This document shows, one piece after another, positions 1 to 64,000 of a stretch of 64,000 nucleotides of DNA (position 1 is its first letter; the number at the start of each line of letters is the position of its first letter). A program made the translations under genes and the position numbers. The stretch comes from Bacteroidia bacterium (GTDB lineage Bacteria; Bacteroidota; Bacteroidia; Bacteroidales; Azobacteroidaceae). The stretch covers positions 1 through 64,000 of the forward strand of contig BNTW01000001.1 in NCBI GenBank assembly GCA_025996895.1. The letters are read 5' to 3'. Below the pieces are notes generated by a model, which was not told the DNA's origin, did no database searches, and saw nothing but the letters and a program-made list of their open reading frames with translations.

Positions 1-2
1 AA

Positions 3-130
3 TTTGAACAGTTGTTCAATCAGGAAGGTTACGAAAACGGATTGCAAAAAGGAAGTGTGAGTGATTTCTACAGGCAAAATTCGTATGGAAATTTGGATCT
101 GGAATTTACGGTAATCGGCCCGGTAATTAC
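3..130 (+). pseudogene. Fragment of an M6-family metalloprotease
   Basis: The third frame is open from the window edge and reads NQEGY, then GSVSDFYRQNSYG and LDLEFTVIGPV. This is the typical stretch of secreted M6 (immune inhibitor A-like) metalloproteases upstream of the zinc site. After GPV the expected continuation is lost and the frame runs into unrelated residues to a stop at 248. The piece is therefore an internal fragment cut at about 125-130. The family assignment rests on these motifs read by eye; the catalytic HExxH region is not present. Confidence 0.55.
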
Positions 131-640
131 AAACATAGAACGGTGCGTTTTGCTGCACCTCATCCATCACAAAAAATTTCTGTCCATCCAGCGCGAGATA
201 CATGTAAGTATAAACCGACTGTCGATTCCATTCCATTTGAAGTGGTGATACCGCCTGCTCCGCCGGTGGTGCAGCCACGCCCGATAGCCCCGATACCGGT
301 AGCTCCCATTCCGGTTATTCCCAAACCGCAAGCGACACCGCCCGGGGTGCCGTTATTTTCTTTCCGTTTTTATGATACCGAATGCAGGATACGATTGGAA
401 AACAGTCAGAAAATTCGTTTGTCCGATTTGTCGGAAGAAACCATCGCCGGCAATTGGGAAAAACTGTCGAGTGCTGAATATAATCCCGCCATTGCCGATT
501 GTTTGGATTTACGCGAGCAGTTGAAACTCTGCGATTGGGGTTATTATCAGTTAGTTAAAACCATTGCCGACAAATTTTATGGTACTGCCTATCCGAATGA
601 AAGTGTTCTGTTTCAGTCGTTTATTCTTACGCAGTCGGGC
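131..640 (+). pseudogene. Inverted C-terminal piece of the proline-rich protein of the caspase operon
   Basis: This frame (GTG at 143, open to 709) encodes a long Pro/Val/Ile-rich linker followed by a folded segment with SSAEYNPAIADCLDLREQL, CDWGYYQLVK and FILTQSG. In related Bacteroidales proteins that sit downstream of TPR-caspase genes, the order is signal peptide, charged YEEFRKKA-type helix, proline-rich linker, then this segment. Here the helix lies at 640-858 on the minus strand and the linker plus following segment lie on the plus strand, so the protein is split and its second part is inverted. Homology appears to stop at about 636 (QSG). Either a real inversion or a chimeric join could explain it. 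The expected layout is from memory of the family, not an alignment. Confidence 0.5.
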
Positions 641-858
641 GAAGGCGGCACAGGAATGGGCGGCTCAGCACCGAACTCTTTCCATGCTTCACGCATAAAT
701 TTAGCATAATCGGCATTCGCGTTGTCACGAAAATCGTTGTATTCCTTGGTCGCTTTTTTACGAAACTCCTCATATTCTTTGAGAGGATCGCGGTCTTGCG
801 CAAGTAAACAAGTTGCACAGGATATAAAAATCGTTATGATTGAAATCCATCGGTTCAT
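613..858 (-). pseudogene. N-terminal piece of a secreted proline-rich protein, truncated
   Basis: The ATG at 858 overlaps the stop of the caspase gene (ATGA), which implies translational coupling as the last gene of the operon. The product begins with a signal peptide ending in LLAQ, followed by a charged helix (DPLKEYEEFRKKATKEYNDF, then NADYAKFMREAWKEF) and the start of a proline-rich linker (PPIPVPPSPD). It stops after 81 residues because the sequence crosses into the inverted second half at about 630-640. The intact protein would be a periplasmic or surface protein of unknown function. The gene is broken at the join. Confidence 0.6.
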
Positions 859-3617
859 AATTTGATGAGTTTTATATTTTCCCAATTGTTAAATGCCGGC
901 GACACAAGCAGTTGCGGCTCTTGTATCTTACCGTTACGTGCGGTTTCCTGTCGAACTGCCGCATTTGTCTTTTCGTAAAGCAATTTTATGTCGATATCTC
1001 CGCCCGAATCCTGCAAGGTTTTCAGCAAATAATAGGTGAAATATCCTTGTTTTTTCTCGTGATAGACGTTTGATGTCTGGTCGCCCGAACTCGACGAAAT
1101 GCAGAGTGTATTGCCGCGCGGAACACCTGTTTTCGGCACTACGCGCACTGCTTTAGCTGCTACAAGAGCTGCATCGCCCTTAAATCCGCCACTGAAACAG
1201 GCATCGAGAAACACATAAGCACCCTTTATGGGAAATTTGGACAATTCGGCATACAGGCTTTCGATAGAAATACCGAAACGGATATTTTTACCGCTCACAT
1301 CGACCGGCACAAGAAAAGCATCTTTCGTGCGCTCATCGTTGTTGCCATGACCGGAAAAGAAGAAAAACAACTCCGCTTCAGGGTCGGCAGAAGCCATATT
1401 AACTAACCAGTCGAGTTGCTCGTGCATGATACCGGCTGTTGCATTCTGCACTAATTTAACCTGATTAACCGGAATACCGAACATTTTCAAGCAATATTCG
1501 CGGAACACAATCGCATCATTTACCGCATAAGGAACGTTGATTTCCGCATTTGCACCGGCACGACTGTAGTCTTCGTTGCCGATGACCAGTGCGTAACGAT
1601 GGGAATTAGGTATGCCGTCGGGAATAGCCTCAAGCAATTCACTGCGGAAAGCCAGCGAAAAATCGTTGTTATGCGTTACTGCCTTTCGTTCTTCCGCCAA
1701 GCCATCGATTTTCAATGTATTGGCCGCCGTCAGGTATTGTCCGACTTTCACTTTGTAGGTATCGTTAATATACGACGACTTGGTCTGCTCTGTCACTACC
1801 AGTAAGATAGCGATCGAATCTTTGTCGAAACGTTTATTCACCACAAAATCACACTCCACAATTTGCATTTCACCCGAGGCGATACTGTCGATTTCGATTT
1901 CGGTACCGGAAGTCTGAAATACGTTATTGGGCAAGGAAAATTTAGCCTTCACATGATTAGCGGTAACACTGCCTTCGTTGCGGACAGCCACAAGCAATTT
2001 TCCGTTCGCTCCCAGTGTGATCGACGTTCCTTCGGGTGCAATAAATTGATAGTCGGAAACTTCCAGACGAGGCAAAGCCATATCCATGGTGCTGACCTGC
2101 AAAGAAGCCGGGTCGGCGTCGAAACCGTTGGCCTCGAAAGCATAAATAGTGATGTCGGCCAAGCTGATAGGCAGGGATTTATCGGCAATGTAGCGCATGG
2201 TATATTGCTTGGACATACCGGCGGCAATACGACCACCGTCGATTTCCTTCGCGCCGTCGAAATAGCGGTCAAGTCCCTGTTGTTCCGAAAGGCGAATGCG
2301 CGTGTTGAAAGCATCGCCCTGTCCTTCATTCGTAATGCTAAAAGTAACGGCAAAACTTTCGCCGGCGTCAATCACACGATTTTGATTGCCGTCCGAAAAT
2401 CCGTCGATGTGAATAAGCAATCGGGCAGGATTGACCGGCACAGGAATGACAGCGGTATCGGCTTGCGCAATTTGCTCCGGTTTTTCATCCAAATGCGTTG
2501 CACGATATTCAGCCAGCAGTTGCGGAAACTGTTCGTAACTGCCTTTCTGCAAAATAATCTTATTGAGTGTTTCGTATTCAGGCGTCAGGTTGAGATACTG
2601 ATAAACGCCGGCCAATCCCTGCATATATTGCTGTGAAGCTGGCTGTTTTTCCAGAATTTTCAGGAAAAGTGATTGTGCATCGTCCAAATAAGTCATCGCT
2701 TCCTGCCGCACTCTGGCGTATTCCATATCGTCATAAATGGTCGCACCGGCATTGATAATCGCCGTTGCCTTATTAAAATTGGCACGCGCCAAACCGGTCA
2801 GCAGTTCAAAATTATTGGGATAGAGCGTATAAAGACGCTGGTAGATTTCCAACGTTTCGTCGTTTTTGCCCACACTTTCGAGCAGGCGCGCTTTGATAGG
2901 CAAGACTTTTTCATTGTTGGGATCAACTTCCAACACTCTATTTATTGTACTCAACAGTTTATCCATGTTTTTGGTCGCGATATGCACATTCACCAGATTG
3001 TAAAGAAAATCAAGTGTCAGCGGATATTTCGCATAGGCCCGTTCGAGAATATTTTCCTGCTCGCGGTAATTTTTCTGCTCCTGATAAATCATATTCAGAT
3101 ACATATACGCATCCTTTTCATACTCTTTGCCATCCGTATCAATATATTCGCGGAACATCAACGCCGCCGCATCGGGACGATTGAGCTTATAAGCCGCTAC
3201 TCCGGCATAATAGACCATGGAAAGATACTTACTGCTTCGCGGTAACAGTTCGTTACGAAAGACCGCCATTTTCGGAATTTCCACATAAGGAACGGCAAAT
3301 TGCAACGCTTTACTGCCGTTGTTTAGTTCGGCATAATATAAAGCAGCTTTTTCAAACCATGAATAGGCACTTTTCAAACGCGCTTTCGCCGTGTTGCGTT
3401 GCACGTCTTCCGATGCCGTTTCCACTACTGTTTTGAAATTGGCATAACTGTCTAACAAGAGATTATAGGCTGCGTCCATGTTTGTGCCTTTGTCGCGTTC
3501 GCTTTCAAAAAGCACATATTGCTGATTGCCCTTCCGTAAGGCTTCCTCGACCGTTTGCGCTCGCAAGGCAAAAGAACTAAGGAGCAAAATCCCGATAAGC
3601 ACTACGAAATGTTTCAT
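855..3617 (-). CDS. Exported TPR and caspase-domain (peptidase C14) protein
   Basis: This 920-residue protein has a signal peptide (MKHFVVLIGILLLSSFALRAQ). About 300 residues of TPR-like helical repeats follow, then about 250 residues of beta-sandwich character (IHIDGFSDGNQNR, FSITNEGQGDAFN and a second VRNEGSVTANHV repeat, CARDB/DUF11-like). A caspase-like domain runs from about residue 671. The catalytic pair is intact: His757 in FFFFSGHG and Cys807 in LDACFSG. The signal peptide places the caspase domain outside the cytoplasm, which is unusual compared with cytoplasmic metacaspases. It is the fourth of five minus-strand genes with 3-8 bp gaps or overlaps. Caspase folds cleave after Arg/Lys or Asp; the substrate here is unknown. 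Confidence 0.88.
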   Translation of the reverse strand: MKHFVVLIGILLLSSFALRAQTVEEALRKGNQQYVLFESERDKGTNMDAAYNLLLDSYANFKTVVETASEDVQRNTAKARLKSAYSWFEKAALYYAELNNGSKALQFAVPYVEIPKMAVFRNELLPRSSKYLSMVYYAGVAAYKLNRPDAAALMFREYIDTDGKEYEKDAYMYLNMIYQEQKNYREQENILERAYAKYPLTLDFLYNLVNVHIATKNMDKLLSTINRVLEVDPNNEKVLPIKARLLESVGKNDETLEIYQRLYTLYPNNFELLTGLARANFNKATAIINAGATIYDDMEYARVRQEAMTYLDDAQSLFLKILEKQPASQQYMQGLAGVYQYLNLTPEYETLNKIILQKGSYEQFPQLLAEYRATHLDEKPEQIAQADTAVIPVPVNPARLLIHIDGFSDGNQNRVIDAGESFAVTFSITNEGQGDAFNTRIRLSEQQGLDRYFDGAKEIDGGRIAAGMSKQYTMRYIADKSLPISLADITIYAFEANGFDADPASLQVSTMDMALPRLEVSDYQFIAPEGTSITLGANGKLLVAVRNEGSVTANHVKAKFSLPNNVFQTSGTEIEIDSIASGEMQIVECDFVVNKRFDKDSIAILLVVTEQTKSSYINDTYKVKVGQYLTAANTLKIDGLAEERKAVTHNNDFSLAFRSELLEAIPDGIPNSHRYALVIGNEDYSRAGANAEINVPYAVNDAIVFREYCLKMFGIPVNQVKLVQNATAGIMHEQLDWLVNMASADPEAELFFFFSGHGNNDERTKDAFLVPVDVSGKNIRFGISIESLYAELSKFPIKGAYVFLDACFSGGFKGDAALVAAKAVRVVPKTGVPRGNTLCISSSSGDQTSNVYHEKKQGYFTYYLLKTLQDSGGDIDIKLLYEKTNAAVRQETARNGKIQEPQLLVSPAFNNWENIKLIKL

Positions 3618-3620
3618 CGT

Positions 3621-5702
3621 TTATTTTTGTTTGAAAGCGTCAATAATCAAAAATTGAATGAGAATTTTACGGAAATCACCGCCACGCTCTTCCGACACTT
3701 CTACCTTATAAGTATAATCGTTCCGCGTATATGAAAGCGTCGAAACATTTTCGTCCAGATAGGTCTGCACACTCGCTGCACGGATAAAAGCCAATTGCGG
3801 ATTGGTCGTAATCTTCGTAAGCGAATTGACCGTTATGGCTTTCAATTCGTCGTTTTCGTAATACGGCTCGTCAAAAAAGTCGCCATAACGTCCATCGTAA
3901 GCAATACCTCTATTAATTGGTGAACCGTCGGCCGTTCCGGTAATTGTGATTTTCACGCGCTTGCCTTCGGTCAAATACTTGGCAAAATCGCCTTCTTCAA
4001 ATGACTGTTTAATGATTTTCATGAGCGACATCGCAGCATTCGATTTGCTCACGTCATACACGCCCGGCGGAAAATCTTCCTTCGCAGAAAATTCCTTATT
4101 GATTACTTCGTATTTATAATTCACCTGATAATTTAAAATTTTGTTGCCGTCTGCATCTACATCGGGAACGACACGCGCCTCTACGTTGATTTGCGTATTT
4201 TCCGTAATTAATTTGTCCTGCTTATCGGCAGCCACAATTTCTTCCTTCATGGCTTGCAACTTGGCTTCTTCCTCCATCGCTTGTTGAAGCACTTCGAGCG
4301 GAACGAAATCAAGGTCGGTTTCGATTGCCGTCAGCTTGGTACGGCCGATCTGGTCGAAAATATACACTTTGTCATTCACTTCGTTGGTTACTTCCACATA
4401 AACCAATACAAAATCGTCGCTGTCGTTCAGGGCATACACTTCGTTGGAAAATTTCAATTTTCTCGGATTATTGAAATCGCCCACTTCGGCAGCCGGCACA
4501 GGAAGTGTAATCGGCGGAAGCATATTAAAATTAATCGTCAGCAAACCCTCGTCGTTTTTATAATCGCCTGCAAATGGATTTTCGAGCGAAAGCCGGTCGC
4601 CTGCTAAACCGGTCGCTACTTCCTGCCGATACAATTCCATCTGCTTGATGCGGGTCGAATCATTGACGCGGACACGATAGTCTTCCATCGATTCGCCGTC
4701 CATCATTTTGATCCACTCGTTCATTTTTTGATCCACTTCTTCATTGAGCCGTTTGCCGTAATAAGGTGCCAATTTGGTAGCGTCATAGAACACAATAGCG
4801 TCAGATTTGGGAACACCTTTGATGCGGCTGGAAACAATATGACTTTTGCTGTGGGTGTTGATAAAAGCGGAACCACCGATTTTAACCGGCTCGTGAATGC
4901 GCTGCTCAATTGCCTGCCGGCGGACATTGTAAAGCACAATCTCACTGCTGTCCTGCACATAAGCCAAGTATTTGTCGTCGTAGTTGAAAGACGGTGATTT
5001 TACGAGCGAATCCGTTACTATCCGCTGAATAAGTTCCCAATTGCGCGTGTTGTAGATCAGCACTTTATCCCGCAGGGTCAAAGCCAACATCGAAGCATCG
5101 GTCGAAAAAGTAGCATCGTTGGCTTCCGAATCCAGCGTCAATTGCGTGCGCAATGCTTTGGTTTCAAAATTCCATATATCCACCGTTTTGCCCGAAAGTG
5201 CAGCCACAAAATAGTTGTTCGGACTGATAGCCAATGCTTTTGCCGGCGTTTTACCAAAAATCGTATCGACCGGTTGATATTTCTGTCCGTCATAAATAAT
5301 GATACGATTATTGGAATAGCTGACCACAAACCGCCGGGCATCAGCCGAATAGGCTATCGCCTGCGGAAGATTAAACTTCGAGCCTTTGATACTGAACAGT
5401 TCTTTGTCCTGCTCCAGAAAGGAATAAATATTTACGTCCTGCTTTGTGATAAAAGCTACCGAATTTCCGTTGGGATTTAAGACAAAAGCAGCAATATTTT
5501 TGTCGCTCGTAATTTCCATATCCCTATAAGTATAAAGCGTAGGTTTGGCATAATAAATCAACCGGTAACTCGAATTATCGAAATCGGAAATTACATTATT
5601 TGACGGAAAACTCCGATAATGAAAAACTTGACTCCATCCGTTTCCGCTCGTCAATAACAGGAAGAACAACGCGAGCATTACATTTTTTAAACTAACTTTC
5701 AT
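3621..5702 (-). CDS. Exported WD40-like beta-propeller protein with OmpA-like C-terminal region
   Basis: This 693-residue protein starts with a signal peptide ending in SGNGWSQ. Residues of about 60-330 show WD40-type blades (IAAFVLNPNGNSVAFI, ALAISPNNYFVAALSGKTVDIWNF, LIYNTRNWELI). The middle is rich in acidic and charged residues. The C-terminus (KRVKITITGTADGSPINR, then NPQLAFIRAASVQTYLDE) resembles the OmpA/MotB-like fold that binds peptidoglycan, although the classical NxxLSxxRA motif is only loosely kept. It lies 3 bp upstream of the caspase gene in the same operon. A plausible role is a sensor or scaffold anchored at the cell wall. Domain calls are by eye. Confidence 0.65.
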   Translation of the reverse strand: MKVSLKNVMLALFFLLLTSGNGWSQVFHYRSFPSNNVISDFDNSSYRLIYYAKPTLYTYRDMEITSDKNIAAFVLNPNGNSVAFITKQDVNIYSFLEQDKELFSIKGSKFNLPQAIAYSADARRFVVSYSNNRIIIYDGQKYQPVDTIFGKTPAKALAISPNNYFVAALSGKTVDIWNFETKALRTQLTLDSEANDATFSTDASMLALTLRDKVLIYNTRNWELIQRIVTDSLVKSPSFNYDDKYLAYVQDSSEIVLYNVRRQAIEQRIHEPVKIGGSAFINTHSKSHIVSSRIKGVPKSDAIVFYDATKLAPYYGKRLNEEVDQKMNEWIKMMDGESMEDYRVRVNDSTRIKQMELYRQEVATGLAGDRLSLENPFAGDYKNDEGLLTINFNMLPPITLPVPAAEVGDFNNPRKLKFSNEVYALNDSDDFVLVYVEVTNEVNDKVYIFDQIGRTKLTAIETDLDFVPLEVLQQAMEEEAKLQAMKEEIVAADKQDKLITENTQINVEARVVPDVDADGNKILNYQVNYKYEVINKEFSAKEDFPPGVYDVSKSNAAMSLMKIIKQSFEEGDFAKYLTEGKRVKITITGTADGSPINRGIAYDGRYGDFFDEPYYENDELKAITVNSLTKITTNPQLAFIRAASVQTYLDENVSTLSYTRNDYTYKVEVSEERGGDFRKILIQFLIIDAFKQK

Positions 5703-5709
5703 GATTTTT

Positions 5710-6558
5710 TTATTTAATTACCGTTAAACCTTTCACTTCTACTTTCATGTCTTTATCGCGTGTGCGATTTTTTGCCAGCCATCTCTGAAATTCTTCGTAA
5801 GATAGTTCGCGAAGATTATCATTTGCCTTTGTAAATTCGTGAGGCGAGAAAATGACATATAAAAAATTCTGTTCCGCCTGCTTATCGGTAGTCAGAACAT
5901 ATTCATCGACAATAGCTGTCTCTGCACGGTCGGCATTTTTTTCCGAAAAAAACACATAATCCTTTCCGCTTTTGATACGGGCATTCCCCGAAGGCGAGTG
6001 CAGGTAAGGCAGCAGACAGTAAACCGTTTGTGATTCATCGACCAGATACACAGCCAAATATCCATCGGTCGGCGAGCGAAATCCTAAATAAATCGCGTCG
6101 CCGTCGCGGAAATTGTCGCTTTCAAATTTCACGTCCGTTCCATTTCGCAATACCTTGGCGGTGAAATCAATCCCTGCGCCCACAATTTCGCGGGCTTTTC
6201 CACACACAGACACTTTTACAACCAACATTCCCTGTTCATAAGAAACTGTGTATTGAGGCTCTTTCGTCGTTTCAATCCATTCGCCTTTCACTTCACTGCC
6301 TCCAAGCGAGAGGAAGCGGACGTCCGAAGCACCGTTTTTATTTTCAACGACGGTGGAATTCTGCTGCGAAACGGTCGTACCGAATTTTTCGGCCAATGCC
6401 TCGATCTTGGCGCGTTCTAAAGCCGTCTGCTTCGCCTGTTCCAAACTGACGTTTTCGGGTGCATGATAAATGTATTCTCCACAAATCCTTTCGGTTTTTT
6501 GCGCGAAAAGACTTGTAGAAAATAATACCCATGCTGCAATTATAATTTTCAACCGCAT
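5710..6558 (-). CDS. Exported DUF4384-domain protein
   Basis: The product has 282 residues and a signal peptide (MRLKIIIAAWVLFSTSLFAQ). The N-terminal half contains an ALERAKIEALAEKFG helix like that of LPP20/FlgP-type lipoproteins. The second half (FRDGDAIYLGFRSPTDGYLAVYLVDE, then VYCLLPY) matches the DUF4384 pattern, in which a small beta domain is found next to kinase, TPR and caspase proteins in envelope-associated operons. It sits 7 bp upstream of the WD40/OmpA-like gene and 3 bp downstream of the lipoprotein gene. The molecular function is unknown. DUF4384 in this setting supports a shared envelope function for the operon. Confidence 0.7.
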   Translation of the reverse strand: MRLKIIIAAWVLFSTSLFAQKTERICGEYIYHAPENVSLEQAKQTALERAKIEALAEKFGTTVSQQNSTVVENKNGASDVRFLSLGGSEVKGEWIETTKEPQYTVSYEQGMLVVKVSVCGKAREIVGAGIDFTAKVLRNGTDVKFESDNFRDGDAIYLGFRSPTDGYLAVYLVDESQTVYCLLPYLHSPSGNARIKSGKDYVFFSEKNADRAETAIVDEYVLTTDKQAEQNFLYVIFSPHEFTKANDNLRELSYEEFQRWLAKNRTRDKDMKVEVKGLTVIK

Positions 6559-6561
6559 AGT

Positions 6562-7248
6562 TTAAAAACCAAGCACTTGATCCAACTGTTCGTGCATTTT
6601 GTCGCCTTTTTCTTCCAGGTGTTTGCGAATAGCGTTTTTGGCTGCTTCGAGTGCCTGCGTATGGCTATAAGCAACGCGCACCAATACTTCTTTATTTCGG
6701 GTGTCTTGGGCTGTACGATAAACTTCCACTACAGGAATAACTCGTCCCAGACTTTGTGAAATCAAATTTTTGCTGGCCACCACGCTTGCAGTTACAGAAG
6801 CGGCTTCGCCGGCGGAAAGTTGCTTGTTAGCTACGCTGTTTTCAACCAAAGCGGTTACTTCGGTCGAGATTTGTCCGGCCAGATTTTGTTTCGACAATTC
6901 GAGTGCCTGCATTTTGGCTGCGTCGTAATTTTCGCCGGTCGACATGGCTTCACCCATGATGTATTTGGGATAGCCGCTGTTGTCGTATTCATATTGCATC
7001 AGATACGATTTATCCAATTGCTTGACGATGGGCAACGCACCAGGAGCAATCGTCCAACCCTCTTTTTCCAATTTTTTGGCTTCCGAACTTGCGGCTTTTG
7101 TCGCTTTGGCGTTCAACTCTTCTTTCGATAACTTCGCGGTTTCTTTTCTCACTGATTCGGAACTTTTGCTCGACGAGCACGAATTGAAACCAATTATGCT
7201 GCAGGAAAAAATACCTGCCAACAAGAAAATAGATAGCTTTTTCATCAC
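6562..7248 (-). CDS. LPP20-like outer-membrane lipoprotein, first gene of the caspase operon
   Basis: The 228-residue product has a lipoprotein signal whose lipobox Cys lies in IIGFNSCSSSK. The mature part contains a long stretch (MSTGENYDAAKMQALELSK, then AGQISTEVTALVENSVAN and VRVAYSHTQALEAAKNAIRK) with the AKxxAxxxAxxNLA-like helix and small beta sheet seen in LPP20-type lipoproteins. A well-spaced promoter lies 47 bp upstream at 7295-7326. It is therefore probably the first gene of the five-gene transcript ending in the caspase and proline-rich genes. The function is unknown; related proteins are surface or periplasmic. Confidence 0.65.
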   Translation of the reverse strand: MMKKLSIFLLAGIFSCSIIGFNSCSSSKSSESVRKETAKLSKEELNAKATKAASSEAKKLEKEGWTIAPGALPIVKQLDKSYLMQYEYDNSGYPKYIMGEAMSTGENYDAAKMQALELSKQNLAGQISTEVTALVENSVANKQLSAGEAASVTASVVASKNLISQSLGRVIPVVEVYRTAQDTRNKEVLVRVAYSHTQALEAAKNAIRKHLEEKGDKMHEQLDQVLGF

Positions 7249-7294
7249 TTGAAAACTTTTATGTTAATAATGTAATATCTCTCCTATTATTTTG

Positions 7295-7326
7295 CAAACT
7301 TATGATAAATATTTTGAATACACAAA
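7295..7326 (-). promoter_or_regulatory. Bacteroidetes-type promoter of the caspase operon
   Basis: On the minus strand TTTG (7326-7323) is followed after 20 bp by TAAGTTTG (7302-7295). Both match the TTTG/TAnnTTTG consensus. The start codon at 7248 lies about 40 bp downstream of the expected start point. Confidence 0.6.
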
Positions 7327-7390
7327 GAAAAATGATAAAAAATAGTTATTTTTGCGGTCGATTATATTTACATTTTTAATTCAATTTATT

Positions 7391-7945
7391 ATGAAACGAA
7401 AATTTACAGTCATGGCTACGGCCATTGTTTTGAGTTCATCAATTTTATTTAGTTCGTGTATCGGCTCTTTTACCTTGTTTCACAAAGTGTTATCTTGGAA
7501 TAAATCGGTAGGCGACAAATGGGTGAATGAATTAGTGTTTTTGGTATTATGTGCAGTTCCTGTTTATGAAATTGCATGGGCGATTGACGCTCTTGTTTTA
7601 AACTCGATTGAATTTTGGACAGGAAGCAATCCGGCATCGTCAGACGTTCAAACCAAGAAAATAGAAACGGAAAACGGTACTTTCACCATCACGACAGATG
7701 CTAACGGCCACAAAATTCAGAAAGAAGGAAGCGACGAAATCGTTGAATTCCGCTTCAATCAAGAAGAAAACAGCTGGTCGGTGGAAGCGATGGGACAAAC
7801 CACTCCGTTGTTGAAATTCATGGACAACAACCAGGCAGAAGTTTATTTGGCTGACGGCTCAACGATGACGGTTTCGATGGACCAAGCCGGTGCTTTCGCT
7901 TTGAAACAAGTGATTGAAGGCAAAGCCTATTTCGCAAACAAGTAA
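7391..7945 (+). CDS. DUF3332 family lipoprotein
   Basis: The ATG at 7391 gives a 184-residue protein with a lipoprotein signal (lipobox LFSSC followed by IGSFTLFHKVLSWN). The middle has one or two hydrophobic helices (ELVFLVLCAVPVYEIAWAID). The second half is a soluble beta-rich domain (ENGTFTITTDANG, EFRFNQEENSWSVEA). The conserved core NKSVGDKWVNELVFL is characteristic of DUF3332, a family of unknown function common in Bacteroidales. It is transcribed alone, divergent from the caspase operon, and followed by a strong terminator. An upstream ATG at 7352 would extend the frame but would spoil the signal peptide. Confidence 0.8.
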   Translation: MKRKFTVMATAIVLSSSILFSSCIGSFTLFHKVLSWNKSVGDKWVNELVFLVLCAVPVYEIAWAIDALVLNSIEFWTGSNPASSDVQTKKIETENGTFTITTDANGHKIQKEGSDEIVEFRFNQEENSWSVEAMGQTTPLLKFMDNNQAEVYLADGSTMTVSMDQAGAFALKQVIEGKAYFANK

Positions 7946-7962
7946 CAACAGGACAAAAAATG

Positions 7963-7994
7963 AAATGGCGGATTTTTTGTCCGCCATTTTTTTT
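7963..7994 (+). terminator. Rho-independent terminator after the DUF3332 gene
   Basis: AAATGGCGGA (7963-7972) pairs perfectly with TCCGCCATTT (7980-7989) across a 7-nt loop, followed by T5. The opposite strand is also T-rich, so the hairpin may end the converging permease transcript too. Confidence 0.85.
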
Positions 7995-8003
7995 GAAATC
8001 AAT

Positions 8004-9629
8004 TTATCGTTTCAATCTTATTCCGTAAAATATAATGTGAACTATGGCAACTATTAACAGGATTAACGAAAACAAACTCACTGCGTTCCAGCCGGTTTGG
8101 GTTTGATGGATCACCACAAATAAGAGCAGAAGCAGGGCAATGCCGATACCAATCAACGGAAGCATTTTTGTGTCTTTTTTCACTCCTAACTTACTGTGTT
8201 TCGAGCCGTAAAACACATAAATATCATGACCGACAAGCATCCACAAAATCAGCCGTATCCACGTGTCGAAGGGAAGGAAAACCATCATAAACAGGCAGAC
8301 AACTATGCCGAGAATGGGAACTAACGGCACAGCAGGCGTTTTGAACGCACGAGGGGCGTCGGGCATGTTTTTTCGCATGACTAATATTCCGACACAAACA
8401 ATAATGAAAGCCAGCAAAGTGCCTATACTCGTTAATTCGCCCGCTACATTCGCCGGAACAAACAATGCGCAAATGCTGACCATCACCAGAAATAGCAGAT
8501 TGCTTTTGTAGGGTGTCCGGTATTTTTTATGTACATCGGAAAAGATTTTCGGAAGCAGTCCGTCACGGCTGACGGAATAAAAAATCCGGCTTTGTCCCAG
8601 CAACATCACTAAAATCACCGACGAATAACCCGCGAGAATGGCCAGAATAATCGCTTTGTTCAGCCACGGATAAGCCGGCTGTATCGTTCCATCGGGCAGA
8701 GCCGTCCCCATATTGTCGATAGCTAACGCCACCGGCGCAATGCCGTCGCGTCCCTGGAAAGCGGTGTAATGTACCACTCCGGTCATCACATGGGCGAAAA
8801 GAATGTACAAAACAACACAAATCCCCAACGAGCCTAAAATGCCTATCGGCATATCGCGTTGCGGTTTCTTGGTTTCTTGCGCGGCCGTACTCACCGCATC
8901 GAAACCGATGTATGCAAAGAAAATCACTGCAGCTGCACGAATTACCCCACTGAAACCGAAATGTCCCCAAGTTCCGGTGTTTTCGGGAATATACGGAACA
9001 TAATTATCGGAATTAATGAATTTCCAGCCCAGAAAGATAAAAAGAAAAACGATAACGATTTTCAACGCCACGATAAAGGCATTCACGCGCGAACTGCTTT
9101 CGGTTCCCCGAATAAGCAATAAACTCATTAATATAATGATAAGCGCGGCCGGCACGTTGGCAATTCCGCCTTCCCACGGACAGAGAGTGAGTGAGGTCGG
9201 CAAATGGATCTGAAAACTTTCCAGGAATTTGACCATATATCTGCTCCAGCTGATGCTGACCATCGACGAAGCGACTGAATATTCCAGCACCAAGTCCCAG
9301 CCGATGACCCAAGCGATAAACTCGCCCAACGTAGCATAAGAATAAGTGTAGGCACTTCCTGCAACCGGAAGCATCGATGCAAATTCAGCGTAGCACAATC
9401 CGGCAAAGCAACAGCCGGCTGCAGCAATCAAAAAGGAAATCGTGATAGCCGGGCCGGCAAAATTTCCGGCTGCAATCCCGGTAATAGAAAATAAGCCCGC
9501 ACCAATAATCGCGCCTAAACCCAACGCAATTAATTTATACGGACCTAACGTTTTTTTTAATGAGTGTTCGCCTTCCTCGTGCGCTTCTTTCAGCAGCGTT
9601 TGTATCGGTTTTCTTTGAAAAATGCTCAT
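8004..9629 (-). CDS. APC-superfamily amino acid permease
   Basis: This is a 541-residue integral inner-membrane protein with about 12-14 hydrophobic helices. The N-terminus carries the diagnostic GLGAIIGAGLFSITG helix 1 motif of the APC superfamily, followed by GPAITISFLIAAAGCCFAGLCYAEFASMLP. It also has FFAYIGFDAVSTAAQE in helix 6, typical of cationic amino acid transporter-like (CAT/YfnA) members. The expected role is proton-coupled uptake of amino acids; the substrate cannot be read from the sequence. It is a single minus-strand gene. A CATCTTTG sequence at 9658-9665 with CAAA 18 bp further upstream may be its promoter, one base off consensus. Confidence 0.88.
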   Translation of the reverse strand: MSIFQRKPIQTLLKEAHEEGEHSLKKTLGPYKLIALGLGAIIGAGLFSITGIAAGNFAGPAITISFLIAAAGCCFAGLCYAEFASMLPVAGSAYTYSYATLGEFIAWVIGWDLVLEYSVASSMVSISWSRYMVKFLESFQIHLPTSLTLCPWEGGIANVPAALIIILMSLLLIRGTESSSRVNAFIVALKIVIVFLFIFLGWKFINSDNYVPYIPENTGTWGHFGFSGVIRAAAVIFFAYIGFDAVSTAAQETKKPQRDMPIGILGSLGICVVLYILFAHVMTGVVHYTAFQGRDGIAPVALAIDNMGTALPDGTIQPAYPWLNKAIILAILAGYSSVILVMLLGQSRIFYSVSRDGLLPKIFSDVHKKYRTPYKSNLLFLVMVSICALFVPANVAGELTSIGTLLAFIIVCVGILVMRKNMPDAPRAFKTPAVPLVPILGIVVCLFMMVFLPFDTWIRLILWMLVGHDIYVFYGSKHSKLGVKKDTKMLPLIGIGIALLLLLFVVIHQTQTGWNAVSLFSLILLIVAIVHIIFYGIRLKR

Positions 9630-9723
9630 TTTGTATCTATTTTTGTGAATTAGGCTACAAAGATGAGCATTTTTTTCTTAAAACAAACTATTATACTAAT
9701 TACTTTTATATTTACTTATTTTT

Positions 9724-10683
9724 TTATTGCGCATCTAAACCGGTTTGTTTCACGACTTGAATGCTGCCGTCGGGATTGTAATACAATTTATCCACGCAAA
9801 TTGAGCGCAGCCAGTCGTTAAATTCGCCGTTGGTTTTCGACAGCGCGCTGCTGTGATAAAACGAATACCATTGTCCTTTGTATTCCACAATCGAGCCGTG
9901 ATTGGTGTAGCTATCGGTCGGCGTCATGTAGATTCCCATCGATTTCCAGGGGCCTAACGGACTGTCGCTGATGGCATAACGCATGCGATTGTCGCCTTTC
10001 ACGCCTTCTTTATCGTTGCCTTCGTCGTGATTGTCGGAATACGAAAGATAATATTTTCCGTTGTATTTATGTACCCAGCTCGCTTCGTGAAAATCTTGCA
10101 AGCCGGCCATCGGCTGCAATTCGCCGTCGATTTCCACCATGTTGTCTTTCAATTTTCCGCCAAACGGTTTGCCGCCGCCGCCGAAATAAAAATAGGCTTG
10201 ACCATCGTCATCAACAAATACACAGGGATCGATATGCGACGGAATGTCGGGAATATAACCCACAACCGTAAAATCTTTGGCCGGATATTTGCTCGTGGCC
10301 ACGCCGATTTTCCACGAATCGTTCCATTTGGAATCGCTGGGGTGCGGAAAATAAAAATAATACGTGCCGTTTTTGTAAGCACAGTCGGGTGCCCACATAA
10401 AACCGCCTTCTGGACGTCCCCAAGGCACTTCCGACGAACGAAGAATTTCGCCGTGATCTGTCCAATTCACCATATCGCCGGTCGAAAACACATGATACTG
10501 GTCCATCAAATCGCAACCGCGCGCGGGTGCAATATCGTGCGAACAATAAACATACAAGCGTCCGTCAGCCCATACGTGCGCCGAGGGATCGGCGGTATAC
10601 ATGTGGCGGATAAAAGGATTTTCCTGTGCCAAACAAACGCCGGCAAACAATGCAAATACTGCTACTAATAGATTTTTTCTCAT
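9724..10683 (-). CDS. Glycoside hydrolase family 43 enzyme, exported
   Basis: The 319-residue protein has a signal peptide (MRKNLLVAVFALFAGVCLAQ) and a single five-bladed propeller domain. The catalytic pattern of GH43 is visible: the base Asp in MYTADPSAHVWADGRLYVY, the pKa-modulating Asp in SHIDPCVFVDDDG and the acid Glu in FHEASWVHKYNG. GH43 enzymes are inverting beta-xylosidases or alpha-L-arabinofuranosidases. It is the last gene of a three-gene minus-strand operon, 42 bp after a multidomain hydrolase gene. Together they suggest breakdown of arabinoxylan or arabinan side chains in the periplasm. Exact substrate specificity is not deducible. Confidence 0.88.
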   Translation of the reverse strand: MRKNLLVAVFALFAGVCLAQENPFIRHMYTADPSAHVWADGRLYVYCSHDIAPARGCDLMDQYHVFSTGDMVNWTDHGEILRSSEVPWGRPEGGFMWAPDCAYKNGTYYFYFPHPSDSKWNDSWKIGVATSKYPAKDFTVVGYIPDIPSHIDPCVFVDDDGQAYFYFGGGGKPFGGKLKDNMVEIDGELQPMAGLQDFHEASWVHKYNGKYYLSYSDNHDEGNDKEGVKGDNRMRYAISDSPLGPWKSMGIYMTPTDSYTNHGSIVEYKGQWYSFYHSSALSKTNGEFNDWLRSICVDKLYYNPDGSIQVVKQTGLDAQ

Positions 10684-10725
10684 TTTTATTTATAATTAGA
10701 TATTTATTTTCTTGTCGTGCACCGC

Positions 10726-13329
10726 TTACCGTGTACTGTGCACCTTTAAAAGTTTCGCTGCTTTTCCAGCCAATTTCAGATAATAATCACTGCCTAAATC
10801 GGCGTCCAAAGGTAAGAAATAACTTTCACCTACCGGCACTTCAGTCGCACATTTAAATATTGCCGTACCTTCGTCGATTTCGTCAAACATCGCCAGATAC
10901 AGCATTTCCGCGCCCTGATTGATGTGGCTCGAAAGTTGTTGCCAATAAAAACTGCCGCGATTGCGGGGAATAGGCTTTGAGCCTTTGTTCATATTCACCC
11001 ACGAAAAGCCGGGGAAAGCCAACGGCGCGTAATCGAGTTTATTTTCCTTACACCATTTCATATCTTCCTTCACCAATTTTTCGTAACGCGGAAATGTTTG
11101 CTCGTTGTAACGTCCTACAAACCAAGGCATAACAACATCGCATTTTTTGATTAAGCGGTGCAATTCCGGGTCGTCCATCGTGTCGCCTTCCAAACGCCGC
11201 CAATTCGTCGGAACGCCGATTAAAATGCTATAACCGCGTTCAATCAGTGCGTCGATAATAATTTCCGCTTCCTTAAAACCGTATTTCCGGCGGTCGTTGA
11301 AGCCAATGCCCCAAACAGCGACCAACGGTTTGCCGTTGTGATGCAAATACGAAGTATTATCGACCCGTTTGAAAATATCGTATTTCGCAGAAATCGCGTC
11401 AATATCCTGTATCAAAACTTGTTCGTCGCCCGGCTGCATGCCACTCAAATCATACATCACTGCGATGGCGCGGTTGTTGGCGTTGGCGGCATTGATACCC
11501 GAATGCCACACTTTATCGAGTTGTGCATGACTTTTCGGACGCTTAAGTTCGCCCACAAAACGCTGCACGAAAACGCCGTCGATACCATACTCCCGCATCC
11601 AGCGAAAATGCGTTTCGACAGTCGATTCGTCCCATTCGCTCATCACATACGCGGGACTTCCGTCGGCAAACGAAAATTCGGTTTTATACACCTTGTCGTA
11701 TTCCGAAACGTCGGGCCACATATCTACCTTGCACGAGCCCGGTCGAAATTGTCCGTCTTTGCCCCAATAGTGATACCAGCCGCGATCGGAACCGTCGCCC
11801 GGACAGCTAAACCAGCCTTGATAACCGGCCATCGCCAAACCTTTGTAGGAATCGTATTTTTTGACCATCGGGAGAAAATTGTCATTGCGGGCTTGACCCG
11901 CAATCCCCTGATACGCATTTTCAATAAAATCCACAATCACGGTCGGATTGGGGAAACTGTGCGGGTGATGTCCGAAACCTTTCTTTACAATCACCGTAAT
12001 GTCCCCGCCTTTTTCTCTGATTTTCTTTTCAAAAGGGAAAGTGTTTTGCGAATTGACGGCTGCGTCGTCCAATTCGGCACACAAAATCAAAATCGGATAA
12101 TGTCCTTTCACAATCGCATCGATTTTATCTATCGGACTTTCCTTGAAATTCTTGATTTGAGCGCGATCGATACCGTAATTTTGTTTAATTCCGACCGTAA
12201 TTTCGTTTTCCGGTTTTTCCTTTCCGTCGGGGCCGAAATACATCGCTTTCATATCCAGCAACGGATTATCGACATAAACCGCCGCCACTTTGTCGGGATT
12301 GGCAGCCGCCCAGTTGAAGACATAGACGCCACCGCGGCTCATGCCTTCCAATGCCACGCGCTGATTTAATCCACCGTCGTGCAACAACTTGTAAAAAGCG
12401 TTCCATTCCGTGATATTTTGCTTGTTGCCCATGCGTTCGGCCTGATCGCAATACACGAAGTGGTATCCTTTTTCCAACAGCGTAATAGCCGTTTGCGGTT
12501 CGTGTCCGAAGAAACGTGCCTGCCAAATCCAGGGATGATTGGCAGCCGTTTTGTGCGGTTTCACCACTTTACACTCGCGGCCGTTTTGCGTAAATTCGGC
12601 ACATTCGTAACCCGCAAAATTCGTTACTTTGTATTGTATGCCGTTCTTATCCAGCGTTTTGAAAATATCAAATGTTTCATCTATCGGGAAAGTGATTTGT
12701 TGAAACAAACGTTTGGCCATGATTTCCGATCCTTTTTCTTCCGGATGGATCTTATCGGGAATTAAATCGGGACGATCAACGAGCAGCGGACGCATATCGA
12801 CCACTTCCACATTTTCTGCGTAAGCCGCTTTTTGCAAGCGGGGCGACACTTCATTTCTACAAACCGGATCGAAGATCCCGTTTTCGTCCGTTTCAAAAAA
12901 AGCGGTGGGCAACAACACAATCACGCGCGGATGGCTCGGCAGATTTTTGAACGCCTGAATCATCGCGCGACAATCATTTTCCAATTCATCATAATACGGA
13001 CGATTGATTGCCTTCGCGTCGTTTCCGCCCAAATCAATAAACACGATGTCGGGATTGCTTTGCAATGCTTTTTGGTAATTTTCCGTATTCCAATACGGGA
13101 AATTGCCTTTCTTGAGCATGGTCGCACTTCCAATACCCTGATTTTCAACACGGTAATTCGGCCCTAACAGCGATTGAAGCTGTCCGGGATAGGAATTTTC
13201 CTTTGGATTTTGAATGCGCGCGCCTTCGGTAATACTTGCACCGATACAGGTAATCCGTATCTGCGCCTGCACGGCAAAGCACGTCATCAAAAAGAATAAC
13301 AAAATTGTTTTTTTCATGGGATTATACAT
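10726..13329 (-). CDS. Three-domain exported hydrolase: SGNH esterase, alpha/beta hydrolase and GH99-like glycosidase
   Basis: The 867-residue protein has a signal peptide ending in FAVQAQ. Residues of about 22-215 form an SGNH/GDSL esterase (GASITEG with the nucleophile Ser, LGGNDAK, and a catalytic DKIHPEE with Asp/His). Residues of about 225-475 are an alpha/beta hydrolase with nucleophile elbow EGMSRGG and His in GFGHHPHS. From about 490 to 860 lies a GH99-like domain (YKGLAMAGYQGWFSCPGDG, IDGVFVQRF, MLYLAMFDEIDEGTAIF) usually annotated as xylosidase/arabinosidase. The linker GIAGQARND between the second and third domains is encoded by a palindromic repeat at 11884-11904. It may deacetylate and cleave acetylated xylan-type glycans. 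It lies 2 bp after the F5/8-GH43 gene. Confidence 0.85.
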   Translation of the reverse strand: MYNPMKKTILLFFLMTCFAVQAQIRITCIGASITEGARIQNPKENSYPGQLQSLLGPNYRVENQGIGSATMLKKGNFPYWNTENYQKALQSNPDIVFIDLGGNDAKAINRPYYDELENDCRAMIQAFKNLPSHPRVIVLLPTAFFETDENGIFDPVCRNEVSPRLQKAAYAENVEVVDMRPLLVDRPDLIPDKIHPEEKGSEIMAKRLFQQITFPIDETFDIFKTLDKNGIQYKVTNFAGYECAEFTQNGRECKVVKPHKTAANHPWIWQARFFGHEPQTAITLLEKGYHFVYCDQAERMGNKQNITEWNAFYKLLHDGGLNQRVALEGMSRGGVYVFNWAAANPDKVAAVYVDNPLLDMKAMYFGPDGKEKPENEITVGIKQNYGIDRAQIKNFKESPIDKIDAIVKGHYPILILCAELDDAAVNSQNTFPFEKKIREKGGDITVIVKKGFGHHPHSFPNPTVIVDFIENAYQGIAGQARNDNFLPMVKKYDSYKGLAMAGYQGWFSCPGDGSDRGWYHYWGKDGQFRPGSCKVDMWPDVSEYDKVYKTEFSFADGSPAYVMSEWDESTVETHFRWMREYGIDGVFVQRFVGELKRPKSHAQLDKVWHSGINAANANNRAIAVMYDLSGMQPGDEQVLIQDIDAISAKYDIFKRVDNTSYLHHNGKPLVAVWGIGFNDRRKYGFKEAEIIIDALIERGYSILIGVPTNWRRLEGDTMDDPELHRLIKKCDVVMPWFVGRYNEQTFPRYEKLVKEDMKWCKENKLDYAPLAFPGFSWVNMNKGSKPIPRNRGSFYWQQLSSHINQGAEMLYLAMFDEIDEGTAIFKCATEVPVGESYFLPLDADLGSDYYLKLAGKAAKLLKVHSTR
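11884..11904. repeat. Interspersed palindromic repeat inside a coding sequence
   Basis: ATTGCGGG (11884-11891) and CCCGCAAT (11897-11904) form a perfect 8-bp inverted repeat with a 5-nt loop. It lies in frame inside the 10726-13329 gene and is translated as GIAGQARND between two domains. The same short palindrome is a familiar dispersed repeat in many bacterial genomes. Confidence 0.8.
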
Positions 13330-13331
13330 TA

Positions 13332-15029
13332 TTATTTATTTACTCCATTTTCATTAAATGCTTCCACCGAAAAAGTATATTCGGAGTTGCGGTTAAACCA
13401 GCCGCCTTCGTAGCGATTGTCATGCACCATAATTGATTGAACAATACCCTGACCGGTCAATCCGACGCGGATAATGTAACCGTCGGCTTGCTTCTGCCTG
13501 TTCCATGAAAGCGAAAACCGGCGGGCATCTTCGGGATTTCGTTTTACGGTCAATCCTGTAACCGATTGAGGCACAGCACCATTTCCCTTGCCAAAGATAC
13601 GGAAACCGTAGAGCGAAAATTTGCCCGGCAATTCTTTCGTATTTGTGATACGCAGATAACGCGCTTCAACGGGTTTCGGCAATACAATCAACTCATGCAC
13701 AGCATCTTTCGTGTTTTTTGTTTTATCGACAATCGTTTTCCATTTTACACCATCGTCTGAAGCCTCGATTTTATATTGATAAGCAAACAGCGCGTGTGGC
13801 GGACGAAATGTAAAATCCTGATCGGCAAAATTCACCTGAATTGCCCGCACTTCCGCTTTCTTCTTTAAATCCACCTGTAGCCATTCGCCTGCACTTCCGG
13901 TTTGCGCCGACCACCCATTTTCGACTTTTTCATTCACTGCATACGACGGCAAAAATCCCAATTCAAAAGACGAAGCCAGCACCGGTTTGTCATACGATAG
14001 CAAGTTCCAACCAACCGAAAGGTCGTTTTTCTCAAAATCGACTTTCTTGCCGGGAATGACAAAAGGATAATCCGCCCAAAGCGTATGCTCGTGCCACTGA
14101 CCGTTCGACGTGATGTAGAGCGGAAAAATCGCCAAACGGCGTTCAAACATGTGGCGTTGAGATATTTTCATGGTTGCCACATGCCAATAATTGCCGTATT
14201 TGTCCTGAAACGTGTGTCCGTGTCCCGCGCCACCGATAAATCCGCCCGGTTTGAACGAAAACGGCGAACTTTCCTGATAGGTATAAGGGCCTAAAGGCTT
14301 GTCCGAAACATATACGCCGTCGGCATACACACGGAATTGCGTACCCGGTGAAGCATATTGCAAATAATATTTTCCGTTGAGTTTCAACACCGCCGGGCCT
14401 TCGTTCCAACCCGGTTTTCCGGTTTCGTTGTTTTCGCCCTGCACTTCCCAACCATATTTATCCTGATTGTGTAAAATCAGTGCAACCGGCTCACCCACAG
14501 GTGCAAAACCTTTCTCCGGATTGACTTCTACACCCATAATCGGGTCTTTGTCCGAGCAACCCCAATAGAGATACACTTTGCCGTCGTCGTCTTTGTAGAA
14601 TGCAGGATCGTGAAATCCGGGAATACGAAACTGCGTATCAATCAATTCCCACGAATCTTTATCGGGCGTTGCTGTGCGGTAAATTTGACTGCCCGAGCCG
14701 ACATAATAAATAAATCCGTTGTAAATCAGAATACTCGGCGCGTAATTTTCCAATTCCTTAATCGTGGTGCAGGGTATGTACGTCCATTGCTTCAAATCGG
14801 ACGAACTCCAATAACCACTTGAATGTGAGGCAAAAAGATAATATTTGCCATTAAAATATTCGCAGACCGGGTCGGCCGCTTCACGATAGGCAGGCGTTCC
14901 CGGCTCGTTGAATTGAAAACGGTAATTTAAATCGATCGGATTAGATACAATCGCACGGGTATTTGTCTGTGCGTATCCCGAAATTTCCCAGATACACAAC
15001 ACGAATACGAAAAAATTTAGTTTTTTCAT
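13332..15029 (-). CDS. Glycoside hydrolase family 43 enzyme with discoidin-like and fibronectin-like domains
   Basis: The 565-residue product has a signal peptide ending in ISGYAQ. A GH43 propeller covers about residues 45-335, with YREAADPVCEYFNGKYYLF (base Asp), GFHDPAFYKDDDGKVYLYWG (second Asp) and NEGPAVLKLNGKYYL (acid Glu). Residues of about 345-480 form an F5/8 type C (discoidin, CBM32-like) carbohydrate-binding domain (GEWLQVDLKKKAEVRAIQV, ARYLRITN). A short fibronectin III-like tail follows (GLTVKRNPEDARRFSLSW). It is the first gene of the three-gene glycosidase operon, and the next gene starts 2 bp downstream. A lone TATATTTG on the minus strand (15056-15063) may be the -7 element. 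Confidence 0.88.
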   Translation of the reverse strand: MKKLNFFVFVLCIWEISGYAQTNTRAIVSNPIDLNYRFQFNEPGTPAYREAADPVCEYFNGKYYLFASHSSGYWSSSDLKQWTYIPCTTIKELENYAPSILIYNGFIYYVGSGSQIYRTATPDKDSWELIDTQFRIPGFHDPAFYKDDDGKVYLYWGCSDKDPIMGVEVNPEKGFAPVGEPVALILHNQDKYGWEVQGENNETGKPGWNEGPAVLKLNGKYYLQYASPGTQFRVYADGVYVSDKPLGPYTYQESSPFSFKPGGFIGGAGHGHTFQDKYGNYWHVATMKISQRHMFERRLAIFPLYITSNGQWHEHTLWADYPFVIPGKKVDFEKNDLSVGWNLLSYDKPVLASSFELGFLPSYAVNEKVENGWSAQTGSAGEWLQVDLKKKAEVRAIQVNFADQDFTFRPPHALFAYQYKIEASDDGVKWKTIVDKTKNTKDAVHELIVLPKPVEARYLRITNTKELPGKFSLYGFRIFGKGNGAVPQSVTGLTVKRNPEDARRFSLSWNRQKQADGYIIRVGLTGQGIVQSIMVHDNRYEGGWFNRNSEYTFSVEAFNENGVNK

Positions 15030-15102
15030 GAATATATATTTTAAATAAAAGACTTCAAATATAGTTTTTTATGATTAATAAAAGGCTAATAAACAATTAA
15101 TT

Positions 15103-15466
15103 TCATGAATTTCCGGCAGATTCGTCAATACTGTTGTCGCTATAAACTTTAAGCAGATAAACACCTTTCGGAAAAGCCGGTACGGATATTTTCTCATTGA
15201 AATTGTTTTCCGAAAGCAGCAAAGCGCCTGATAATGTGTAGATTTCAACTTTCTTTATCGGCAAATCGGACATTATATACAATGCGCCGCATACAAAGGC
15301 ACAGATTTTATATTATTTGCAAAGCCGAAATTTTTGCTCGACAGCCGAATGGCGTAAGGCGGTTTGTATTTTTCCATATAAACGCCCAAACTATACGAGC
15401 GGACATTTTCAGCGGCTTTGGATGCCCGTATAAAATTAAAACGATTATATCCGACTTTTATTGATT
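15103..15466 (-). pseudogene. Frameshifted remnant of a T9SS-sorted protein
   Basis: Reading the minus strand from about 15466, one frame gives FIRASKAAENVRSYSLGVYM, then EKYKPPYAIRLSSKNFGFAN, and stops. The next frame continues as MSDLPIKKVEIYTLSG (ATG at 15273), then KISVPAFPKGVYLLKVYSDN and a stop at 15103. The second part is the end of a type IX secretion C-terminal sorting domain (VEIYTLSGALL, PKGVYLLKV). The two frames meet at about 15270-15310, so a single frameshift has split a former C-terminus. No intact upstream gene remains. The region lies between the glycosidase operon and the tRNA-Asn terminator. Confidence 0.6.
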
Positions 15467-15503
15467 AACATAACACTAGTTAATTGCCATGCACGGCACA
15501 CAA

Positions 15504-15541
15504 TAAAAAATCCGCTGTAACTTATTTATTTACAGCGGATT
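15504..15541 (-). terminator. Terminator downstream of tRNA-Asn
   Basis: AATCCGCTGTAA (15509-15520) and TTACAGCGGATT (15530-15541) form a perfect 12-bp stem. On the minus strand it is followed by a T run, directly after the tRNA. Confidence 0.85.
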
Positions 15542-15554
15542 AAAAAATATTTTG

Positions 15555-15628
15555 CTCTCCCTCTTGGACTTGAACCAAGGACCCTCTGATTAACAGTCAG
15601 ATGCTCTAACCGACTGAGCTAAGGAAGA
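15555..15628 (-). tRNA. tRNA-Asn (GUU anticodon)
   Basis: The minus strand folds into a full cloverleaf of 74 nt. The acceptor stem is TCTTCCT with AGGGAGA, the D arm GCTC...GAGC, the anticodon stem TCTGA/TCAGA with loop CTGTTAA (anticodon GTT), and the T stem CTTGG/CCAAG with loop TTCAAGT. The discriminator base is G and no CCA is encoded. A promoter -7 element lies about 30 bp upstream and a strong terminator 14 bp downstream, so it is an independent unit. Confidence 0.95.
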
Positions 15629-15657
15629 ATTTTTGACATTTTCTCTCAAATGCGGTG

Positions 15658-15665
15658 CAAAGATA
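15658..15665 (-). promoter_or_regulatory. -7 element of the tRNA-Asn promoter
   Basis: The minus strand reads TATCTTTG, an exact TAnnTTTG, 30 bp upstream of the tRNA. It lies back to back with the -7 element of the divergent kinase gene. Confidence 0.6.
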
Positions 15666-15688
15666 AATGATTTTTAGGAAATATGCAA

Positions 15689-15696
15689 TATCTTTG
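15689..15696 (+). promoter_or_regulatory. -7 element of the PfkB kinase promoter
   Basis: TATCTTTG matches TAnnTTTG and lies 20 bp before the ATG at 15716, giving a short leader. No clear TTTG is seen at the expected upstream spacing. Confidence 0.55.
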
Positions 15697-15715
15697 CAGA
15701 AATTTTTTATACGAC

Positions 15716-16699
15716 ATGAAAATATTAGGAATAGGAAACGCACTTATTGATGTATTGGCTAAACTCGAAAACGATACGCTGTTGAGCGAACTGAATATGC
15801 CGAAAGGCAGTATGAACTTGATTGATGTGCATACGCGAAATCATATCTTCGGGAAAATCAAGGACAAACACGTGAAAATCACTACCGGCGGCTCTATCGG
15901 AAATACGTGTCTGGCATTGGCGCATTTGGGTGTTCCGGTCGGTTTCACCGGAAAAGTAGGCGACGATGACTATGGGAAGTATTATGTCCGCGAATTTGAA
16001 AACGCCGGCGTTTCCCCGCATTTCATTCATGTTCCGGGAAATCCTTCGGGGACGGCAATGGATTTGATTACGCCCGACGGACAACGGACTTTCGGCACTT
16101 ATCTCGGTATCGCCGCCGAAATGCAAAAATCGGAATTGAGCGCGGAAATTCTTCATCAATATACGCATTTTTATGTTGAAGGTTACCTCGTACAGAACCA
16201 CGAATTGATTGAGGGCGCGCTTTCGTTGGCCAAAACAATGGGATTGACAACGGCATTGGATTTGGCGAGCTATAACATTGTGGAAGCCGAACGCGAATTT
16301 TTGCAACGATTGGTGGATAGATATGTGGATATTGTTTTCGCGAACGAAGAAGAAGCGCAAGCCCTGACCGGCAAACCGGCGAAAGAAGCCGTCGAAGAAT
16401 TGGGCAATAAGGTCGAAATTGCGGTAGTCAAAACCGGCGGAAAAGGCTCGTGGATCAAAGCTAACAACGAAACGATTTATGTTCCCGTCGAAGAAATCGC
16501 GCCTCTTGATACTACGGCTGCCGGCGATTATTACGCCGCCGGATTTTTTTACGGTTTGGAGAAAAAGAAAAGTTTACAGCAATGTGCCGAATTAGGCTCT
16601 TTGCTGGCTTTTGAAGTTATCCAAGTCATCGGAACAAAATTACCACCGGAAACGTGGGACAAAATACGGGCGAAAGCGCAGGAAATTATCGCCGGATAA
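15716..16699 (+). CDS. PfkB-family carbohydrate/adenosine kinase
   Basis: Starting at the ATG at 15716 (the upstream TTT-rich codons belong to the leader), the product has 327 residues. It opens with MKILGIGNALIDVLAKL, carries the PfkB signature 1 region (TTGGSIGNTCLALAHLG, VGFTGKVGDDDYG) and ends with the catalytic anion hole DTTAAGDYYAAGFFYG, including the base Asp. The order and length fit the adenosine kinase/ribokinase group, which transfers ATP phosphate to a nucleoside or sugar. Substrate choice is not readable; Bacteroidetes members are commonly called adenosine kinase. Its last 14 bp overlap the end of the convergent antiporter gene. Confidence 0.85.
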   Translation: MKILGIGNALIDVLAKLENDTLLSELNMPKGSMNLIDVHTRNHIFGKIKDKHVKITTGGSIGNTCLALAHLGVPVGFTGKVGDDDYGKYYVREFENAGVSPHFIHVPGNPSGTAMDLITPDGQRTFGTYLGIAAEMQKSELSAEILHQYTHFYVEGYLVQNHELIEGALSLAKTMGLTTALDLASYNIVEAEREFLQRLVDRYVDIVFANEEEAQALTGKPAKEAVEELGNKVEIAVVKTGGKGSWIKANNETIYVPVEEIAPLDTTAAGDYYAAGFFYGLEKKKSLQQCAELGSLLAFEVIQVIGTKLPPETWDKIRAKAQEIIAG

Positions 16700-18824
16700 T
16701 CAGTGTAGAAGGCATGTATTGCAACGCTTTGTCTTTTTGTGCAAAAAGGTCTATCCAAGTTTCGTAGCTAATCAGCATCAAATTGTTCTTGGCTAATAAT
16801 TCGGCCGGCATACCGGAAACATGCAAAAATATCGTCTGCGGATAAGCATTGAGAAACTCCCGCACCCTTCCTTCCGAAGGCCGGTTTTTGGCAATCCCCT
16901 CTCCTATTTCGCAAATAAAGATTTCCGCCTGATTAAACGCAATCAAATTGGCGGCATATTTCAACAAAAAAACATCTTTTGCGTGTTTCAACACCAACAT
17001 CACGCTCGTCGCCCGCTCAAAATTTTTATTTATAAAAATACCGACCATAGCGTGCGCCTGTTCAATGAATTGATGAGTTTTGTCTTTCAACAAATCGCCC
17101 GGATAAAACCAGGTTGAATATCCGGCAGAATGTTTGGCCGCTTCCCTGTCCTGCGGCAATGGCGACAGTGCAATGCCCGCACCAACCAATAGAAAATCAA
17201 AACCTTCCTGATTGACATGATTGACAATTTGCTGCCCGACATTATTCACCACTTCGTAGCGCGTATGAAGCGGAATATTCAAACGGCTGGATTCTTCCAA
17301 AATCGGCGCAAAACTGATACTTTCAAAATTATCGGTATGGATGGGATTGACTTCCGTTCCAACGGTCAAGTGCAAAGCCGTAATTTCCAATGGACGTTTT
17401 CCCATGGAAAAAACTTGCTGGGCAACATCTAACAGCACTTTTCCGTTGCTTGCCCGCCCGAAAGAAAGCAACAAGCGGAATTTTTCGTTCGTCCGTTTTT
17501 CAACCTTTTTCTCTACTTGTTTTCCCTTTTTCTTATATGCCCAATCGATAAACGACAGCAACGGGCCGGTCATGAAAGTCGTAACCAACGTCATTAACAC
17601 CAACATCGCAAAGATAGATGGCGACAGGATTTTCATTTCGTAACCGATAGTCAGAATAATCAATTCCATCAGTCCGCGCGTATTCATTAATGCACCCAAC
17701 AACCAACTGTCGCGCCACGATTCGCCCATAAATCGCGCCGGAATGGTTGTACCGGCTATTTTTCCGAAAATCGCCACAAAAATAAACAGCCCGCAGGTCA
17801 GCCATTCGGTGGGCGTACTGATTAGTCCGATTTGGGTCTTCAATCCGGTAGAAACAAAAAAGAGCGGAAGAAATATTGCCAATGACACATCTTCCACTTT
17901 TTCCGTCAGAATTTTCCGGAATTGAATGTTGGAAGGCATAATCACACCGGCCATAAACGCACCGAACAAAGCATGAATACCCAGCACTTCCGTTACATAA
18001 GCCGAAATTATGAGCACAAAAAACATAAACGCGACAATGGTTTTCGTTATTACTTCTTTGTTATGGTAAATATTTCCGATAATGTTGAGGAAAGGACGCA
18101 GCACAAAAAACATGAAAAGCAGAAAAACAGCCGCAAACACGATGGTATAAACCGCACCGATAAATGTTCCGGTTTGTGCAATCGCAATCACCACCGCCAG
18201 CAAACACCACGCGGTAATATCCCCATTCGCCGCACTGGCCAATGACAGAATGCCTAAATGCGAGCGTGTCAGCCCTTTTTCCTGAATAATCCGCGCCAGC
18301 ACCGGAAAAGCCGTAACACTCATCGAAATCCCAATAAACAAAGCATAAGAGAGAAAGGTCGTCGTATGCGCCGCATAGTGTGGATAAGTGATGTAAGCCG
18401 CTACTACACCGCACAAAAACGGAAAAATGATGCCGGCCTGGCTGATAAAAACCGTTTCTTTGATTTTTTTCTTTACTTCGCCGATATCTAAATCCATACC
18501 TATCACGAACATAAAGAAAATCAAACCGATTTGGCTCAAAATATGGATATTTCCCAGCGATTCGGGGGCAAAAAGGAAATTTGAAATACCCGGAAACAGG
18601 CGTGCCAAGACAGAAGGACCTAACAAAATTCCCGATAAAATTTCACCGATAACGGAGGGTTGTCCGATTTTAACGAACAAAAAACCCAAAATACGCGCAA
18701 CAAAAAGAATAGCAATGATTTGCAACAGCAACATTGCTATGGAAGTCTGGATATTGCCTTCCAATGTATGAGTAAAAGCCTCAAAACCTTCCGAAAAAAT
18801 GCCGTGCGTATAATTTATACTCAC
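16686..18824 (-). CDS. CPA2-family cation:proton antiporter with C-terminal universal-stress-like domain
   Basis: The product has 712 residues. Residues of about 30-450 contain about 12 membrane helices typical of KefB/NapA-like Na+/H+ or K+/H+ exchangers (GQPSVIGEILSGILLGPSVLA, GMDLDIGEV, LSLASAANGDITAWCLLAVV, HALFGAFMAGVIMP, GLMELIILTIG). The remaining 260 residues form a soluble region with two Usp-like halves (ITALHLTVGTEV, FDFLLVGAGIALS). The role is ion and pH homeostasis at the inner membrane. It is followed by leuB upstream in transcription, 6 bp away, possibly in the order mgsA-leuB-antiporter as one transcript. Confidence 0.85.
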   Translation of the reverse strand: MSINYTHGIFSEGFEAFTHTLEGNIQTSIAMLLLQIIAILFVARILGFLFVKIGQPSVIGEILSGILLGPSVLARLFPGISNFLFAPESLGNIHILSQIGLIFFMFVIGMDLDIGEVKKKIKETVFISQAGIIFPFLCGVVAAYITYPHYAAHTTTFLSYALFIGISMSVTAFPVLARIIQEKGLTRSHLGILSLASAANGDITAWCLLAVVIAIAQTGTFIGAVYTIVFAAVFLLFMFFVLRPFLNIIGNIYHNKEVITKTIVAFMFFVLIISAYVTEVLGIHALFGAFMAGVIMPSNIQFRKILTEKVEDVSLAIFLPLFFVSTGLKTQIGLISTPTEWLTCGLFIFVAIFGKIAGTTIPARFMGESWRDSWLLGALMNTRGLMELIILTIGYEMKILSPSIFAMLVLMTLVTTFMTGPLLSFIDWAYKKKGKQVEKKVEKRTNEKFRLLLSFGRASNGKVLLDVAQQVFSMGKRPLEITALHLTVGTEVNPIHTDNFESISFAPILEESSRLNIPLHTRYEVVNNVGQQIVNHVNQEGFDFLLVGAGIALSPLPQDREAAKHSAGYSTWFYPGDLLKDKTHQFIEQAHAMVGIFINKNFERATSVMLVLKHAKDVFLLKYAANLIAFNQAEIFICEIGEGIAKNRPSEGRVREFLNAYPQTIFLHVSGMPAELLAKNNLMLISYETWIDLFAQKDKALQYMPSTLIIRR

Positions 18825-18830
18825 ATTGTT

Positions 18831-19901
18831 TTACTTTTTATTTATATACTCCACGATCCATTGGCCGACTTCCGAAGTTTTGTAGGCTTTGCCGGATTCG
18901 GCAATATCTTCCGTAACGATGTTTGCCGCCATAGAAGCGGCTACGGCTTCGCGAATGAATTGACCTTCGACTGTCAAGCCAAAAGCATATTCAAACATCA
19001 GGGCAGCCGAAAGAATAGTCGCCAACGGATTGGCTATGTCCTTGCCCGTCGCCTGCGGATACGAGCCATGTATCGGCTCAAAAACCGAAGTGTGAATACC
19101 AATCGAAGCAGACGGCAGCATGCCCAGCGAGCCGGTAATCACCGAAGCCTCGTCGGTCAGAATATCGCCGAACATATTTTCCGTAACCATCACATCGAAG
19201 CGTTTCGGCCACTGAACAATCTGCATCGCCGCGTTATCCACAAACATATATTCGGTTTCCACTTCGGGATATTCTTTTTCCAGCGATTGGGCAACCTGAC
19301 GCCACAAGCGCGACGTACTCAATACATTGGCTTTATCTACAATCGTTAATTTCTTCCGCCGTTTCAAAGCGTAATCGTAAGCCAAACGGACAATGCGTTC
19401 GATTTCTTCTACCGTATAAACGCAAGTATCATAAGCCGTTGTGCCGTCTTCACTCCTACCCTGCGGCCGACCGAAATAAATCCCGCCGGTCAGTTCTCGG
19501 ATACACATAAAATCCGCACCGTCAATCAGTTCGGCACGCAGCGGCGATTTATGTATCAACGAAGGAAAAGTGGTTACCGGCCGGATATTGGCATACAAGC
19601 CCAATTTTTTGCGCATCGCCAACAAGCCTTGTTCGGGGCGCACTTTGGCCAACGGATTATTATCGTATTTCGGTGAACCGATAGCCCCAAACAACACCGC
19701 GTCCGACTCCATACACAAAGCGTGCGTTTCGCCGGGATAAGGATTTCCGACCGCGTCAATTGCACACGCGCCGACTAAGGCTTCTTTATATTCTAATTCG
19801 TGACCAAACTTTTTGCACACGGCTTGGGTTACTTCCAAAGCCTGCGACACGATTTCAGGCCCGATACCGTCGCCGGGCAACACTGCTATTTTTAATTTCA
19901 T
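18831..19901 (-). CDS. leuB: 3-isopropylmalate dehydrogenase
   Basis: The 356-residue product begins [18 protein letters not shown], the NAD-binding start of the isocitrate/isopropylmalate dehydrogenase family. It has the leucine-branch signature in [17 protein letters not shown], catalytic [20 protein letters not shown] (Lys) and [30 protein letters not shown] (metal-binding Asp). It oxidatively decarboxylates 3-isopropylmalate in leucine synthesis and acts in the cytoplasm. Unusually, the neighbours are not leuACD. The start ATG overlaps the mgsA stop (ATGA), so the two genes are translationally coupled. Confidence 0.95.
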
Positions 19902-20344
19902 TCTCTGTTAAATTTAATGTATCTGGGGATGGATGGAATATAATCGGGGGCGTCCCACAACGAGCTGGTAATCATCAAATCGGCACTGTAACGGTTGCAA
20001 GCGATCGGAACGTTGTGTATCCGGCATTGACGAAGCAACATTTGAATATCGGCTTCGTGCGGTTGCGGATTTAAGTCGTCAATCAGGAAAATCGCCAGAT
20101 TGATTTCGTGCCGTACCACCATAGCCGCAATCTCGGCATCGCCACCCAGCGGTCCCGAATTCATACAAACGATCTCTGCCTCTAATCCTTTCTCGTCAAA
20201 AGCCGCTTTTATCAAGCCTCCGGTCGTTCCCGTACAAACCAAGAGGTGTTTCGACAGTGTGTCGGCATTGAAAACCGCCCATTCCACCATATCTGCCTTC
20301 CGGTGATCGTGAGCCACCAAAGCTATTGTCAATTTCTTATTCAT
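19898..20344 (-). CDS. mgsA: Methylglyoxal synthase
   Basis: The ATG at 20344 (a TTG lies three codons upstream) gives 148 residues. Family motifs are intact: [14 protein letters not shown] (phosphate and catalytic His/Asp/Lys), CTGTTGGLI (phosphate loop), [10 protein letters not shown] with the catalytic Asp, and [15 protein letters not shown]. The enzyme turns dihydroxyacetone phosphate into methylglyoxal plus phosphate, a bypass of lower glycolysis under phosphate limitation. It has homohexameric relatives and acts in the cytoplasm. Its stop overlaps the leuB start. A TATCTTTG element on the minus strand lies 25 bp upstream. Confidence 0.95.
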
Positions 20345-20368
20345 TCCGTACAATTATTAATATGCGTA

Positions 20369-20376
20369 CAAAGATA
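20369..20376 (-). promoter_or_regulatory. -7 element of the mgsA-leuB promoter
   Basis: The minus strand reads TATCTTTG 25 bp upstream of the mgsA ATG. No convincing -33 TTTG is present at 19-21 bp. Confidence 0.5.
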
Positions 20377-20458
20377 TATGAAATTTTCCAAATTGCGAAG
20401 GCACAGCCCAAATTCAGGCAATCTTCATGCCTACGACGACAAATTTCCCTTTTTCGGC

Positions 20459-20543
20459 AGATTCCTCATTCCGCTCTGCTCCATTCGGAATGACACTTGC
20501 CAATGTGGGTGCAGTCATTCCGAGCCGCAGGCGAGGAATCCCC
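20459..20543. repeat. Inverted pair of interspersed repeats in a gene-free stretch
   Basis: Two related units face each other: one read on the minus strand (20459-20494, starting GTCATTCCGAA) and one on the plus strand (20514-20543, GTCATTCCGAG ending GAGGAATCCCC). This is a common dispersed repeat type. The stretch 20377-20817 otherwise contains no gene that I can support, only a smaller hairpin-like AAACCTC/GAGGTTT at about 20630-20650 and low-complexity A/T-rich sequence. Confidence 0.65.
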
Positions 20544-20817
20544 TGCCAAGCCGTTAAACACCATTCCTGCTAATTACGACAAAAGCCGATTAACCCAAAT
20601 CACAAGGGCATTCACATAGTGTTGATTACGAAACCTCTAACGAGGTTTTAATTTAGGTTTTGTTGATTTTTCTATTGATATGAATGCTCGAAACAACCAC
20701 GGCCACCGTCGAATCTATCACCACTGACTGCGGTTTCTTCACTGTCCGCTTTTGATTTTTAAGTGTTGAAAAATCAGAAAATTTTGATTTTTTAGTACTT
20801 AAAAATCAATTAAATCA

Positions 20818-20850
20818 AAACTTTCCAAGTTTCTAAAACTTGGAAAGTTT
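20818..20850. repeat. Perfect 15-bp hairpin
   Basis: AAACTTTCCAAGTTT (20818-20832) is exactly complementary to AAACTTGGAAAGTTT (20836-20850) with a 3-nt loop. It may terminate transcription from the right but lacks a long T run. It borders the broken ATPase and SpvB pieces and resembles a dispersed repeat. Confidence 0.75.
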
Positions 20851-20866
20851 ATAAAGCAGAAAAATT

Positions 20867-20955
20867 ATGCAAAGGAAAATAGCAGCAGAATTGCTTGCAT
20901 GGAAAAACAGCAAAAACCGTATGCCGCTCATTTTGAACGGTGCGCGTCAGGCGGC
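20867..20955 (+). pseudogene. N-terminal fragment of an AAA ATPase of the DUF4143 type
   Basis: An ATG at 20867 starts a peptide reading MQRKIAAELLAWKNSKNR, then MPLILNGARQ. This is the usual start of AAA_14/DUF4143 ATPases, where GARQ would be followed by VGKTY of the Walker A motif. Here the frame leaves the family immediately after GARQ, at about 20953, where the antisense end of a SpvB-like fragment begins. Only about 29 residues remain, so it is a remnant. Confidence 0.6.
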
Positions 20956-21436
20956 CCTCCCAAACCAAGTCGGCAGAAAAACCCGGCTCGGCCGGATTGA
21001 CTCTGTTGTTGTAATAAACCGACTGATTGCGGTAAGTGACCGGATATAATCCGCTGATGTTCCAGCCCGCACCGGCTACACCGTTACCGGACAGGTTGTT
21101 ATATACCAAAGCCATCTCCGGCGTCATGCCGGCTATTCCCGGAACGACTTCTATCGGAACATTGGCAGTCATTGCGCCGTTAGCCATGCTGGTATTCAGC
21201 GTAATTTCCCCAACGGCAGAAGTAATCGACGTGGAGGCTTGTGACGGGTTATCGGCAGTAAATTTTTCGTTTCCACTCAACCTGTTGTCCTGATGCTGGA
21301 AATAGGCCGTTTCCGGCCAAACAGTCGTTTCCGTGATATTGTTTTCTTTCAATTTTTCAGTTGAAATATCCTGTGCCTGTAATCGAAACGAAAGACTGAA
21401 TAATAATGCAGTTACAATAAAATATTTTGTCTTCAT
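20956..21436 (-). pseudogene. N-terminal fragment of a SpvB/Rhs-like secreted giant protein
   Basis: The minus-strand frame begins with a signal peptide (MKTKYFIVTALLFSLSFRLQ) and contains ANVPIEVVPGIAGMTPEMAL and NNLSGNGVAGAGWNISGL. This is the opening of SpvB/TcaC-like and Rhs-associated proteins that normally run for more than a thousand residues. Here the family sequence ends at about residue 165 and the frame stops at 20849 after crossing into the antisense of an ATPase fragment. The gene upstream, 27 bp away, encodes a small T9SS protein with a YD-repeat-like start, a common partner of such Rhs-like genes. The giant gene has therefore lost nearly all its length. Confidence 0.7.
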
Positions 21437-21463
21437 AAATATTTTGAATTTTATAGATTAAAC

Positions 21464-21886
21464 TTATTCTTTAATGATTTTCCATACGGTTGCTTCTCCG
21501 TTGACAGTAAGCCGTAACACATACAGGCCGTCCGGCTGGCGACTCAAATCCAATGTTTCGTAACCGGAAACGGCCGGAAGGCGGTAGATTACTTTTCCCG
21601 ATAGATCCGTCAGCAAAAAATCGGCGGTTACCTCAGCATTGAAATTGAAAATTTCAACCGCTATTACTCCTTTCGTAGGATTGGGATAGATTTTAACTTC
21701 ATGCTTGGAAACTAAATCTTCAAACACAATTTCTTCCGCCGGGTTTTCCGAAGATTTGGCCGGCGAAGACAGCCGTACTGTCCGCGACGTGCGATTGCCC
21801 GCACTGTCATAAGCATAAGTTACATTTTGTGCAACCAACGGACTGATAAGAAACAGCCCTGAAATAAATAAAACAAGTTTTTTCAT
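21464..21886 (-). CDS. Small T9SS-sorted protein with a YD-repeat-like N-terminus
   Basis: The 140-residue protein has a signal peptide (MKKLVLFISGLFLISPLVAQ), then NVTYAYDSAGNRTSRTV, which resembles one Rhs/YD repeat. A type IX secretion C-terminal sorting domain follows (KIYPNPTKGVIAVEIFN, LLTDLSGKVIYRLPAVSG, LDLSRQPDGLYVLRLTVNG). It should be exported to the cell surface by T9SS. It precedes the broken SpvB-like gene by 27 bp and presumably acted with it. A structured element in its leader (21936-22070) may control it. Confidence 0.8.
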   Translation of the reverse strand: MKKLVLFISGLFLISPLVAQNVTYAYDSAGNRTSRTVRLSSPAKSSENPAEEIVFEDLVSKHEVKIYPNPTKGVIAVEIFNFNAEVTADFLLTDLSGKVIYRLPAVSGYETLDLSRQPDGLYVLRLTVNGEATVWKIIKE

Positions 21887-21935
21887 ACAATTTATTTTTT
21901 TTAGTGAAACATTATTTTTATTTTCGACAAGACAT

Positions 21936-22070
21936 AAAAAAAACCGTGAACTCTATATCTACGGTCTCTGAGGTCTTCGACTACCTGTTAATCCAATAAA
22001 TGAAAGCTCACGATCATCGCGAACGTTCACGTCTCTTTTGGATTAACTTGAAATTGTCGAAGTTTCAGAG
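21936..22070. other. Structured element with three nested stems and a possible pseudoknot
   Basis: Three nested perfect stems are visible: CTCTGA (21966-21971) with TCAGAG (22065-22070), CTTCGAC (21975-21981) with GTCGAAG (22056-22062), and GTTAATCCAA (21987-21996) with TTGGATTAAC (22038-22047). In addition CGTGAAC (21945-21951), outside the stems, complements GTTCACG (22025-22031) in the apical loop, giving an H-type pseudoknot or a competing stem. On the minus strand the last pairing partner is followed by T8 (21943-21936), about 50 bp before the ATG of the T9SS gene. This resembles a leader attenuator. It could alternatively be a mobile or recombination element. I know no family name for it. 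Confidence 0.6.
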
Positions 22071-22209
22071 TACCAACTAAACTTAAAACGCTTTTTTATT
22101 ATGTCTTTTTCTGATTTATTTAACTGTGCCCATAGGCAAATCTGTTTTTATTTATAAAGTGAATTATCAGCGACAAATTTTAGGATAATTTTTTAGAAAA
22201 ACAAATTTA

Positions 22210-22242
22210 TTGCAATTCTTGTAGAATTATTTTGTAATTTTG
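22210..22242 (+). promoter_or_regulatory. Promoter of the S41 protease gene
   Basis: TTG (22210-22212) and TAATTTTG (22235-22242) are separated by 22 bp, close to the Bacteroidetes consensus, 28 bp before the ATG at 22271. Confidence 0.55.
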
Positions 22243-22270
22243 TCCATCAAGTAATAATCTTCAACGAATC

Positions 22271-23893
22271 ATGAAATTAAAAATTGCTTTTTTAATCGTT
22301 TGTCTGTCTTGGAGTTGCAGTTTATCTCTTCGGGCGCAGCTGACCGAAGACCAGCGTTTCAAAACTGCCAAAAATCTGGATATTTACAATGCAATGGTCA
22401 AAGAATTGATGTTGTATTATGTGGATACGATTGATATTGAGAAAAATATCCGCGCAGATATCAACTATTTTCTACGTCAATTAGATCCCTATACCGAATA
22501 TATTCCCGAAGAAGAGATGTCGGATTTTAAATTTCAGACAACCGGCGAATACGGAGGGATCGGATCGATAATTTCTATTCGCGACAATAAAATTATTATT
22601 GTAGAACCTTACGAGGGCATGCCGGCCGCTTTGGCAGGACTAATTCCGGGCGACGAAATCTTGGAAATCAATGGCGAAAGCATGCAGGGAAAGACGACAG
22701 CTTACGCCAGCGAGCACCTGAAGGGACAGCCTCATTCGCAGGTGAAAATCAAATATATGCCTTTGGGCGGGAAAACGCCGAAGGAGGTAACTATCGAACG
22801 CCAGCGGATTTATATCAATCCGGTAACGTATTTCGGTGTTTTGTCCGATACTATCGGCTACATTTATCTTTCGAGTTTTACGGCGCAGAGCGCGCAAGTG
22901 GTGAAAGAGGCGTTGCTGAATTTAATAAATAATCAGCCTGTTCGTTCATTGATTTTTGATGTACGGGACAATGGCGGCGGCTCAGTAGAAGATTGTTTGG
23001 AAATGTTGAATTTCTTTGTGCCGAGAGGCGAGTTACTGCTGTCGATGAAAGGAAGAGTGAAACAGCAAGACCGGACGTATCACGCGACGGAAACTCCGTT
23101 GTTTCCCGGTTTGCCGTTGGCGGTGCTGGTCAATGCAAATTCGGCTTCGGCTTCCGAAATCCTGTCGGGGGCTATTCAGGACTTGGACAGAGGCGTGATT
23201 ATCGGCTCGCGCACCTACGGAAAAGGGTTGGTGCAGGCGACGCGCCAACTGCCTTACGACGGCCGGTTAAAATTGACAACCGCCAAATATTACATTCCGA
23301 GCGGGCGTTGCATTCAGGCGATTGATTACGCCCAACGCGACGAAGACGGCCGGGTTTCCTACATTCCCGATAGTTTGACAACGGTTTATTATACCAAAAA
23401 CGGTCGTCCGGTGAAGGATGGTGCAGGCATTTTACCGGACATTGTGATGGAAGAAGAAAAAATGCCGGCCATTATTTATTATATGGAAGGCGCGTCGATT
23501 TTCTTCGATTTTGTTACTCAATGGCGGAAAACTCACCCTAAAATTGCTTCGCCCGCTAAATTTGTATTAACCGGCGAAATCTACAATGCTTTCAAGGATT
23601 TTGTGAAAGCCAAAGATTTCACTTACGATCGTCAGAGTGCGAAAGCGATGGAGTCGTTGAAAAAAATCATGGAATTTGAAGGCTACCTGCAACCGGCGTC
23701 GGCTGAATTTCAGGCCTTGGAAAACAAGCTCAAACCCGATTTGGACAGGGATTTGGAAGTATATAAAAAACAGATAAGCGAACAGCTGGCCATCCAAATA
23801 ATGAAACAATATTATTATGCCAAAGGAATGGTGGAATATTCGCTAAAAAACGATTTGGAAGTGCAAAAAGCGATAGAAATATTACATGAATAA
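22271..23893 (+). CDS. S41-family C-terminal processing peptidase
   Basis: The 540-residue protein has a signal peptide (ending SLSLRAQ), a short N-terminal helical region and a PDZ domain at about residues 85-165 (YGGIGSIISIRDNKIIIVE, GLIPGDEILEINGE). The S41 core holds the catalytic Ser in NSASASEILSGAIQD and the Lys in SRTYGKGLVQATRQ. These CtpA/Tsp-like enzymes trim periplasmic proteins from the C-terminus. A C-terminal helical extension (about 100 residues) is usual in Bacteroidetes members. It overlaps the next gene, rarA, by 8 bp, so the two are probably co-translated. Confidence 0.93.
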   Translation: MKLKIAFLIVCLSWSCSLSLRAQLTEDQRFKTAKNLDIYNAMVKELMLYYVDTIDIEKNIRADINYFLRQLDPYTEYIPEEEMSDFKFQTTGEYGGIGSIISIRDNKIIIVEPYEGMPAALAGLIPGDEILEINGESMQGKTTAYASEHLKGQPHSQVKIKYMPLGGKTPKEVTIERQRIYINPVTYFGVLSDTIGYIYLSSFTAQSAQVVKEALLNLINNQPVRSLIFDVRDNGGGSVEDCLEMLNFFVPRGELLLSMKGRVKQQDRTYHATETPLFPGLPLAVLVNANSASASEILSGAIQDLDRGVIIGSRTYGKGLVQATRQLPYDGRLKLTTAKYYIPSGRCIQAIDYAQRDEDGRVSYIPDSLTTVYYTKNGRPVKDGAGILPDIVMEEEKMPAIIYYMEGASIFFDFVTQWRKTHPKIASPAKFVLTGEIYNAFKDFVKAKDFTYDRQSAKAMESLKKIMEFEGYLQPASAEFQALENKLKPDLDRDLEVYKKQISEQLAIQIMKQYYYAKGMVEYSLKNDLEVQKAIEILHE

Positions 23894-25148
23894 GCCGCTG
23901 GCAGAACGAATGCGCCCGCAGTCGCTCGACGATTATGTCGGACAAAAACAGCTGATAGGGCAGGGAAGTGTTCTCCGAAAAATGATTGATTCGGGGCATA
24001 TTCCGTCGTTTATCCTGTGGGGGCCGCCAGGCGTGGGAAAAACGACGCTGGCAAGAATCATTTCCAATCAACTGGACATTCCGTTTTATACCTTGAGTGC
24101 CGTCAGTTCGGGAGTAAAAGATGTCAGGGAAATTCTGGATAAGGTGAAAGGCAATCAATTTTTCGACAGTGTGCGCCCGATTTTGTTTATCGATGAAATC
24201 CACCGTTTCAGCAAGTCGCAACAGGATTCGTTGTTGGCGGCGGTCGAAAACGGAACGGTTACGCTGATCGGTGCGACTACCGAAAATCCTTCGTTCGAGG
24301 TCATTCGTCCGTTGTTGTCACGTTGCCAGGTTTATGTGTTAAAAAGCCTCGAAGACGCTGATTTATTGGAATTGATGCACAAAGCACTGACGGAAGATGC
24401 CGAGTTGAAAAAGCGGAAGGTCGTTGTGGAAGAAACGGCCGCTTTGTTGCGTTTTGCCGGAGGCGATGCACGTAAATTGCTGAATATCTTGGAATTGGTG
24501 ACTGACGCTGACGAAAGCGAAAAGGTGGTGATTACCGACGAAAAAGTGATCGACCGTTTGCAGGAAAATCCTGCGGCTTACGACAAAGGTGGCGAAATGC
24601 ACTACGACATTATTTCCGCGTTTATCAAATCCATTCGGGGAAGTGATCCCGACGGCGCGATTTATTGGCTGGCGCGTATGGTAGCCGGAGGCGAAGACCC
24701 GAAGTTCATTGCCCGCCGCTTGGTGATTTCTGCTGCGGAAGATATCGGCTTGGCCAATCCCAACGCTTTGCTGCTGGCGAATACCTGTTTTGACGCGCTG
24801 ACCAAAATCGGCTGGCCCGAAGGGCGGATTATCCTCGCAGAAACGACGGTTTATTTGGCGACGAGTCCCAAAAGCAATTCGGCCTATATGGCGATAGAAA
24901 ATGCCTCAGCCGAAGTGGCGCAGTCCGGCAATTTGCCTGTACCGTTGCATTTGCGCAATGCACCCACCAAACTGATGAAGGAATTAGACTATGGCAAAGG
25001 CTACAAATATGCCCACGATTACGAGAATAATTTTGTAGAACAGGAATTTTTACCGCAGGAAATCAAAGGCAAACAATTCTGGTTTGTACAAAACAATCCG
25101 CAAGAAAACAAGATACAGGAACAAATGAAAAAACTTTGGAAAAAATAG
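23886..25148 (+). CDS. rarA: Replication-associated recombination protein A (AAA+ ATPase)
   Basis: The 420-residue protein begins ERMRPQSLDDYVGQKQLIG. It has Walker A GPPGVGKTT, Walker B ILFIDEIHRF, sensor 1 IGATTENPSFEV and the C-terminal tetramerisation domain (AIYWLARMVAGGEDPKFIARRL, AEDIGLANP). RarA/MgsA/WRNIP1 proteins load at stalled forks and help restart replication. Length and motifs are complete. It follows the S41 protease with an 8-bp overlap and ends 5 bp before the convergent CBM-like lipoprotein gene. Confidence 0.95.
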   Translation: MNKPLAERMRPQSLDDYVGQKQLIGQGSVLRKMIDSGHIPSFILWGPPGVGKTTLARIISNQLDIPFYTLSAVSSGVKDVREILDKVKGNQFFDSVRPILFIDEIHRFSKSQQDSLLAAVENGTVTLIGATTENPSFEVIRPLLSRCQVYVLKSLEDADLLELMHKALTEDAELKKRKVVVEETAALLRFAGGDARKLLNILELVTDADESEKVVITDEKVIDRLQENPAAYDKGGEMHYDIISAFIKSIRGSDPDGAIYWLARMVAGGEDPKFIARRLVISAAEDIGLANPNALLLANTCFDALTKIGWPEGRIILAETTVYLATSPKSNSAYMAIENASAEVAQSGNLPVPLHLRNAPTKLMKELDYGKGYKYAHDYENNFVEQEFLPQEIKGKQFWFVQNNPQENKIQEQMKKLWKK

Positions 25149-25153
25149 AAATT

Positions 25154-25840
25154 TTATTGCTTATTTTTCAATTCAAAATCCAGCCAAAGATAATTCATTT
25201 CGCCGTTTTCGACCGTGTGAAGTGTAATTGTTTGTTTGCCCTTTTTCAATGAAATTTCTGCAAAATCGTTGGCTATGTTCCAGTGATGCCATTGCCGCCA
25301 AGCCAACGAATCTTCCGGCACATAAGTTGAAGCGATGTCGATAGCACCGGTTGCATCTTTATCATTGACCGACAACGAAATTCTGCCGCCTTTGTTTGAG
25401 GTGTAAAGCAAGCTGACCTTGTAAATTCCGCTTTCTTTTACCGAAACGGTATATTTTGTCCATTCTTCGGGAACTGTCCAACCAACATACAACGCGCCAA
25501 GAGGCGGATCGACAAAGTTATAAACGGAATTGTCCGTGTCGTTTTCCTTGGTGTAGCTGATGTCGACCGATTCATTGATACGAAACGAATGCAAATAAGA
25601 GCCATCTACCGGATTCAACTCGCCGCTGCCGTGATTTTTCGGCGTAACATCATGATAGGCAACGCCTTCGCCGCCCAAATCGTAGTAAGCGCAATACACT
25701 TTTCCCGGAATCGCCTGCGCACCCGGTTTATAATTTTCGTCCTCGTAAGGAATTCCTTTGTACTTGTTTGAATTACAACTGATTAGCGATAAAATAATTA
25801 TCAAGCTGCCAAACAAATTAGAAAAAATACTGTTTCTCAT
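25154..25840 (-). CDS. Lipoprotein with a family 6-like carbohydrate-binding domain
   Basis: From the ATG at 25840 the product has 228 residues. A lipoprotein signal is followed by the lipobox LISCNS. The mature protein is almost entirely one beta-sandwich domain that resembles CBM6-type modules (YTVSVKESGIYKVSLLYTSN, GRISLSVND, SLKKGKQTITLHTVENGEMNYLWLDFEL). It contains no catalytic domain. It is likely exposed on the outer membrane and binds a glycan. A TATCTTTG element on the minus strand lies 28 bp upstream of the start. A longer frame upstream to 25921 has no signal-peptide character and is not the start. Confidence 0.75.
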   Translation of the reverse strand: MRNSIFSNLFGSLIIILSLISCNSNKYKGIPYEDENYKPGAQAIPGKVYCAYYDLGGEGVAYHDVTPKNHGSGELNPVDGSYLHSFRINESVDISYTKENDTDNSVYNFVDPPLGALYVGWTVPEEWTKYTVSVKESGIYKVSLLYTSNKGGRISLSVNDKDATGAIDIASTYVPEDSLAWRQWHHWNIANDFAEISLKKGKQTITLHTVENGEMNYLWLDFELKNKQ

Positions 25841-25867
25841 AAAATATAATTTAAGTTTAAACCGATG

Positions 25868-25875
25868 CAAAGATA
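25868..25875 (-). promoter_or_regulatory. -7 element of the CBM-like lipoprotein gene
   Basis: The minus strand reads TATCTTTG 28 bp upstream of the ATG at 25840, an exact TAnnTTTG match. Confidence 0.5.
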
Positions 25876-25936
25876 AAAAAAAACCGTAACTTCGTGACCT
25901 AAAACTCAAGTTGTTAATCATTTAAAAAATGAATGT

Positions 25937-27004
25937 ATGAAAAAGTATAATTTTAATGCGGGACCCTCTATTTTACCGCAGGAAACGGTTATAAACACGA
26001 TTAAGGCCATCGAAGATTTTGCCGGTACGGGATTGTCGTTGATGGAAGTGAGCCATCGATCGAAAGAATTTGATGGGGTGATGGATGAAACCGTTGCGTT
26101 GTTTAAAGAAATTTTGGATATTCCCGCCGGTTATTCGGTTTTGTTTTTGGGCGGAGGTGCGTCGCTTCAGTTTTGCATGGTGCCTTACAATCTGTTGGAA
26201 AAGAAAGCGGCTTATCTGAATACCGGTACGTGGGCGAGTAAAGCCTTGAAAGAAGCCAAGTTATTCGGCGAAGTGGCTGAAGTTGCCTCGTCCAAAGAGG
26301 CCAATTTTACTTATATTCCGAAAGATTATATTGTTCCGGCTGACGCGGATTATTTCCATATCACCACTAACAATACGATTTTCGGAACGGAGATCCACCA
26401 AGATTTGGATTCTCCGGTAACCTTGGTAGCAGATATGTCGTCCGATATTTTCTCGCGTCCGGTCGATGTGAGCAAATACGGCTTGATTTACGGCGGTGCG
26501 CAGAAAAATCTGGCCCCTGCGGGCGTTACATTTGTGATTGTGAAAGACGAGTTGCTGGGCAAAGTGAGCCGGACAATTCCGACCATGCTGGATTACCGGA
26601 CGCATATTAAAGATGGATCCATGTTTAATACACCGCCGGTAGTGCCGATTTATGCTGCATTACAAACGTTGAAATGGTTGAAAGAATTGGGTGGCGTGAA
26701 AGAAATGTACAAACGGAATAAGGAAAAAGCGACGTTACTGTACGACGAAATCGACCGCAACAAATTATTTAAAGGTACAACGGCCATAGAAGACCGTTCG
26801 CTGATGAATATTTGTTTCATTATGAACGACGAATACAAACAGTTGGAAGAAGATTTTTATAAATTCGCTGTCAGCAAGGGTATGGTTGGTATCAAGGGAC
26901 ACCGTTCGGTCGGCGGTTTCCGCGCTTCGACCTACAACGCGCTTCCGAAATTGACTGTACAGGCGTTGGTTGATTGTATGCGGGAGTTTGAAAAAAATAA
27001 TTAA
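25937..27004 (+). CDS. serC: Phosphoserine aminotransferase
   Basis: The 355-residue protein starts [18 protein letters not shown] and shows the class V aminotransferase pattern: [45 protein letters not shown], and the PLP-binding Lys in [17 protein letters not shown]. The end includes [19 protein letters not shown] with the arginines that hold phosphate. It converts 3-phosphohydroxypyruvate and glutamate to phosphoserine, and can also act in pyridoxal phosphate synthesis. It precedes pgk by 24 bp. Confidence 0.96.
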
Positions 27005-27028
27005 TTCGTAATTTTTAATATAAATACT

Positions 27029-28288
27029 ATGCAAACATTAGACAATTTCAATTTCAAAGGGCAAAAAGCATTTGTACGGGTAGACTTCAACGTACCATTG
27101 GACGAAAAATTTAACATTACGGACGATACGCGTATTCGGGCAGCTATTCCGACGCTGAAGAAAATTTTGGCCGACGGCGGCAGTATCATTCTCGGCTCGC
27201 ATTTAGGACGTCCGAAAGGTGTAGATGGAAAATATTCGCTGCAACATATTCTGCCGCGCATTTCCGAATTGTTGGGTGTGAAAGTGGAGTTTGCCAACGA
27301 CTCGCTGGGTAAAGAAGCGGCTGAAAAATCGGCTGCATTGCAACCCGGACAAGTGTTGCTGTTGGAAAACCTGCGTTTCTATGCTGCCGAAGAAGGCAAA
27401 CCACGCGGATTGGCCGATGATGCTTCCGATGAAGAAAAAGCAGCAGCTAAAAAAGCGGAAAAAGCCAATCAAAAAGAAATGGCGAAACAACTGGCTTCGT
27501 ATGCAACGGTTTATGTGAATGACGCTTTCGGAACGGCGCATCGTGCGCACGCTTCGACCGCGATTATTGCCGATTATTTCGACGCCGGCCACAAAACGTT
27601 CGGTTATTTGATGCAGAACGAAATCGACGCAGTCGAAAAAGTGTTGAAAGACACTGCGCGTCCTTTTACGGCTATCATGGGCGGCTCGAAAGTATCGTCC
27701 AAAATCGACATCATTGAAAATTTATTGACGAAAGTAGATAATTTGATTATCGCCGGCGGGATGACTTACACGTTTGCCAAAGCGTTGGGTGGAAAAATAG
27801 GCGACTCGATTTGCGAAGACGATAAATTGGATTTGGCTTTGAGTTTAATCCGGAAAGCGAAAGACAGCAAGGTGAATTTGGTTTTGGCAGTTGATGCCAA
27901 AGCAGCTGATGCATTCAGTAACGATGCAAATACGCAGTTTGTTCCGGTAGACAAAATTCCCGACGGTTGGGAAGGGATGGACATCGGTCCCGAAACCGAA
28001 AAACTGTTTGCGAAAGTAATCGAATCGTCGAAAACCATTCTTTGGAACGGTCCTACCGGTGTGTTCGAGTTTGACAATTTCGCCGGCGGATCGGCAGCTG
28101 TGGGTGCAGCGATTGTTCGTGCAACCGAAAATGGGGCGTTCTCGCTGGTTGGCGGCGGCGACTCTGTCGCGTGCGTAAATAAATTCGGTATTGCCGACAA
28201 AATGTCGTATGTTTCGACCGGCGGCGGCGCGTTATTAGAATTTATCGAAGGCAAAGAATTGCCGGGCATCAAAGCCATTCGCGGATAA
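27029..28288 (+). CDS. pgk: Phosphoglycerate kinase
   Basis: The 419-residue protein has all family blocks: [48 protein letters not shown], the nucleotide-binding [15 protein letters not shown], and GGGDSVACV near the end. A charged, Lys/Ala-rich insertion (about residues 128-152, with [19 protein letters not shown]) is typical for Bacteroidetes Pgk. The enzyme makes ATP from 1,3-bisphosphoglycerate in glycolysis. It follows serC by 24 bp and ends before a strong terminator. Confidence 0.97.
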
Positions 28289-28308
28289 GAAATTGTGATA
28301 TATGAACG

Positions 28309-28336
28309 AAAAGGGGGGGTAATCGCCCCTTTTTTT
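28309..28336 (+). terminator. Terminator after pgk
   Basis: AAAAGGGG (28309-28316) pairs with CCCCTTTT (28326-28333), followed by further T residues. Confidence 0.85.
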
Positions 28337-28357
28337 ATTGAAAATAAAACTTTATCT

Positions 28358-28390
28358 TTGCTTGTACTTCTGAAAAATAGATTAATTTTG
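28358..28390 (+). promoter_or_regulatory. Promoter of the MNT-type nucleotidyltransferase gene
   Basis: TTG elements (28358-28360 and 28362-28364) lie 22 and 18 bp before TAATTTTG (28383-28390), an exact TAnnTTTG. A second -7-like TATCTTTG is at 28353-28360. Confidence 0.5.
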
Positions 28391-28421
28391 CAAATGGATA
28401 TAGTAGTGCAAATTGCAATTT

Positions 28422-28730
28422 ATGAGAGGGAAAATTAGAGGAACGAATGTTTATCTCAATCTTTTGCGGAAGCATAAGCAGGAATATGCCGATAGATATG
28501 GGGTAACCCGTATGGGAATTTTCGGATCGGTTGCACGTGGCGAGCAAACGAAAGATTCCGATGTAGATATATATTTTGAAGCAAAAGACAAAATGAGTTT
28601 GTTTCGCATGGGCGGGCTTATGTATGATTTGCAGGAATTATTGGGTGTGCCTGTTGATTTGGTACATAATACAAATAACCTTAATCCACGTTTTAAACAA
28701 CAGATAGAGAAAGATTTGATTTATGTATGA
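28422..28730 (+). CDS. MNT-type nucleotidyltransferase (MntA-like antitoxin)
   Basis: The 102-residue protein carries the polymerase-beta nucleotidyltransferase core: MGIFGSVARGEQTKDSDVDIYFE, with the GSxARG loop and the two catalytic Asp (DVD), and a third region PVDLVHNTN. Such small proteins usually pair with a HepT/HEPN toxin, which they neutralise by adenylylation. Here the toxin frame that overlaps its stop is cut to 23 residues, so the enzyme is now an orphan antitoxin. The ATG at 28422 is preferred; TTG at 28413 is possible. Confidence 0.85.
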   Translation: MRGKIRGTNVYLNLLRKHKQEYADRYGVTRMGIFGSVARGEQTKDSDVDIYFEAKDKMSLFRMGGLMYDLQELLGVPVDLVHNTNNLNPRFKQQIEKDLIYV

Positions 28731-28794
28731 TAAAATTTTAATAGTAGAGAAGTTGCAAATAATCATAAAAATAAAAAACGAACGCAATGATTAA
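28723..28794 (+). pseudogene. Truncated HepT-like toxin
   Basis: An ATG at 28723 overlaps the nucleotidyltransferase stop (ATGTATGA). It encodes MYDKILIVEKLQIIIKIKN and stops after 23 codons. HepT proteins commonly begin MYDKExxIExLxQI. The remainder of the roughly 110-residue toxin, including the Rx4-6H motif, is absent. Its end overlaps the pdxA-like start. Confidence 0.55.
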
Positions 28795-29839
28795 AGTCGG
28801 AATTACCCAAGGAGATATAAACAGCGTGGCGAGTGAATGGATACTGAAAACGTTGGAAGACGTGCGGGTATTTGAATTTTGTACGCCGGTGGTTTATGGC
28901 TCTTCAAAGGTGTTGAACTATTATAAGAAAATACTCGAACTGCCTGCCGTTAGTCTGCATACGATTAATCAGGCGGAAGATGCGGGTGCCAACCGTTTGA
29001 ATGTTGTCAATGTGATAGGTGACGAAATGGTGGTGGAAGTGGGCAAGCCGACGGCCGAAAGTGCCAAAAGCGCGACAATGGCTTTGACGCGGGCGTTGCA
29101 GGATTTGAAAAAAGGCTCAATAGACGTGTTGCTTACCGCACCGGCGGTGAGCGATTCGTTACAACAAATAGAAGTTGAAATTGAGCAGCCGAAAAAAGGC
29201 CTGAAAATTAGTGTGTGCGACAGTTTTCGCATGGCTTTGGCTACCGATAAATCTTCGCTTTCCGAAATCGCTTCCGTACTGACGACCGAACTGCTGACGG
29301 AGAAAATCAAAGTGTTGCAACACAGTTTAATTCACGATTTTTTGCTGACATCACCCCGCATTGCCGTTTTGTCCTTAAATCCGCAGGCAGGCATAAGGGA
29401 AAAATTAGGAAAAGAAGAAGAAACGATTATTGCGCCGGCAGTCAAAGCGGCTTCGGATGCAGGAATTATTTGTTTTGGGCCCTATTCGGCCGACCAATTT
29501 TTCGGATCGGGTGATTACCGGCAATTTGATGCTGTTCTGGCGATGTATTTCGACCAGGGAATGGTCGCGTTCCAGTCGATAACTTCCGGCGAAGGCGCGA
29601 TTTTTACGGCCAATCTGCCTTATGTTTTCACATCGGCACATCAGGACGTTTCTTTTGAAGAAGCCGGAAAAAATACATCTTCTCCCGATTCGTTCCGGAC
29701 AGCGTTGTATCTGGCAGTCGATATATTCCGTAATAAATTGATAGATAAAGAGATAAATAAAAATCCATTGAAGAAGCAATTTTTTGAACGTGGCTCTGAC
29801 AACGAAAAATTAGATTTAACCAAAGAAGAAACCGATTAA
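28787..29839 (+). CDS. PdxA-like protein without the metal-binding histidines
   Basis: The 350-residue product follows the PdxA (4-hydroxythreonine-4-phosphate dehydrogenase) fold line by line: KVGITQGDINSVASEWILKT, GKPTAESAKSATMAL, DVLLTAPAVSD, PRIAVLSLNPQAG, GPYSADQFFGSGDY, LAMYFDQGM, DSFRTALYLAVDIFRN. The residues that hold zinc in PdxA are missing. The GHTE block is deleted (LQQIEVEIEQPKKG stands there), the GHIP His lies in ATDKSSL, and YHDQG has become YFDQG. NPHAG is NPQAG and AHGT is lost. It therefore probably does not catalyse the pyridoxine reaction. It lies 57 bp before the nucleotidyltransferase of the inositol-lipid cluster. Confidence 0.85.
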   Translation: MIKVGITQGDINSVASEWILKTLEDVRVFEFCTPVVYGSSKVLNYYKKILELPAVSLHTINQAEDAGANRLNVVNVIGDEMVVEVGKPTAESAKSATMALTRALQDLKKGSIDVLLTAPAVSDSLQQIEVEIEQPKKGLKISVCDSFRMALATDKSSLSEIASVLTTELLTEKIKVLQHSLIHDFLLTSPRIAVLSLNPQAGIREKLGKEEETIIAPAVKAASDAGIICFGPYSADQFFGSGDYRQFDAVLAMYFDQGMVAFQSITSGEGAIFTANLPYVFTSAHQDVSFEEAGKNTSSPDSFRTALYLAVDIFRNKLIDKEINKNPLKKQFFERGSDNEKLDLTKEETD

Positions 29840-29896
29840 ATACTTGTTTTTGTTAAAATTTATTAGCAATTTTGTACGTTTTATTTGAAGCTAATA

Positions 29897-30595
29897 ATGA
29901 ATTATGCGATAATCGCGGCGGGTGAAGGATCTCGTTTGCTTCGGGAAGGTATAGAAGTTCCTAAACCGCTTGTTGAATTAAATGGATATTCTTTGATTGA
30001 CCGGTTAATCGATATTTTCTGCCGTAATAACGCCGAATCTTTAAGTATCATTGTCAATAAAGAAATGACAGAAGTGTATAAACATCTGCAAAACACTCGG
30101 TTAGTTATTCCATTGAATTTGGTTGTCCAATCTACGCCGAGTTCGATGCATAGTTTTTTTGAGTTGAGCCGGTTTTTGCAGGGTGGAAAATTTTGCCTTA
30201 CGACGGTAGATACGGTTTTCAAAGAAGACGAATTTGCCGGTTATATCCGTGCGTTTGAAGCCGACGAAACCAACGACGGCCTCATGGCGGTAACGGATTA
30301 TATTGACGATGAAAAACCACTGTATGTTTATGTAAATGAAGAAACGATGCAGATTAACGATTTTTCGGACAAGCCGGCGGAAAACGAAAAATATATATCG
30401 GGCGGCATTTATGGTTTGACGCCCCAAGCATTAAAAACACTTGCGTTTTGCAAGAAAAACGAAATATCGCGCATGCGCAACTACCAACGGCAGTTGATTG
30501 CGGACGGATTGAAACTGAAAGCCTATCCTTTCGGCAAAATCCTCGACATCGACCATGCGGATGATATTCAGAAAGCAAAAGCATTTTTATCATGA
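29897..30595 (+). CDS. Sugar-phosphate/inositol-phosphate nucleotidyltransferase
   Basis: Starting at the ATG at 29897, the product has 232 residues and opens with the nucleotidyltransferase signature YAIIAAGEGSRLLREG, then VPKPLVELNG, followed by TTVDTVFKEDEF with the metal-binding Asp and GGIYGLTPQAL. This is the MobA/GlmU-like fold that joins a phosphorylated sugar or polyol to an NTP. Its position beside inositol-3-phosphate synthase and a CDP-alcohol phosphatidyltransferase suggests that it makes CDP-inositol or a related activated head group. The ATGA overlap with the next gene points to tight co-expression. The substrate is inferred from context only. Confidence 0.75.
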   Translation: MNYAIIAAGEGSRLLREGIEVPKPLVELNGYSLIDRLIDIFCRNNAESLSIIVNKEMTEVYKHLQNTRLVIPLNLVVQSTPSSMHSFFELSRFLQGGKFCLTTVDTVFKEDEFAGYIRAFEADETNDGLMAVTDYIDDEKPLYVYVNEETMQINDFSDKPAENEKYISGGIYGLTPQALKTLAFCKKNEISRMRNYQRQLIADGLKLKAYPFGKILDIDHADDIQKAKAFLS

Positions 30596-31443
30596 ATGTA
30601 AAAATAGCAGGAGTGAGACGAGGCAATCGCTTTTCGCCCAATAGTGTGGGAAATGATACGGTCATATTTAATTTGACCGTCGAACACCTGAGGAAAAAAG
30701 GCTGTGAAGTAACGGAGTATTCGGAAGATGAGTTTCTACAGACCACGATGGAGGCAGATATGATTTTCAACATGGCGCGCGACATGAAATCGCTACGGAA
30801 ACTGCAACGGTTGGAAGACGCGGGCGTGAAGGTTGTCAATTCGGGCTACGGTATCGAAAACTGCACACGCGAAAAAATGACACGTCTCTTGCTGGCGCAC
30901 GATATTCCCCACCCGAAAAGCGTCATTGTTCGCACGGACGAACAGTTGCCGCAAGGTGTCGAATGGTTGGCTAACTCTTGCTGGATTAAGCGGGGAGATG
31001 TTCATGCGATTTACAGCGAAGACGTTACTTATGTGCAAGTGGGCGAGGAGGCTGGGCAAATCCTGCAAAATTTTGCTTCGCGAGGCATTCCTTCGGCAGT
31101 CATTAATGAACATCTGGAAGGCGATTTAATTAAATTCTACGGTGTAGAAGGAACGGATTTTTTTCAATGGATGTATCCTGACCGGTTAAATCATAGTAAA
31201 TTCGGCTTGGAAGCGGTGAATGGAGACGTGGCCGGTTATTCGTTCGATTTGGAACTTTTGAAAGAATATTGCAGCCGGGTGGCACACATCTTGAATATTC
31301 ATATCTATGGAGGTGATGGCGTGGTGGATAAGAACGGAAAAGTGCGGATTATCGATTTCAACGATTGGCCGAGTTTTGCCGTTTGCAGGAATGAAGCCGC
31401 TCCCGCAATTACCGGATGTATTATCGAAAATTTATTGTCATGA
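30592..31443 (+). CDS. ATP-grasp family protein
   Basis: The product has 283 residues and starts KIAGVRRGNRFSPNSVGN. It carries ATP-grasp features: CTREKMTRLLLAHDIPHPKSVIV, IKRGDVHAIY, NEHLEGDLIKFYGVEGTDFF, and the metal-binding end HIYGGDGVVDKNGKVRIIDFNDWPSF. ATP-grasp enzymes activate a carboxylate as acyl-phosphate and join it to an amine or thiol. Starts and stops overlap with both neighbours (ATGA on each side), so it is part of the inositol-lipid operon. The substrate is unknown. One possibility is an amino-acid or carboxylate modification of the inositol head group. Confidence 0.75.
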   Translation: MNVKIAGVRRGNRFSPNSVGNDTVIFNLTVEHLRKKGCEVTEYSEDEFLQTTMEADMIFNMARDMKSLRKLQRLEDAGVKVVNSGYGIENCTREKMTRLLLAHDIPHPKSVIVRTDEQLPQGVEWLANSCWIKRGDVHAIYSEDVTYVQVGEEAGQILQNFASRGIPSAVINEHLEGDLIKFYGVEGTDFFQWMYPDRLNHSKFGLEAVNGDVAGYSFDLELLKEYCSRVAHILNIHIYGGDGVVDKNGKVRIIDFNDWPSFAVCRNEAAPAITGCIIENLLS

Positions 31444-32357
31444 ACAGGGAAAGTAAAAAAACATTAGAGGCAACGCTTAAATCCAAAGACACGGAAGAAT
31501 TTTTGGATATTCATTATTATCGGCCGTTAGGCTACGCTTGGGCAATTTTTTTCAAGAAAATCGGAGTTACACCTAATCAAATCACTATCGCATCAATATT
31601 TATCGGCGTGGCAGGAGGGATTTGTTTTTATTTCACCGATTTATGGATCAATTTGTTAGGTGTTTTCCTGCTTATTTGGGCGAATACTTACGACAGTGCG
31701 GACGGACAACTGGTACGCATGACCAACCGCAAATCCGAATGGGGACGTATTTTAGACGGTGCGTGTGGCGATTTTTGGTTTATTTCGATTTATCTCGCGC
31801 TTATTTTTCGTCTGTGGCCTCAATACGGCTATGGAATTGTGGTTTTGGCGGTTGCAGCCGGTTATTTTCACAGCAAACAGGCTGCGTTGGCCGATTATTA
31901 CCGGAACATTCATTTGTTTTTTTTGAATGGAAAAGAAGGCAGTGAATTGGACACTTCCGAAGAAATAGCCGAACGATTGCACGATCTGAACAAATGGAAA
32001 CACCCTTTATTCGCCTTTTTTGAATGGGCTTATTGGAATTATACAAAAGGACAAGAGGCTTGGACACCTAAAATGCAAGCCCTGTTACGGGTGATTAAGA
32101 GCAAATTCCATAGCAAAGCACCCGATTGGTTTTGCCGGTATTACCGTAAAAAGAGTTTGCGTTATTTGAAATATACCAACATGCTGTCGTTCAATCTGCG
32201 CTCGCTGGTGCTTTTTGCAAGTGTTTTGGCAAATTGCCCCTGGGTGTATTTTATTTTTGAACTGACAGTATTGAATGGGGTACTGATTTATATGGTCAAT
32301 CGTTACGAACGAATTGCCTACAAGTTTAGAGGAGGTTTATTGCACGACGAATTCTAA
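31440..32357 (+). CDS. CDP-alcohol phosphatidyltransferase (inositol-lipid cluster)
   Basis: The ATG at 31440 overlaps the stop of the ATP-grasp gene. The 305-residue membrane protein has the CDP-alcohol phosphatidyltransferase motif: YDSADGQLVRMTNRKSEWGR, then ILDGACGDF, with the conserved Asp residues (one Ala replaced by Val). About six hydrophobic helices flank it. It transfers a phospho-alcohol from a CDP-activated substrate to form a phospholipid. The cluster context suggests an inositol-containing product. It carries a longer cytoplasmic loop (about residues 150-240) than typical PgsA proteins. Confidence 0.85.
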   Translation: MNRESKKTLEATLKSKDTEEFLDIHYYRPLGYAWAIFFKKIGVTPNQITIASIFIGVAGGICFYFTDLWINLLGVFLLIWANTYDSADGQLVRMTNRKSEWGRILDGACGDFWFISIYLALIFRLWPQYGYGIVVLAVAAGYFHSKQAALADYYRNIHLFFLNGKEGSELDTSEEIAERLHDLNKWKHPLFAFFEWAYWNYTKGQEAWTPKMQALLRVIKSKFHSKAPDWFCRYYRKKSLRYLKYTNMLSFNLRSLVLFASVLANCPWVYFIFELTVLNGVLIYMVNRYERIAYKFRGGLLHDEF

Positions 32358-32363
32358 CGAAAA

Positions 32364-33086
32364 GTGGATAAGAGTAAGATAAAAGGGATTATTTTTGACT
32401 ATGGGGCAACCATAGACACCAACGGAAGGCATTGGAAAGATGTGCTGTGGGATGCTTACATTGAACAGCAAATTCCGGTCAGCAGGGATGCTTTTTATGA
32501 AGCCTACGTGTATGGAGAGCGATATTTGGCTACGCACGAGATTGTTAGTCCCGAAGATGATTTTTTATCGGTTTTACTGGCTAAAACTCACTTGCAGGCG
32601 CATTGGCTTATCGAAAGAGGTTTTTTGGAAAATAATGCACTTTCTTCGTTTTATCCGCTTGCTGTTTCAGTTCAATGTAATAAATTTGTACTAAACATAT
32701 TGAAAAATACGATACCGGTGTTGGAAAAGCTGGCTTTGCAGTATCATTTAGTGTTGGTTTCTAACTTTTATGGGAATATCGAAACAGTTTTGAAAGATTT
32801 CGGGTTGGATTTGTTTTTTAAGAAAATTATCGAATCGGCGGTGGTGAAAATAAGAAAACCCGACCCCGCTATTTTTGCTTTGGGTGTGGAAGCGTTGGGG
32901 CTTTCTCCGGAGGAAGTGGTGGTTGTGGGCGATTCTCATTCCAAAGACATAGTGCCGGCTCAGAAGTTGGGTTGCCAAACGATTTGGCTTAAAGGAAGTG
33001 CGTGGGAAGACGATTTCTCCGGACAAGGTATGATAGATGTCGTGATTACGGATTTTAGTGAATTGGAAAAATTATTATTAAATTAA
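32364..33086 (+). CDS. HAD-superfamily phosphatase
   Basis: GTG at 32364 follows the previous stop by 6 bp. The 240-residue product carries HAD motif I as IIFDYGATID (the second Asp of DxDxT is Gly), motif II as LVLVSNFYGN, motif III KIRKPDPAIFALG and motif IV GDSHSKDIVPAQ. Replacement of the second Asp by Gly is seen in some HAD families and may change the acid/base function. In the operon it could remove the phosphate from a phosphatidylinositol-phosphate-like intermediate. The start codon is GTG, as in the next gene. Confidence 0.8.
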   Translation: MDKSKIKGIIFDYGATIDTNGRHWKDVLWDAYIEQQIPVSRDAFYEAYVYGERYLATHEIVSPEDDFLSVLLAKTHLQAHWLIERGFLENNALSSFYPLAVSVQCNKFVLNILKNTIPVLEKLALQYHLVLVSNFYGNIETVLKDFGLDLFFKKIIESAVVKIRKPDPAIFALGVEALGLSPEEVVVVGDSHSKDIVPAQKLGCQTIWLKGSAWEDDFSGQGMIDVVITDFSELEKLLLN

Positions 33087-33106
33087 AACGACCGGAAAAA
33101 GTACAA

Positions 33107-34390
33107 GTGAAAGACGCAAAAGGTAAACTCGGCGTATTGGTTATTGGAGTAGGCGGTGCAGTCGCCACCACTTTCATTGCAGGAACGATGCTTACTCGCA
33201 AAGGGTTAGGTATTCCTGTAGGCTCAATTACGCAATTGGCTACCATGCATTTGGGTAAGAGTGACGAAAATCGTTTTCCGAAAATCAAAGAGGTGGTGCC
33301 TTTGGCCGATTTGAAAGATCTTGTTTTCGGTGGTTGGGACATCTTTGAAGAAGACGCTTATGCAGCCGCTCGTCATGCGGAAGTGCTTACGGTCGAAGAT
33401 TTAGACAAAGTGAAAGACGAATTGCAGGCTATCAAGCCGATGAAAGCGGTGTTTGATCAGAATTTCGTCAAGCGTTTGCATGGAACTTGGGTGAAGGTTG
33501 CCCCGACCAAATGGGATTTGAAAGAAGCTGTGCGCAAAGACATTCAGGAGTTTAAGGCGAAACACAATCTCGATCGCGTAGTTTGTATCTGGTGTGGAAG
33601 TACGGAGGTATTTACGAAAATCAGTGCTGTACATGAAACGCTTCCTGCGCTGCAAAAGGCCATGCAGGAAAACAGTCCCGAAATCGCACCTTCCATGATT
33701 TACGCTTATGCCGCTCTGGAAGAAGGTATTCCCTATATCAACGGTGCCCCGAACTTGACGGTCGATATGCCTGCTATCTGGGATTTGGCGGCTGAAAAAC
33801 AAGTGCCAATCTGCGGAAAGGATTTCAAAACCGGTCAGACAATGTTGAAAACTGTCCTTTCGCCGATGTTGAAAACCCGTATGCTGGGCTTGAAGGGCTG
33901 GTTTTCGACCAATATTTTAGGAAACCGGGACGGCGAAGTACTGGATGATCCGGGATCGTTCAAAACGAAGGAAGAATCCAAGCTTTCAGTCATTGATAAT
34001 ATTTTGCAGCCGTCGCTTTATCCCGAATTGTACGAAAATATCTATCACAAAGTGTGTATCAACTATTATCCGCCGAGCAAAGACAACAAAGAAAGTTGGG
34101 ACAACATCGATATTTTCGGCTGGTTGGGCTATCCGATGCAGTTGAAAGTCAACTTTTTGTGTCGCGATTCCATTCTGGCCGCACCTCTTTGCTTGGACTT
34201 GGTGTTATTTATCGACTTGGCTAAACGTGCCGGTTTCAGCGGTATTCAATCGTGGTTGTCGTTCTATTTCAAGAGTCCAATGCATGATTACGAACACATT
34301 GCTGAACATGATTTGTTTATCCAATCGGCGAATTTGAAAAATACCCTGCGTCATCTCGTTTATCCTGTTTATCTTGCTGATCGGCCATAA
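33107..34390 (+). CDS. ino1: Inositol-3-phosphate synthase
   Basis: The 427-residue product, starting with GTG at 33107, opens with GKLGVLVIGVGGAVATTFIAG, the NAD-binding glycine-rich segment. It continues with the myo-inositol-1-phosphate synthase blocks: CIWCGSTEVF, GIPYINGAPNLTVDMPAIW, ICGKDFKTGQTMLKTVLSPM, LGLKGWFSTNILGNRDG, and the catalytic DNILQPSLYPELY region. It converts glucose 6-phosphate to inositol 3-phosphate, the first step to inositol lipids. The last 74 bp overlap the convergent phosphatidyltransferase gene. It is the key marker that makes this region an inositol-lipid cluster. Confidence 0.93.
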   Translation: MKDAKGKLGVLVIGVGGAVATTFIAGTMLTRKGLGIPVGSITQLATMHLGKSDENRFPKIKEVVPLADLKDLVFGGWDIFEEDAYAAARHAEVLTVEDLDKVKDELQAIKPMKAVFDQNFVKRLHGTWVKVAPTKWDLKEAVRKDIQEFKAKHNLDRVVCIWCGSTEVFTKISAVHETLPALQKAMQENSPEIAPSMIYAYAALEEGIPYINGAPNLTVDMPAIWDLAAEKQVPICGKDFKTGQTMLKTVLSPMLKTRMLGLKGWFSTNILGNRDGEVLDDPGSFKTKEESKLSVIDNILQPSLYPELYENIYHKVCINYYPPSKDNKESWDNIDIFGWLGYPMQLKVNFLCRDSILAAPLCLDLVLFIDLAKRAGFSGIQSWLSFYFKSPMHDYEHIAEHDLFIQSANLKNTLRHLVYPVYLADRP

Positions 34391-35033
34391 CTAATAATTT
34401 TCTAAAATCTTTTATGTCGATAATCAACAAGATAAAGCAAACAGTTGCCGCCGAATACAAAATAGAATCTTTTATAATTACTTCCAAAATCAGGATGATA
34501 GATAGAATGATGCGTACTTCCGTCGGCCCGAAAATACCGGAATCAATTGTATATTTGTTTATGATTTTATACCGAAGCAAAGCCATCATCATTGCCCAGC
34601 CGTAGAGTACGACAAAACCGAAACCCAGCAATTCAAATTCATCTACATAGATAATATAACCGAATCCGATGCAGATATTCGTCAGCCAATCCACAATAAA
34701 ATCAAGTGAAAAACCGTACCATTTTCTCGGTGTATTGCGGAAATAGGCCAAGCGTCCGTCCAACGAGTCGCCAAACCAGTTAATGATAAAACCCAAAATA
34801 CCGAAAAGCAACAGTCCCCGCCCGAAATAGTGTGCTAAAATGAAACTTGTCATTGTAATCAAACTACCGGCCATGCCGATAGCGGTAAGCATGTCCGAAT
34901 TTATCCACAAAGGGATGCGTTGTACCAAAAAGACGAGCAAATTTTGTTCGTGTTTTTTCAAAATATTAGTACGTTCCCTGTCTTTTGTAATTTTAGACAA
35001 AATACTTGTATCAGACGATCGTTTTTCCTTCAT
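34317..35033 (-). CDS. CDP-alcohol phosphatidyltransferase, convergent with ino1
   Basis: The 238-residue membrane protein has the family motif GDSLDGRLAYFRNTPRKWYG, then FSLDFIVDW, and about six hydrophobic helices. It has an unusual soluble N-terminus (SSDTSILSKITKDRERTN, KKHEQNLLVF). It is the second such enzyme in this cluster. Its final 25 residues (QQDKQDKRDDAGYFSN and on) are encoded by the antisense of the ino1 end, so its C-terminus is likely a run-on through the convergent gene. Head-group specificity cannot be read. A second inositol-transfer or phosphoglycerol-transfer role is plausible. Confidence 0.8.
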   Translation of the reverse strand: MKEKRSSDTSILSKITKDRERTNILKKHEQNLLVFLVQRIPLWINSDMLTAIGMAGSLITMTSFILAHYFGRGLLLFGILGFIINWFGDSLDGRLAYFRNTPRKWYGFSLDFIVDWLTNICIGFGYIIYVDEFELLGFGFVVLYGWAMMMALLRYKIINKYTIDSGIFGPTEVRIILSIILILEVIIKDSILYSAATVCFILLIIDIKDFRKLLVMADQQDKQDKRDDAGYFSNSPIG

Positions 35034-35067
35034 AATATTGTTTCAAAAACGTTACAAAGATACTAAT

Positions 35068-35099
35068 TTTTGTCAATTAACGAAAGATAATTACTTTTG
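35068..35099 (+). promoter_or_regulatory. Promoter of the acyltransferase gene
   Basis: TTTTG (35068-35072) and TACTTTTG (35092-35099) are 19 bp apart, matching the Bacteroidetes consensus. The ATG is at 35125. Confidence 0.65.
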
Positions 35100-35124
35100 T
35101 TGCCGAAATAAAAAAATATTTTTT

Positions 35125-35949
35125 ATGAAAGACAAGTTAATCAGTAAAGAATTACTTCAAAGCATATCTCCTATACTAGCTAATTCATTGATAATGAGCT
35201 GTGTAATGAAAGTTGGCGGTTTCGACAAAGTCAATCGGGTCTATGATTCCGCTAAATATAAAACCGGAACGGATATTGAAGATGCCATGATAGACGGATT
35301 GGGAATTATCCGCAAAGTCCATCATATTGAAGTGCTGAAACAGTTTGAAGGCCAACCGTTTATCACCGTTTCCAATCATCCCTACGGTCATGTCGATGGT
35401 ATTATGCTGATAGGCGAAGTTTCAAAAGTTCGTCCCGATTTCAAAGTGATGGTCAATTGGATGTTGGGGCAGATAGATATTATGCAAGATCATTTTATTG
35501 GTGTCAATCCTTATTCTGCCAAAGTTTCCGCCCGCTCAAGTTTCAATGGTTTGAAGGAATGTATCACGCACTTGCGCGAAAACCATCCGCTGGGCTTTTT
35601 TCCTGCCGGTGCAATTTCTAAAACGGTCGGCTTCAACAAAATCAAAGACAAAGAATGGCAAGAGGGTGTCCTCAAATTAATTCAAAAAGTGAAAGTCCCA
35701 GTCATTCCCGCCTATTTTTCCGGTCAAAACTCCCGTTTTTTCAACTTTTTAGACCGTATTGATTGGCGTGTTCGCAATGCCCGCCTCTGCCACGAATTGG
35801 ATATGAAAAAGGGTAAAACTATCCATCTCGTTTTCGGAGATCCGATTTTTCCCGAAGAGCAAAAACTGTATCCCGACACCAAACAATTCGGGGCGTTTTT
35901 GAAAGAAAAAACGTATGAATTGGCGAGTTGCCTTTGTCCCATGAATTAA
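35125..35949 (+). CDS. 1-acyl-glycerol-3-phosphate acyltransferase-like (PlsC) protein
   Basis: The ATG at 35125 gives 274 residues. Catalytic HX4D appears as SNHPYGHVDGIMLIG, followed by motif II-like DHFIGVNPY and motif III HPLGFFPAGAISK, then VPVIPAYFSGQNSRFF. These membrane-associated enzymes place the second acyl chain on lysophosphatidic acid or another lysolipid. The start with a good promoter just upstream makes it its own unit, divergent from the second phosphatidyltransferase. Part of its 3' end is duplicated at 49048-49095. Confidence 0.85.
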   Translation: MKDKLISKELLQSISPILANSLIMSCVMKVGGFDKVNRVYDSAKYKTGTDIEDAMIDGLGIIRKVHHIEVLKQFEGQPFITVSNHPYGHVDGIMLIGEVSKVRPDFKVMVNWMLGQIDIMQDHFIGVNPYSAKVSARSSFNGLKECITHLRENHPLGFFPAGAISKTVGFNKIKDKEWQEGVLKLIQKVKVPVIPAYFSGQNSRFFNFLDRIDWRVRNARLCHELDMKKGKTIHLVFGDPIFPEEQKLYPDTKQFGAFLKEKTYELASCLCPMN

Positions 35950-35966
35950 AAAATAATGATGTATAA

Positions 35967-36464
35967 ATGATGAAAGATTTCGCAGCCATCGATTTTGAAA
36001 CGGCCAATTACTACCCGTCAAGCGTTTGTAGCGTAGGTGTGGTAATTGTCCGCAACGAAATAATCGTCGATAAGATTTATCGCCTTATTCGTCCCGATCC
36101 TGAATGGTATTCGTATTGGAACACGCAAATTCACGGATTGACTGCTGAAGATACGCAATCAGCACCGGTTTTTTCGGAAGTCTGGGCAGAGATTGCCCCA
36201 AAAATTGCCGGATTACCTTTGGTCGCACACAATAGTCCTTTTGACGAAGGTTGTTTGAAGGCGGTTCATCGCGTGTATCAAATGGATTATCCAGATTATG
36301 AGTTTCATTGTACTTGTCGCGCTTCACGGAGGGTTTTCGGGAAAACGTTGCTCAATCACCAGTTGCAGACGGTGGCGGCGCATTGCGGGTTTGATTTGAC
36401 ACAACACCATCATGCTTTGGCAGATGCGGAGGCTTGCACGGTGATTGCGATGAAAATATTATGA
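35967..36464 (+). CDS. DEDDh 3'-5' exonuclease (DnaQ-like)
   Basis: The 165-residue protein begins FAAIDFETANYYPSSVCSVG (ExoI, D and E). ExoII appears as LVAHNSPFDEGCL with Asp, and the ExoIII DEDDh motif as HHHALADAEACTV. It contains only the nuclease domain, as in small RNase T-like or epsilon-like exonucleases of Bacteroidetes. It likely trims DNA or RNA ends. The start is ATG ATG at 35967/35970. It lies 17 bp after the acyltransferase gene. Confidence 0.88.
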   Translation: MMKDFAAIDFETANYYPSSVCSVGVVIVRNEIIVDKIYRLIRPDPEWYSYWNTQIHGLTAEDTQSAPVFSEVWAEIAPKIAGLPLVAHNSPFDEGCLKAVHRVYQMDYPDYEFHCTCRASRRVFGKTLLNHQLQTVAAHCGFDLTQHHHALADAEACTVIAMKIL

Positions 36465-36475
36465 GAGGAGGAATA

Positions 36476-36547
36476 ATGAAAGAAAAAGCGATAGAACGGT
36501 ATCTTGAAGCATTGGAATTCGCCAAAGATTTGATTGACGGAAAATAA
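36476..36547 (+). CDS. Tiny orphan reading frame with a good ribosome binding site
   Basis: GAGGAGGA precedes an ATG at 36476. The 23-residue frame reads MKEKAIERYLEALEFAKDLI and ends DGK. It looks like the start of a small helical protein (toxin-antitoxin or HEPN-type) that was cut. I do not recognise it. The surrounding 36548-36660 holds no gene, only a dispersed repeat at 36599-36626. Confidence 0.3.
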   Translation: MKEKAIERYLEALEFAKDLIDGK

Positions 36548-36598
36548 GACAAATTCGGGGAAACGGATAAAGCAAAGGATGACGAAGCATCATGTAGC

Positions 36599-36626
36599 GT
36601 CATCACGAGGGCGATAGCCTGAAGCC
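36599..36626. repeat. Dispersed repeat of the GTCATCACGAGGGCG type
   Basis: GTCATCACGAGGGCGATAGC is a recognisable dispersed element with a short imperfect palindrome (GGGC with GCC). It marks the breakpoint between the tiny frame and the truncated SusD-like gene. Confidence 0.4.
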
Positions 36627-36660
36627 ATTTAAGGAACATATCAAAAACCGGTATGCAGAA

Positions 36661-37806
36661 TTGGGAAAAAAAGTTGAAATCGGTGCGTTTGAGTTGTTTA
36701 TTGATGGTAACGGCGATGGACAGATCGGCAACCCTTATGATGAAGACGACCCTAACAGTATCATTGAGGAAAGCTTTTTTTCGACAGAAGAAAATGTTAA
36801 AAGTGCTTCAACGGCTGCGCTTGCTTCAATGTACTCTTTTGTTCAGAACCTGTATTTGTTCGACGGCGTTTATACAAATTCAGTTAGGGTAGAAAATTCC
36901 ACCTATGAATTGCAAGCAGTTTATTCCCACAATATTAATCCTGGCACAAATATAATCAATGAATTATGGAAAACATCCTATCAAGCCGTCAATCGTCTAA
37001 ATCAATTGATATACCATTTGGAAAAATCGGAAAAAGACTGGGCGGCAAAGTATGTGGATTATGCAAGGGTTTACAGAGCCTATATCTACTTAAATATGAT
37101 AAATTTGTGGGGAGATATTCCGCTTGTAACTGTTCCGCCGTCTATGGACAATATGTATTTTTCCAGGACATCCCAGAGTGCAGTATTGGATTTTGTTATC
37201 AGTGAACTTGAAAATGTATATTCCAATTTGCCGGAAGAAGCCCTCTTGCCCGAATGTTCAAAATACTTTGCCAAATCAATCCAAGCAAGAGCATTTTTGC
37301 ATAGAGCCGATTATAGTCTTTCTTTGAACATTGTTACGGATATCATCCGTGGCGGTAAATATATGCTGAATGATCATTTGAACGCTGTTTATGCCGGAAA
37401 TACCATGGAAAGTATTTTTGAATTATCAAACAATCAAGATTATTCAAGCATTTGGTATCGCAATTTAATTCAAAAAGGGGATTATGCGCCGATATGCCGG
37501 TATGCGGAAATTTTATTGACGGCGGCGGAAGCTAATTATCGAACCGGAAATGTGGAGCAAGCTCTTACGTATTTGAACCAAATCAGAAAACGGAATGGAC
37601 TTGAAAATATATCTTCTGTAGCGGAAGAAACTTTGTTGAATGCTTGGCAAAATGAATTGAAAAATGAAGGCTTGTATTTTCTTACCTTGAAACGTTTTGG
37701 AAAAGCAACCCAAATTCTGGATATTCCCGAATATAAACTTTTATTACCGATTCCATATCAAGAAATAATACTTAATCCGAATATGACACAAAATCCCGGC
37801 TGGTAG
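36661..37806 (+). pseudogene. N-terminally truncated SusD/RagB-like protein
   Basis: The open frame, starting at a TTG at 36661 and extending upstream without ATG to 36598, encodes 381 residues. They match the body of SusD/RagB nutrient-binding lipoproteins: FFSTEENVKSASTAALASMY, ELWKTSYQAVNRLNQLIYHL, FAKSIQARAFLHRADYSLSL, CRYAEILLTAAEANYRTGN, LNQIRKRNGLENI and the final NPNMTQNPGW. The signal peptide, lipobox and first residues are missing, and no SusC partner lies nearby. The leading HEGDSLKPFKEHIKNRYA is not SusD. It is probably a broken gene from a polysaccharide utilisation locus. Expression as a soluble protein cannot be excluded. Confidence 0.7.
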
Positions 37807-38139
37807 TATCTTTTGCTATTATTATCCATCTGCCTTATAGACAGCTATTTTTTCTGGTACAAAAGTGTTAATCTTTCAATTTACAGCAGTTTGGAAGATA
37901 ATATTATACGACTTGAATATAGAGAACTGGTATTAAAATTGGATGAGATAATTTTTAAAAAACCACTTTTCAATCCTTTCCTTATTGATTTTGGAGATGA
38001 TTTAGAGATTTTGTCATTCCCACTCTACCTGCCATTTTTTGTATTTCTTCATTGTAACCGACCCCTGTATTGCAGAAACGGTTACGATGAAAAAAGAGTT
38101 GGTGAATTTGTTGGATTAGATTAAACAAGAAATGTTGAG
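37807..38139. other. Gene-free AT-rich stretch with a short inverted repeat
   Basis: No supported gene is visible. A TTG-initiated frame of 103 residues exists (37813-38124), but it is dominated by A/T-rich hydrophobic codons and matches nothing that I know. GTAACCG (38054-38060) and CGGTTAC (38079-38085) form an inverted repeat near the right end. Confidence 0.5.
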
Positions 38140-38147
38140 TACCTTTG
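38140..38147 (+). promoter_or_regulatory. -7 element of the nuclease gene promoter
   Basis: TACCTTTG matches TAnnTTTG, 21 bp before the ATG at 38169. The -33 element is not clear. Confidence 0.5.
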
Positions 38148-38168
38148 TATCACAAAATATATAAAATC

Positions 38169-39335
38169 ATGAGTACTGATTTAATTAAAAATAGCGATTA
38201 TAAAGCGTGGCTAAAAGATTTGAAGCTACGAATCCGGCAAAGTCAGATTAAAGCTGCTGTTCGGGTCAATAGCGAAATGATAGAATTGTATTGGAGTATC
38301 GGTGCCGATATTGTTGCCAAGCAAGCGGAATCTGTATGGGGGAGTGGCGTTATCAAACAACTTAGCGCTGATTTACGGTCGGAATTTCCCGATATGCAAG
38401 GCTTCTCTGATAGGAATTTGAGAGCGATGAAACAGTTTTATCTGTTTTATAATCAAGACAATGTAATTTGGCAACAACCTGTTGCCAAATTAGGCAATGC
38501 AATTTCGCAGCAAGTTAGCACTGAAATAAGCCAACAAGTTGCTGGCGAATTACAACAGGCTGATAATAATACAGATACAATTTGGCGCCAAGTTGGTGCC
38601 AAATTACAAAGCCATCCAATCTTTAATATTCCATGGCGACATCACGGAGAAATCATGAGCAAATGCAAATCCGTACACGAAGCTTTGTTTTATGTTCAAA
38701 AGACCATCAAAAACGGATGGAGTCGTGCCATGCTGATGAATTTTATAGAAGCCGGATTATATGAGAGCCAAGGAAAAGCCATCAATAACTTTGACCGTCT
38801 TTTGCCTGAAGTACAAAGCGATTTGGCGAAAGAAACATTGAAAGACCCCTATTGCTTTGATTTTTTTACCCTTACTGAAAATTACAAAGAAAAGGAATTA
38901 GAAGATGCTTTGATTACTAATATTGCCAAATTCCTATTGGAACTTGGACAAGGCTTTGCTTATGTCGGAAGACAATATCCAATCATGGTAGGTGAAAAGC
39001 CACGAAATATGGATTTGCTATTCTATCATTTGGAATTACGTTGCTACATTGTTATCGAATTGAAGGTCAAAGAGTTTGAACCGGAACATACAGGTAAGCT
39101 TGGGTATTACATAACTGCGGTTAATCATCAATTGAAGAAGGAAGTAGATAATCCGACTATCGGATTGCTGATTTGCAAGACCAAGGATAATATTGATGCT
39201 CAATACTCTTTGGAAAGCAGTAGCCAGCCTATTGGAATTTCGGAATATACGCTATCGAAATTGCTGCCGGAGAATTTTAAATCTTCACTGCCATCTATCG
39301 AGGAGATAGAAAATGAGTTAAACAATGATGATTAA
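38169..39335 (+). CDS. YhcG/DUF1016-type PD-(D/E)XK nuclease
   Basis: The ATG at 38169 gives 388 residues. The N-terminal DUF1016 domain has LKDLKLRIRQSQIKAAVRVN, LYWSIGADIV and SDLRSEFPDMQGFSDRNLRAM-like blocks. The C-terminal nuclease domain has the catalytic arrangement NMDLLFYHLELRCYIVIELKV (Asp, Glu-x-Lys). Such proteins occur with restriction-like and phage-defence genes. Between the domains is a roughly 45-residue insertion (about 100-145) built from palindromic DNA repeats at 38466-38604. The gene is AT-rich and starts the accessory region. DNA target and partner are unknown. Confidence 0.85.
   Translation: MSTDLIKNSDYKAWLKDLKLRIRQSQIKAAVRVNSEMIELYWSIGADIVAKQAESVWGSGVIKQLSADLRSEFPDMQGFSDRNLRAMKQFYLFYNQDNVIWQQPVAKLGNAISQQVSTEISQQVAGELQQADNNTDTIWRQVGAKLQSHPIFNIPWRHHGEIMSKCKSVHEALFYVQKTIKNGWSRAMLMNFIEAGLYESQGKAINNFDRLLPEVQSDLAKETLKDPYCFDFFTLTENYKEKELEDALITNIAKFLLELGQGFAYVGRQYPIMVGEKPRNMDLLFYHLELRCYIVIELKVKEFEPEHTGKLGYYITAVNHQLKKEVDNPTIGLLICKTKDNIDAQYSLESSSQPIGISEYTLSKLLPENFKSSLPSIEEIENELNNDD
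38466..38604. repeat. Two hairpin repeats inside the nuclease gene
   Basis: ATTTGGCAAC (38466-38475) pairs perfectly with GTTGCCAAAT (38481-38490), loop 5 nt. A second, ATTTGGCGCC (38580-38589), pairs with GGTGCCAAAT (38595-38604) with one G-T, loop 5 nt. Both are in frame and are translated as IWQQPVAKL and IWRQVGAKL. Confidence 0.75.
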
Positions 39336-39356
39336 TAATGTTCACAAATCGTGTTT

Positions 39357-39390
39357 TTTGTAGTAGAAACACGAAAAACATGTATCTTTG
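39357..39390 (+). promoter_or_regulatory. Promoter of the RhuM-Fic gene
   Basis: TTTG (39357-39360) and TATCTTTG (39383-39390) are 22 bp apart. The ATG at 39418 gives a leader of about 20 nt. Confidence 0.6.
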
Positions 39391-39417
39391 CAGCCAACAT
39401 ATAAAGTTGGAAAATCT

Positions 39418-40425
39418 ATGTGTCAAGAAATAAAGAATCAAGGCGAAATTGTTATCTATCAAACGCCCGATGGCGTTGCTGAATTAGACGTTCGTTTGGA
39501 AAACGAAACCGTTTGGCTGACTCAGGCGCAAATGGTAGCGTTGTTTCAACGAGACCAATCAGTTATTTCACGCCATATAAACAACATTTTCAAGGAAGGG
39601 GAGTTAGAGAAGAAAGTGGTATATGCAGAATTTGCATATACCACTCCACACGGTGCTATGGAGGGCAAAACGCAAACCTCAATAGTACAACTTTACAATT
39701 TAGACGTAATCATCTCGGTTGGTTATCGCATAAAATCTCAACGTGGCACTCAATTCCGTATTTGGGCGAACAAAGTATTAAAGGATTATATTGTAAAAGG
39801 TTATGTTATAAATAATAAACTGAAAAACAAGCAATACGAGGACTTAAAGCAAACGGTAAAACTTTTATCAAATGTGATTCAAAACAAAGCATTGACAGGC
39901 GATGAAGCAACCGGATTGTTGCGCGTTATTACCGATTACACTTATGCTTTGGATATACTTGATAAATATGATTATCAGGAACTTACAGTTGATAATACTT
40001 CCGACAGGGAAAAGTTTCGCGCCACGTACGAGAATGCAATGGAAGCGATTGAGCAACTGAAAAGCAAATTCGACAGCAGCGATTTGTTTGCCAACGAAAA
40101 AGACCAATCGTTCAAAAGTTCAATCAATACGATTTACCAGACTTTCGACGGCAAGGATTTGTATCCGAGTATTGAAGAAAAAGCGGCGATGCTGCTCTAT
40201 TTAGTTACAAAAAATCACTCGTTCAGCGATGGCAACAAGCGAATTGCGGCATTCCTTTTCCTTTGGTTTTTGGAAAAGAACGGTATCTTATACAAACCCA
40301 ACGGATTACGGTTGATAGAAAACAACACGTTGGTCGCCCTCACATTAATGATTGCAGAAAGCAGGACGGAAGAGAAAGATGTGATGGTAAAGGTGATTGT
40401 GAATTTGATAAATAGAAATAATTGA
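39418..40425 (+). CDS. RhuM-type protein with a Fic domain
   Basis: From the ATG at 39418 the product has 335 residues. The N-terminal half is RhuM-like (VWLTQAQMVALFQRDQSVIS, HINNIFKEGELEKKVVYA, SVGYRIKSQRGTQFRIWANK). The C-terminal half is a Fic/Doc domain with HSFSDGNKRIAAFLFLWFL. This fits HxFxDGNKR, a Doc-like form with the catalytic His. Fic proteins transfer AMP or other phosphate-linked groups to target proteins, often as toxins. RhuM homologues sit in phage or defence islands. It is followed 9 bp later by the SIR2 gene and is probably co-transcribed with it. Confidence 0.88.
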   Translation: MCQEIKNQGEIVIYQTPDGVAELDVRLENETVWLTQAQMVALFQRDQSVISRHINNIFKEGELEKKVVYAEFAYTTPHGAMEGKTQTSIVQLYNLDVIISVGYRIKSQRGTQFRIWANKVLKDYIVKGYVINNKLKNKQYEDLKQTVKLLSNVIQNKALTGDEATGLLRVITDYTYALDILDKYDYQELTVDNTSDREKFRATYENAMEAIEQLKSKFDSSDLFANEKDQSFKSSINTIYQTFDGKDLYPSIEEKAAMLLYLVTKNHSFSDGNKRIAAFLFLWFLEKNGILYKPNGLRLIENNTLVALTLMIAESRTEEKDVMVKVIVNLINRNN

Positions 40426-40434
40426 ATAGTATTT

Positions 40435-43400
40435 ATGATGAAAGAACATTATATAAAACAATTAGAAGAGTTAAAGTCAAAACTTTTTGCTCATAAAATG
40501 TCTGTTTTAGTCGGTGCAGGCTTTAGCAAAAATGTAGATAAAAATAAATTTTTGTCATGGGATGAACTGCTAAAGGATATTGTTTCCTTTTTATATGAGG
40601 ATGAAATAGAATATAAGTATGCCACTCTAAAACGAAAGAATAATAAAGATGAATTTGTTAAGCAACAAATTCAGAGAATTATTGATAGAGAAGGATATTT
40701 AGAAATTGTATCTCAATATGTCAAAAGAAAAGGGTTCAGGGAAGCAATAGAAATTTATATAGAAAACCATACTCCACATCTCAGGACGGATGGAAAAGAT
40801 ATATTTATTGAAGGATTTTTTGATGATAAACCGTATAAAGATAAATTATGTAAGAATGATTTGAATTTACATAAAAGATTGCTTGATTTGTCATGGAACA
40901 ATATTTATACAACAAATTACGATAATTTGCTTGAATCAGTAGTTGATGACACGATTGAAAGCCATATTAAAGCACAAATTAAAACCATCGAAGAAAAGGT
41001 TAATGCATCAAAAGAGGAAATAGAAAAGAATAAAACCGCATTGATAAAATTAGATGAAGAATTGTCTGAAATTGAAGCTAAATTATTTTTATTATTAGAA
41101 GATGAGAAAATTCAACGTTCTGTTAATGAAGTTGATAAGAATGATCTTGAGGATAAAAAACAGAAGAAAGAATCTGAAAAAAGAAAAATAGATTTCAGAA
41201 TATTTGACATACAAAGAAATATAACTATTAATGAAACTGAAAAATTTAATCTTGAAAAAGAATTGTCTCAATGTATCACAATTATAACACATTCATCGGA
41301 TTTACAAATAAAAAGAAATAAAAATATTATTAAACTACATGGAAGTTTACGAAACGAAAACTCTGAATTTGGTTTTGATGGAGACAATCATTGTCATTAT
41401 GTTATAGCAAAAGAAGATTATGATGCATATCCAACAAGGCATGAGGCGTTTACTCAACTAATGAGAATTTCGTTATTGCAAGAATCTTATTGTTTAATCG
41501 GATTTTCCGGTGTTGATCCAAACTTTACCTCATGGATTTCTTGGGTTAGAGATATTATTAAACGTAAACACGCACACGAAAAGGATAATTATAAGATCTA
41601 TCTAATAGAAGTTTTACCTGAGAATAATACAGAAATAGAACGAACAGAAAAACAACTGTTTTTTGAAAATCACAGGATTATAAAAATTCCTATTTGGAAA
41701 AAAGAAATTGTTGATTTTCTTAAAAGACAAAATGAGATTCAAGATATTGATGATAAAAATCCGAAAGAATTACTTAAACTATTGTTTCAATATTTATCCA
41801 ATGAAGAATGTTTATACAAACCAAAAGCCTACATTGAATTAGCAGATCAGAAAAAATATAATGCAGGATGGGAAAATATCACTAATGGCGAATATGGAAA
41901 GAAGATAAAGTTATCACCTGGTAATAAATACAATGATATTGGAAAATATAAGCATAAAGTTCGTGTTCCATCCCTTGATTGGTTCAATTTTCATGACAAG
42001 CAAACATTTTTGTTCTTTATAGATGCACTATTGAAAAAAAGTTCTCCAAAGGAACAAAAAATAATCTTAAATCTTTTGCCTATCGCTATTAGAGATTCAT
42101 TTTTGACTCCACATTTTATTTGGGAAAATGGGCTTGAAGCCATTATGCCTTATGTAAAAATAAAGAGACAAAAAATTGAATTATCACAGTTTCGACTAAT
42201 AGAAGCCGTCCTATTTGTGGATAAAGATAAATTTAATACGGAAGTGGTTTTCCTCTCTAAAGAAAAATTAGAACAAGATATTGTAAAATACCAATCAGTT
42301 CTATTCTCTGCTTTCACATTTGACTTTGTTGCGATGAAAAAACAAATAGATGAATGGGAACCTAATAACTCATCTCGATGGTACGTAAAGAAATTAGGAT
42401 TATTATCTTTATTTGATGCAAAAGAAAGTGAAACACAACTAAAAGAATATTGTAATACCTTTGATTATCTTTCTTTTCAAGAACAATTATATGCGCTGGA
42501 AACATTAAATTATGTAAGTAGAAATAATTATATAATGAAATCAGGAAAAGATGAAATTAAAGAAAAAATAGAACAATACAAAAACTTGGGATTTAAAAGT
42601 TTCATGGACAACTTCGATTATTTGATGGAGGAATTGAATAAAGAACAAACGAAAACTAAAATTTTACCTTATGGAGAAGGAAGATTTTCGGAAAATAATA
42701 CCATTAATTTTGCGAATGGAACAACCCGACCTCAACATAGTATGCAGTTTATTCAATTGATGATGGAGTTTGGTATTCCGTTATCATTACGAGGCATGCA
42801 TTTAAAAGATGCTGTCACATGGTTTAATGTGTTTAATCCTATTTTTGAATATACTCCTTATCCTGCTATTTTTTACAGTTTGCAGATAACTGATGAAAAA
42901 ACGCTAAGAAGAATAGCTCAAGAGTGTGCGTATTCGGATAATATCAAGAACAACATTCCTGATATTTTAGAAAAGTTGCTAATAGCCTATCTACAAAATG
43001 AAACACCTAATTTATATAAAGACAACATTTTAGTTTTTTCTTCTGAATTGTTTATTGCAGTTTCACCCGAACGTTGGCAATCATATTTTTATGAAATTTG
43101 GCAATTATTCGAAAAACAAAATCAATTGTTTTATGATGGTTTACGCCATCGAAATACTGGTTTATATTCTTTCATAACGAAAGGATTAAAATACATAACA
43201 GATGTCAAAATTATACGAAAAGTACTCCTATCAATTATTGACAACTTTAACATTGATCATGATACAGCTATAGAGTATTTATACTATTTTGCAGATAACG
43301 ATACAAAGCATAAGTTTGGAAGAAAAATTTGTAATAAACAAATAGATGGTAAAATTAATGTTTTGATAGAGCAAATATCTCAAGAAAATGAAAGTGTGAT

Positions 43401-44331
43401 TTTTGCTTTAGGAAATTTGCATAGTCATTTATCACAAGTACAAAAGGAAAATATTGAGAAGTTTATTGAAAACATTGATTTTCAATCTATAAAAAATGAA
43501 AGAGTGTGGAGAATACTTCTATTTTTTGCGAAAAATGAAATTTTAAGATCAAGAATAAAACGAGGAATCATCGAAAACAAAAAGTTATGGTACACAGGAA
43601 TAAACACAAATGGCAGCATTTCAGGAGAGGAGGATTTTATTGATTTGCATTTATTAGACACGAAATATGCAAAAGAAAGTGGTATTGAATGGTCTAACGC
43701 TGAGTGTGTGGAATTATATAATAAATTGAAAGAAAACTTTGAGAAAATTCAACATTGTAGAATTCAAGCGGATCCCATATTTAGCTTTAAACGGATATTG
43801 GAAGAAATGGATATGTTTCTTGATAATGAAGCCTCTAAATTAAAAAGTGAATCTGATTTTCAATCAATAAAGCAAGAAGTTCGAAAACTATACTATGAAA
43901 AGAGAGGCTATGAAACAATCACATCTGCTTTAATTTCGGATGATCATTCAAAAATAATAACGGCTTTATCTGAACTATTTTATGATATATACTATAGAGT
44001 AGGCATTGAAAAAAATAAGGAAGCACTAAATCTTTTAATGAACAAAGTGCTTATGAAAAAAACTCCGGCACTCGAAGCTTGCCTTGGATATTTATCAAAT
44101 CTTCTAAAAAGCCGTAAGAACGAAAAATTATTAAGATCTTTTTCATCGGTGTTGAATTTAATTTTAAACGAATACAACATTGAAGAAGATGAAATAGAAA
44201 AGCCTTTCTTGCATCAAAACATGATACGAATAGCAGAAGTATTGGAATATTGGGGATTCCAAAATGACGGTATTGACAAATGGTTGAAAATTAAATCTGA
44301 GAAACAATTTAATTTTGTATCAACTATTTAG
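40435..44331 (+). CDS. Large SIR2-domain protein with an internal coiled coil, probable anti-phage NADase
   Basis: This is a single protein of 1298 residues. The N-terminus is SIR2-like: VGAGFSK (27-32) for NAD binding, IYTTNYDNLLE (catalytic region 159-166), KLHGSL (300-305) and IGFSGVDPNF (355-364). A charged coiled coil (about 176-285, EEKVNASKEEIEKNKTALIK, then DLEDKKQKKESEKRKIDFRI) interrupts the SIR2 domain. The remaining 900 residues are helical and repeat-like with no recognised catalytic motif. The layout (SIR2 NADase plus a long helical sensor) resembles DSR-type defence proteins, which destroy NAD+ on phage sensing. The AT-rich sequence contrasts with the housekeeping genes and suggests transfer. 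It follows the RhuM-Fic gene by 9 bp. Confidence 0.8.
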   Translation: MMKEHYIKQLEELKSKLFAHKMSVLVGAGFSKNVDKNKFLSWDELLKDIVSFLYEDEIEYKYATLKRKNNKDEFVKQQIQRIIDREGYLEIVSQYVKRKGFREAIEIYIENHTPHLRTDGKDIFIEGFFDDKPYKDKLCKNDLNLHKRLLDLSWNNIYTTNYDNLLESVVDDTIESHIKAQIKTIEEKVNASKEEIEKNKTALIKLDEELSEIEAKLFLLLEDEKIQRSVNEVDKNDLEDKKQKKESEKRKIDFRIFDIQRNITINETEKFNLEKELSQCITIITHSSDLQIKRNKNIIKLHGSLRNENSEFGFDGDNHCHYVIAKEDYDAYPTRHEAFTQLMRISLLQESYCLIGFSGVDPNFTSWISWVRDIIKRKHAHEKDNYKIYLIEVLPENNTEIERTEKQLFFENHRIIKIPIWKKEIVDFLKRQNEIQDIDDKNPKELLKLLFQYLSNEECLYKPKAYIELADQKKYNAGWENITNGEYGKKIKLSPGNKYNDIGKYKHKVRVPSLDWFNFHDKQTFLFFIDALLKKSSPKEQKIILNLLPIAIRDSFLTPHFIWENGLEAIMPYVKIKRQKIELSQFRLIEAVLFVDKDKFNTEVVFLSKEKLEQDIVKYQSVLFSAFTFDFVAMKKQIDEWEPNNSSRWYVKKLGLLSLFDAKESETQLKEYCNTFDYLSFQEQLYALETLNYVSRNNYIMKSGKDEIKEKIEQYKNLGFKSFMDNFDYLMEELNKEQTKTKILPYGEGRFSENNTINFANGTTRPQHSMQFIQLMMEFGIPLSLRGMHLKDAVTWFNVFNPIFEYTPYPAIFYSLQITDEKTLRRIAQECAYSDNIKNNIPDILEKLLIAYLQNETPNLYKDNILVFSSELFIAVSPERWQSYFYEIWQLFEKQNQLFYDGLRHRNTGLYSFITKGLKYITDVKIIRKVLLSIIDNFNIDHDTAIEYLYYFADNDTKHKFGRKICNKQIDGKINVLIEQISQENESVIFALGNLHSHLSQVQKENIEKFIENIDFQSIKNERVWRILLFFAKNEILRSRIKRGIIENKKLWYTGINTNGSISGEEDFIDLHLLDTKYAKESGIEWSNAECVELYNKLKENFEKIQHCRIQADPIFSFKRILEEMDMFLDNEASKLKSESDFQSIKQEVRKLYYEKRGYETITSALISDDHSKIITALSELFYDIYYRVGIEKNKEALNLLMNKVLMKKTPALEACLGYLSNLLKSRKNEKLLRSFSSVLNLILNEYNIEEDEIEKPFLHQNMIRIAEVLEYWGFQNDGIDKWLKIKSEKQFNFVSTI

Positions 44332-44409
44332 AGAAAAATTCAAATCTTGTATATTCCATAATTATGACAGAAACAATTAAAAATAAAATGATATTTAACA
44401 AAAGAAATT

Positions 44410-44679
44410 ATGACCAAAGAAAATGCAATTAAACTGTTTGAAGACAAAATGATTCGTACCGTTTGGAACGAAGAGGAGGAAGAATGGTATTTCTCGGTAG
44501 TGGATGTAGTAGGTGTTTTAAGCGACCAAATAGACCATGCCGGAGCGCGAAATTATTGGAAAGTGCTTAAACACCGCTTAATAGCCGAGGGAAACGAACC
44601 GGTTACAATTTGTAACCGGTTGAAATTACCTGCTGAAGATGGCAAAATGCGTATGCCGGATGTTGCTTCTACCGAATGA
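44410..44679 (+). pseudogene. Truncated BRO-N/phage antirepressor-like protein
   Basis: The 89-residue frame begins MTKENAIKLFEDKMIRTVWN, then EEEWYFSVVDVVGVLSD and YWKVLKHRLIAEGNEPVT, ending KLPAEDGKMRMPDVASTE. This is the first half of a BRO-N family protein (phage antirepressor type). Relatives continue with a QLFRLIQSIPSPKAEPFKLW-like segment that is missing here. The sequence moves directly into a short frame (44677-44742) that I do not recognise. It is therefore probably non-functional. Confidence 0.7.
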
Positions 44680-44756
44680 ATAAGATAGATCAAAATAAGA
44701 ATATAGAAAATCCGTATAATTTCACGGGACTGGTAAACTAATATAAACAATAATCT

Positions 44757-45488
44757 ATGGCAACCTATATAACAGATACAGTTAAAGATACAATCAAAAA
44801 ATTCGCTTGCGGATATGTATTTACCGCAAAGGATTTCCCATTGCCGGTTGAGAAGCAAAAAACCGTCAATAAATTGTTGGACAATATGGTTGCTGCGGGA
44901 CAAATCCGTCGCTTGTCGAAGGGGCGTTTCTATAAACCGCAAATGTCCAACTTCGGCGAACTTCCACCCGACACCTTCCAAACAGTTAAGGATTTAATAG
45001 AAAAAAACGGAAAACCAATCGGATACTTGACAGGTTATTCGCTCTTTAATAAGTTCGGCTTGACTACACAAGCGCCTGTTACCTTGCAAATCGCCATGCA
45101 GAAAGTAAAAAAAGCAATAACACGCGGAAATTACCGTATTGGTTTTGTCATTCAGCCGAATACAATTACAAAAGAGAATATTCCGATACTTCAACTGCTG
45201 GATTGCTTTCGCTATTTCAAGGATATCCCCGACACAATGCCGGACGAAGCTTGCCGACGGCTATTGTTCCTGCTCAAACAACTGACGGATAAACAAATAA
45301 TACAGTTAAAACGTTTAGTTTTGAAATACAATCCTGCAACGATTGCTCTTCTGGGCGCTTTGCTCGAAACGATGAACGAAAAAGAAGATACATCGCTGTT
45401 ATTCAACGCTCTGAATCATCAAACATCCTATCAGTTTGGTATTTCACAAGATATATTGTTAAATCAAAAAAAATGGCACATCAGATGA
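44757..45488 (+). CDS. DUF6088/AbiEi-type antitoxin or regulator
   Basis: The 243-residue protein has an N-terminal winged-helix segment (YVFTAKDFPLPVEKQKTVNK, LLDNMVAAGQIRRLSKGRFY). A C-terminal domain follows with GYLTGYSLFNKFGLTTQAP and NIPILQLLDCFRYFKDIP, the DUF6088 type. These pair with a nucleotidyltransferase toxin (AbiEii-like), and the antitoxin also represses its own promoter. Here the next frame starts by ATGA overlap at 45485 but runs only 10 codons. The toxin is therefore lost, or its remnant is too short to recognise. This leaves an orphan regulator. Confidence 0.75.
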   Translation: MATYITDTVKDTIKKFACGYVFTAKDFPLPVEKQKTVNKLLDNMVAAGQIRRLSKGRFYKPQMSNFGELPPDTFQTVKDLIEKNGKPIGYLTGYSLFNKFGLTTQAPVTLQIAMQKVKKAITRGNYRIGFVIQPNTITKENIPILQLLDCFRYFKDIPDTMPDEACRRLLFLLKQLTDKQIIQLKRLVLKYNPATIALLGALLETMNEKEDTSLLFNALNHQTSYQFGISQDILLNQKKWHIR

Positions 45489-45519
45489 ATAAGCAATCGA
45501 GAAAAATAGACTTGTAATT

Positions 45520-45807
45520 TTATTCCTCTCCTTTTTCTTCTTTTCGGACATCGCCTATCGTATAAATTCCCTGAAATGAATTATCCAAGGGATATATTTT
45601 AACATTATCGGGTAATATTTCACCTGCTTCGAAAAGATAAGCACCGCTAAAGTTACCTCTAAAAGCAACTTCAACAAACATATCATCTTTTAAAATTTCT
45701 TCATTAAAAGCATTGGTATCATCATTTTTTACCCATTCTTTCAATGCCTTAACCACTTTTTTGTCTTGTAAGTATTGTCTTTTTATCGCACTAAATGTTG
45801 TACTCAT
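45520..45807 (-). CDS. Unknown small protein
   Basis: The 95-residue frame (ATG at 45807; a longer start at 45834 is possible) reads MSTTFSAIKRQYLQDKKVVK, then ALKEWVKND and the beta-rich FVEVAFRGNFSGAYLFEAGE. It is hydrophilic, with no signal peptide or membrane helix. It converges on the DUF6088 gene. I do not recognise a family. The coding call rests on the amphipathic composition and an uninterrupted frame. Confidence 0.5.
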   Translation of the reverse strand: MSTTFSAIKRQYLQDKKVVKALKEWVKNDDTNAFNEEILKDDMFVEVAFRGNFSGAYLFEAGEILPDNVKIYPLDNSFQGIYTIGDVRKEEKGEE

Positions 45808-46059
45808 AGCTGCAAATCTTATTGAAAATTTCACACAAAGGTATAAAACTGTATCATTTATTCAAATATTCCGCTCAAACTCCGCCGTCAAATCAATGAT
45901 TTTTTAATTGATTGAGACCAATTCTTACATGATCTGGATTTGATTTGGGAACTTCGAGAGTGGATTCCGAATCCGTGAAAAAAAAATGATATGTTTCGAC
46001 AAATTAAAAATTATCCTAAAAAAAACCGACATGTGCTTTATTTCGGCATAGCATCCTTT

Positions 46060-46067
46060 TATCTTTG
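46060..46067 (+). promoter_or_regulatory. -7 element of the 46098 gene
   Basis: TATCTTTG, an exact TAnnTTTG, lies 30 bp upstream of the ATG at 46098. The preceding 45835-46059 holds no gene that I can support. Confidence 0.55.
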
Positions 46068-46097
46068 CCTCATCTTTAACAATTAAAATTAAAAAAC

Positions 46098-46769
46098 ATG
46101 GCAAAAAACAAAAGATTAGTAACTGTTGATGAAATAATCACAGGAAAGGCACAATTTGATGAAGATGTTTACACCCGAACAACCGGTGGCGGTTTCCAAC
46201 TACGGGACGATTTATTGGAAGAAGTGAGTGCCGCCGCTAAAAAGCAGTTTTTCGATAACTTGTATGAAGAAATTAAAAACTTTCTTTACAACCTAACGGA
46301 AGAGGAAAAAAACAAAGTTTCATATATCGGATTGGAAGTTGGAGTTCTATATTTTGAAGGTTGGATGATTAATGTGTATTGTTATAAGCCCTATCAGTCT
46401 ATGACTGATACTTGGATGGATAATAGATTTGCTGATGGAGGAGCATGGTCGTCATTTACTGAAAAATTGATTGAAATAGAGCGTAACAATACCTTATTCC
46501 GGCAATGGATGGAACAAACGCCGTATTCAGCTGTCTTTCAATCCTTGGGAGAGCAGGATTATGATTACGATGCTGATTATAAACAGGGATATGATGGAAA
46601 TATGCTGAATATGCTTTGTTATATTTTCCTGATGCCGGGAGTCAAGCGATTGCGGCGGCGTTTGTTTGAAGACCAAATTATTCAACAAATATTCGGGAAA
46701 AGGATACCGGTTTATGTAAAACCGCACAATGATGAAGTGATATTTAGTGACAAATCATTAATTTTGTAG
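46098..46769 (+). CDS. Uncharacterised protein, first of a three-gene cluster
   Basis: The 223-residue soluble protein begins MAKNKRLVTVDEIITGKAQF and contains an aromatic-rich centre (IGLEVGVLYFEGWMINVYCY) and YDYDADYKQGYDG. It has no signal peptide or clear catalytic motif. It is driven by its own -7 element. The next gene starts 29 bp downstream. I do not recognise the family. The neighbourhood of defence genes makes a defence or mobile-element role possible. Confidence 0.6.
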   Translation: MAKNKRLVTVDEIITGKAQFDEDVYTRTTGGGFQLRDDLLEEVSAAAKKQFFDNLYEEIKNFLYNLTEEEKNKVSYIGLEVGVLYFEGWMINVYCYKPYQSMTDTWMDNRFADGGAWSSFTEKLIEIERNNTLFRQWMEQTPYSAVFQSLGEQDYDYDADYKQGYDGNMLNMLCYIFLMPGVKRLRRRLFEDQIIQQIFGKRIPVYVKPHNDEVIFSDKSLIL

Positions 46770-46798
46770 TCGAATTTTTAAACTTTAAAAACGGGAAT

Positions 46799-47509
46799 AT
46801 GATTTACAAAGACAGTTTTATAAAATTGGTAGAGGAATACAATGTCGATAATTATATTGGCACAGGCAATCCCAATGCAAAAATTTTGATTGTTGGAAAA
46901 GAAGGCTCGTGTATTCCTGAAAAAAGGCGTGATGGTGAAGTATGCTTTACCCAAGAATGGGATAAAAAAATTAAAAATGATGAAGATATAAATTTCAAGT
47001 ATAAAAAAGATGGACTGAAAGAAGGACATACATGGAATAAATATCAAAAATTACACGATTATATTTTCCCGGAATATAAAAAAGATGGCTTTTTTAATTT
47101 TGAAGAAAGATTTTTTACAACAGAAATGAGTGCAATTCGTAAAAAAACCACAGAAGAAGCGCAAAAAGATCCTAAATTTGAGGAAAAGTTGAAAAAGAGA
47201 AAAGAATCCTTTTTTAAATCTGAATTTATACAGCAATTTCCGGTGGTTATTTTAGCTTGTTCCAACTATATCAAAAATAACGATAAGGTACGAGAAATTG
47301 ACAATCTTTTTGATGTGAAATTTGTTGAAGCTTTTACTTGTGAACGGAAAAGCAAAAAATATTCTTTTTGGACACATGATAATGCCGATAAAACAAAATT
47401 AGTAATCCATACACGCCAATTAAGCAGCGATGTACCTGAAGAATTGTTAGAAAAAATGGGAAAAGTAATAAATAAATTTGCAGAGAATAATAATATTATA
47501 CTATTATGA
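46799..47509 (+). CDS. Uracil-DNA-glycosylase-fold-like protein, function unknown
   Basis: The 236-residue product opens with DNYIGTGNPNAKILIVGKEG, which resembles the GxGxPxAkxLIVGExPG loop of family 4/5 uracil-DNA glycosylases. Near the end, LVIHTRQLSSDVPEEL resembles the second motif of that fold with His. In between is FFTTEMSAIRKK and PVVILACSNYIKNNDKV. The resemblance is suggestive but no 4Fe-4S cysteines are evident. It overlaps the next gene by 4 bp. A nucleic-acid base-sensing role in defence would fit the context. The family is not certain. Confidence 0.5.
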   Translation: MIYKDSFIKLVEEYNVDNYIGTGNPNAKILIVGKEGSCIPEKRRDGEVCFTQEWDKKIKNDEDINFKYKKDGLKEGHTWNKYQKLHDYIFPEYKKDGFFNFEERFFTTEMSAIRKKTTEEAQKDPKFEEKLKKRKESFFKSEFIQQFPVVILACSNYIKNNDKVREIDNLFDVKFVEAFTCERKSKKYSFWTHDNADKTKLVIHTRQLSSDVPEELLEKMGKVINKFAENNNIILL

Positions 47510-48102
47510 AAAAAGCAAAAGCAAAAGCAATTTTGCAAAATATTCGCAATAATCTGGAAAACAACATGTTGGATTCTATAGATAATATAAAAATTGCAAG
47601 GAAGATAAATTCTGAAATTTCGTACATAGTGGACTATTTGTACGAATTAATACATGAAATTCAGACTATTTCAGCATACATTGATAAAAAAGAGTTTTTA
47701 AATAAAATGTGTAAGCTGTTGTTGGAAAACAATTTGCACCCGCAAGAAAAAACACCTAACAACAAAAAAAGAGCATTGCAACATTTTCTTTCGGGGTATT
47801 TGTATAGTCGAGTTGATAATGAAATTGCTGAAATTGAAAGAAAAATAAACGAATTAAACAGTATTATAAAGGCGAGTCAAAACACAGAAAATGTTATTCA
47901 AATACTTAAAAATACCTATTCTTCAAATGAAACGAAAACTCTTTTAATGCAAAAACTAAATTTTTCGGAACAGGAAGCACAATATTTATGTTCAAAAATG
48001 ACTTTAAAAAATTTTGTTAGTCATGAGCAAATTGCCAAAGCTGCCGAACAAGTTAAATATTTGAGTGAAATTAAATCACTATTAATTCAATTCAAAGAAT
48101 GA
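47506..48102 (+). CDS. Uncharacterised helical protein
   Basis: The 198-residue protein begins MKKAKAKAILQNIRNNLENN and is predicted to be mostly helical with coiled-coil character (EIAEIERKINELNSIIKAS, TLLMQKLNFSEQEAQYLCSK). It has no signal peptide. Its start overlaps the stop of the UDG-like gene (ATGA) and its stop overlaps a truncated hydrolase start. This suggests a former operon of at least four genes. The family is not recognised. Confidence 0.55.
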   Translation: MKKAKAKAILQNIRNNLENNMLDSIDNIKIARKINSEISYIVDYLYELIHEIQTISAYIDKKEFLNKMCKLLLENNLHPQEKTPNNKKRALQHFLSGYLYSRVDNEIAEIERKINELNSIIKASQNTENVIQILKNTYSSNETKTLLMQKLNFSEQEAQYLCSKMTLKNFVSHEQIAKAAEQVKYLSEIKSLLIQFKE

Positions 48103-48161
48103 AAATAAATATCCTCTACATACACGGTTACGGCGGCTCCGGCAATTCCTGTTTGCCATGA
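48099..48161 (+). pseudogene. Truncated alpha/beta-hydrolase start (YqiA-like)
   Basis: An ATG at 48099 overlaps the previous stop and encodes MKINILYIHGYGGSGNSCLP, then a stop. IHGYGGSGNS is the N-terminal oxyanion-loop pattern of small serine esterases. The rest of the roughly 180-residue enzyme is missing. The stop overlaps the WYL gene start (ATGA), so a deletion appears to have joined the two. Confidence 0.55.
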
Positions 48162-49072
48162 AAAACCTCTTTCCCCGTTACATCTGGCTGGTCGATACCA
48201 TCTATCGCGCCGAAAAAATTACATTTGAGGAAATCAACAAGCGTTGGCTGCGCAACGAAATGAGCGAGGGCAAGGAAATTCCTTTACGCACATTCCATAA
48301 TCACCGGCAAGCGATTGAGGAACTATTCGACATCAATATAGAATGTGACAAACGCAATGGCTATGTTTATTACATTGATAACAAAGAAGATATGGAACGC
48401 GGCGGTATCCGCTCGTGGCTGTTGAATACGTTTGCCGTCAATAATCTGATAAACGAATGTAGAGACGGGGCATGCCCCGTCTCTACCCGGTTACGGCAGC
48501 GGATTTTGTTTGAAACCATTCCCTCCGGCCAACGGTTTTTGACCCCGATTATCGAAGCCATGCGCGACAATATGAGCGTAGAAATCACTTACCAAAGTTT
48601 TTGGCGCGACCAACCGAATACCTTTGAAATAGAGCCATATTGCGTAAAAGTGTTCAAACAACGCTGGTATGTGGTCGGGCAAAATCCGTATTACAATACT
48701 TTGCGAATTTACGCGCTCGACCGGATTCAGAATTTGCAGACAACCGGTAAATCTTTCCAATTACCGAAAAATTTTGACGCTCACGCCTTTTTTGAAAACA
48801 GCTTTGGAATTATTGTTGATGAAAATATAAAACCTTGCATAGTAAAAATCAAAGCCTTCGACCCCAAGCGTAAATATTTTCGGACACTTCCGCTGCACGC
48901 CTCGCAACAGGAAATTGAAACGACCGACAAATATTCGGTATTCAGTTATTATATTTCCCCGACTTTCGATTTCCGGCAGGAAATTTTGTCGCATGGCGAT
49001 GAAATCGAAGTTTTATTGCCGGAATGGTTTCGAAATGAAATCCCAACGACAAACAATTTGAGGACTTTTTGA
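48158..49072 (+). CDS. WYL-domain transcriptional regulator with an in-frame palindromic insertion
   Basis: The 304-residue protein starts with a DNA-binding part (RYIWLVDTIYRAEKITFEEI, PLRTFHNHRQAIEELFDINI) and then a WYL domain (VEITYQSFWRDQPNTFEIEP, then CVKVFKQRWYVVGQNPYYNT). WYL proteins often control phage-defence systems and respond to nucleic-acid ligands. Residues of about 101-110 (RDGACPVST) come from the 28-bp palindrome at 48459-48486, which extends the loop before the WYL domain. The C-terminus ends RNEIPTTNNLRTF, where an acyltransferase-tail sequence begins in another frame. The end may therefore be shortened. Confidence 0.85.
   Translation: MKNLFPRYIWLVDTIYRAEKITFEEINKRWLRNEMSEGKEIPLRTFHNHRQAIEELFDINIECDKRNGYVYYIDNKEDMERGGIRSWLLNTFAVNNLINECRDGACPVSTRLRQRILFETIPSGQRFLTPIIEAMRDNMSVEITYQSFWRDQPNTFEIEPYCVKVFKQRWYVVGQNPYYNTLRIYALDRIQNLQTTGKSFQLPKNFDAHAFFENSFGIIVDENIKPCIVKIKAFDPKRKYFRTLPLHASQQEIETTDKYSVFSYYISPTFDFRQEILSHGDEIEVLLPEWFRNEIPTTNNLRTF
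48459..48486. repeat. 28-bp perfect palindrome inside the WYL gene
   Basis: GTAGAGACGGGGCA (48459-48472) followed by its exact reverse complement gives a continuous 28-bp palindrome with no spacer. It is a known kind of dispersed repeat. Here it is in frame. Confidence 0.85.
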
Positions 49073-49125
49073 AAGAAAGGACGTATGATTTGGAGGCTAT
49101 TTTATCTCCGAATCATGCAGTTTGA
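49048..49125 (+). pseudogene. C-terminal remnant of a PlsC-like acyltransferase
   Basis: The frame DKQFEDFLKERTYDLEAIL matches the C-terminus of the acyltransferase at 35125-35949 (TKQFGAFLKEKTYELASCL). DNA similarity is strong: both contain CAAACAATT, GAAAGAAA and ACGTATGA in the same order and spacing. The remnant overlaps the end of the WYL gene in another frame and the end of convergent terC. It suggests a duplicated, mostly deleted acyltransferase gene. Confidence 0.5.
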
Positions 49126-49921
49126 CCGGTTTTTTTTCTTTCCGTAGTTTCATATTCAACATTTCCACCAGTAGCGAGAAGGCAATCGCAAAATAGATAT
49201 ACCCTTTCGGGATTTCGCCGACTTCATTGCCAAAGACAGACAGGTGTGAGAGGTGAGCCGCTTCGACCAGCAACATCACGCCGATAAGGATAAGGAACGA
49301 CAGGGCCAGCATTTGAATGGTCGGGTGTTCATTGACAAAACGGCTGACCGGTGCAGAAAACAACATCATCACAATCACGGAAATCACAATCGCCAGGATA
49401 ATAATTGTCATTGCACCGAGATAACCAAATGCGTTGAAACTCACCATGCCGACGGCCGTCAAGATACTGTCTAACGAGAAAACCATGTCAATAGCAATAA
49501 TTTGTAGGATAATTCCCCAAAAATTATTGCGCCCAGTAGCGGAGTGGCCGGCATGCTGTTCTTCCAACCCTTCCAATTTGTGGTGAATTTCGGTAACGCT
49601 CTTATATAAAAGGAATAATCCGCCGAGACAGATAATAATGCTTTGTCCCGAAATAGAGCCGGTGATTTCGGAAAAGGCAAAACTAAAAAGGGGTTTGGTG
49701 AGGCTCATCAACAAGGAAATCGCGAACAACAAGCCAATTCGGAAGAACATGGCTAACAACAATCCGGTTGTGCGCGCTTTAGGCTGCTCTTCGTGCGGAA
49801 GTTTCGCCGTCATGATAGACAGAAACACGATATTATCAATTCCGAGTACGATTTCCAAAAAAACTAACGTGAGTATGGCAATCCATGCTTCCGGTTGCAA
49901 AAAAATCTGTAAGATTTCCAT
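49097..49921 (-). CDS. TerC-family membrane protein
   Basis: The 274-residue protein has about seven hydrophobic helices. It has the TerC core LVFLEIVLGIDNIVFLSIMT with the conserved Asp, and AIDMVFSLDSILTAVGMVS with the second acidic residue. YceF/TerC proteins act at the inner membrane in metal (manganese or tellurite) handling, often supporting secreted metalloenzymes. It is 9 bp downstream of tex in the minus-strand direction and may be the last gene of an htrA-rpoD-tex-terC run. Confidence 0.9.
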   Translation of the reverse strand: MEILQIFLQPEAWIAILTLVFLEIVLGIDNIVFLSIMTAKLPHEEQPKARTTGLLLAMFFRIGLLFAISLLMSLTKPLFSFAFSEITGSISGQSIIICLGGLFLLYKSVTEIHHKLEGLEEQHAGHSATGRNNFWGIILQIIAIDMVFSLDSILTAVGMVSFNAFGYLGAMTIIILAIVISVIVMMLFSAPVSRFVNEHPTIQMLALSFLILIGVMLLVEAAHLSHLSVFGNEVGEIPKGYIYFAIAFSLLVEMLNMKLRKEKKPVKLHDSEIK

Positions 49922-49930
49922 TATTGTGAA

Positions 49931-52060
49931 TTATTTGTTGATGTTTAAGCTCAATTGTATGCGTTTCCGTTCCAAATCAATACTCAACACTTTTACTTGC
50001 ACGTGCTGGTGAATGGAAACAATCGTCGTTGGGTCGGAAACATATTTTTCCGCCATATTGGAAATATGTACGAGGCCTTTTTCCTTAATGCCTATATCGA
50101 CAAAACAGCCGAAATTGGTGATGTTATTCACAATTCCGGGCAAGATTTGTCCCTCGCGCAAGTCGTCGATAGTCCGCACATGCGGGTCAAACTCAAAGAT
50201 TTTGATGGTTTGGCGCGGGTCGCGTCCGGGTTTGTCCAATTCTTCCACGATATCGAGCAGGGTAGGCATCCCCACCTTTTCATTGACGTATTTTTCGAGC
50301 CGGATTTTCTTTTTCAGTTCTTTTTGTTGAATTAATTCATTTACACTGCAATTTAGCTCTTTGGCCATTGCTTCGACCACCGGATAGCTTTCGGGGTGAA
50401 CAGCCGAATTATCCAGCGGATTTTCGGCATCCGGAATGCGGAGAAATCCCGCTGCCTGTTCGTAGGCTTTTTCGCCCAAGCGAGGCACTTTCAGCAGTTC
50501 TTTCCGCGATTGAAACGCGCCGTTTTTCGCGCGGTATTCCACAATATTTTTCGCTAACGATGGCCCTAAACCCGAAACGTAAATCAGCAGGTGCATACTT
50601 GCCGTATTGAGATTGACGCCCACCTGATTGACGCAGTTTTCCACTGTCTGGTCGAGCGAATATTTTAAATCCGTTTGATTAACATCGTGCTGATATTGTC
50701 CCACGCCGATGGATTTCGGCTCAATTTTCACCAATTCCGCCAGCGGGTCCATCAAACGCCTTCCGATACTGATTGCACCGCGCACCGTTACGTCGTAATT
50801 AGGAAATTCGTCACGGGCAATTTTGGAAGCCGAATAGACCGAAGCACCGTCTTCGCTCACCACAAACACCTGGATTTTCTTCTCATAACCGAGATGCGTG
50901 ATAAATTCTTCCGTTTCGCGGCTGGCAGTTCCGTTACCGATGGCAATAGCATCAATATCGTAAGTGCTGACAAGTGCCCTGACTTTCATTCCTGATCGTC
51001 CCCGCTCATTTTGAGGAGGGTGCGGATAAATCGTTTCGTTGTGTACCAAATTCCCCTGCGAGTCAAGGCACACCACTTTGCAACCGGTGCGGAAGCCGGG
51101 ATCGATACCCAGCACTCGCTTTTGTCCCAAAGGTGGAGCTAACAACAGTTGGCGCAGATTTTCGGCAAACACCTTAATGGCTTGCTTGTCGGCCTTTTCT
51201 TTCGAGAGAGCCGCAAATTCTGTTTCGATAGCCGATTTGAGCAGGCGTTTGTAGCTGTCTTTAATGGCGGTTTCTACTTGTGCGGAAGCCTCGTTTTTCC
51301 CTTTCACAAACCGGCGGTTTAAGAGTTCGATGCACTGCTCGTCGTCGGGAGAAATCGAAACACGCAAAAAGCCTTCACTTTCGCCTCGGCGCATAGCTAA
51401 GAGCCGGTGCGAAGAACACTTGCTCAACGGTTCCTTGAAATCAAAATAATCGCGGTATTTAGCGGCTTCCGTTTCTTTTCCTTTGATTACTTTCGACGAA
51501 ATTACTGCTTGCCGATTGAATACATTCCGGATGGAATTGCGGGCGGCTTCGTTTTCATTCACCCATTCGGCAACAATGTCGCGCGCGCCCTGCAAGGCTT
51601 CTTCTGCATTTTTAACATCTTCTTTCACAAAGTGTTCCGCTTTTCCGTAGATGTCGCGTTCGTTTTGCGCCATCAGGATTTTAGCCAAAGGCTCTAATCC
51701 TTTTTTGCGGGCAATTTCGGCTTTTGTCTGCTTTTTCGGTTTATACGGTAAGTAAATATCTTCCAATTCGGTATTGTCCCACGTGTTTCCGATGCGGGTA
51801 ACGAGTTCGGGTGTCAATTTGCCCTGTTCGTCAATCGAACGTAGAATGGTTTCCTTCCGCTTGCTTAATTCCTGCAGTTTTTCGTAGCGTTGTTTGATTT
51901 CGCCGATAGCCACCTCGTCCAATCCGCCGGTAACTTCTTTTCGATACCGGCTGATGAACGGAATAGTTGCCCCATCGTCCAACAATTCGATGGTTTTTGT
52001 GATTTGCTTTTCCTGCAAATCCAATGCTTGCGAAATAAGTTTTGAATAAACCGGTTGCAT
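49931..52060 (-). CDS. tex: Transcription accessory protein Tex
   Basis: The 709-residue product has Tex domains in order: N-terminal HtH region (SKLISQALDLQEKQITKTIE, TIPFISRYRKEVTGGLDEV), a YqgF/RNase H-like domain (VLGIDPGFRTGCKVVCLD), helix-hairpin-helix repeats (LGPSLAKNIVEYRAKNGAF) and a C-terminal S1 RNA-binding domain (GQILPGIVNNITNFGCFVDI). Tex binds RNA and aids transcription and RNA surveillance. Its ATG lies 2 bp downstream of the rpoD stop, so the two are likely co-transcribed. Confidence 0.97.
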   Translation of the reverse strand: MQPVYSKLISQALDLQEKQITKTIELLDDGATIPFISRYRKEVTGGLDEVAIGEIKQRYEKLQELSKRKETILRSIDEQGKLTPELVTRIGNTWDNTELEDIYLPYKPKKQTKAEIARKKGLEPLAKILMAQNERDIYGKAEHFVKEDVKNAEEALQGARDIVAEWVNENEAARNSIRNVFNRQAVISSKVIKGKETEAAKYRDYFDFKEPLSKCSSHRLLAMRRGESEGFLRVSISPDDEQCIELLNRRFVKGKNEASAQVETAIKDSYKRLLKSAIETEFAALSKEKADKQAIKVFAENLRQLLLAPPLGQKRVLGIDPGFRTGCKVVCLDSQGNLVHNETIYPHPPQNERGRSGMKVRALVSTYDIDAIAIGNGTASRETEEFITHLGYEKKIQVFVVSEDGASVYSASKIARDEFPNYDVTVRGAISIGRRLMDPLAELVKIEPKSIGVGQYQHDVNQTDLKYSLDQTVENCVNQVGVNLNTASMHLLIYVSGLGPSLAKNIVEYRAKNGAFQSRKELLKVPRLGEKAYEQAAGFLRIPDAENPLDNSAVHPESYPVVEAMAKELNCSVNELIQQKELKKKIRLEKYVNEKVGMPTLLDIVEELDKPGRDPRQTIKIFEFDPHVRTIDDLREGQILPGIVNNITNFGCFVDIGIKEKGLVHISNMAEKYVSDPTTIVSIHQHVQVKVLSIDLERKRIQLSLNINK

Positions 52061-52062
52061 TA

Positions 52063-52923
52063 TCAGCCCAGATAACTTTTCAACAGATCGTTTTTGTTGC
52101 TTTGCTTTAACCGGCGAATGGCTTTTTCCTTAATCTGACGCACTCGTTCGCGAGTCAGACCAAATTCGTCGCCGATTTCTTCCAGCGTCATTTCTTGCCG
52201 TCCCAAGCCGAAAAACATTTTAACGATGTCGCGTTCGCGTTCGCTCAAAGTCGATAACGCGCGGTTGATTTCCTTTGAAAGTGATTCGTTCATTAAAGAG
52301 CGGTCGGCTATCGGGGCGTCGTCATTGACCAGCACGTCGAGCAGACTGTTGTCTTCGCCTTCTACAAAAGGCGCGTCCACTGAAATATGGCGTCCGGAAA
52401 CTTTCAACGTATCGGAAATTTTATCTACCGGGATGTCCAATTCGTTTGCCAATTCTTCGGGCGACGGTTTGCGTTCGTGTTCTTGCTCAAACTTGGAGAA
52501 CGCTTTTGTGATTTTGTTCAGGGAACCCACTTGATTTAAGGGCAGCCGGACAATACGCGATTGTTCGGCCAGAGCTTGTAAGATAGATTGCCGTATCCAC
52601 CATACGGCATAAGAGATAAATTTAAACCCGCGTGTTTCGTCGAATTTTTCGGCTGCTTTTATCAAGCCTAAGTTTCCTTCATTGATTAAATCGGGAAGAC
52701 TTAGGCCCTGATTTTGATATTGCTTAGCTACCGATACGACGAAACGAAGGTTTGCACGTGTCAATTTTTCCAACGCTGTCCGGTCGCCTCGCTTAATGGC
52801 TTGAGCCAACTCCACTTCTTCTTCTACAGATATAAGGTCTTCACGACCGATTTCCTGCAAGTATTTGTCTAAAGAAGCACTTTCGCGGTTGGTAATTGAC
52901 TTTGTAATTTTTAATTGTCTCAT
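52063..52923 (-). CDS. rpoD: Primary RNA polymerase sigma factor
   Basis: The 286-residue protein is the short Bacteroidetes-type primary sigma factor with no large region 1.1. Region 1.2/2 has [20 protein letters not shown], then [19 protein letters not shown] [20 protein letters not shown] and [16 protein letters not shown]. Region 4 has [20 protein letters not shown]. The ATG at 52923 is used; a TTG precedes it. Recognition of TAnnTTTG elements elsewhere in this window fits this class. It lies 42 bp after htrA and 2 bp before tex. Confidence 0.96.
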
Positions 52924-52968
52924 CAATAATAGATTTTTTGCATATTAAATAGCAACAAAAACCGTGCC

Positions 52969-54513
52969 TTAATCGTTCAAATCAAGGGCAAAGTAGGTTA
53001 TTTTTCCATCGGAGTAGATACCTTTGATAAATAAAACTCTATCATCGGCCACTTTTGTCAATGAAAGTTCTACAATTTTTTCCAAATCTTCCGGCGTTCT
53101 GATACGGTTATCGTTGGCCGTTAGAATGATAAATCCGGTTTTAATGCCGGCTTGTTTTAATTTTCCGTTGCTCAATCCGGTAACTTCTACTCCATAATTA
53201 ATACCTAACTTGGATTTTGTTTCGTCGGATAGTTCTTTTAAGGTAGCACCGAGTAAATCGGCCGCTTTTTTGTTCTTCACCACTTCGGTGGTGCCTTGGT
53301 CGTTTTTCAATTCCACTTGAAACGATTTGACTTCGTCGCCGCGTTGCACCTGAATATCCACCTTGTTACCCGGCCTGTAGCGGTTGATTTCCGCCTTCAA
53401 ATCCGCGCTGGATTTTACCTTGTTTCCATTGACTTCCGTAATGACATCCCCTTCTTTCAAGCCGGCTTTCAATGCCGGACTTCCGGTCGCAAAGTCCTTA
53501 ATATAAGCCCCTTCATGCACTTTCAGTTTATTATACGCATTCGGGTCTTCTATTTTTATGCCCGGTACGTCCATAATAATTACGCCCAATAAAGCGCGTT
53601 GTACTTTACCATATTCTTTCATATCGGCCACCACTTTTTTGACAATGCTGATGGGAACGGCAAACGAATATCCGACATAATTTCCGGTTTCCGAATAAAT
53701 GGCCGTGTTGATACCTACCAATTCGCCGCGTGTATTGACCAATGCACCTCCACTGTTTCCCGGATTAACGGCTGCGTCTGTTTGAATATACGATTCGATT
53801 TTTCTCTGGCGAGCCGCCCGGTTGTTTCCGTAATTCGGCGAAATATCCGCCCGTCCTTTCGCGCTGACAATCCCTGCCGTAACCGTAGAATTCAGATTAA
53901 ACGGATTACCGACTGCCAACACCCATTCACCAACTTTCAATGCATCGGAATCGCCAAACGGAATCACCGGAAAGTCTTTGCCTTCTATTTTCAGCAACGC
54001 AATATCTGTCGCTTCGTCCGCACCGACTATTTTGGCGATGTATGTTTCGTCGTTATTGGTCGTAACTTCCACTTCGTCCGCGCCGTCGATCACGTGGTTA
54101 TTGGTAACAATATAACCGTCCGTCGAAATGATAACGCCGGATCCAAAGCCCACGCGCGGTTGCGGCTGCATTTGCGGTTGCCGGTATTGCGGATTGGGTT
54201 GCCCGAAAAAGAACTCAAACGGGTCAAAAAAATCCTGACCCTGATTGAGCCGGTTGCCTTGAGAAACAACTGCTTTCGCCACCGATTTAATATGTACCAC
54301 TGCATTGACACTCTGTTCCGCTGCCAGCGTAAAGTCTGTATTCTCCGCAGGAACGCGATTATTTCCTACCGGATAAAACCCACCTTGATGGAAACCTGCC
54401 GTTTCCGTCAGATAAACATTCTTACTTATAAAATGAGAATATGCAGCCACCGAAATGCCCGCACTCACAAAGCTTATTAAAACAAGCCCTACAATAATTT
54501 TCCAATTTTTCAT
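52969..54513 (-). CDS. HtrA/DegQ-like serine protease
   Basis: The ATG at 54513 gives 514 residues with an N-terminal membrane anchor (WKIIVGLVLISFVSAGISVA). The trypsin-like domain has the catalytic triad His (VTNNHVIDGADEV), Asp (ATDIALLKIEG) and Ser (VNPGNSGGALV). Two PDZ domains follow (GSPALKAGLKEGDVITEVNG and a weaker C-terminal one). These periplasmic proteins degrade or refold misfolded envelope proteins. A longer start at 54552 lacks a signal-like end. The Asn/Gln/Pro-rich linker (QPNPQYRQPQMQPQPRVGFG) is typical for Bacteroidetes. Confidence 0.93.
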   Translation of the reverse strand: MKNWKIIVGLVLISFVSAGISVAAYSHFISKNVYLTETAGFHQGGFYPVGNNRVPAENTDFTLAAEQSVNAVVHIKSVAKAVVSQGNRLNQGQDFFDPFEFFFGQPNPQYRQPQMQPQPRVGFGSGVIISTDGYIVTNNHVIDGADEVEVTTNNDETYIAKIVGADEATDIALLKIEGKDFPVIPFGDSDALKVGEWVLAVGNPFNLNSTVTAGIVSAKGRADISPNYGNNRAARQRKIESYIQTDAAVNPGNSGGALVNTRGELVGINTAIYSETGNYVGYSFAVPISIVKKVVADMKEYGKVQRALLGVIIMDVPGIKIEDPNAYNKLKVHEGAYIKDFATGSPALKAGLKEGDVITEVNGNKVKSSADLKAEINRYRPGNKVDIQVQRGDEVKSFQVELKNDQGTTEVVKNKKAADLLGATLKELSDETKSKLGINYGVEVTGLSNGKLKQAGIKTGFIILTANDNRIRTPEDLEKIVELSLTKVADDRVLFIKGIYSDGKITYFALDLND

Positions 54514-54688
54514 ACTGTCTGTGTTTTTATATTGTGATTTGTCTAACAGCAAATATCGTACGAGAAAAGCATCTTGGCACGATTTTTTAACATATTTAAC
54601 CCGTTCAACCGTAACTTAACCACGCTTAACAGTCAAGATGGCAGGACTGCCAAAATTGTCTTTTTTCGGATTTATTGGCTGTCAGGTA

Positions 54689-54719
54689 TTGTATATAATA
54701 AAATAAAGTGTTACCTTTG
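54689..54719 (+). promoter_or_regulatory. Promoter of tRNA-Pro
   Basis: TTG (54689-54691), 20 bp spacer, TACCTTTG (54712-54719). The tRNA starts 16 bp later. This is one of the clearest promoters in the window. Confidence 0.8.
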
Positions 54720-54734
54720 TGCCCGGAAAAATTG

Positions 54735-54809
54735 CGGGGTGTAGCTCAGCCCGGTTAGAGTACGCGTCTGGGGGGCGTGTGGTCGGACGTTCGAATCGTC
54801 TCACCCCGA
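54735..54809 (+). tRNA. tRNA-Pro (GGG anticodon)
   Basis: A 75-nt cloverleaf: acceptor CGGGGTG/CACCCCG, D arm GCTC/GAGT, anticodon stem CGCGT/GCGTG with loop CTGGGGG (anticodon GGG), T stem GGACG/CGTCT with TTCGAAT loop, and discriminator A. No CCA is encoded. It has a clear promoter upstream and a hairpin downstream. Confidence 0.95.
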
Positions 54810-54816
54810 CAATTGA

Positions 54817-54852
54817 AATAAGAGGCTTGCAAAAAAAGGTGAGCCTCTTATT
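54817..54852 (+). terminator. Terminator-like hairpin after tRNA-Pro
   Basis: AATAAGAGGCT (54817-54827) pairs perfectly with AGCCTCTTATT (54842-54852). The T run is short, which weakens it as a terminator. Confidence 0.65.
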
Positions 54853-54962
54853 ATTTAACCAAATACCTTCTGATTATTTAGAAAAACAGCGGTTGTTGTA
54901 AATTTAATTGCAATTTAATTTCATATTAAGGTTTTATTAATTCTTTTTTAAGCCGTTTCCGG

Positions 54963-54970
54963 TACATTTG
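54963..54970 (+). promoter_or_regulatory. -7 element of the large T9SS cargo gene
   Basis: TACATTTG fits TAnnTTTG. It lies about 84 bp before the ATG at 55054, implying a 70-80 nt leader. No -33 element is obvious. Confidence 0.45.
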
Positions 54971-55053
54971 CTCAAATTTATTTAGGACATCCTCTATTGA
55001 AAGGAAAAATTAATTCAAAATAGTGTCTTTATTAATTATTTAAATTTATTTTT

Positions 55054-58000
55054 ATGAGAGTAAATTACTTGTGTAAAATGATGGTGGCAGCTATGCTTAT
55101 GCTCACAGCTACCACAGTGAAGGCTGCGGACATCACCGTTACCGGTGAAGACCGTGCCGCTCTTGTTGCCGCTTTTGATGAAGCTCAAAACGGCGATGTG
55201 ATTATTCTGACCAAATCGATTTCGATTGGTGAAGATCAATTTACTATTACCAAAGGTGTAACTTTAAGAGGTGGTGATGGTATTGAAATCAAACCGGCAG
55301 CGGGTTATACCAGCCGCGTTTTGCAAGTGCAACCGGGAGATGACGCAGGCGTGAAATTGGTGTTTGAAAACATTACTTTCCGTGATGCCAACAACTTGGG
55401 TAATGCTACCGGTAATGAAAAAGACGGTGGTTTGGGTCGTATCGCTAATGGTTTGATCGAATTCAACAACTGTAAGTTCATCAACAACTACTCCGATGAT
55501 CGCGGTGGTGTATGGGATATGTATGGTGGTAATGTTACATTTAACAATTGTGAATTTAGAGGTAACTCGGCGGCAGAACGTGGCGGTGCTATCTTTACGC
55601 GCGACGATGGTACAAAAGCTACATTTGTTAATTCCAAATTTATTGGAAACCACGTAAATACAGGTCGTGGCGGTGCTTTGTTTTTGGACAACAAATCCGA
55701 ACAACACTTTTATAATTGTGTTTTGACCGAAAATTTTGTAGGTCAGATTATCGACGAAACGGATTGGGAAAAAAATACAGGTGAAGGTGGTGCTGTATTT
55801 ACAACCGGTGGTGAAGGTGTATTGTATGTAGAAAACAGTGCCATTTATAAAAATTATACATTGAAAGATCACGGTGGCGTATTGTTTGGCATGTCGAAAC
55901 CGACCGTTACTTTCGTTAATACGACGATTGCCGATAATATTATGTATCGTGATGCCAACTCAATGTTCTTCTGTACGGACGCTATCAAATTGAATTTGAT
56001 CAATACTACTGTTGTATCTAACAATGCTTATGTAGGCAAAGAAGGCGATCCGAAAGGAAAAAATGGTCCTAACGAAGGTAATACGACCGGTATCCGTATC
56101 GAAAATAAGGATGCTAAATTGATTATTCACAACTCTATAATAGCTGGAAACTTGTCAAGAGGAAATGATGCTAATGCCGGTTTTTTAGTACCGGTAGATA
56201 TTAACTTGCAAGGTCTTGCTGCTAACGAAGAAAATATTGTGAATATTCTTGAACTCAAAAATTCTATCGTTGGTAATATTAAAGGTTTGACGAAAAATGC
56301 TTTATCCGGAGTTCCGGGAATTGAAACATCGTATTATGATTTCTATACTAATGTTTCTACTTGGCAAGATGCCGACACGAAAACAGGTATCAACTGGGCT
56401 ACCGGTTTGAAAACATTGGAAAACGGACAGGCATTTTATCCTGTAATCGGTGCTTCAAGTGCTATTGGTTTGGGTGATCCTGCTTTGTTATCTGCATATA
56501 TCACTCCGTTGGTTGACCAAATCGGAACTCCGCGCGAAGGTACAAAAATCACTTCGGGAGCTATCGAATATGTTAAAGGCGACAGCCCGCTGCCTTTGGA
56601 TGGCGTAAACCGCATTTGGGGTGGTACTGCTGAAAATCCTTGTTCTTATGATGCATTCACTCACACAATTTCTTATTCCGGTGGTTGGTCAAGCAATGTA
56701 GGCTGGCAATTCGGCAGCGTTGAGCCGCTGGATCAAACTTCGGAAGACTGGTCGGCTTATGGAAAAGTAGTGATTAAATTTGCTGCTCCGCTGCCTACCG
56801 GTGTTGCTTTGCATATCCAATATTTGGATGCTGACGGTAATTTAACTACGGCGAAAAAAGAAGACGGTGGTGAATTAGATGCTTTTGTAGGCGGTGGTTC
56901 GACCGAAGTATCTTTTGCTTTGGACAAAACGTTGCGTAATAAAGTGAAGAGCGTATATTTCTCAATACAAAACGACTGTGCTGAATGTACGACCGGTACG
57001 ATCGTATTAAAAGATGCCTATCTTTTGGAAGAAGGTTATGTGCTGCCTTTCAGCATCAACGAATTGAACTTCTTTGATGGCGCAACTTATGATGAAGCTA
57101 CTCACACTGCAACTTATAATAATGGTTGGAGCCGTGTAGGTTGGAACTGGGAAGCTGACGGTGGTATTAGTGCTTCCGACTTCAATCAAGCATGGGTTAA
57201 ATTTGATGCTCTTGGTTTACCCGCAAGTGGCGAAGGCGAACACAGAGGTAAATTACAGTTTGATTTAGTATATATGGACGGAACTTCGGAATCTACCGGT
57301 GGTGGTGGATTTGATGGCAAAAATGAATATCGTGCTGCTGATACGGCTGCATTTTGGACATTGAGTCACCCCGAAAAGAAAATCAAATTGATTACTTTGA
57401 AGAGCGAAGTAACCGGCAACGTGATCTTGAAAGATGCTTATTTCTATCTGAAACCGGTGGATCCGTATGATTTGATTGTTACCGAAGTTCGTTGGGAACC
57501 GGTAAATCCGGCTCCGGGCGATAGCGTTACTTTCTTTGCTAAAATTGCGAATATCGGTGAATTTGCTTCTGAAGTGAATAATAAACATGGTGTAGTGTTC
57601 CAAGCTAACGGTACTCAAGTTTCTTGGGCTGATGGTTTCCTTGGTCCTTTGGCAGCCGGCGATACGATTGAACTTTCTTCAAGAGGCGAAGGCTCAAGCG
57701 GTCCGCTTTGGGCAACAGGCACAGCTCCGGTTTATGCTATCAAAGCATGGGTGAATGATTCGAAAAATCTTCTCGAAACAAACTACGACAACAATACGTT
57801 GATTGATACATTACATCAAACCGGCTCGGCCGACTTGTGGATAGAAGCAATCACAACTACTCCGAAAACTCCGATACAAGGCGACTATATTACATTCAAA
57901 GCGACTGTCCGCAATATCGGTACGTTGGATACTCCGAACAATGTAAAACACGGTGTGGCATTCTTTGTAAATGATCAGGTAGTAAGTTGGAGCGATACCC

Positions 58001-58440
58001 GTTACGACGCTATCGTTGCTGACCCGGATACTACAAAATCTGCTGTGGTATTGAGTGCTAATGGTGGCCCGAATGCTGCGCTGGAAGGAGAATGGCAAGC
58101 TGCTTTTGGTGGTGATTACACTATCAAAGCATACGTGAACGATCAAAGTGATATTGCTGAAACGAATCGCGACAACAATATTTTGACTGTACTTCTTGTT
58201 ATTCCAAAAAATGGTATCAATGATTTGAATACTGCCGGCAATGTTTATGTGAGAGGTAGCCAATTGGTTATCGAAGGTTATTCTTCCGAAGCCGCTTTGG
58301 AAGTGTATAACTTCTCCGGACAGAAAGTAGCTGGTGTGAAAGCTGTTAAAGGCAATGCGATCGCTCTTCCGGCTGGAACTTACGTTGTGAAAGTTCAAGA
58401 TAACGGAAAGGTGGGAACACACAAGGTATTAGTGAAATAA
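55054..58440 (+). CDS. Large secreted beta-helix protein with CARDB domains and a T9SS sorting domain
   Basis: The 1128-residue protein has a signal peptide (MRVNYLCKMMVAAMLMLTAT, ending VKAA). A right-handed parallel beta helix covers about residues 25-430 with repeated Asn ladders (FNNCKFINNYSDDRGG, FNNCEFRGNSAAERGGAIFT). Two carbohydrate-binding-like segments follow (GVALHIQYLDADG, YDEATHTATYNNGWSRVGW). Two CARDB-type domains (VNPAPGDSVTFFAKIANIGE, TPIQGDYITFKATVRNIGTL) and a C-terminal sorting domain (LEVYNFSGQKVAGVKA, LPAGTYVVKVQDNGK) complete it. It should be exported by T9SS and anchored on the cell surface. Codon use is regular and ribosome-friendly, suggesting high expression. Its function is unknown, possibly an adhesin or glycan-binding coat protein. 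Confidence 0.9.
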   Translation: MRVNYLCKMMVAAMLMLTATTVKAADITVTGEDRAALVAAFDEAQNGDVIILTKSISIGEDQFTITKGVTLRGGDGIEIKPAAGYTSRVLQVQPGDDAGVKLVFENITFRDANNLGNATGNEKDGGLGRIANGLIEFNNCKFINNYSDDRGGVWDMYGGNVTFNNCEFRGNSAAERGGAIFTRDDGTKATFVNSKFIGNHVNTGRGGALFLDNKSEQHFYNCVLTENFVGQIIDETDWEKNTGEGGAVFTTGGEGVLYVENSAIYKNYTLKDHGGVLFGMSKPTVTFVNTTIADNIMYRDANSMFFCTDAIKLNLINTTVVSNNAYVGKEGDPKGKNGPNEGNTTGIRIENKDAKLIIHNSIIAGNLSRGNDANAGFLVPVDINLQGLAANEENIVNILELKNSIVGNIKGLTKNALSGVPGIETSYYDFYTNVSTWQDADTKTGINWATGLKTLENGQAFYPVIGASSAIGLGDPALLSAYITPLVDQIGTPREGTKITSGAIEYVKGDSPLPLDGVNRIWGGTAENPCSYDAFTHTISYSGGWSSNVGWQFGSVEPLDQTSEDWSAYGKVVIKFAAPLPTGVALHIQYLDADGNLTTAKKEDGGELDAFVGGGSTEVSFALDKTLRNKVKSVYFSIQNDCAECTTGTIVLKDAYLLEEGYVLPFSINELNFFDGATYDEATHTATYNNGWSRVGWNWEADGGISASDFNQAWVKFDALGLPASGEGEHRGKLQFDLVYMDGTSESTGGGGFDGKNEYRAADTAAFWTLSHPEKKIKLITLKSEVTGNVILKDAYFYLKPVDPYDLIVTEVRWEPVNPAPGDSVTFFAKIANIGEFASEVNNKHGVVFQANGTQVSWADGFLGPLAAGDTIELSSRGEGSSGPLWATGTAPVYAIKAWVNDSKNLLETNYDNNTLIDTLHQTGSADLWIEAITTTPKTPIQGDYITFKATVRNIGTLDTPNNVKHGVAFFVNDQVVSWSDTRYDAIVADPDTTKSAVVLSANGGPNAALEGEWQAAFGGDYTIKAYVNDQSDIAETNRDNNILTVLLVIPKNGINDLNTAGNVYVRGSQLVIEGYSSEAALEVYNFSGQKVAGVKAVKGNAIALPAGTYVVKVQDNGKVGTHKVLVK

Positions 58441-58485
58441 TGTCTTATATATAATAATACAAATAATTTAAAAGAATTAAATTGG

Positions 58486-58517
58486 AAAAAAGGGGGCTGT
58501 GAAGTCCCCTTTTTTTT
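58486..58517 (+). terminator. Terminator after the T9SS cargo gene
   Basis: AAAAAAGGGG (58486-58495) pairs with CCCCTTTTTT (58506-58515), followed by T residues to 58517. Confidence 0.85.
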
Positions 58518-58533
58518 GTTGCCCGATTTTATG

Positions 58534-58541
58534 TATCTTTG
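58534..58541 (+). promoter_or_regulatory. -7 element immediately before the plug gene
   Basis: TATCTTTG (exact TAnnTTTG) ends 5 bp before the ATG at 58546 and 17 bp before the ATG at 58558. The transcript would be leaderless or nearly so if used. Confidence 0.45.
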
Positions 58542-58545
58542 CCTC

Positions 58546-59799
58546 ATGGAAAAAAAGATGAAAATACTGATTGTTTTGACTCTGCTTGCGATTGTTCCGC
58601 TGAATGCGCAAGTGTTTCGGACGCAGGCACTATCCGACCGGATAAAAACGCTTCAAGTGTCGGTGGCCGACCGTTGGGACTCGGACGCGATTATCCAACT
58701 GAACAACGGCGAGCCGGTTGAAATCCGCTTTGACCTGCTGGGGGCTTCCCCCGAAAATTTTACCTATACGATCACGCATTGTAATGCCGACTGGACGCCG
58801 TCGCAGTTGTTTCCGTCCGAATATATGACCGGTCTTCAGCACAATTACCTGACGGATTATGCGAATTCGTTTAATACGAAAATGAATTATGTGCATTATG
58901 AACTGTTTTTGCCGAACGAAAATATCCGGTTGTTGGTTTCGGGAAATTATGTTGTGCAGGTTTTTTCCGACCAAGATACGGAACATCCGGTGTTGAACGC
59001 CTGCTTTTCGATAGTTGAACGCCGGACCGAAATACAAATGCAAATTAATTCCGTTACGGACAAAGGTGTGAATAATCGCTATCAAGCCGTGAATTTTGAA
59101 GTGAGTTATGGAAACGAAATCAAATCGCCCATGCAGGAATTGAAAGTGTATGTCCAACAGAATAATCGTTACGATAACGAGGCAAAATTAGTAAAACCAC
59201 TCAACCTGCAAAACGGAAAAGCGTTTTACGATCACCAGCCTGCGTTGGTTTTTGACGCCGGCAACGAATATCGGCGTTTTGAAATGACAACTACACACTA
59301 CACCGGTTTGAACATAGAGGCAATCGAATATCATTCGCCGTATTACCATACCATTTTGCGCCCAGACGTGTTTCGCAGTCAGTTTGCTTATACGTTTAAC
59401 GAAGATTTGAACGGCCGGATTTATATCCGCAACAACGATACTGATTATCCGGAAACGGAAGCCGATTATCAAATTGTGCATTTCTATTTGGCGTGCGATC
59501 ATCCGTTGCCTGAAAAAGTCTATATTTTGAGCGAAGCGTTCAACAATCTTCTAAACGTACCATCGGAAATGGAATATAGCGCGCAGGACAAAGGTTATGT
59601 GAAATCGGCGTTGCTGAAAGAAGGCTATTATAATTATATGTATGTAACGCGCAAAAACGCTTCTTCACCGGCGACGACCGCCGTAACGGAAGGCGATTAT
59701 TATCAGACGGAAAATGAATATTGCGTGATGGTTTATGCCCGTACGATGGGTATGCGCTATGACCAACTCATTGGTGTTCAAACACTTCAATTCAAATAA
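58546..59799 (+). CDS. T9SS plug protein (DUF5103)
   Basis: The 417-residue product (ATG at 58546, alternative at 58558) has a signal peptide ending in PLNAQ and the DUF5103 pattern: RTQALSDRIKTLQVSVADRW, EPVEIRFDLLGASPENFTYT, then ITHCNADWTPSQLFPSEYMT and LLVSGNYVVQVFSDQDTEHP. DUF5103 proteins plug the pore of the SprA translocon in the outer membrane during type IX secretion. Its position after a T9SS cargo gene fits. The next gene (rsmE) starts 2 bp downstream. The -7 element at 58534-58541 favours the downstream start. Confidence 0.85.
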   Translation: MEKKMKILIVLTLLAIVPLNAQVFRTQALSDRIKTLQVSVADRWDSDAIIQLNNGEPVEIRFDLLGASPENFTYTITHCNADWTPSQLFPSEYMTGLQHNYLTDYANSFNTKMNYVHYELFLPNENIRLLVSGNYVVQVFSDQDTEHPVLNACFSIVERRTEIQMQINSVTDKGVNNRYQAVNFEVSYGNEIKSPMQELKVYVQQNNRYDNEAKLVKPLNLQNGKAFYDHQPALVFDAGNEYRRFEMTTTHYTGLNIEAIEYHSPYYHTILRPDVFRSQFAYTFNEDLNGRIYIRNNDTDYPETEADYQIVHFYLACDHPLPEKVYILSEAFNNLLNVPSEMEYSAQDKGYVKSALLKEGYYNYMYVTRKNASSPATTAVTEGDYYQTENEYCVMVYARTMGMRYDQLIGVQTLQFK

Positions 59800-59801
59800 C
59801 C

Positions 59802-60509
59802 ATGATATTTTTTTATGCACCGGATATTTTGACAAATTCCCAGCTGCCCGACACGGAAGTGCAACATTGTGTGCGTGTTTTACGCAAGCAAGCAGGCGAT
59901 GTAATTGATGTTACGGACGGAAAAGGACATTTGTACAAAGCGGAAATCACGGAAATTTCGCCGAAACGCTGTACGGTTTCGGTGTTGGAAACCGTTGAGC
60001 AACCGCCTTTGTGGAATAATTTCATTGAAATTGCCGTCGCTCCGGTGAAAAACATGGAACGAATCGAGTGGTTTGCCGAAAAAGCGGTGGAAATCGGTAT
60101 CAACAAAATCAGTTTCCTGCGCACGCAACATTCCGAACGCAAAGAGTTGAAATTAGACCGCTTGCAGAAGATTTTAATTTCCGCCATGAAACAATCCGAA
60201 AAAGCTGTATTACCTGAATTACAAGAGATTACGGATTTTAAAAAGTTTATCGCACACGATTTTCAGGGACAAAAATTTATTCCGCATTGCTATCCGGCCG
60301 ACGACAAGCCGTTGTTGAGTTTGGCGTATCAAAAAGGCCAAAACGCGCTGGTGCTGATTGGCCCCGAAGGCGATTTTAGCGAAGAAGAAGTGAGATCGGC
60401 CGTTGCTTGTGGGTTTCAACCGGTTTCGTTGGGCGAAAGCCGGTTGCGCACGGAAACCGCCGCGCTCAACGTTTGTCAAACCATTCACATCCTCAATCAA
60501 CTGTCGTGA
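59802..60509 (+). CDS. rsmE: 16S rRNA (uracil-1498-N3)-methyltransferase
   Basis: The 235-residue product begins MIFFYAPDILTNSQLPDTEV with the PUA-like N-terminal part (HCVRVLRKQAGDVIDVTDGK). The SPOUT/trefoil-knot C-terminal domain has EWFAEKAVEIGINKISFLRT, LVLIGPEGDFSEEEV and LGESRLRTETAALNV. RsmE methylates U1498 of 16S rRNA. It is tightly packed between the plug gene and mtgA, with the mtgA GTG overlapping its stop. Confidence 0.95.
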   Translation: MIFFYAPDILTNSQLPDTEVQHCVRVLRKQAGDVIDVTDGKGHLYKAEITEISPKRCTVSVLETVEQPPLWNNFIEIAVAPVKNMERIEWFAEKAVEIGINKISFLRTQHSERKELKLDRLQKILISAMKQSEKAVLPELQEITDFKKFIAHDFQGQKFIPHCYPADDKPLLSLAYQKGQNALVLIGPEGDFSEEEVRSAVACGFQPVSLGESRLRTETAALNVCQTIHILNQLS

Positions 60510-61192
60510 AAAAGTGGGTGAAGAAAATCGTTCATTGGGCACGCAACGGATTTTTTTGTCTGTTTATATTGAGCTTGTTGACGGTGATTTTGTTCAAATT
60601 TGTTCCGGTGTATTATACCGGCTATATGTTTGCCAAAAATACCGGACAGTTGTTTTCCGGCAAAAAGGTGGAAATCCATCACAAATGGGTTTCGTTAGCT
60701 GAAATTTCGCCCGATTTGGTGCAGGCCGCGATGGCTTCCGAAGATTATTTGTTTTTAATTCACAACGGTTTCGATTTCAACGAAGAAAATTTGCAATTGA
60801 GTAGGGGCGCGCGTGCGTTGCACGCCAATAAAGGCACTATTTCGCAGGAAACGGCGCGTAATGTTTTTCTTTTGCCCGGCGAAAATTATCTAAACGAAAC
60901 GCTGGAAATGTATTTTACGCTACTGATTGAGTTTGTGTGGGGCAAAAAGCGGATTATGGAGGTGTATCTTAATTCGGTCGAAATGGGTGACGCGGTTTTT
61001 GGTGCGGAAGCCATTGCCGAAAAAGATTTTGACAAGCCGGCAAGTGAACTGACTGTCCCTGAGGCGGCGTTGATTGCAGCGGCATTGGTTCATTCGGAAG
61101 AATGGGATTTGCGGCAGCCGAACACGTATTTATTGCGCCGGCAGGCCAAAATCAGGGGACTGATGGAAGACCGAATACAAATAGAATGGTGA
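60506..61192 (+). CDS. mtgA: Monofunctional peptidoglycan glycosyltransferase
   Basis: GTG at 60506 overlaps the rsmE stop (GTGA). The 228-residue product has an N-terminal membrane helix (GFFCLFILSLLTVILFKFVP). The GT51 domain carries AAMASEDYLFLIHNGFDF with the catalytic Glu, NKGTISQETARNVFLLPGEN (donor-site block, somewhat divergent from GASTISQQxAKN), and KKRIMEVYLNSVEMGDAVFG. The enzyme polymerises lipid II into glycan strands in the periplasm. The gene is overlapped by lipB. Confidence 0.9.
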   Translation: MKKWVKKIVHWARNGFFCLFILSLLTVILFKFVPVYYTGYMFAKNTGQLFSGKKVEIHHKWVSLAEISPDLVQAAMASEDYLFLIHNGFDFNEENLQLSRGARALHANKGTISQETARNVFLLPGENYLNETLEMYFTLLIEFVWGKKRIMEVYLNSVEMGDAVFGAEAIAEKDFDKPASELTVPEAALIAAALVHSEEWDLRQPNTYLLRRQAKIRGLMEDRIQIEW

Positions 61193-61194
61193 AA

Positions 61195-61866
61195 ATGGAA
61201 CGAAAGGATTGGGGAGTTATCCCTTATGCGCAAGCTTACGAACAGCAAAAGGTGCTGTTTGATGCGGCTATTCAGCAAAAAGCAAACAAACTTCCGGTGC
61301 AAAATACGATTATTTTTTGCGAACATCCGCACGTCATTACGATAGGGAAACACGGCTTGCTTTCCAACCTGCTTTTTCCCGAAAAAACGTTGAAAGAGAA
61401 GCAGGTTGAGTTTTTTCCGACGGATAGGGGAGGGGACATTACCTATCATGGACCGGGACAGATAGTCGGTTATCCGATTCTGGATTTGGAGGATTTTGAC
61501 ATTGGCTTGAAAGAATATATATACCGTTTGGAGGAAGGAATTATCTGCACGTTAGCCGATTACGGAATTGCCGGCGTGCGATTGAACGGTGCGACCGGCG
61601 TTTGGTTGGATGCAGACAATCCGAAGAAAGCCCGAAAAATGGCAGCGATTGGTGTCCGAAGCAGTCGGTATGTAACGATGCACGGTTTTGCGTTGAATGT
61701 GAATTCTGATTTGAGTTATTTCCAACTGATTAATCCATGCGGATTTACCGACAAATGCGTTACGTCTATGCAGTGCGAGCTGGGAGAAAAAATAGATATA
61801 GAAAAGATAAAAGATAGTTTATTCGGTCATTTTCAACAACTTTTCATACCTTTGCAGTCAATTTAA
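61195..61866 (+). CDS. lipB: Octanoyltransferase (lipoyl synthesis)
   Basis: The product has 223 residues from ATG 61195; earlier starts at 61186 or 61189 (GTGA overlap with mtgA) are also possible. Family motifs: RGGDITYHGPGQIVGYPI, VWLDADNPKKARKMAAIGVR with the conserved Lys, and NPCGFTDKCVTSMQ with the catalytic Cys. LipB moves octanoate from acyl carrier protein to lipoyl domains. It is followed closely by hisG, which has a -7 element inside the lipB end. Confidence 0.93.
   Translation: MERKDWGVIPYAQAYEQQKVLFDAAIQQKANKLPVQNTIIFCEHPHVITIGKHGLLSNLLFPEKTLKEKQVEFFPTDRGGDITYHGPGQIVGYPILDLEDFDIGLKEYIYRLEEGIICTLADYGIAGVRLNGATGVWLDADNPKKARKMAAIGVRSSRYVTMHGFALNVNSDLSYFQLINPCGFTDKCVTSMQCELGEKIDIEKIKDSLFGHFQQLFIPLQSI
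61847..61854 (+). promoter_or_regulatory. -7 element before hisG
   Basis: TACCTTTG (exact TAnnTTTG) lies in the last codons of lipB, 26 bp upstream of the hisG ATG. It may start a separate his transcript. Confidence 0.5.
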
Positions 61867-61879
61867 TATCAATAGGTAA

Positions 61880-62731
61880 ATGTTACGAATTGCAGTACAA
61901 ACGAAGGGACGGCTCTACGAAGAAACGATGAGCCTGCTTCACGAGGCCGGAATTAAACTGTCGCCGGCGAAAAGGAGTTTATTAGTTCCGTCAAAAACCT
62001 TTCCGGTGGAATTGATTTTTTTGCGCGACGACGATATTCCGCAGGCGGTTGCCGACGGCGTGGCCGATGTGGGCATTGTGGGTGAAAACGAATTTACGGA
62101 GAAAAAACAACCGGCGGAAATCCTGAAACGGCTGGGTTTCAGCAAGTGCCGGATTTCGTTGGCGATACCGAAAGAATTTGATTACTCCGGTTTGAATTGG
62201 TTTGCCGGCAAAAAAATAGCCACTTCTTATCCCGAAATTTTGTTGGATTTCTTGAAGAAAAATGCGATTAAGGCGGATATTCACGTTATCAGTGGCTCGG
62301 TGGAAATTGCACCGGGTATCGGTTTGGCAGACGCGATTTTCGACATTGTCAGTTCAGGTAGCACGTTGATTAGCAACCATTTGAAAGAAGTGGAAGTGGT
62401 CATGCAATCGGAAGCCGTGTTGATTGGCTGTAAAAACCTGAATAAGGAGAAGAAGGAAATTCTCAAAGAGCTGATTTTCCGTATTGAAGCTGTTCAGACG
62501 GCAGAAGACAAAAAATATATTCTGTTGAATGCTCCGAACGACAAGTTAGAGGAAATTTTCGGTATTCTTCCCGGCATGAAAAGTCCGACGGTGTTGCCGT
62601 TAGCGCAGGAAGGTTGGAGTTCGATCCATTCCGTCATTGAAGAAAAACGCTTTTGGGAGATTATCGGAAAATTGAAAGCCGCCGGTGCGGAAGGCATTTT
62701 GATTATTCCGATTGAAAAAATGATATTGTAG
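61880..62731 (+). CDS. hisG: ATP phosphoribosyltransferase
   Basis: The 283-residue length is the long form with a C-terminal regulatory ACT-like domain (LPGMKSPTVLPLAQEGWSSI, then KLKAAGAEGILIIPIEKM). The catalytic part has MLRIAVQTKGRLYEETMSLL, FLRDDDIPQAVADGVADVGI and ADAIFDIVSSGSTLISNHL. HisG commits ATP and phosphoribosyl pyrophosphate to histidine synthesis and is inhibited by histidine through the C-terminal domain. It precedes hisD by 5 bp. Confidence 0.97.
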   Translation: MLRIAVQTKGRLYEETMSLLHEAGIKLSPAKRSLLVPSKTFPVELIFLRDDDIPQAVADGVADVGIVGENEFTEKKQPAEILKRLGFSKCRISLAIPKEFDYSGLNWFAGKKIATSYPEILLDFLKKNAIKADIHVISGSVEIAPGIGLADAIFDIVSSGSTLISNHLKEVEVVMQSEAVLIGCKNLNKEKKEILKELIFRIEAVQTAEDKKYILLNAPNDKLEEIFGILPGMKSPTVLPLAQEGWSSIHSVIEEKRFWEIIGKLKAAGAEGILIIPIEKMIL

Positions 62732-62736
62732 AGTGA

Positions 62737-64000
62737 ATGAAAACAATAAAACACCCGTATAGAGAGCAATGGCCGGAAATTTTATCGCGTCCGACAGCTG
62801 ATTTTTCCGAACTTTTTGATAAAGTAAAGGAAATGTTGGACGCTATTTCTATTCGTGGCGACGAAGCCGTTTTGGAATACGAGCAAGAATTTGATAAAGT
62901 AACCTTGAGTACGTTGGAAGTTTCGCCCGAAGAGAAGACCGAAGCTGTCGGGTTGGTTTCCGAAGAATTGAAATCGGCCATTGAATTAGCCAAAAGGAAC
63001 ATCGAAAAATTTCACTCGGCGCAACGGCACGAATTACCGAAGATCGAAACCCAGCCCGGCGTAATCTGCTGGCAGAAAGCTATCGCAATAGAAAAGGTCG
63101 GGTTGTACATTCCGGGGGGTACTGCACCGTTGTTTTCGACCGTGTTGATGTTGGCATTACCGGCGCAGATTGCGGGCTGTAGGGAAATTGTACTTTGCTC
63201 GCCTCCAAACAGAGAAACCGGTAAAATTCATCCCGCTGTGCTGTACGCCGCAAGTGTAGCCGGTGTTACGAAGATCTACAAAATCGGCGGCATTCAGGCG
63301 ATTGGAGCTATGGCTTACGGCACCGGGAGCGTTCCTAAAGTGTATAAAATTTTTGGTCCGGGCAATCAGTATGTTACTGCTGCCAAACAGTTGGTTTCGT
63401 TGCGTGACGTGGCGATTGATATGCCCGCAGGTCCTTCGGAAGTGGAAGTGTTGGCGGACGATACGGCAAATCCTGCTTTCGTGGCTTCCGATTTACTTTC
63501 GCAAGCCGAGCATGGTGTTGATAGTCAGGCGGTTTTGGTTACGACAAGCGAAGCATTAGCCCGGAAAGTTACGGAAGAAATAGAAAAACAAGTGCAACAA
63601 CTTCCGCGTGTGGATTTAGCGCGTAAAGCATTGGAAAACAGTAAAATAATTATTGTCAAAGACATCGAAGAAGCGATTGCTTTGACCAACGAATATGCTC
63701 CCGAACATTTAATTCTTTCGACGGAAAACTACCGCGATATTGCCGAAAAAATCGTCAATGCCGGTTCTGTCTTTCTCGGACACCTGACGCCCGAAAGTGC
63801 TGGCGATTATGCTTCGGGAACAAACCATACCTTGCCCACCAACGGCTATGCCAAAGCGTACGGCGGTGTGAATTTAGACAGTTTTCTGAAAAAAATCACT
63901 TTTCAGGAAATCACTCCCGAAGGGTTGCAAAATATCGGCAAAGCAATCGAAATTATGGCGGAAAACGAACAATTAATTGCGCATAAAAATGCGGTAACAT
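62737..64000 (+). CDS. hisD: Histidinol dehydrogenase, 3' end outside the window
   Basis: The open frame begins with ATG at 62737 and runs past the window edge with 421 complete codons, so only about 5-10 residues of the usual 428 are missing. Motifs: VGLYIPGGTAPLFSTVLMLA, FGPGNQYVTAAKQLV, IDMPAGPSEVEVLAD, SQAEHGVDSQAVLVT and FLGHLTPESAGDYASGTNHT, containing the zinc and active-site residues. It performs the last two oxidations to histidine. It follows hisG by 5 bp. Confidence 0.97.
   Translation, partial: MKTIKHPYREQWPEILSRPTADFSELFDKVKEMLDAISIRGDEAVLEYEQEFDKVTLSTLEVSPEEKTEAVGLVSEELKSAIELAKRNIEKFHSAQRHELPKIETQPGVICWQKAIAIEKVGLYIPGGTAPLFSTVLMLALPAQIAGCREIVLCSPPNRETGKIHPAVLYAASVAGVTKIYKIGGIQAIGAMAYGTGSVPKVYKIFGPGNQYVTAAKQLVSLRDVAIDMPAGPSEVEVLADDTANPAFVASDLLSQAEHGVDSQAVLVTTSEALARKVTEEIEKQVQQLPRVDLARKALENSKIIIVKDIEEAIALTNEYAPEHLILSTENYRDIAEKIVNAGSVFLGHLTPESAGDYASGTNHTLPTNGYAKAYGGVNLDSFLKKITFQEITPEGLQNIGKAIEIMAENEQLIAHKNAVT

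Follow-up and report, generated by a model that had tools for sequence, protein, structure and literature searches.

A divergent Dsr2-related SIR2 protein from a Bacteroidota bacterium with a coiled-coil insert at the position of the DSR2 activation loop

The SIR2 locus and its neighbourhood

The window (the whole stretch of DNA analysed, 64,000 nucleotides of contig BNTW01000001.1 from a Bacteroidia bacterium of the Azobacteroidaceae) carries a SIR2 gene preceded by genes for a YhcG/DUF1016 nuclease and a RhuM-Fic protein, and followed by a short Bro/PDC-S13-like ORF and an AbiEi-like ORF (Table 1). These neighbours are defence-island content. The SIR2 gene is the sole copy in its own genome (3.12 Mb, 258 contigs searched), and SIR2_2 is the only Pfam match within the encoded protein at E <=0.1.

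Table 1. Features of the SIR2 locus. Fold, catalytic residues, core and tail homology to Dsr2 and insert position were computed in this work; A1 is the family alignment and profile (75 rows).
Feature	Residues and motifs	Positions	Strand	Remark
YhcG/DUF1016 PDDEXK nuclease		38145..39335	+	Defence-island neighbour
RhuM-Fic		39418..40425	+	Neighbour, 9 bp upstream of SIR2 gene
SIR2 gene, Dsr2-related, with coiled-coil insert	1298 aa	40435..44331	+	Unbroken ORF
SIR2 fold, first half	1-173; GAGFS 27-31, TTNYD 159-163	40435..40953	+	
TTNYD motif	Catalytic Asn161	40909..40923	+	Invariant in 75/75 rows of A1
Coiled-coil hairpin insert	~174-277	40954..41265	+	At position of DSR2 loop W143-Y148
SIR2 fold, second half	278-440; KLHG, GFSGVDPNF	41266..41754	+	
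KLHG motif	Catalytic His302	41332..41343	+	Invariant in 75/75 rows of A1
Alpha-helical solenoid tail	441-1298	41755..44328	+	Putative sensor; homologous to Dsr2 tail by profile comparison
AbiEi-like ORF		44757..45488	+	Neighbour

The initial annotation had proposed that the SIR2 protein works with the RhuM-Fic protein as a co-transcribed, jointly active two-gene system. Both genes lie on the same strand, no terminator-like site was found in the gap between them, and a single promoter-like match overlaps the junction (40405-40432, 9/12, at a density not above that of shuffled sequences). Given the 9-bp gap, co-transcription in this genome is possible. However, no RhuM-Fic homologue was detected at 1e-5 in 34 loci of SIR2 relatives (some on short contigs; the closest relatives, P0002-P0006, not included), nor any SIR2 relative at 1e-3 in 29 RhuM-Fic loci (flanks of ~1.5 kb or less), and RhuM-Fic was rejected as a conserved partner. 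Moreover, matches of the RhuM type occur widely (131 of 198 genomes), whereas this SIR2 family is rare: among 395 genomes from the phylum 7 match profile A1 at all, and among 393 from the order 12 do, with mostly weak and partial matches and its own genome counted in both samples. A functional pair is thus highly improbable.

No neighbour of any sort is conserved among the 34 loci, the best cluster being present in at most four of them. The 132 ORFs flanking 23 insert-bearing loci include matches to AbiP2, Avs1a, Avs4, DrmA/DrmD, BrxH, LmuA and type IV restriction families (1-2 proteins each, among 25 listed of 117 families, as raw counts with no background rate), and no PADLOC family was found in more than 2 of these 132 proteins (E 1e-10). 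RES, TIR and AbiV proteins occur among ten flanking ORFs examined singly; many other flanking ORFs resemble ordinary metabolism or replication genes. A type III restriction-modification pair immediately precedes one relative lacking the insert (L119/L045), which also has AbiEi and AbiL-like genes close by. The gene thus has the appearance of a system working on its own that settles in defence islands.

The hallmarks of other SIR2 defence systems were also searched. No TIR match, as expected for the adjacent ThsB gene of Thoeris ThsA, was detected at E 0.1 in the ten ORFs of 36661-49072 (Pfam), and no SLOG-type match was found in the SIR2 protein (Pfam). Neither HerA nor STAND, the hallmarks of SIR2-HerA and Avs5, was found in the protein or its neighbours (Pfam on ten ORFs; PADLOC on nine, two of them judged on their best 25 families). 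The sensor parts of ThsA, KomC and Avs5 are SLOG, partner proteins and STAND, and to our knowledge none of the three has a solenoid tail of this kind.

Family and kinship to Dsr2

A search of 5.8 billion proteins, in which 7970 candidates were scored, returned 396 matches at E <=0.001, and 120 of these were listed, including the window's own protein. The other 119 listed relatives are 1204-1344 aa long (except P0088, 956 aa), with 29-61% identity to the query and 96-100% coverage of it (except P0019, 82%, and P0088, 73%). Those with names are called 'SIR2 family protein', 'SIR2-like' or 'hypothetical', all named organisms are Bacteroidota, and the closest relative listed (P0002) was recovered from the metagenome of a termite gut. 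When 84,980 species genomes were scanned with a profile, 363 relatives emerged, the best 80 of which were fetched. The segment from TTNYD to LHG is long (110-157 aa) in 24 of these 80 and short (30-37) in 54; it was not measurable in L023 and L061. In the 24 long-segment proteins the first motif is TTNYD, with TFNYD in eight cases and STNYD in one, and their record titles name Bacteroidota, except for a Lachnospiraceae MAG (L032) that sits beside a Muribaculaceae copy in the tree described below.

Asn161 and His302 are the counterparts of Asn133 and His171, given as the catalytic pair of B. subtilis DSR2 in PMC10981675. Foldseek ranks DSR2 first among the matches to the predicted core, and the nearest folds are NADases from defence systems. 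The enzyme is likely to be of the SIR2 NADase type.

The protein matches the Dsr2 models of PADLOC (5e-41) and NCBIfam (NF041819; 1.1e-39) weakly, with 136.2 bits against an NCBIfam cut-off of 1400. We take these two models (NF041819 / PDLC02184, with 1215 and 1222 positions) to be based on the Dsr2 protein that Gao et al. 2020 tested. When the protein was submitted in pieces, the NCBIfam model recognized residues 1-174 (3.1e-13), ~283-416 (5.7e-22) and, weakly, ~598-737 of the tail (1.9e-5), and gave nothing for two pieces further along. Sent whole as a single sequence, tail 461-1298 had no NCBIfam match at E 10.

Profile-profile comparison reached further. With the tails alone, hhalign aligned the family to 39 Dsr2-type proteins (A4) with E 1.6e-25 over 823 colinear columns, and to eight relatives lacking the insert (A5) with E 4e-114; the SIR2 core aligned to Dsr2 with 4.3e-60. 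With the columns reversed as a control, the values were 0.15-0.18 for Dsr2 (whole tails) and 0.052 for the no-insert relatives. The family's tail aligned to its own reverse with 4.8e-5; a helical-repeat bias is therefore present, far weaker than the tail signal. Within A4, L001-L004 were scanned with the PADLOC Dsr2 model as examples of Dsr2, scoring between 1.5e-125 and 7.3e-202. Profiles A4 and A5 match the solved DSR2 chains across the SIR2 region and little past it, while A1 has no sequence match to these chains; no sequence profile linked the tail of B. subtilis DSR2 (1005 aa, cryo-EM structures) to the tail described here. Judged by these profiles, the tail is distantly homologous to that of Dsr2 and colinear with it, and the initial annotation of a region with no recognised domain is in this respect not supported. 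Because the two tails are colinear, the protein can be placed as a divergent Dsr2-type protein, with the same SIR2 core and catalytic Asn and His, far below the NCBI cut-off.

Modelled separately, residues 401-1298 form an almost all-helical solenoid (mean pLDDT 89.2), in agreement with the long helical, sensor-like tail first proposed. Its matches in Foldseek and VIA are generic HEAT/ARM solenoids, e.g. importins, CAND1 and SF3B1, which reveal the kind of fold and not kinship. The structure search recovered DSR2 at the top for the core, but not among the 50 rows listed by either program for the tail, where other solenoids fill the list; from this absence we did not conclude that the tail fold differs from that of DSR2. 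PMC11263360 divides the DSR2 tail into HTH, helix bundle, HEAT and C-terminal domains.

As SIR2 folds are able to deacetylate, the protein could in principle be a deacetylase or a regulator, but its Pfam class (SIR2_2), its nearest folds, its end-to-end profile homology to Dsr2 and its defence-gene neighbours leave this reading hardly credible. The likely phage-defence role suggested initially is supported.

The coiled-coil insert and its history

In the AlphaFold2 model of residues 1-480 (mean pLDDT 88.7), the insert forms two helices (172-224 and 232-277), and this predicted hairpin superposes on the coiled coil of HP0958 (0.9 A, 109 residues). The insert is ~104 residues long and begins 9-10 residues past the catalytic TTNYD. 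All 120 listed proteins have an inter-motif segment of 87-155 aa, with a median of 136 and an interquartile range of 132-141 for the 118 measured together (P0019, 155, and P0104, 130, were measured apart). Across 133 inserts (118 from the protein search and 15 from the genome scan, some proteins being counted twice), hydrophobic periodicity at 3.5 residues reaches 4.36 in the first 45 residues and 3.83 in the last 45, whereas first arms that had been shuffled gave 1.10. A coiled coil does separate TTNYD from LHGSL, as a predicted hairpin with a family-wide heptad signal, and the two catalytic residues are invariant in 75/75 rows. The initial reading of a core of the SIR2 NADase type interrupted by a coiled coil is supported.

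Among six stretches compared, the insert is the most variable in sequence. Within A1, mean pairwise identity comes to 17% for the insert, 45% and 56% for the flanking SIR2 halves, and 26% and 32% for two parts of the tail (residues 164-173 were too short to score). No sequence homology beyond the reversed control was found between inserts of the TTNYD and TFNYD subgroups (0.12 vs 0.056). The middle of the TFNYD-subgroup inserts appears less helical by eye.

In the alignment with the no-insert group, the gap begins ~10 residues past TTNYD and ends at ...QCITIITHSSDL / ...KSWDIIRNSSDL; with Dsr2, it begins 9 residues past the motif. From TTNYD through HG, the no-insert profile and B. subtilis DSR2 align gap-free, and the insert therefore falls inside W143-K-R-G-K-Y148 (numbered by counting from N133). 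This loop of one DSR2 subunit inserts in a pocket of its partner's middle domain. Its replacement by Gly-Ser nearly abolished NADase activity and removed toxicity according to one study (PMC10981675), and had a significant effect on activation according to a second (PMC11087589). Dsr2-type relatives have ~35 residues from TTNYD to LHG, where the window protein carries the hairpin.

The initial annotation had considered that the domain layout may be new. The literature searched yielded no account of a SIR2/coiled-coil/solenoid layout, and a coiled coil in any SIR2 defence protein is apparently unreported in the titles and abstract openings that it comprised; on the other hand, the tail is homologous to that of Dsr2 and the layout is common to at least 120 proteins. 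What is new is the placement of the insert within the segment equivalent to DSR2 loop 143-148, which two published studies found to be required for NADase activation by phage.

A tree was computed for 88 proteins with the insert removed. It comprised 73 of the 84 locus proteins, after 11 that were short or split had been set aside, together with 15 of the 120 listed ones. All 37 insert-bearing rows, with the window protein among them, fall together with 11 no-insert rows (SH-aLRT 100), separate from the 40 rows of Dsr2 type. The tree requires two state changes, either two gains or one gain and one loss, and a single insert-bearing clade is not rejected (p-AU 0.468). This is a quick tree without bootstrap, in which 48 rows deviate in composition and four are on long branches; deep placement is therefore uncertain. 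The no-insert sister group, also from Bacteroidota (L025, L036-L038, L040, L043, L045 and L047; A5 comprises six of these eight with L044 and L046), shares the same motifs and a tail homologous over its length, but has 35-37 residues between TTNYD and LHG and no coiled coil. One protein of the same tree group (L048) has KLNG in place of the catalytic histidine motif.

The insert-bearing form was not seen on phages or plasmids by tblastn (five partial matches on plasmids, one on phages). The four matches fetched (three plasmid, one phage) prove to be Dsr2 proteins whose motifs lie 35-36 residues apart, and relatives on viral contigs have 34-38 in 12 cases out of 12.

A putative lever in a probable suicide NADase

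We propose, with a probability of roughly 0.6, that this is an abortive-infection system of one gene, whose product belongs to the Dsr2 superfamily and has had its activation loop expanded into a coiled-coil lever. DSR2 itself is a tetramer that depletes NAD+ when the tail tube protein of a phage triggers it. The solenoid tail (residues ~441-1298) would bind a phage protein; this binding would shift the middle region, and the TTNYD-LHG segment would sense the shift. The six-residue loop, docked in DSR2 in the partner's middle domain, would here be extended to a rigid coiled coil, antiparallel and ~104 residues in size, with a length of some 7 nm by our estimate. Most likely as a lever arm, it would relay the signal, or reach a second contact, over a longer distance, so that the NAD+ pocket opens, NAD+ is hydrolysed and the infected cell stops growing. 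NADase activity, the phage trigger and the lever role are inferred. Several observations weigh against this proposal: the tail alone has no NCBIfam match and the score is far below the Dsr2 cut-off; A1 does not match the solved DSR2 chains and the tail model lists generic solenoids; the sister group manages without the insert; and a freely varying insert would also fit an oligomerisation device or a second sensor.

As an oligomerisation or filament device, the coiled coil would pair SIR2 subunits outside the signal path. The SIR2 NADases of the fold list (DSR2, ThsA, KomC, Avs5) carry titles that speak of tetramers, helical structures or filaments. Coiled coils often serve to oligomerise proteins, and the insert sequence varies. 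The AlphaFold2 monomer nevertheless folds the insert as an intramolecular hairpin, and the insertion lies at the known activation loop, not at the tetramer residues Y71 and D188 named in PMC10981675. We regard this role as unlikely. Still less probable is a hairpin acting as a second phage sensor, whose tip or surface would bind one phage protein while the tail binds another or regulates. The low identity of the insert is as expected at an arms-race surface, and the seemingly less helical middle in the TFNYD subgroup would fit, but insert length is well kept and fast change is normal for coiled-coil spacers.

Returning to the loop-derived hairpin, the more specific idea that, in one Bacteroidota branch of phage-sensing SIR2 NADases, a short allosteric loop coupling sensor to active site became a long coiled-coil lever or second antenna, with the sister group, which has the tail but no lever, as a natural control, is put forward tentatively, at somewhat less than even odds. 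These results widen the Dsr2-type NADase superfamily to a Bacteroidota family whose window member scores far below the NCBIfam cut-off. With an insert inside the mutation-tested activation loop of DSR2 and close relatives that lack it, the family offers a direct test of the route from signal to active site. If the proposal is true, it would represent a new way of gating a suicide NADase.

Relatives of the SIR2 protein

Among the SIR2 relatives found by profile searches of other genomes, one copy of the family (L120, G724:C1, about 7059-12647 of its locus), from another genome of the order, is split into separate ORFs; its matched part spans the columns of the coiled-coil insert. In the relative L048, KLNG replaces KLHG, and this protein is without the catalytic histidine.

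TFNYD stands in place of TTNYD in a subgroup of these relatives (L026, L030, L032-L035, L039, L042). Judged by eye, the inserts of this subgroup present a non-helical middle between two helical arms, and no sequence homology was detectable between them and the coiled coil of the TTNYD group.

We also observed a Dsr2 protein (L004) encoded in a record named as a complete phage genome (PV036459.1). This record and the contig carrying the relative L079 (Alkalibacterium sp. MB6) are equally long (57209), and the two proteins show no differences across the tree columns.

Other ORFs near the SIR2 gene

Features around the SIR2 gene (window positions)
Feature	Position	Remarks
SusD-like ORF	36661-37806	381 aa; TTG start as listed
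Promoter-like site	39357-39390	TTTG - 22 bp - TATCTTTG; upstream of RhuM-Fic
RhuM-Fic	39418-40425	HSFSDGNKR motif in protein
Truncated Bro-like gene	44410-44679	89-aa ORF; PDC-S13 and PDC-S04 model matches
AbiEi-like antitoxin gene	44757-45488	
WYL protein	48158-49072	Weak AbiEii match (0.0012)

The 89-aa ORF matches only the first third of both models (286 positions for PDC-S13, 292 for PDC-S04) and is a truncated Bro-like gene. Apart from the weak match in the WYL protein, no AbiEii match to go with the AbiEi-like gene was identified in the scanned neighbouring ORFs. Among the window ORFs, none of susC length adjoins the SusD-like ORF, which may be a remnant.

RhuM-Fic and a possible shared transcript

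Near full-length relatives of RhuM-Fic (47-69% identity) were found in 24 other genomes out of the 198 searched. Its HSFSDGNKR motif is nearer the Doc type (HxFx..NKR) than the AMPylating Fic motif. The promoter-like site resembles a Bacteroidota promoter. Its position ahead of RhuM-Fic suggests that, in this genome, RhuM-Fic and the SIR2 gene may be carried on one common transcript.
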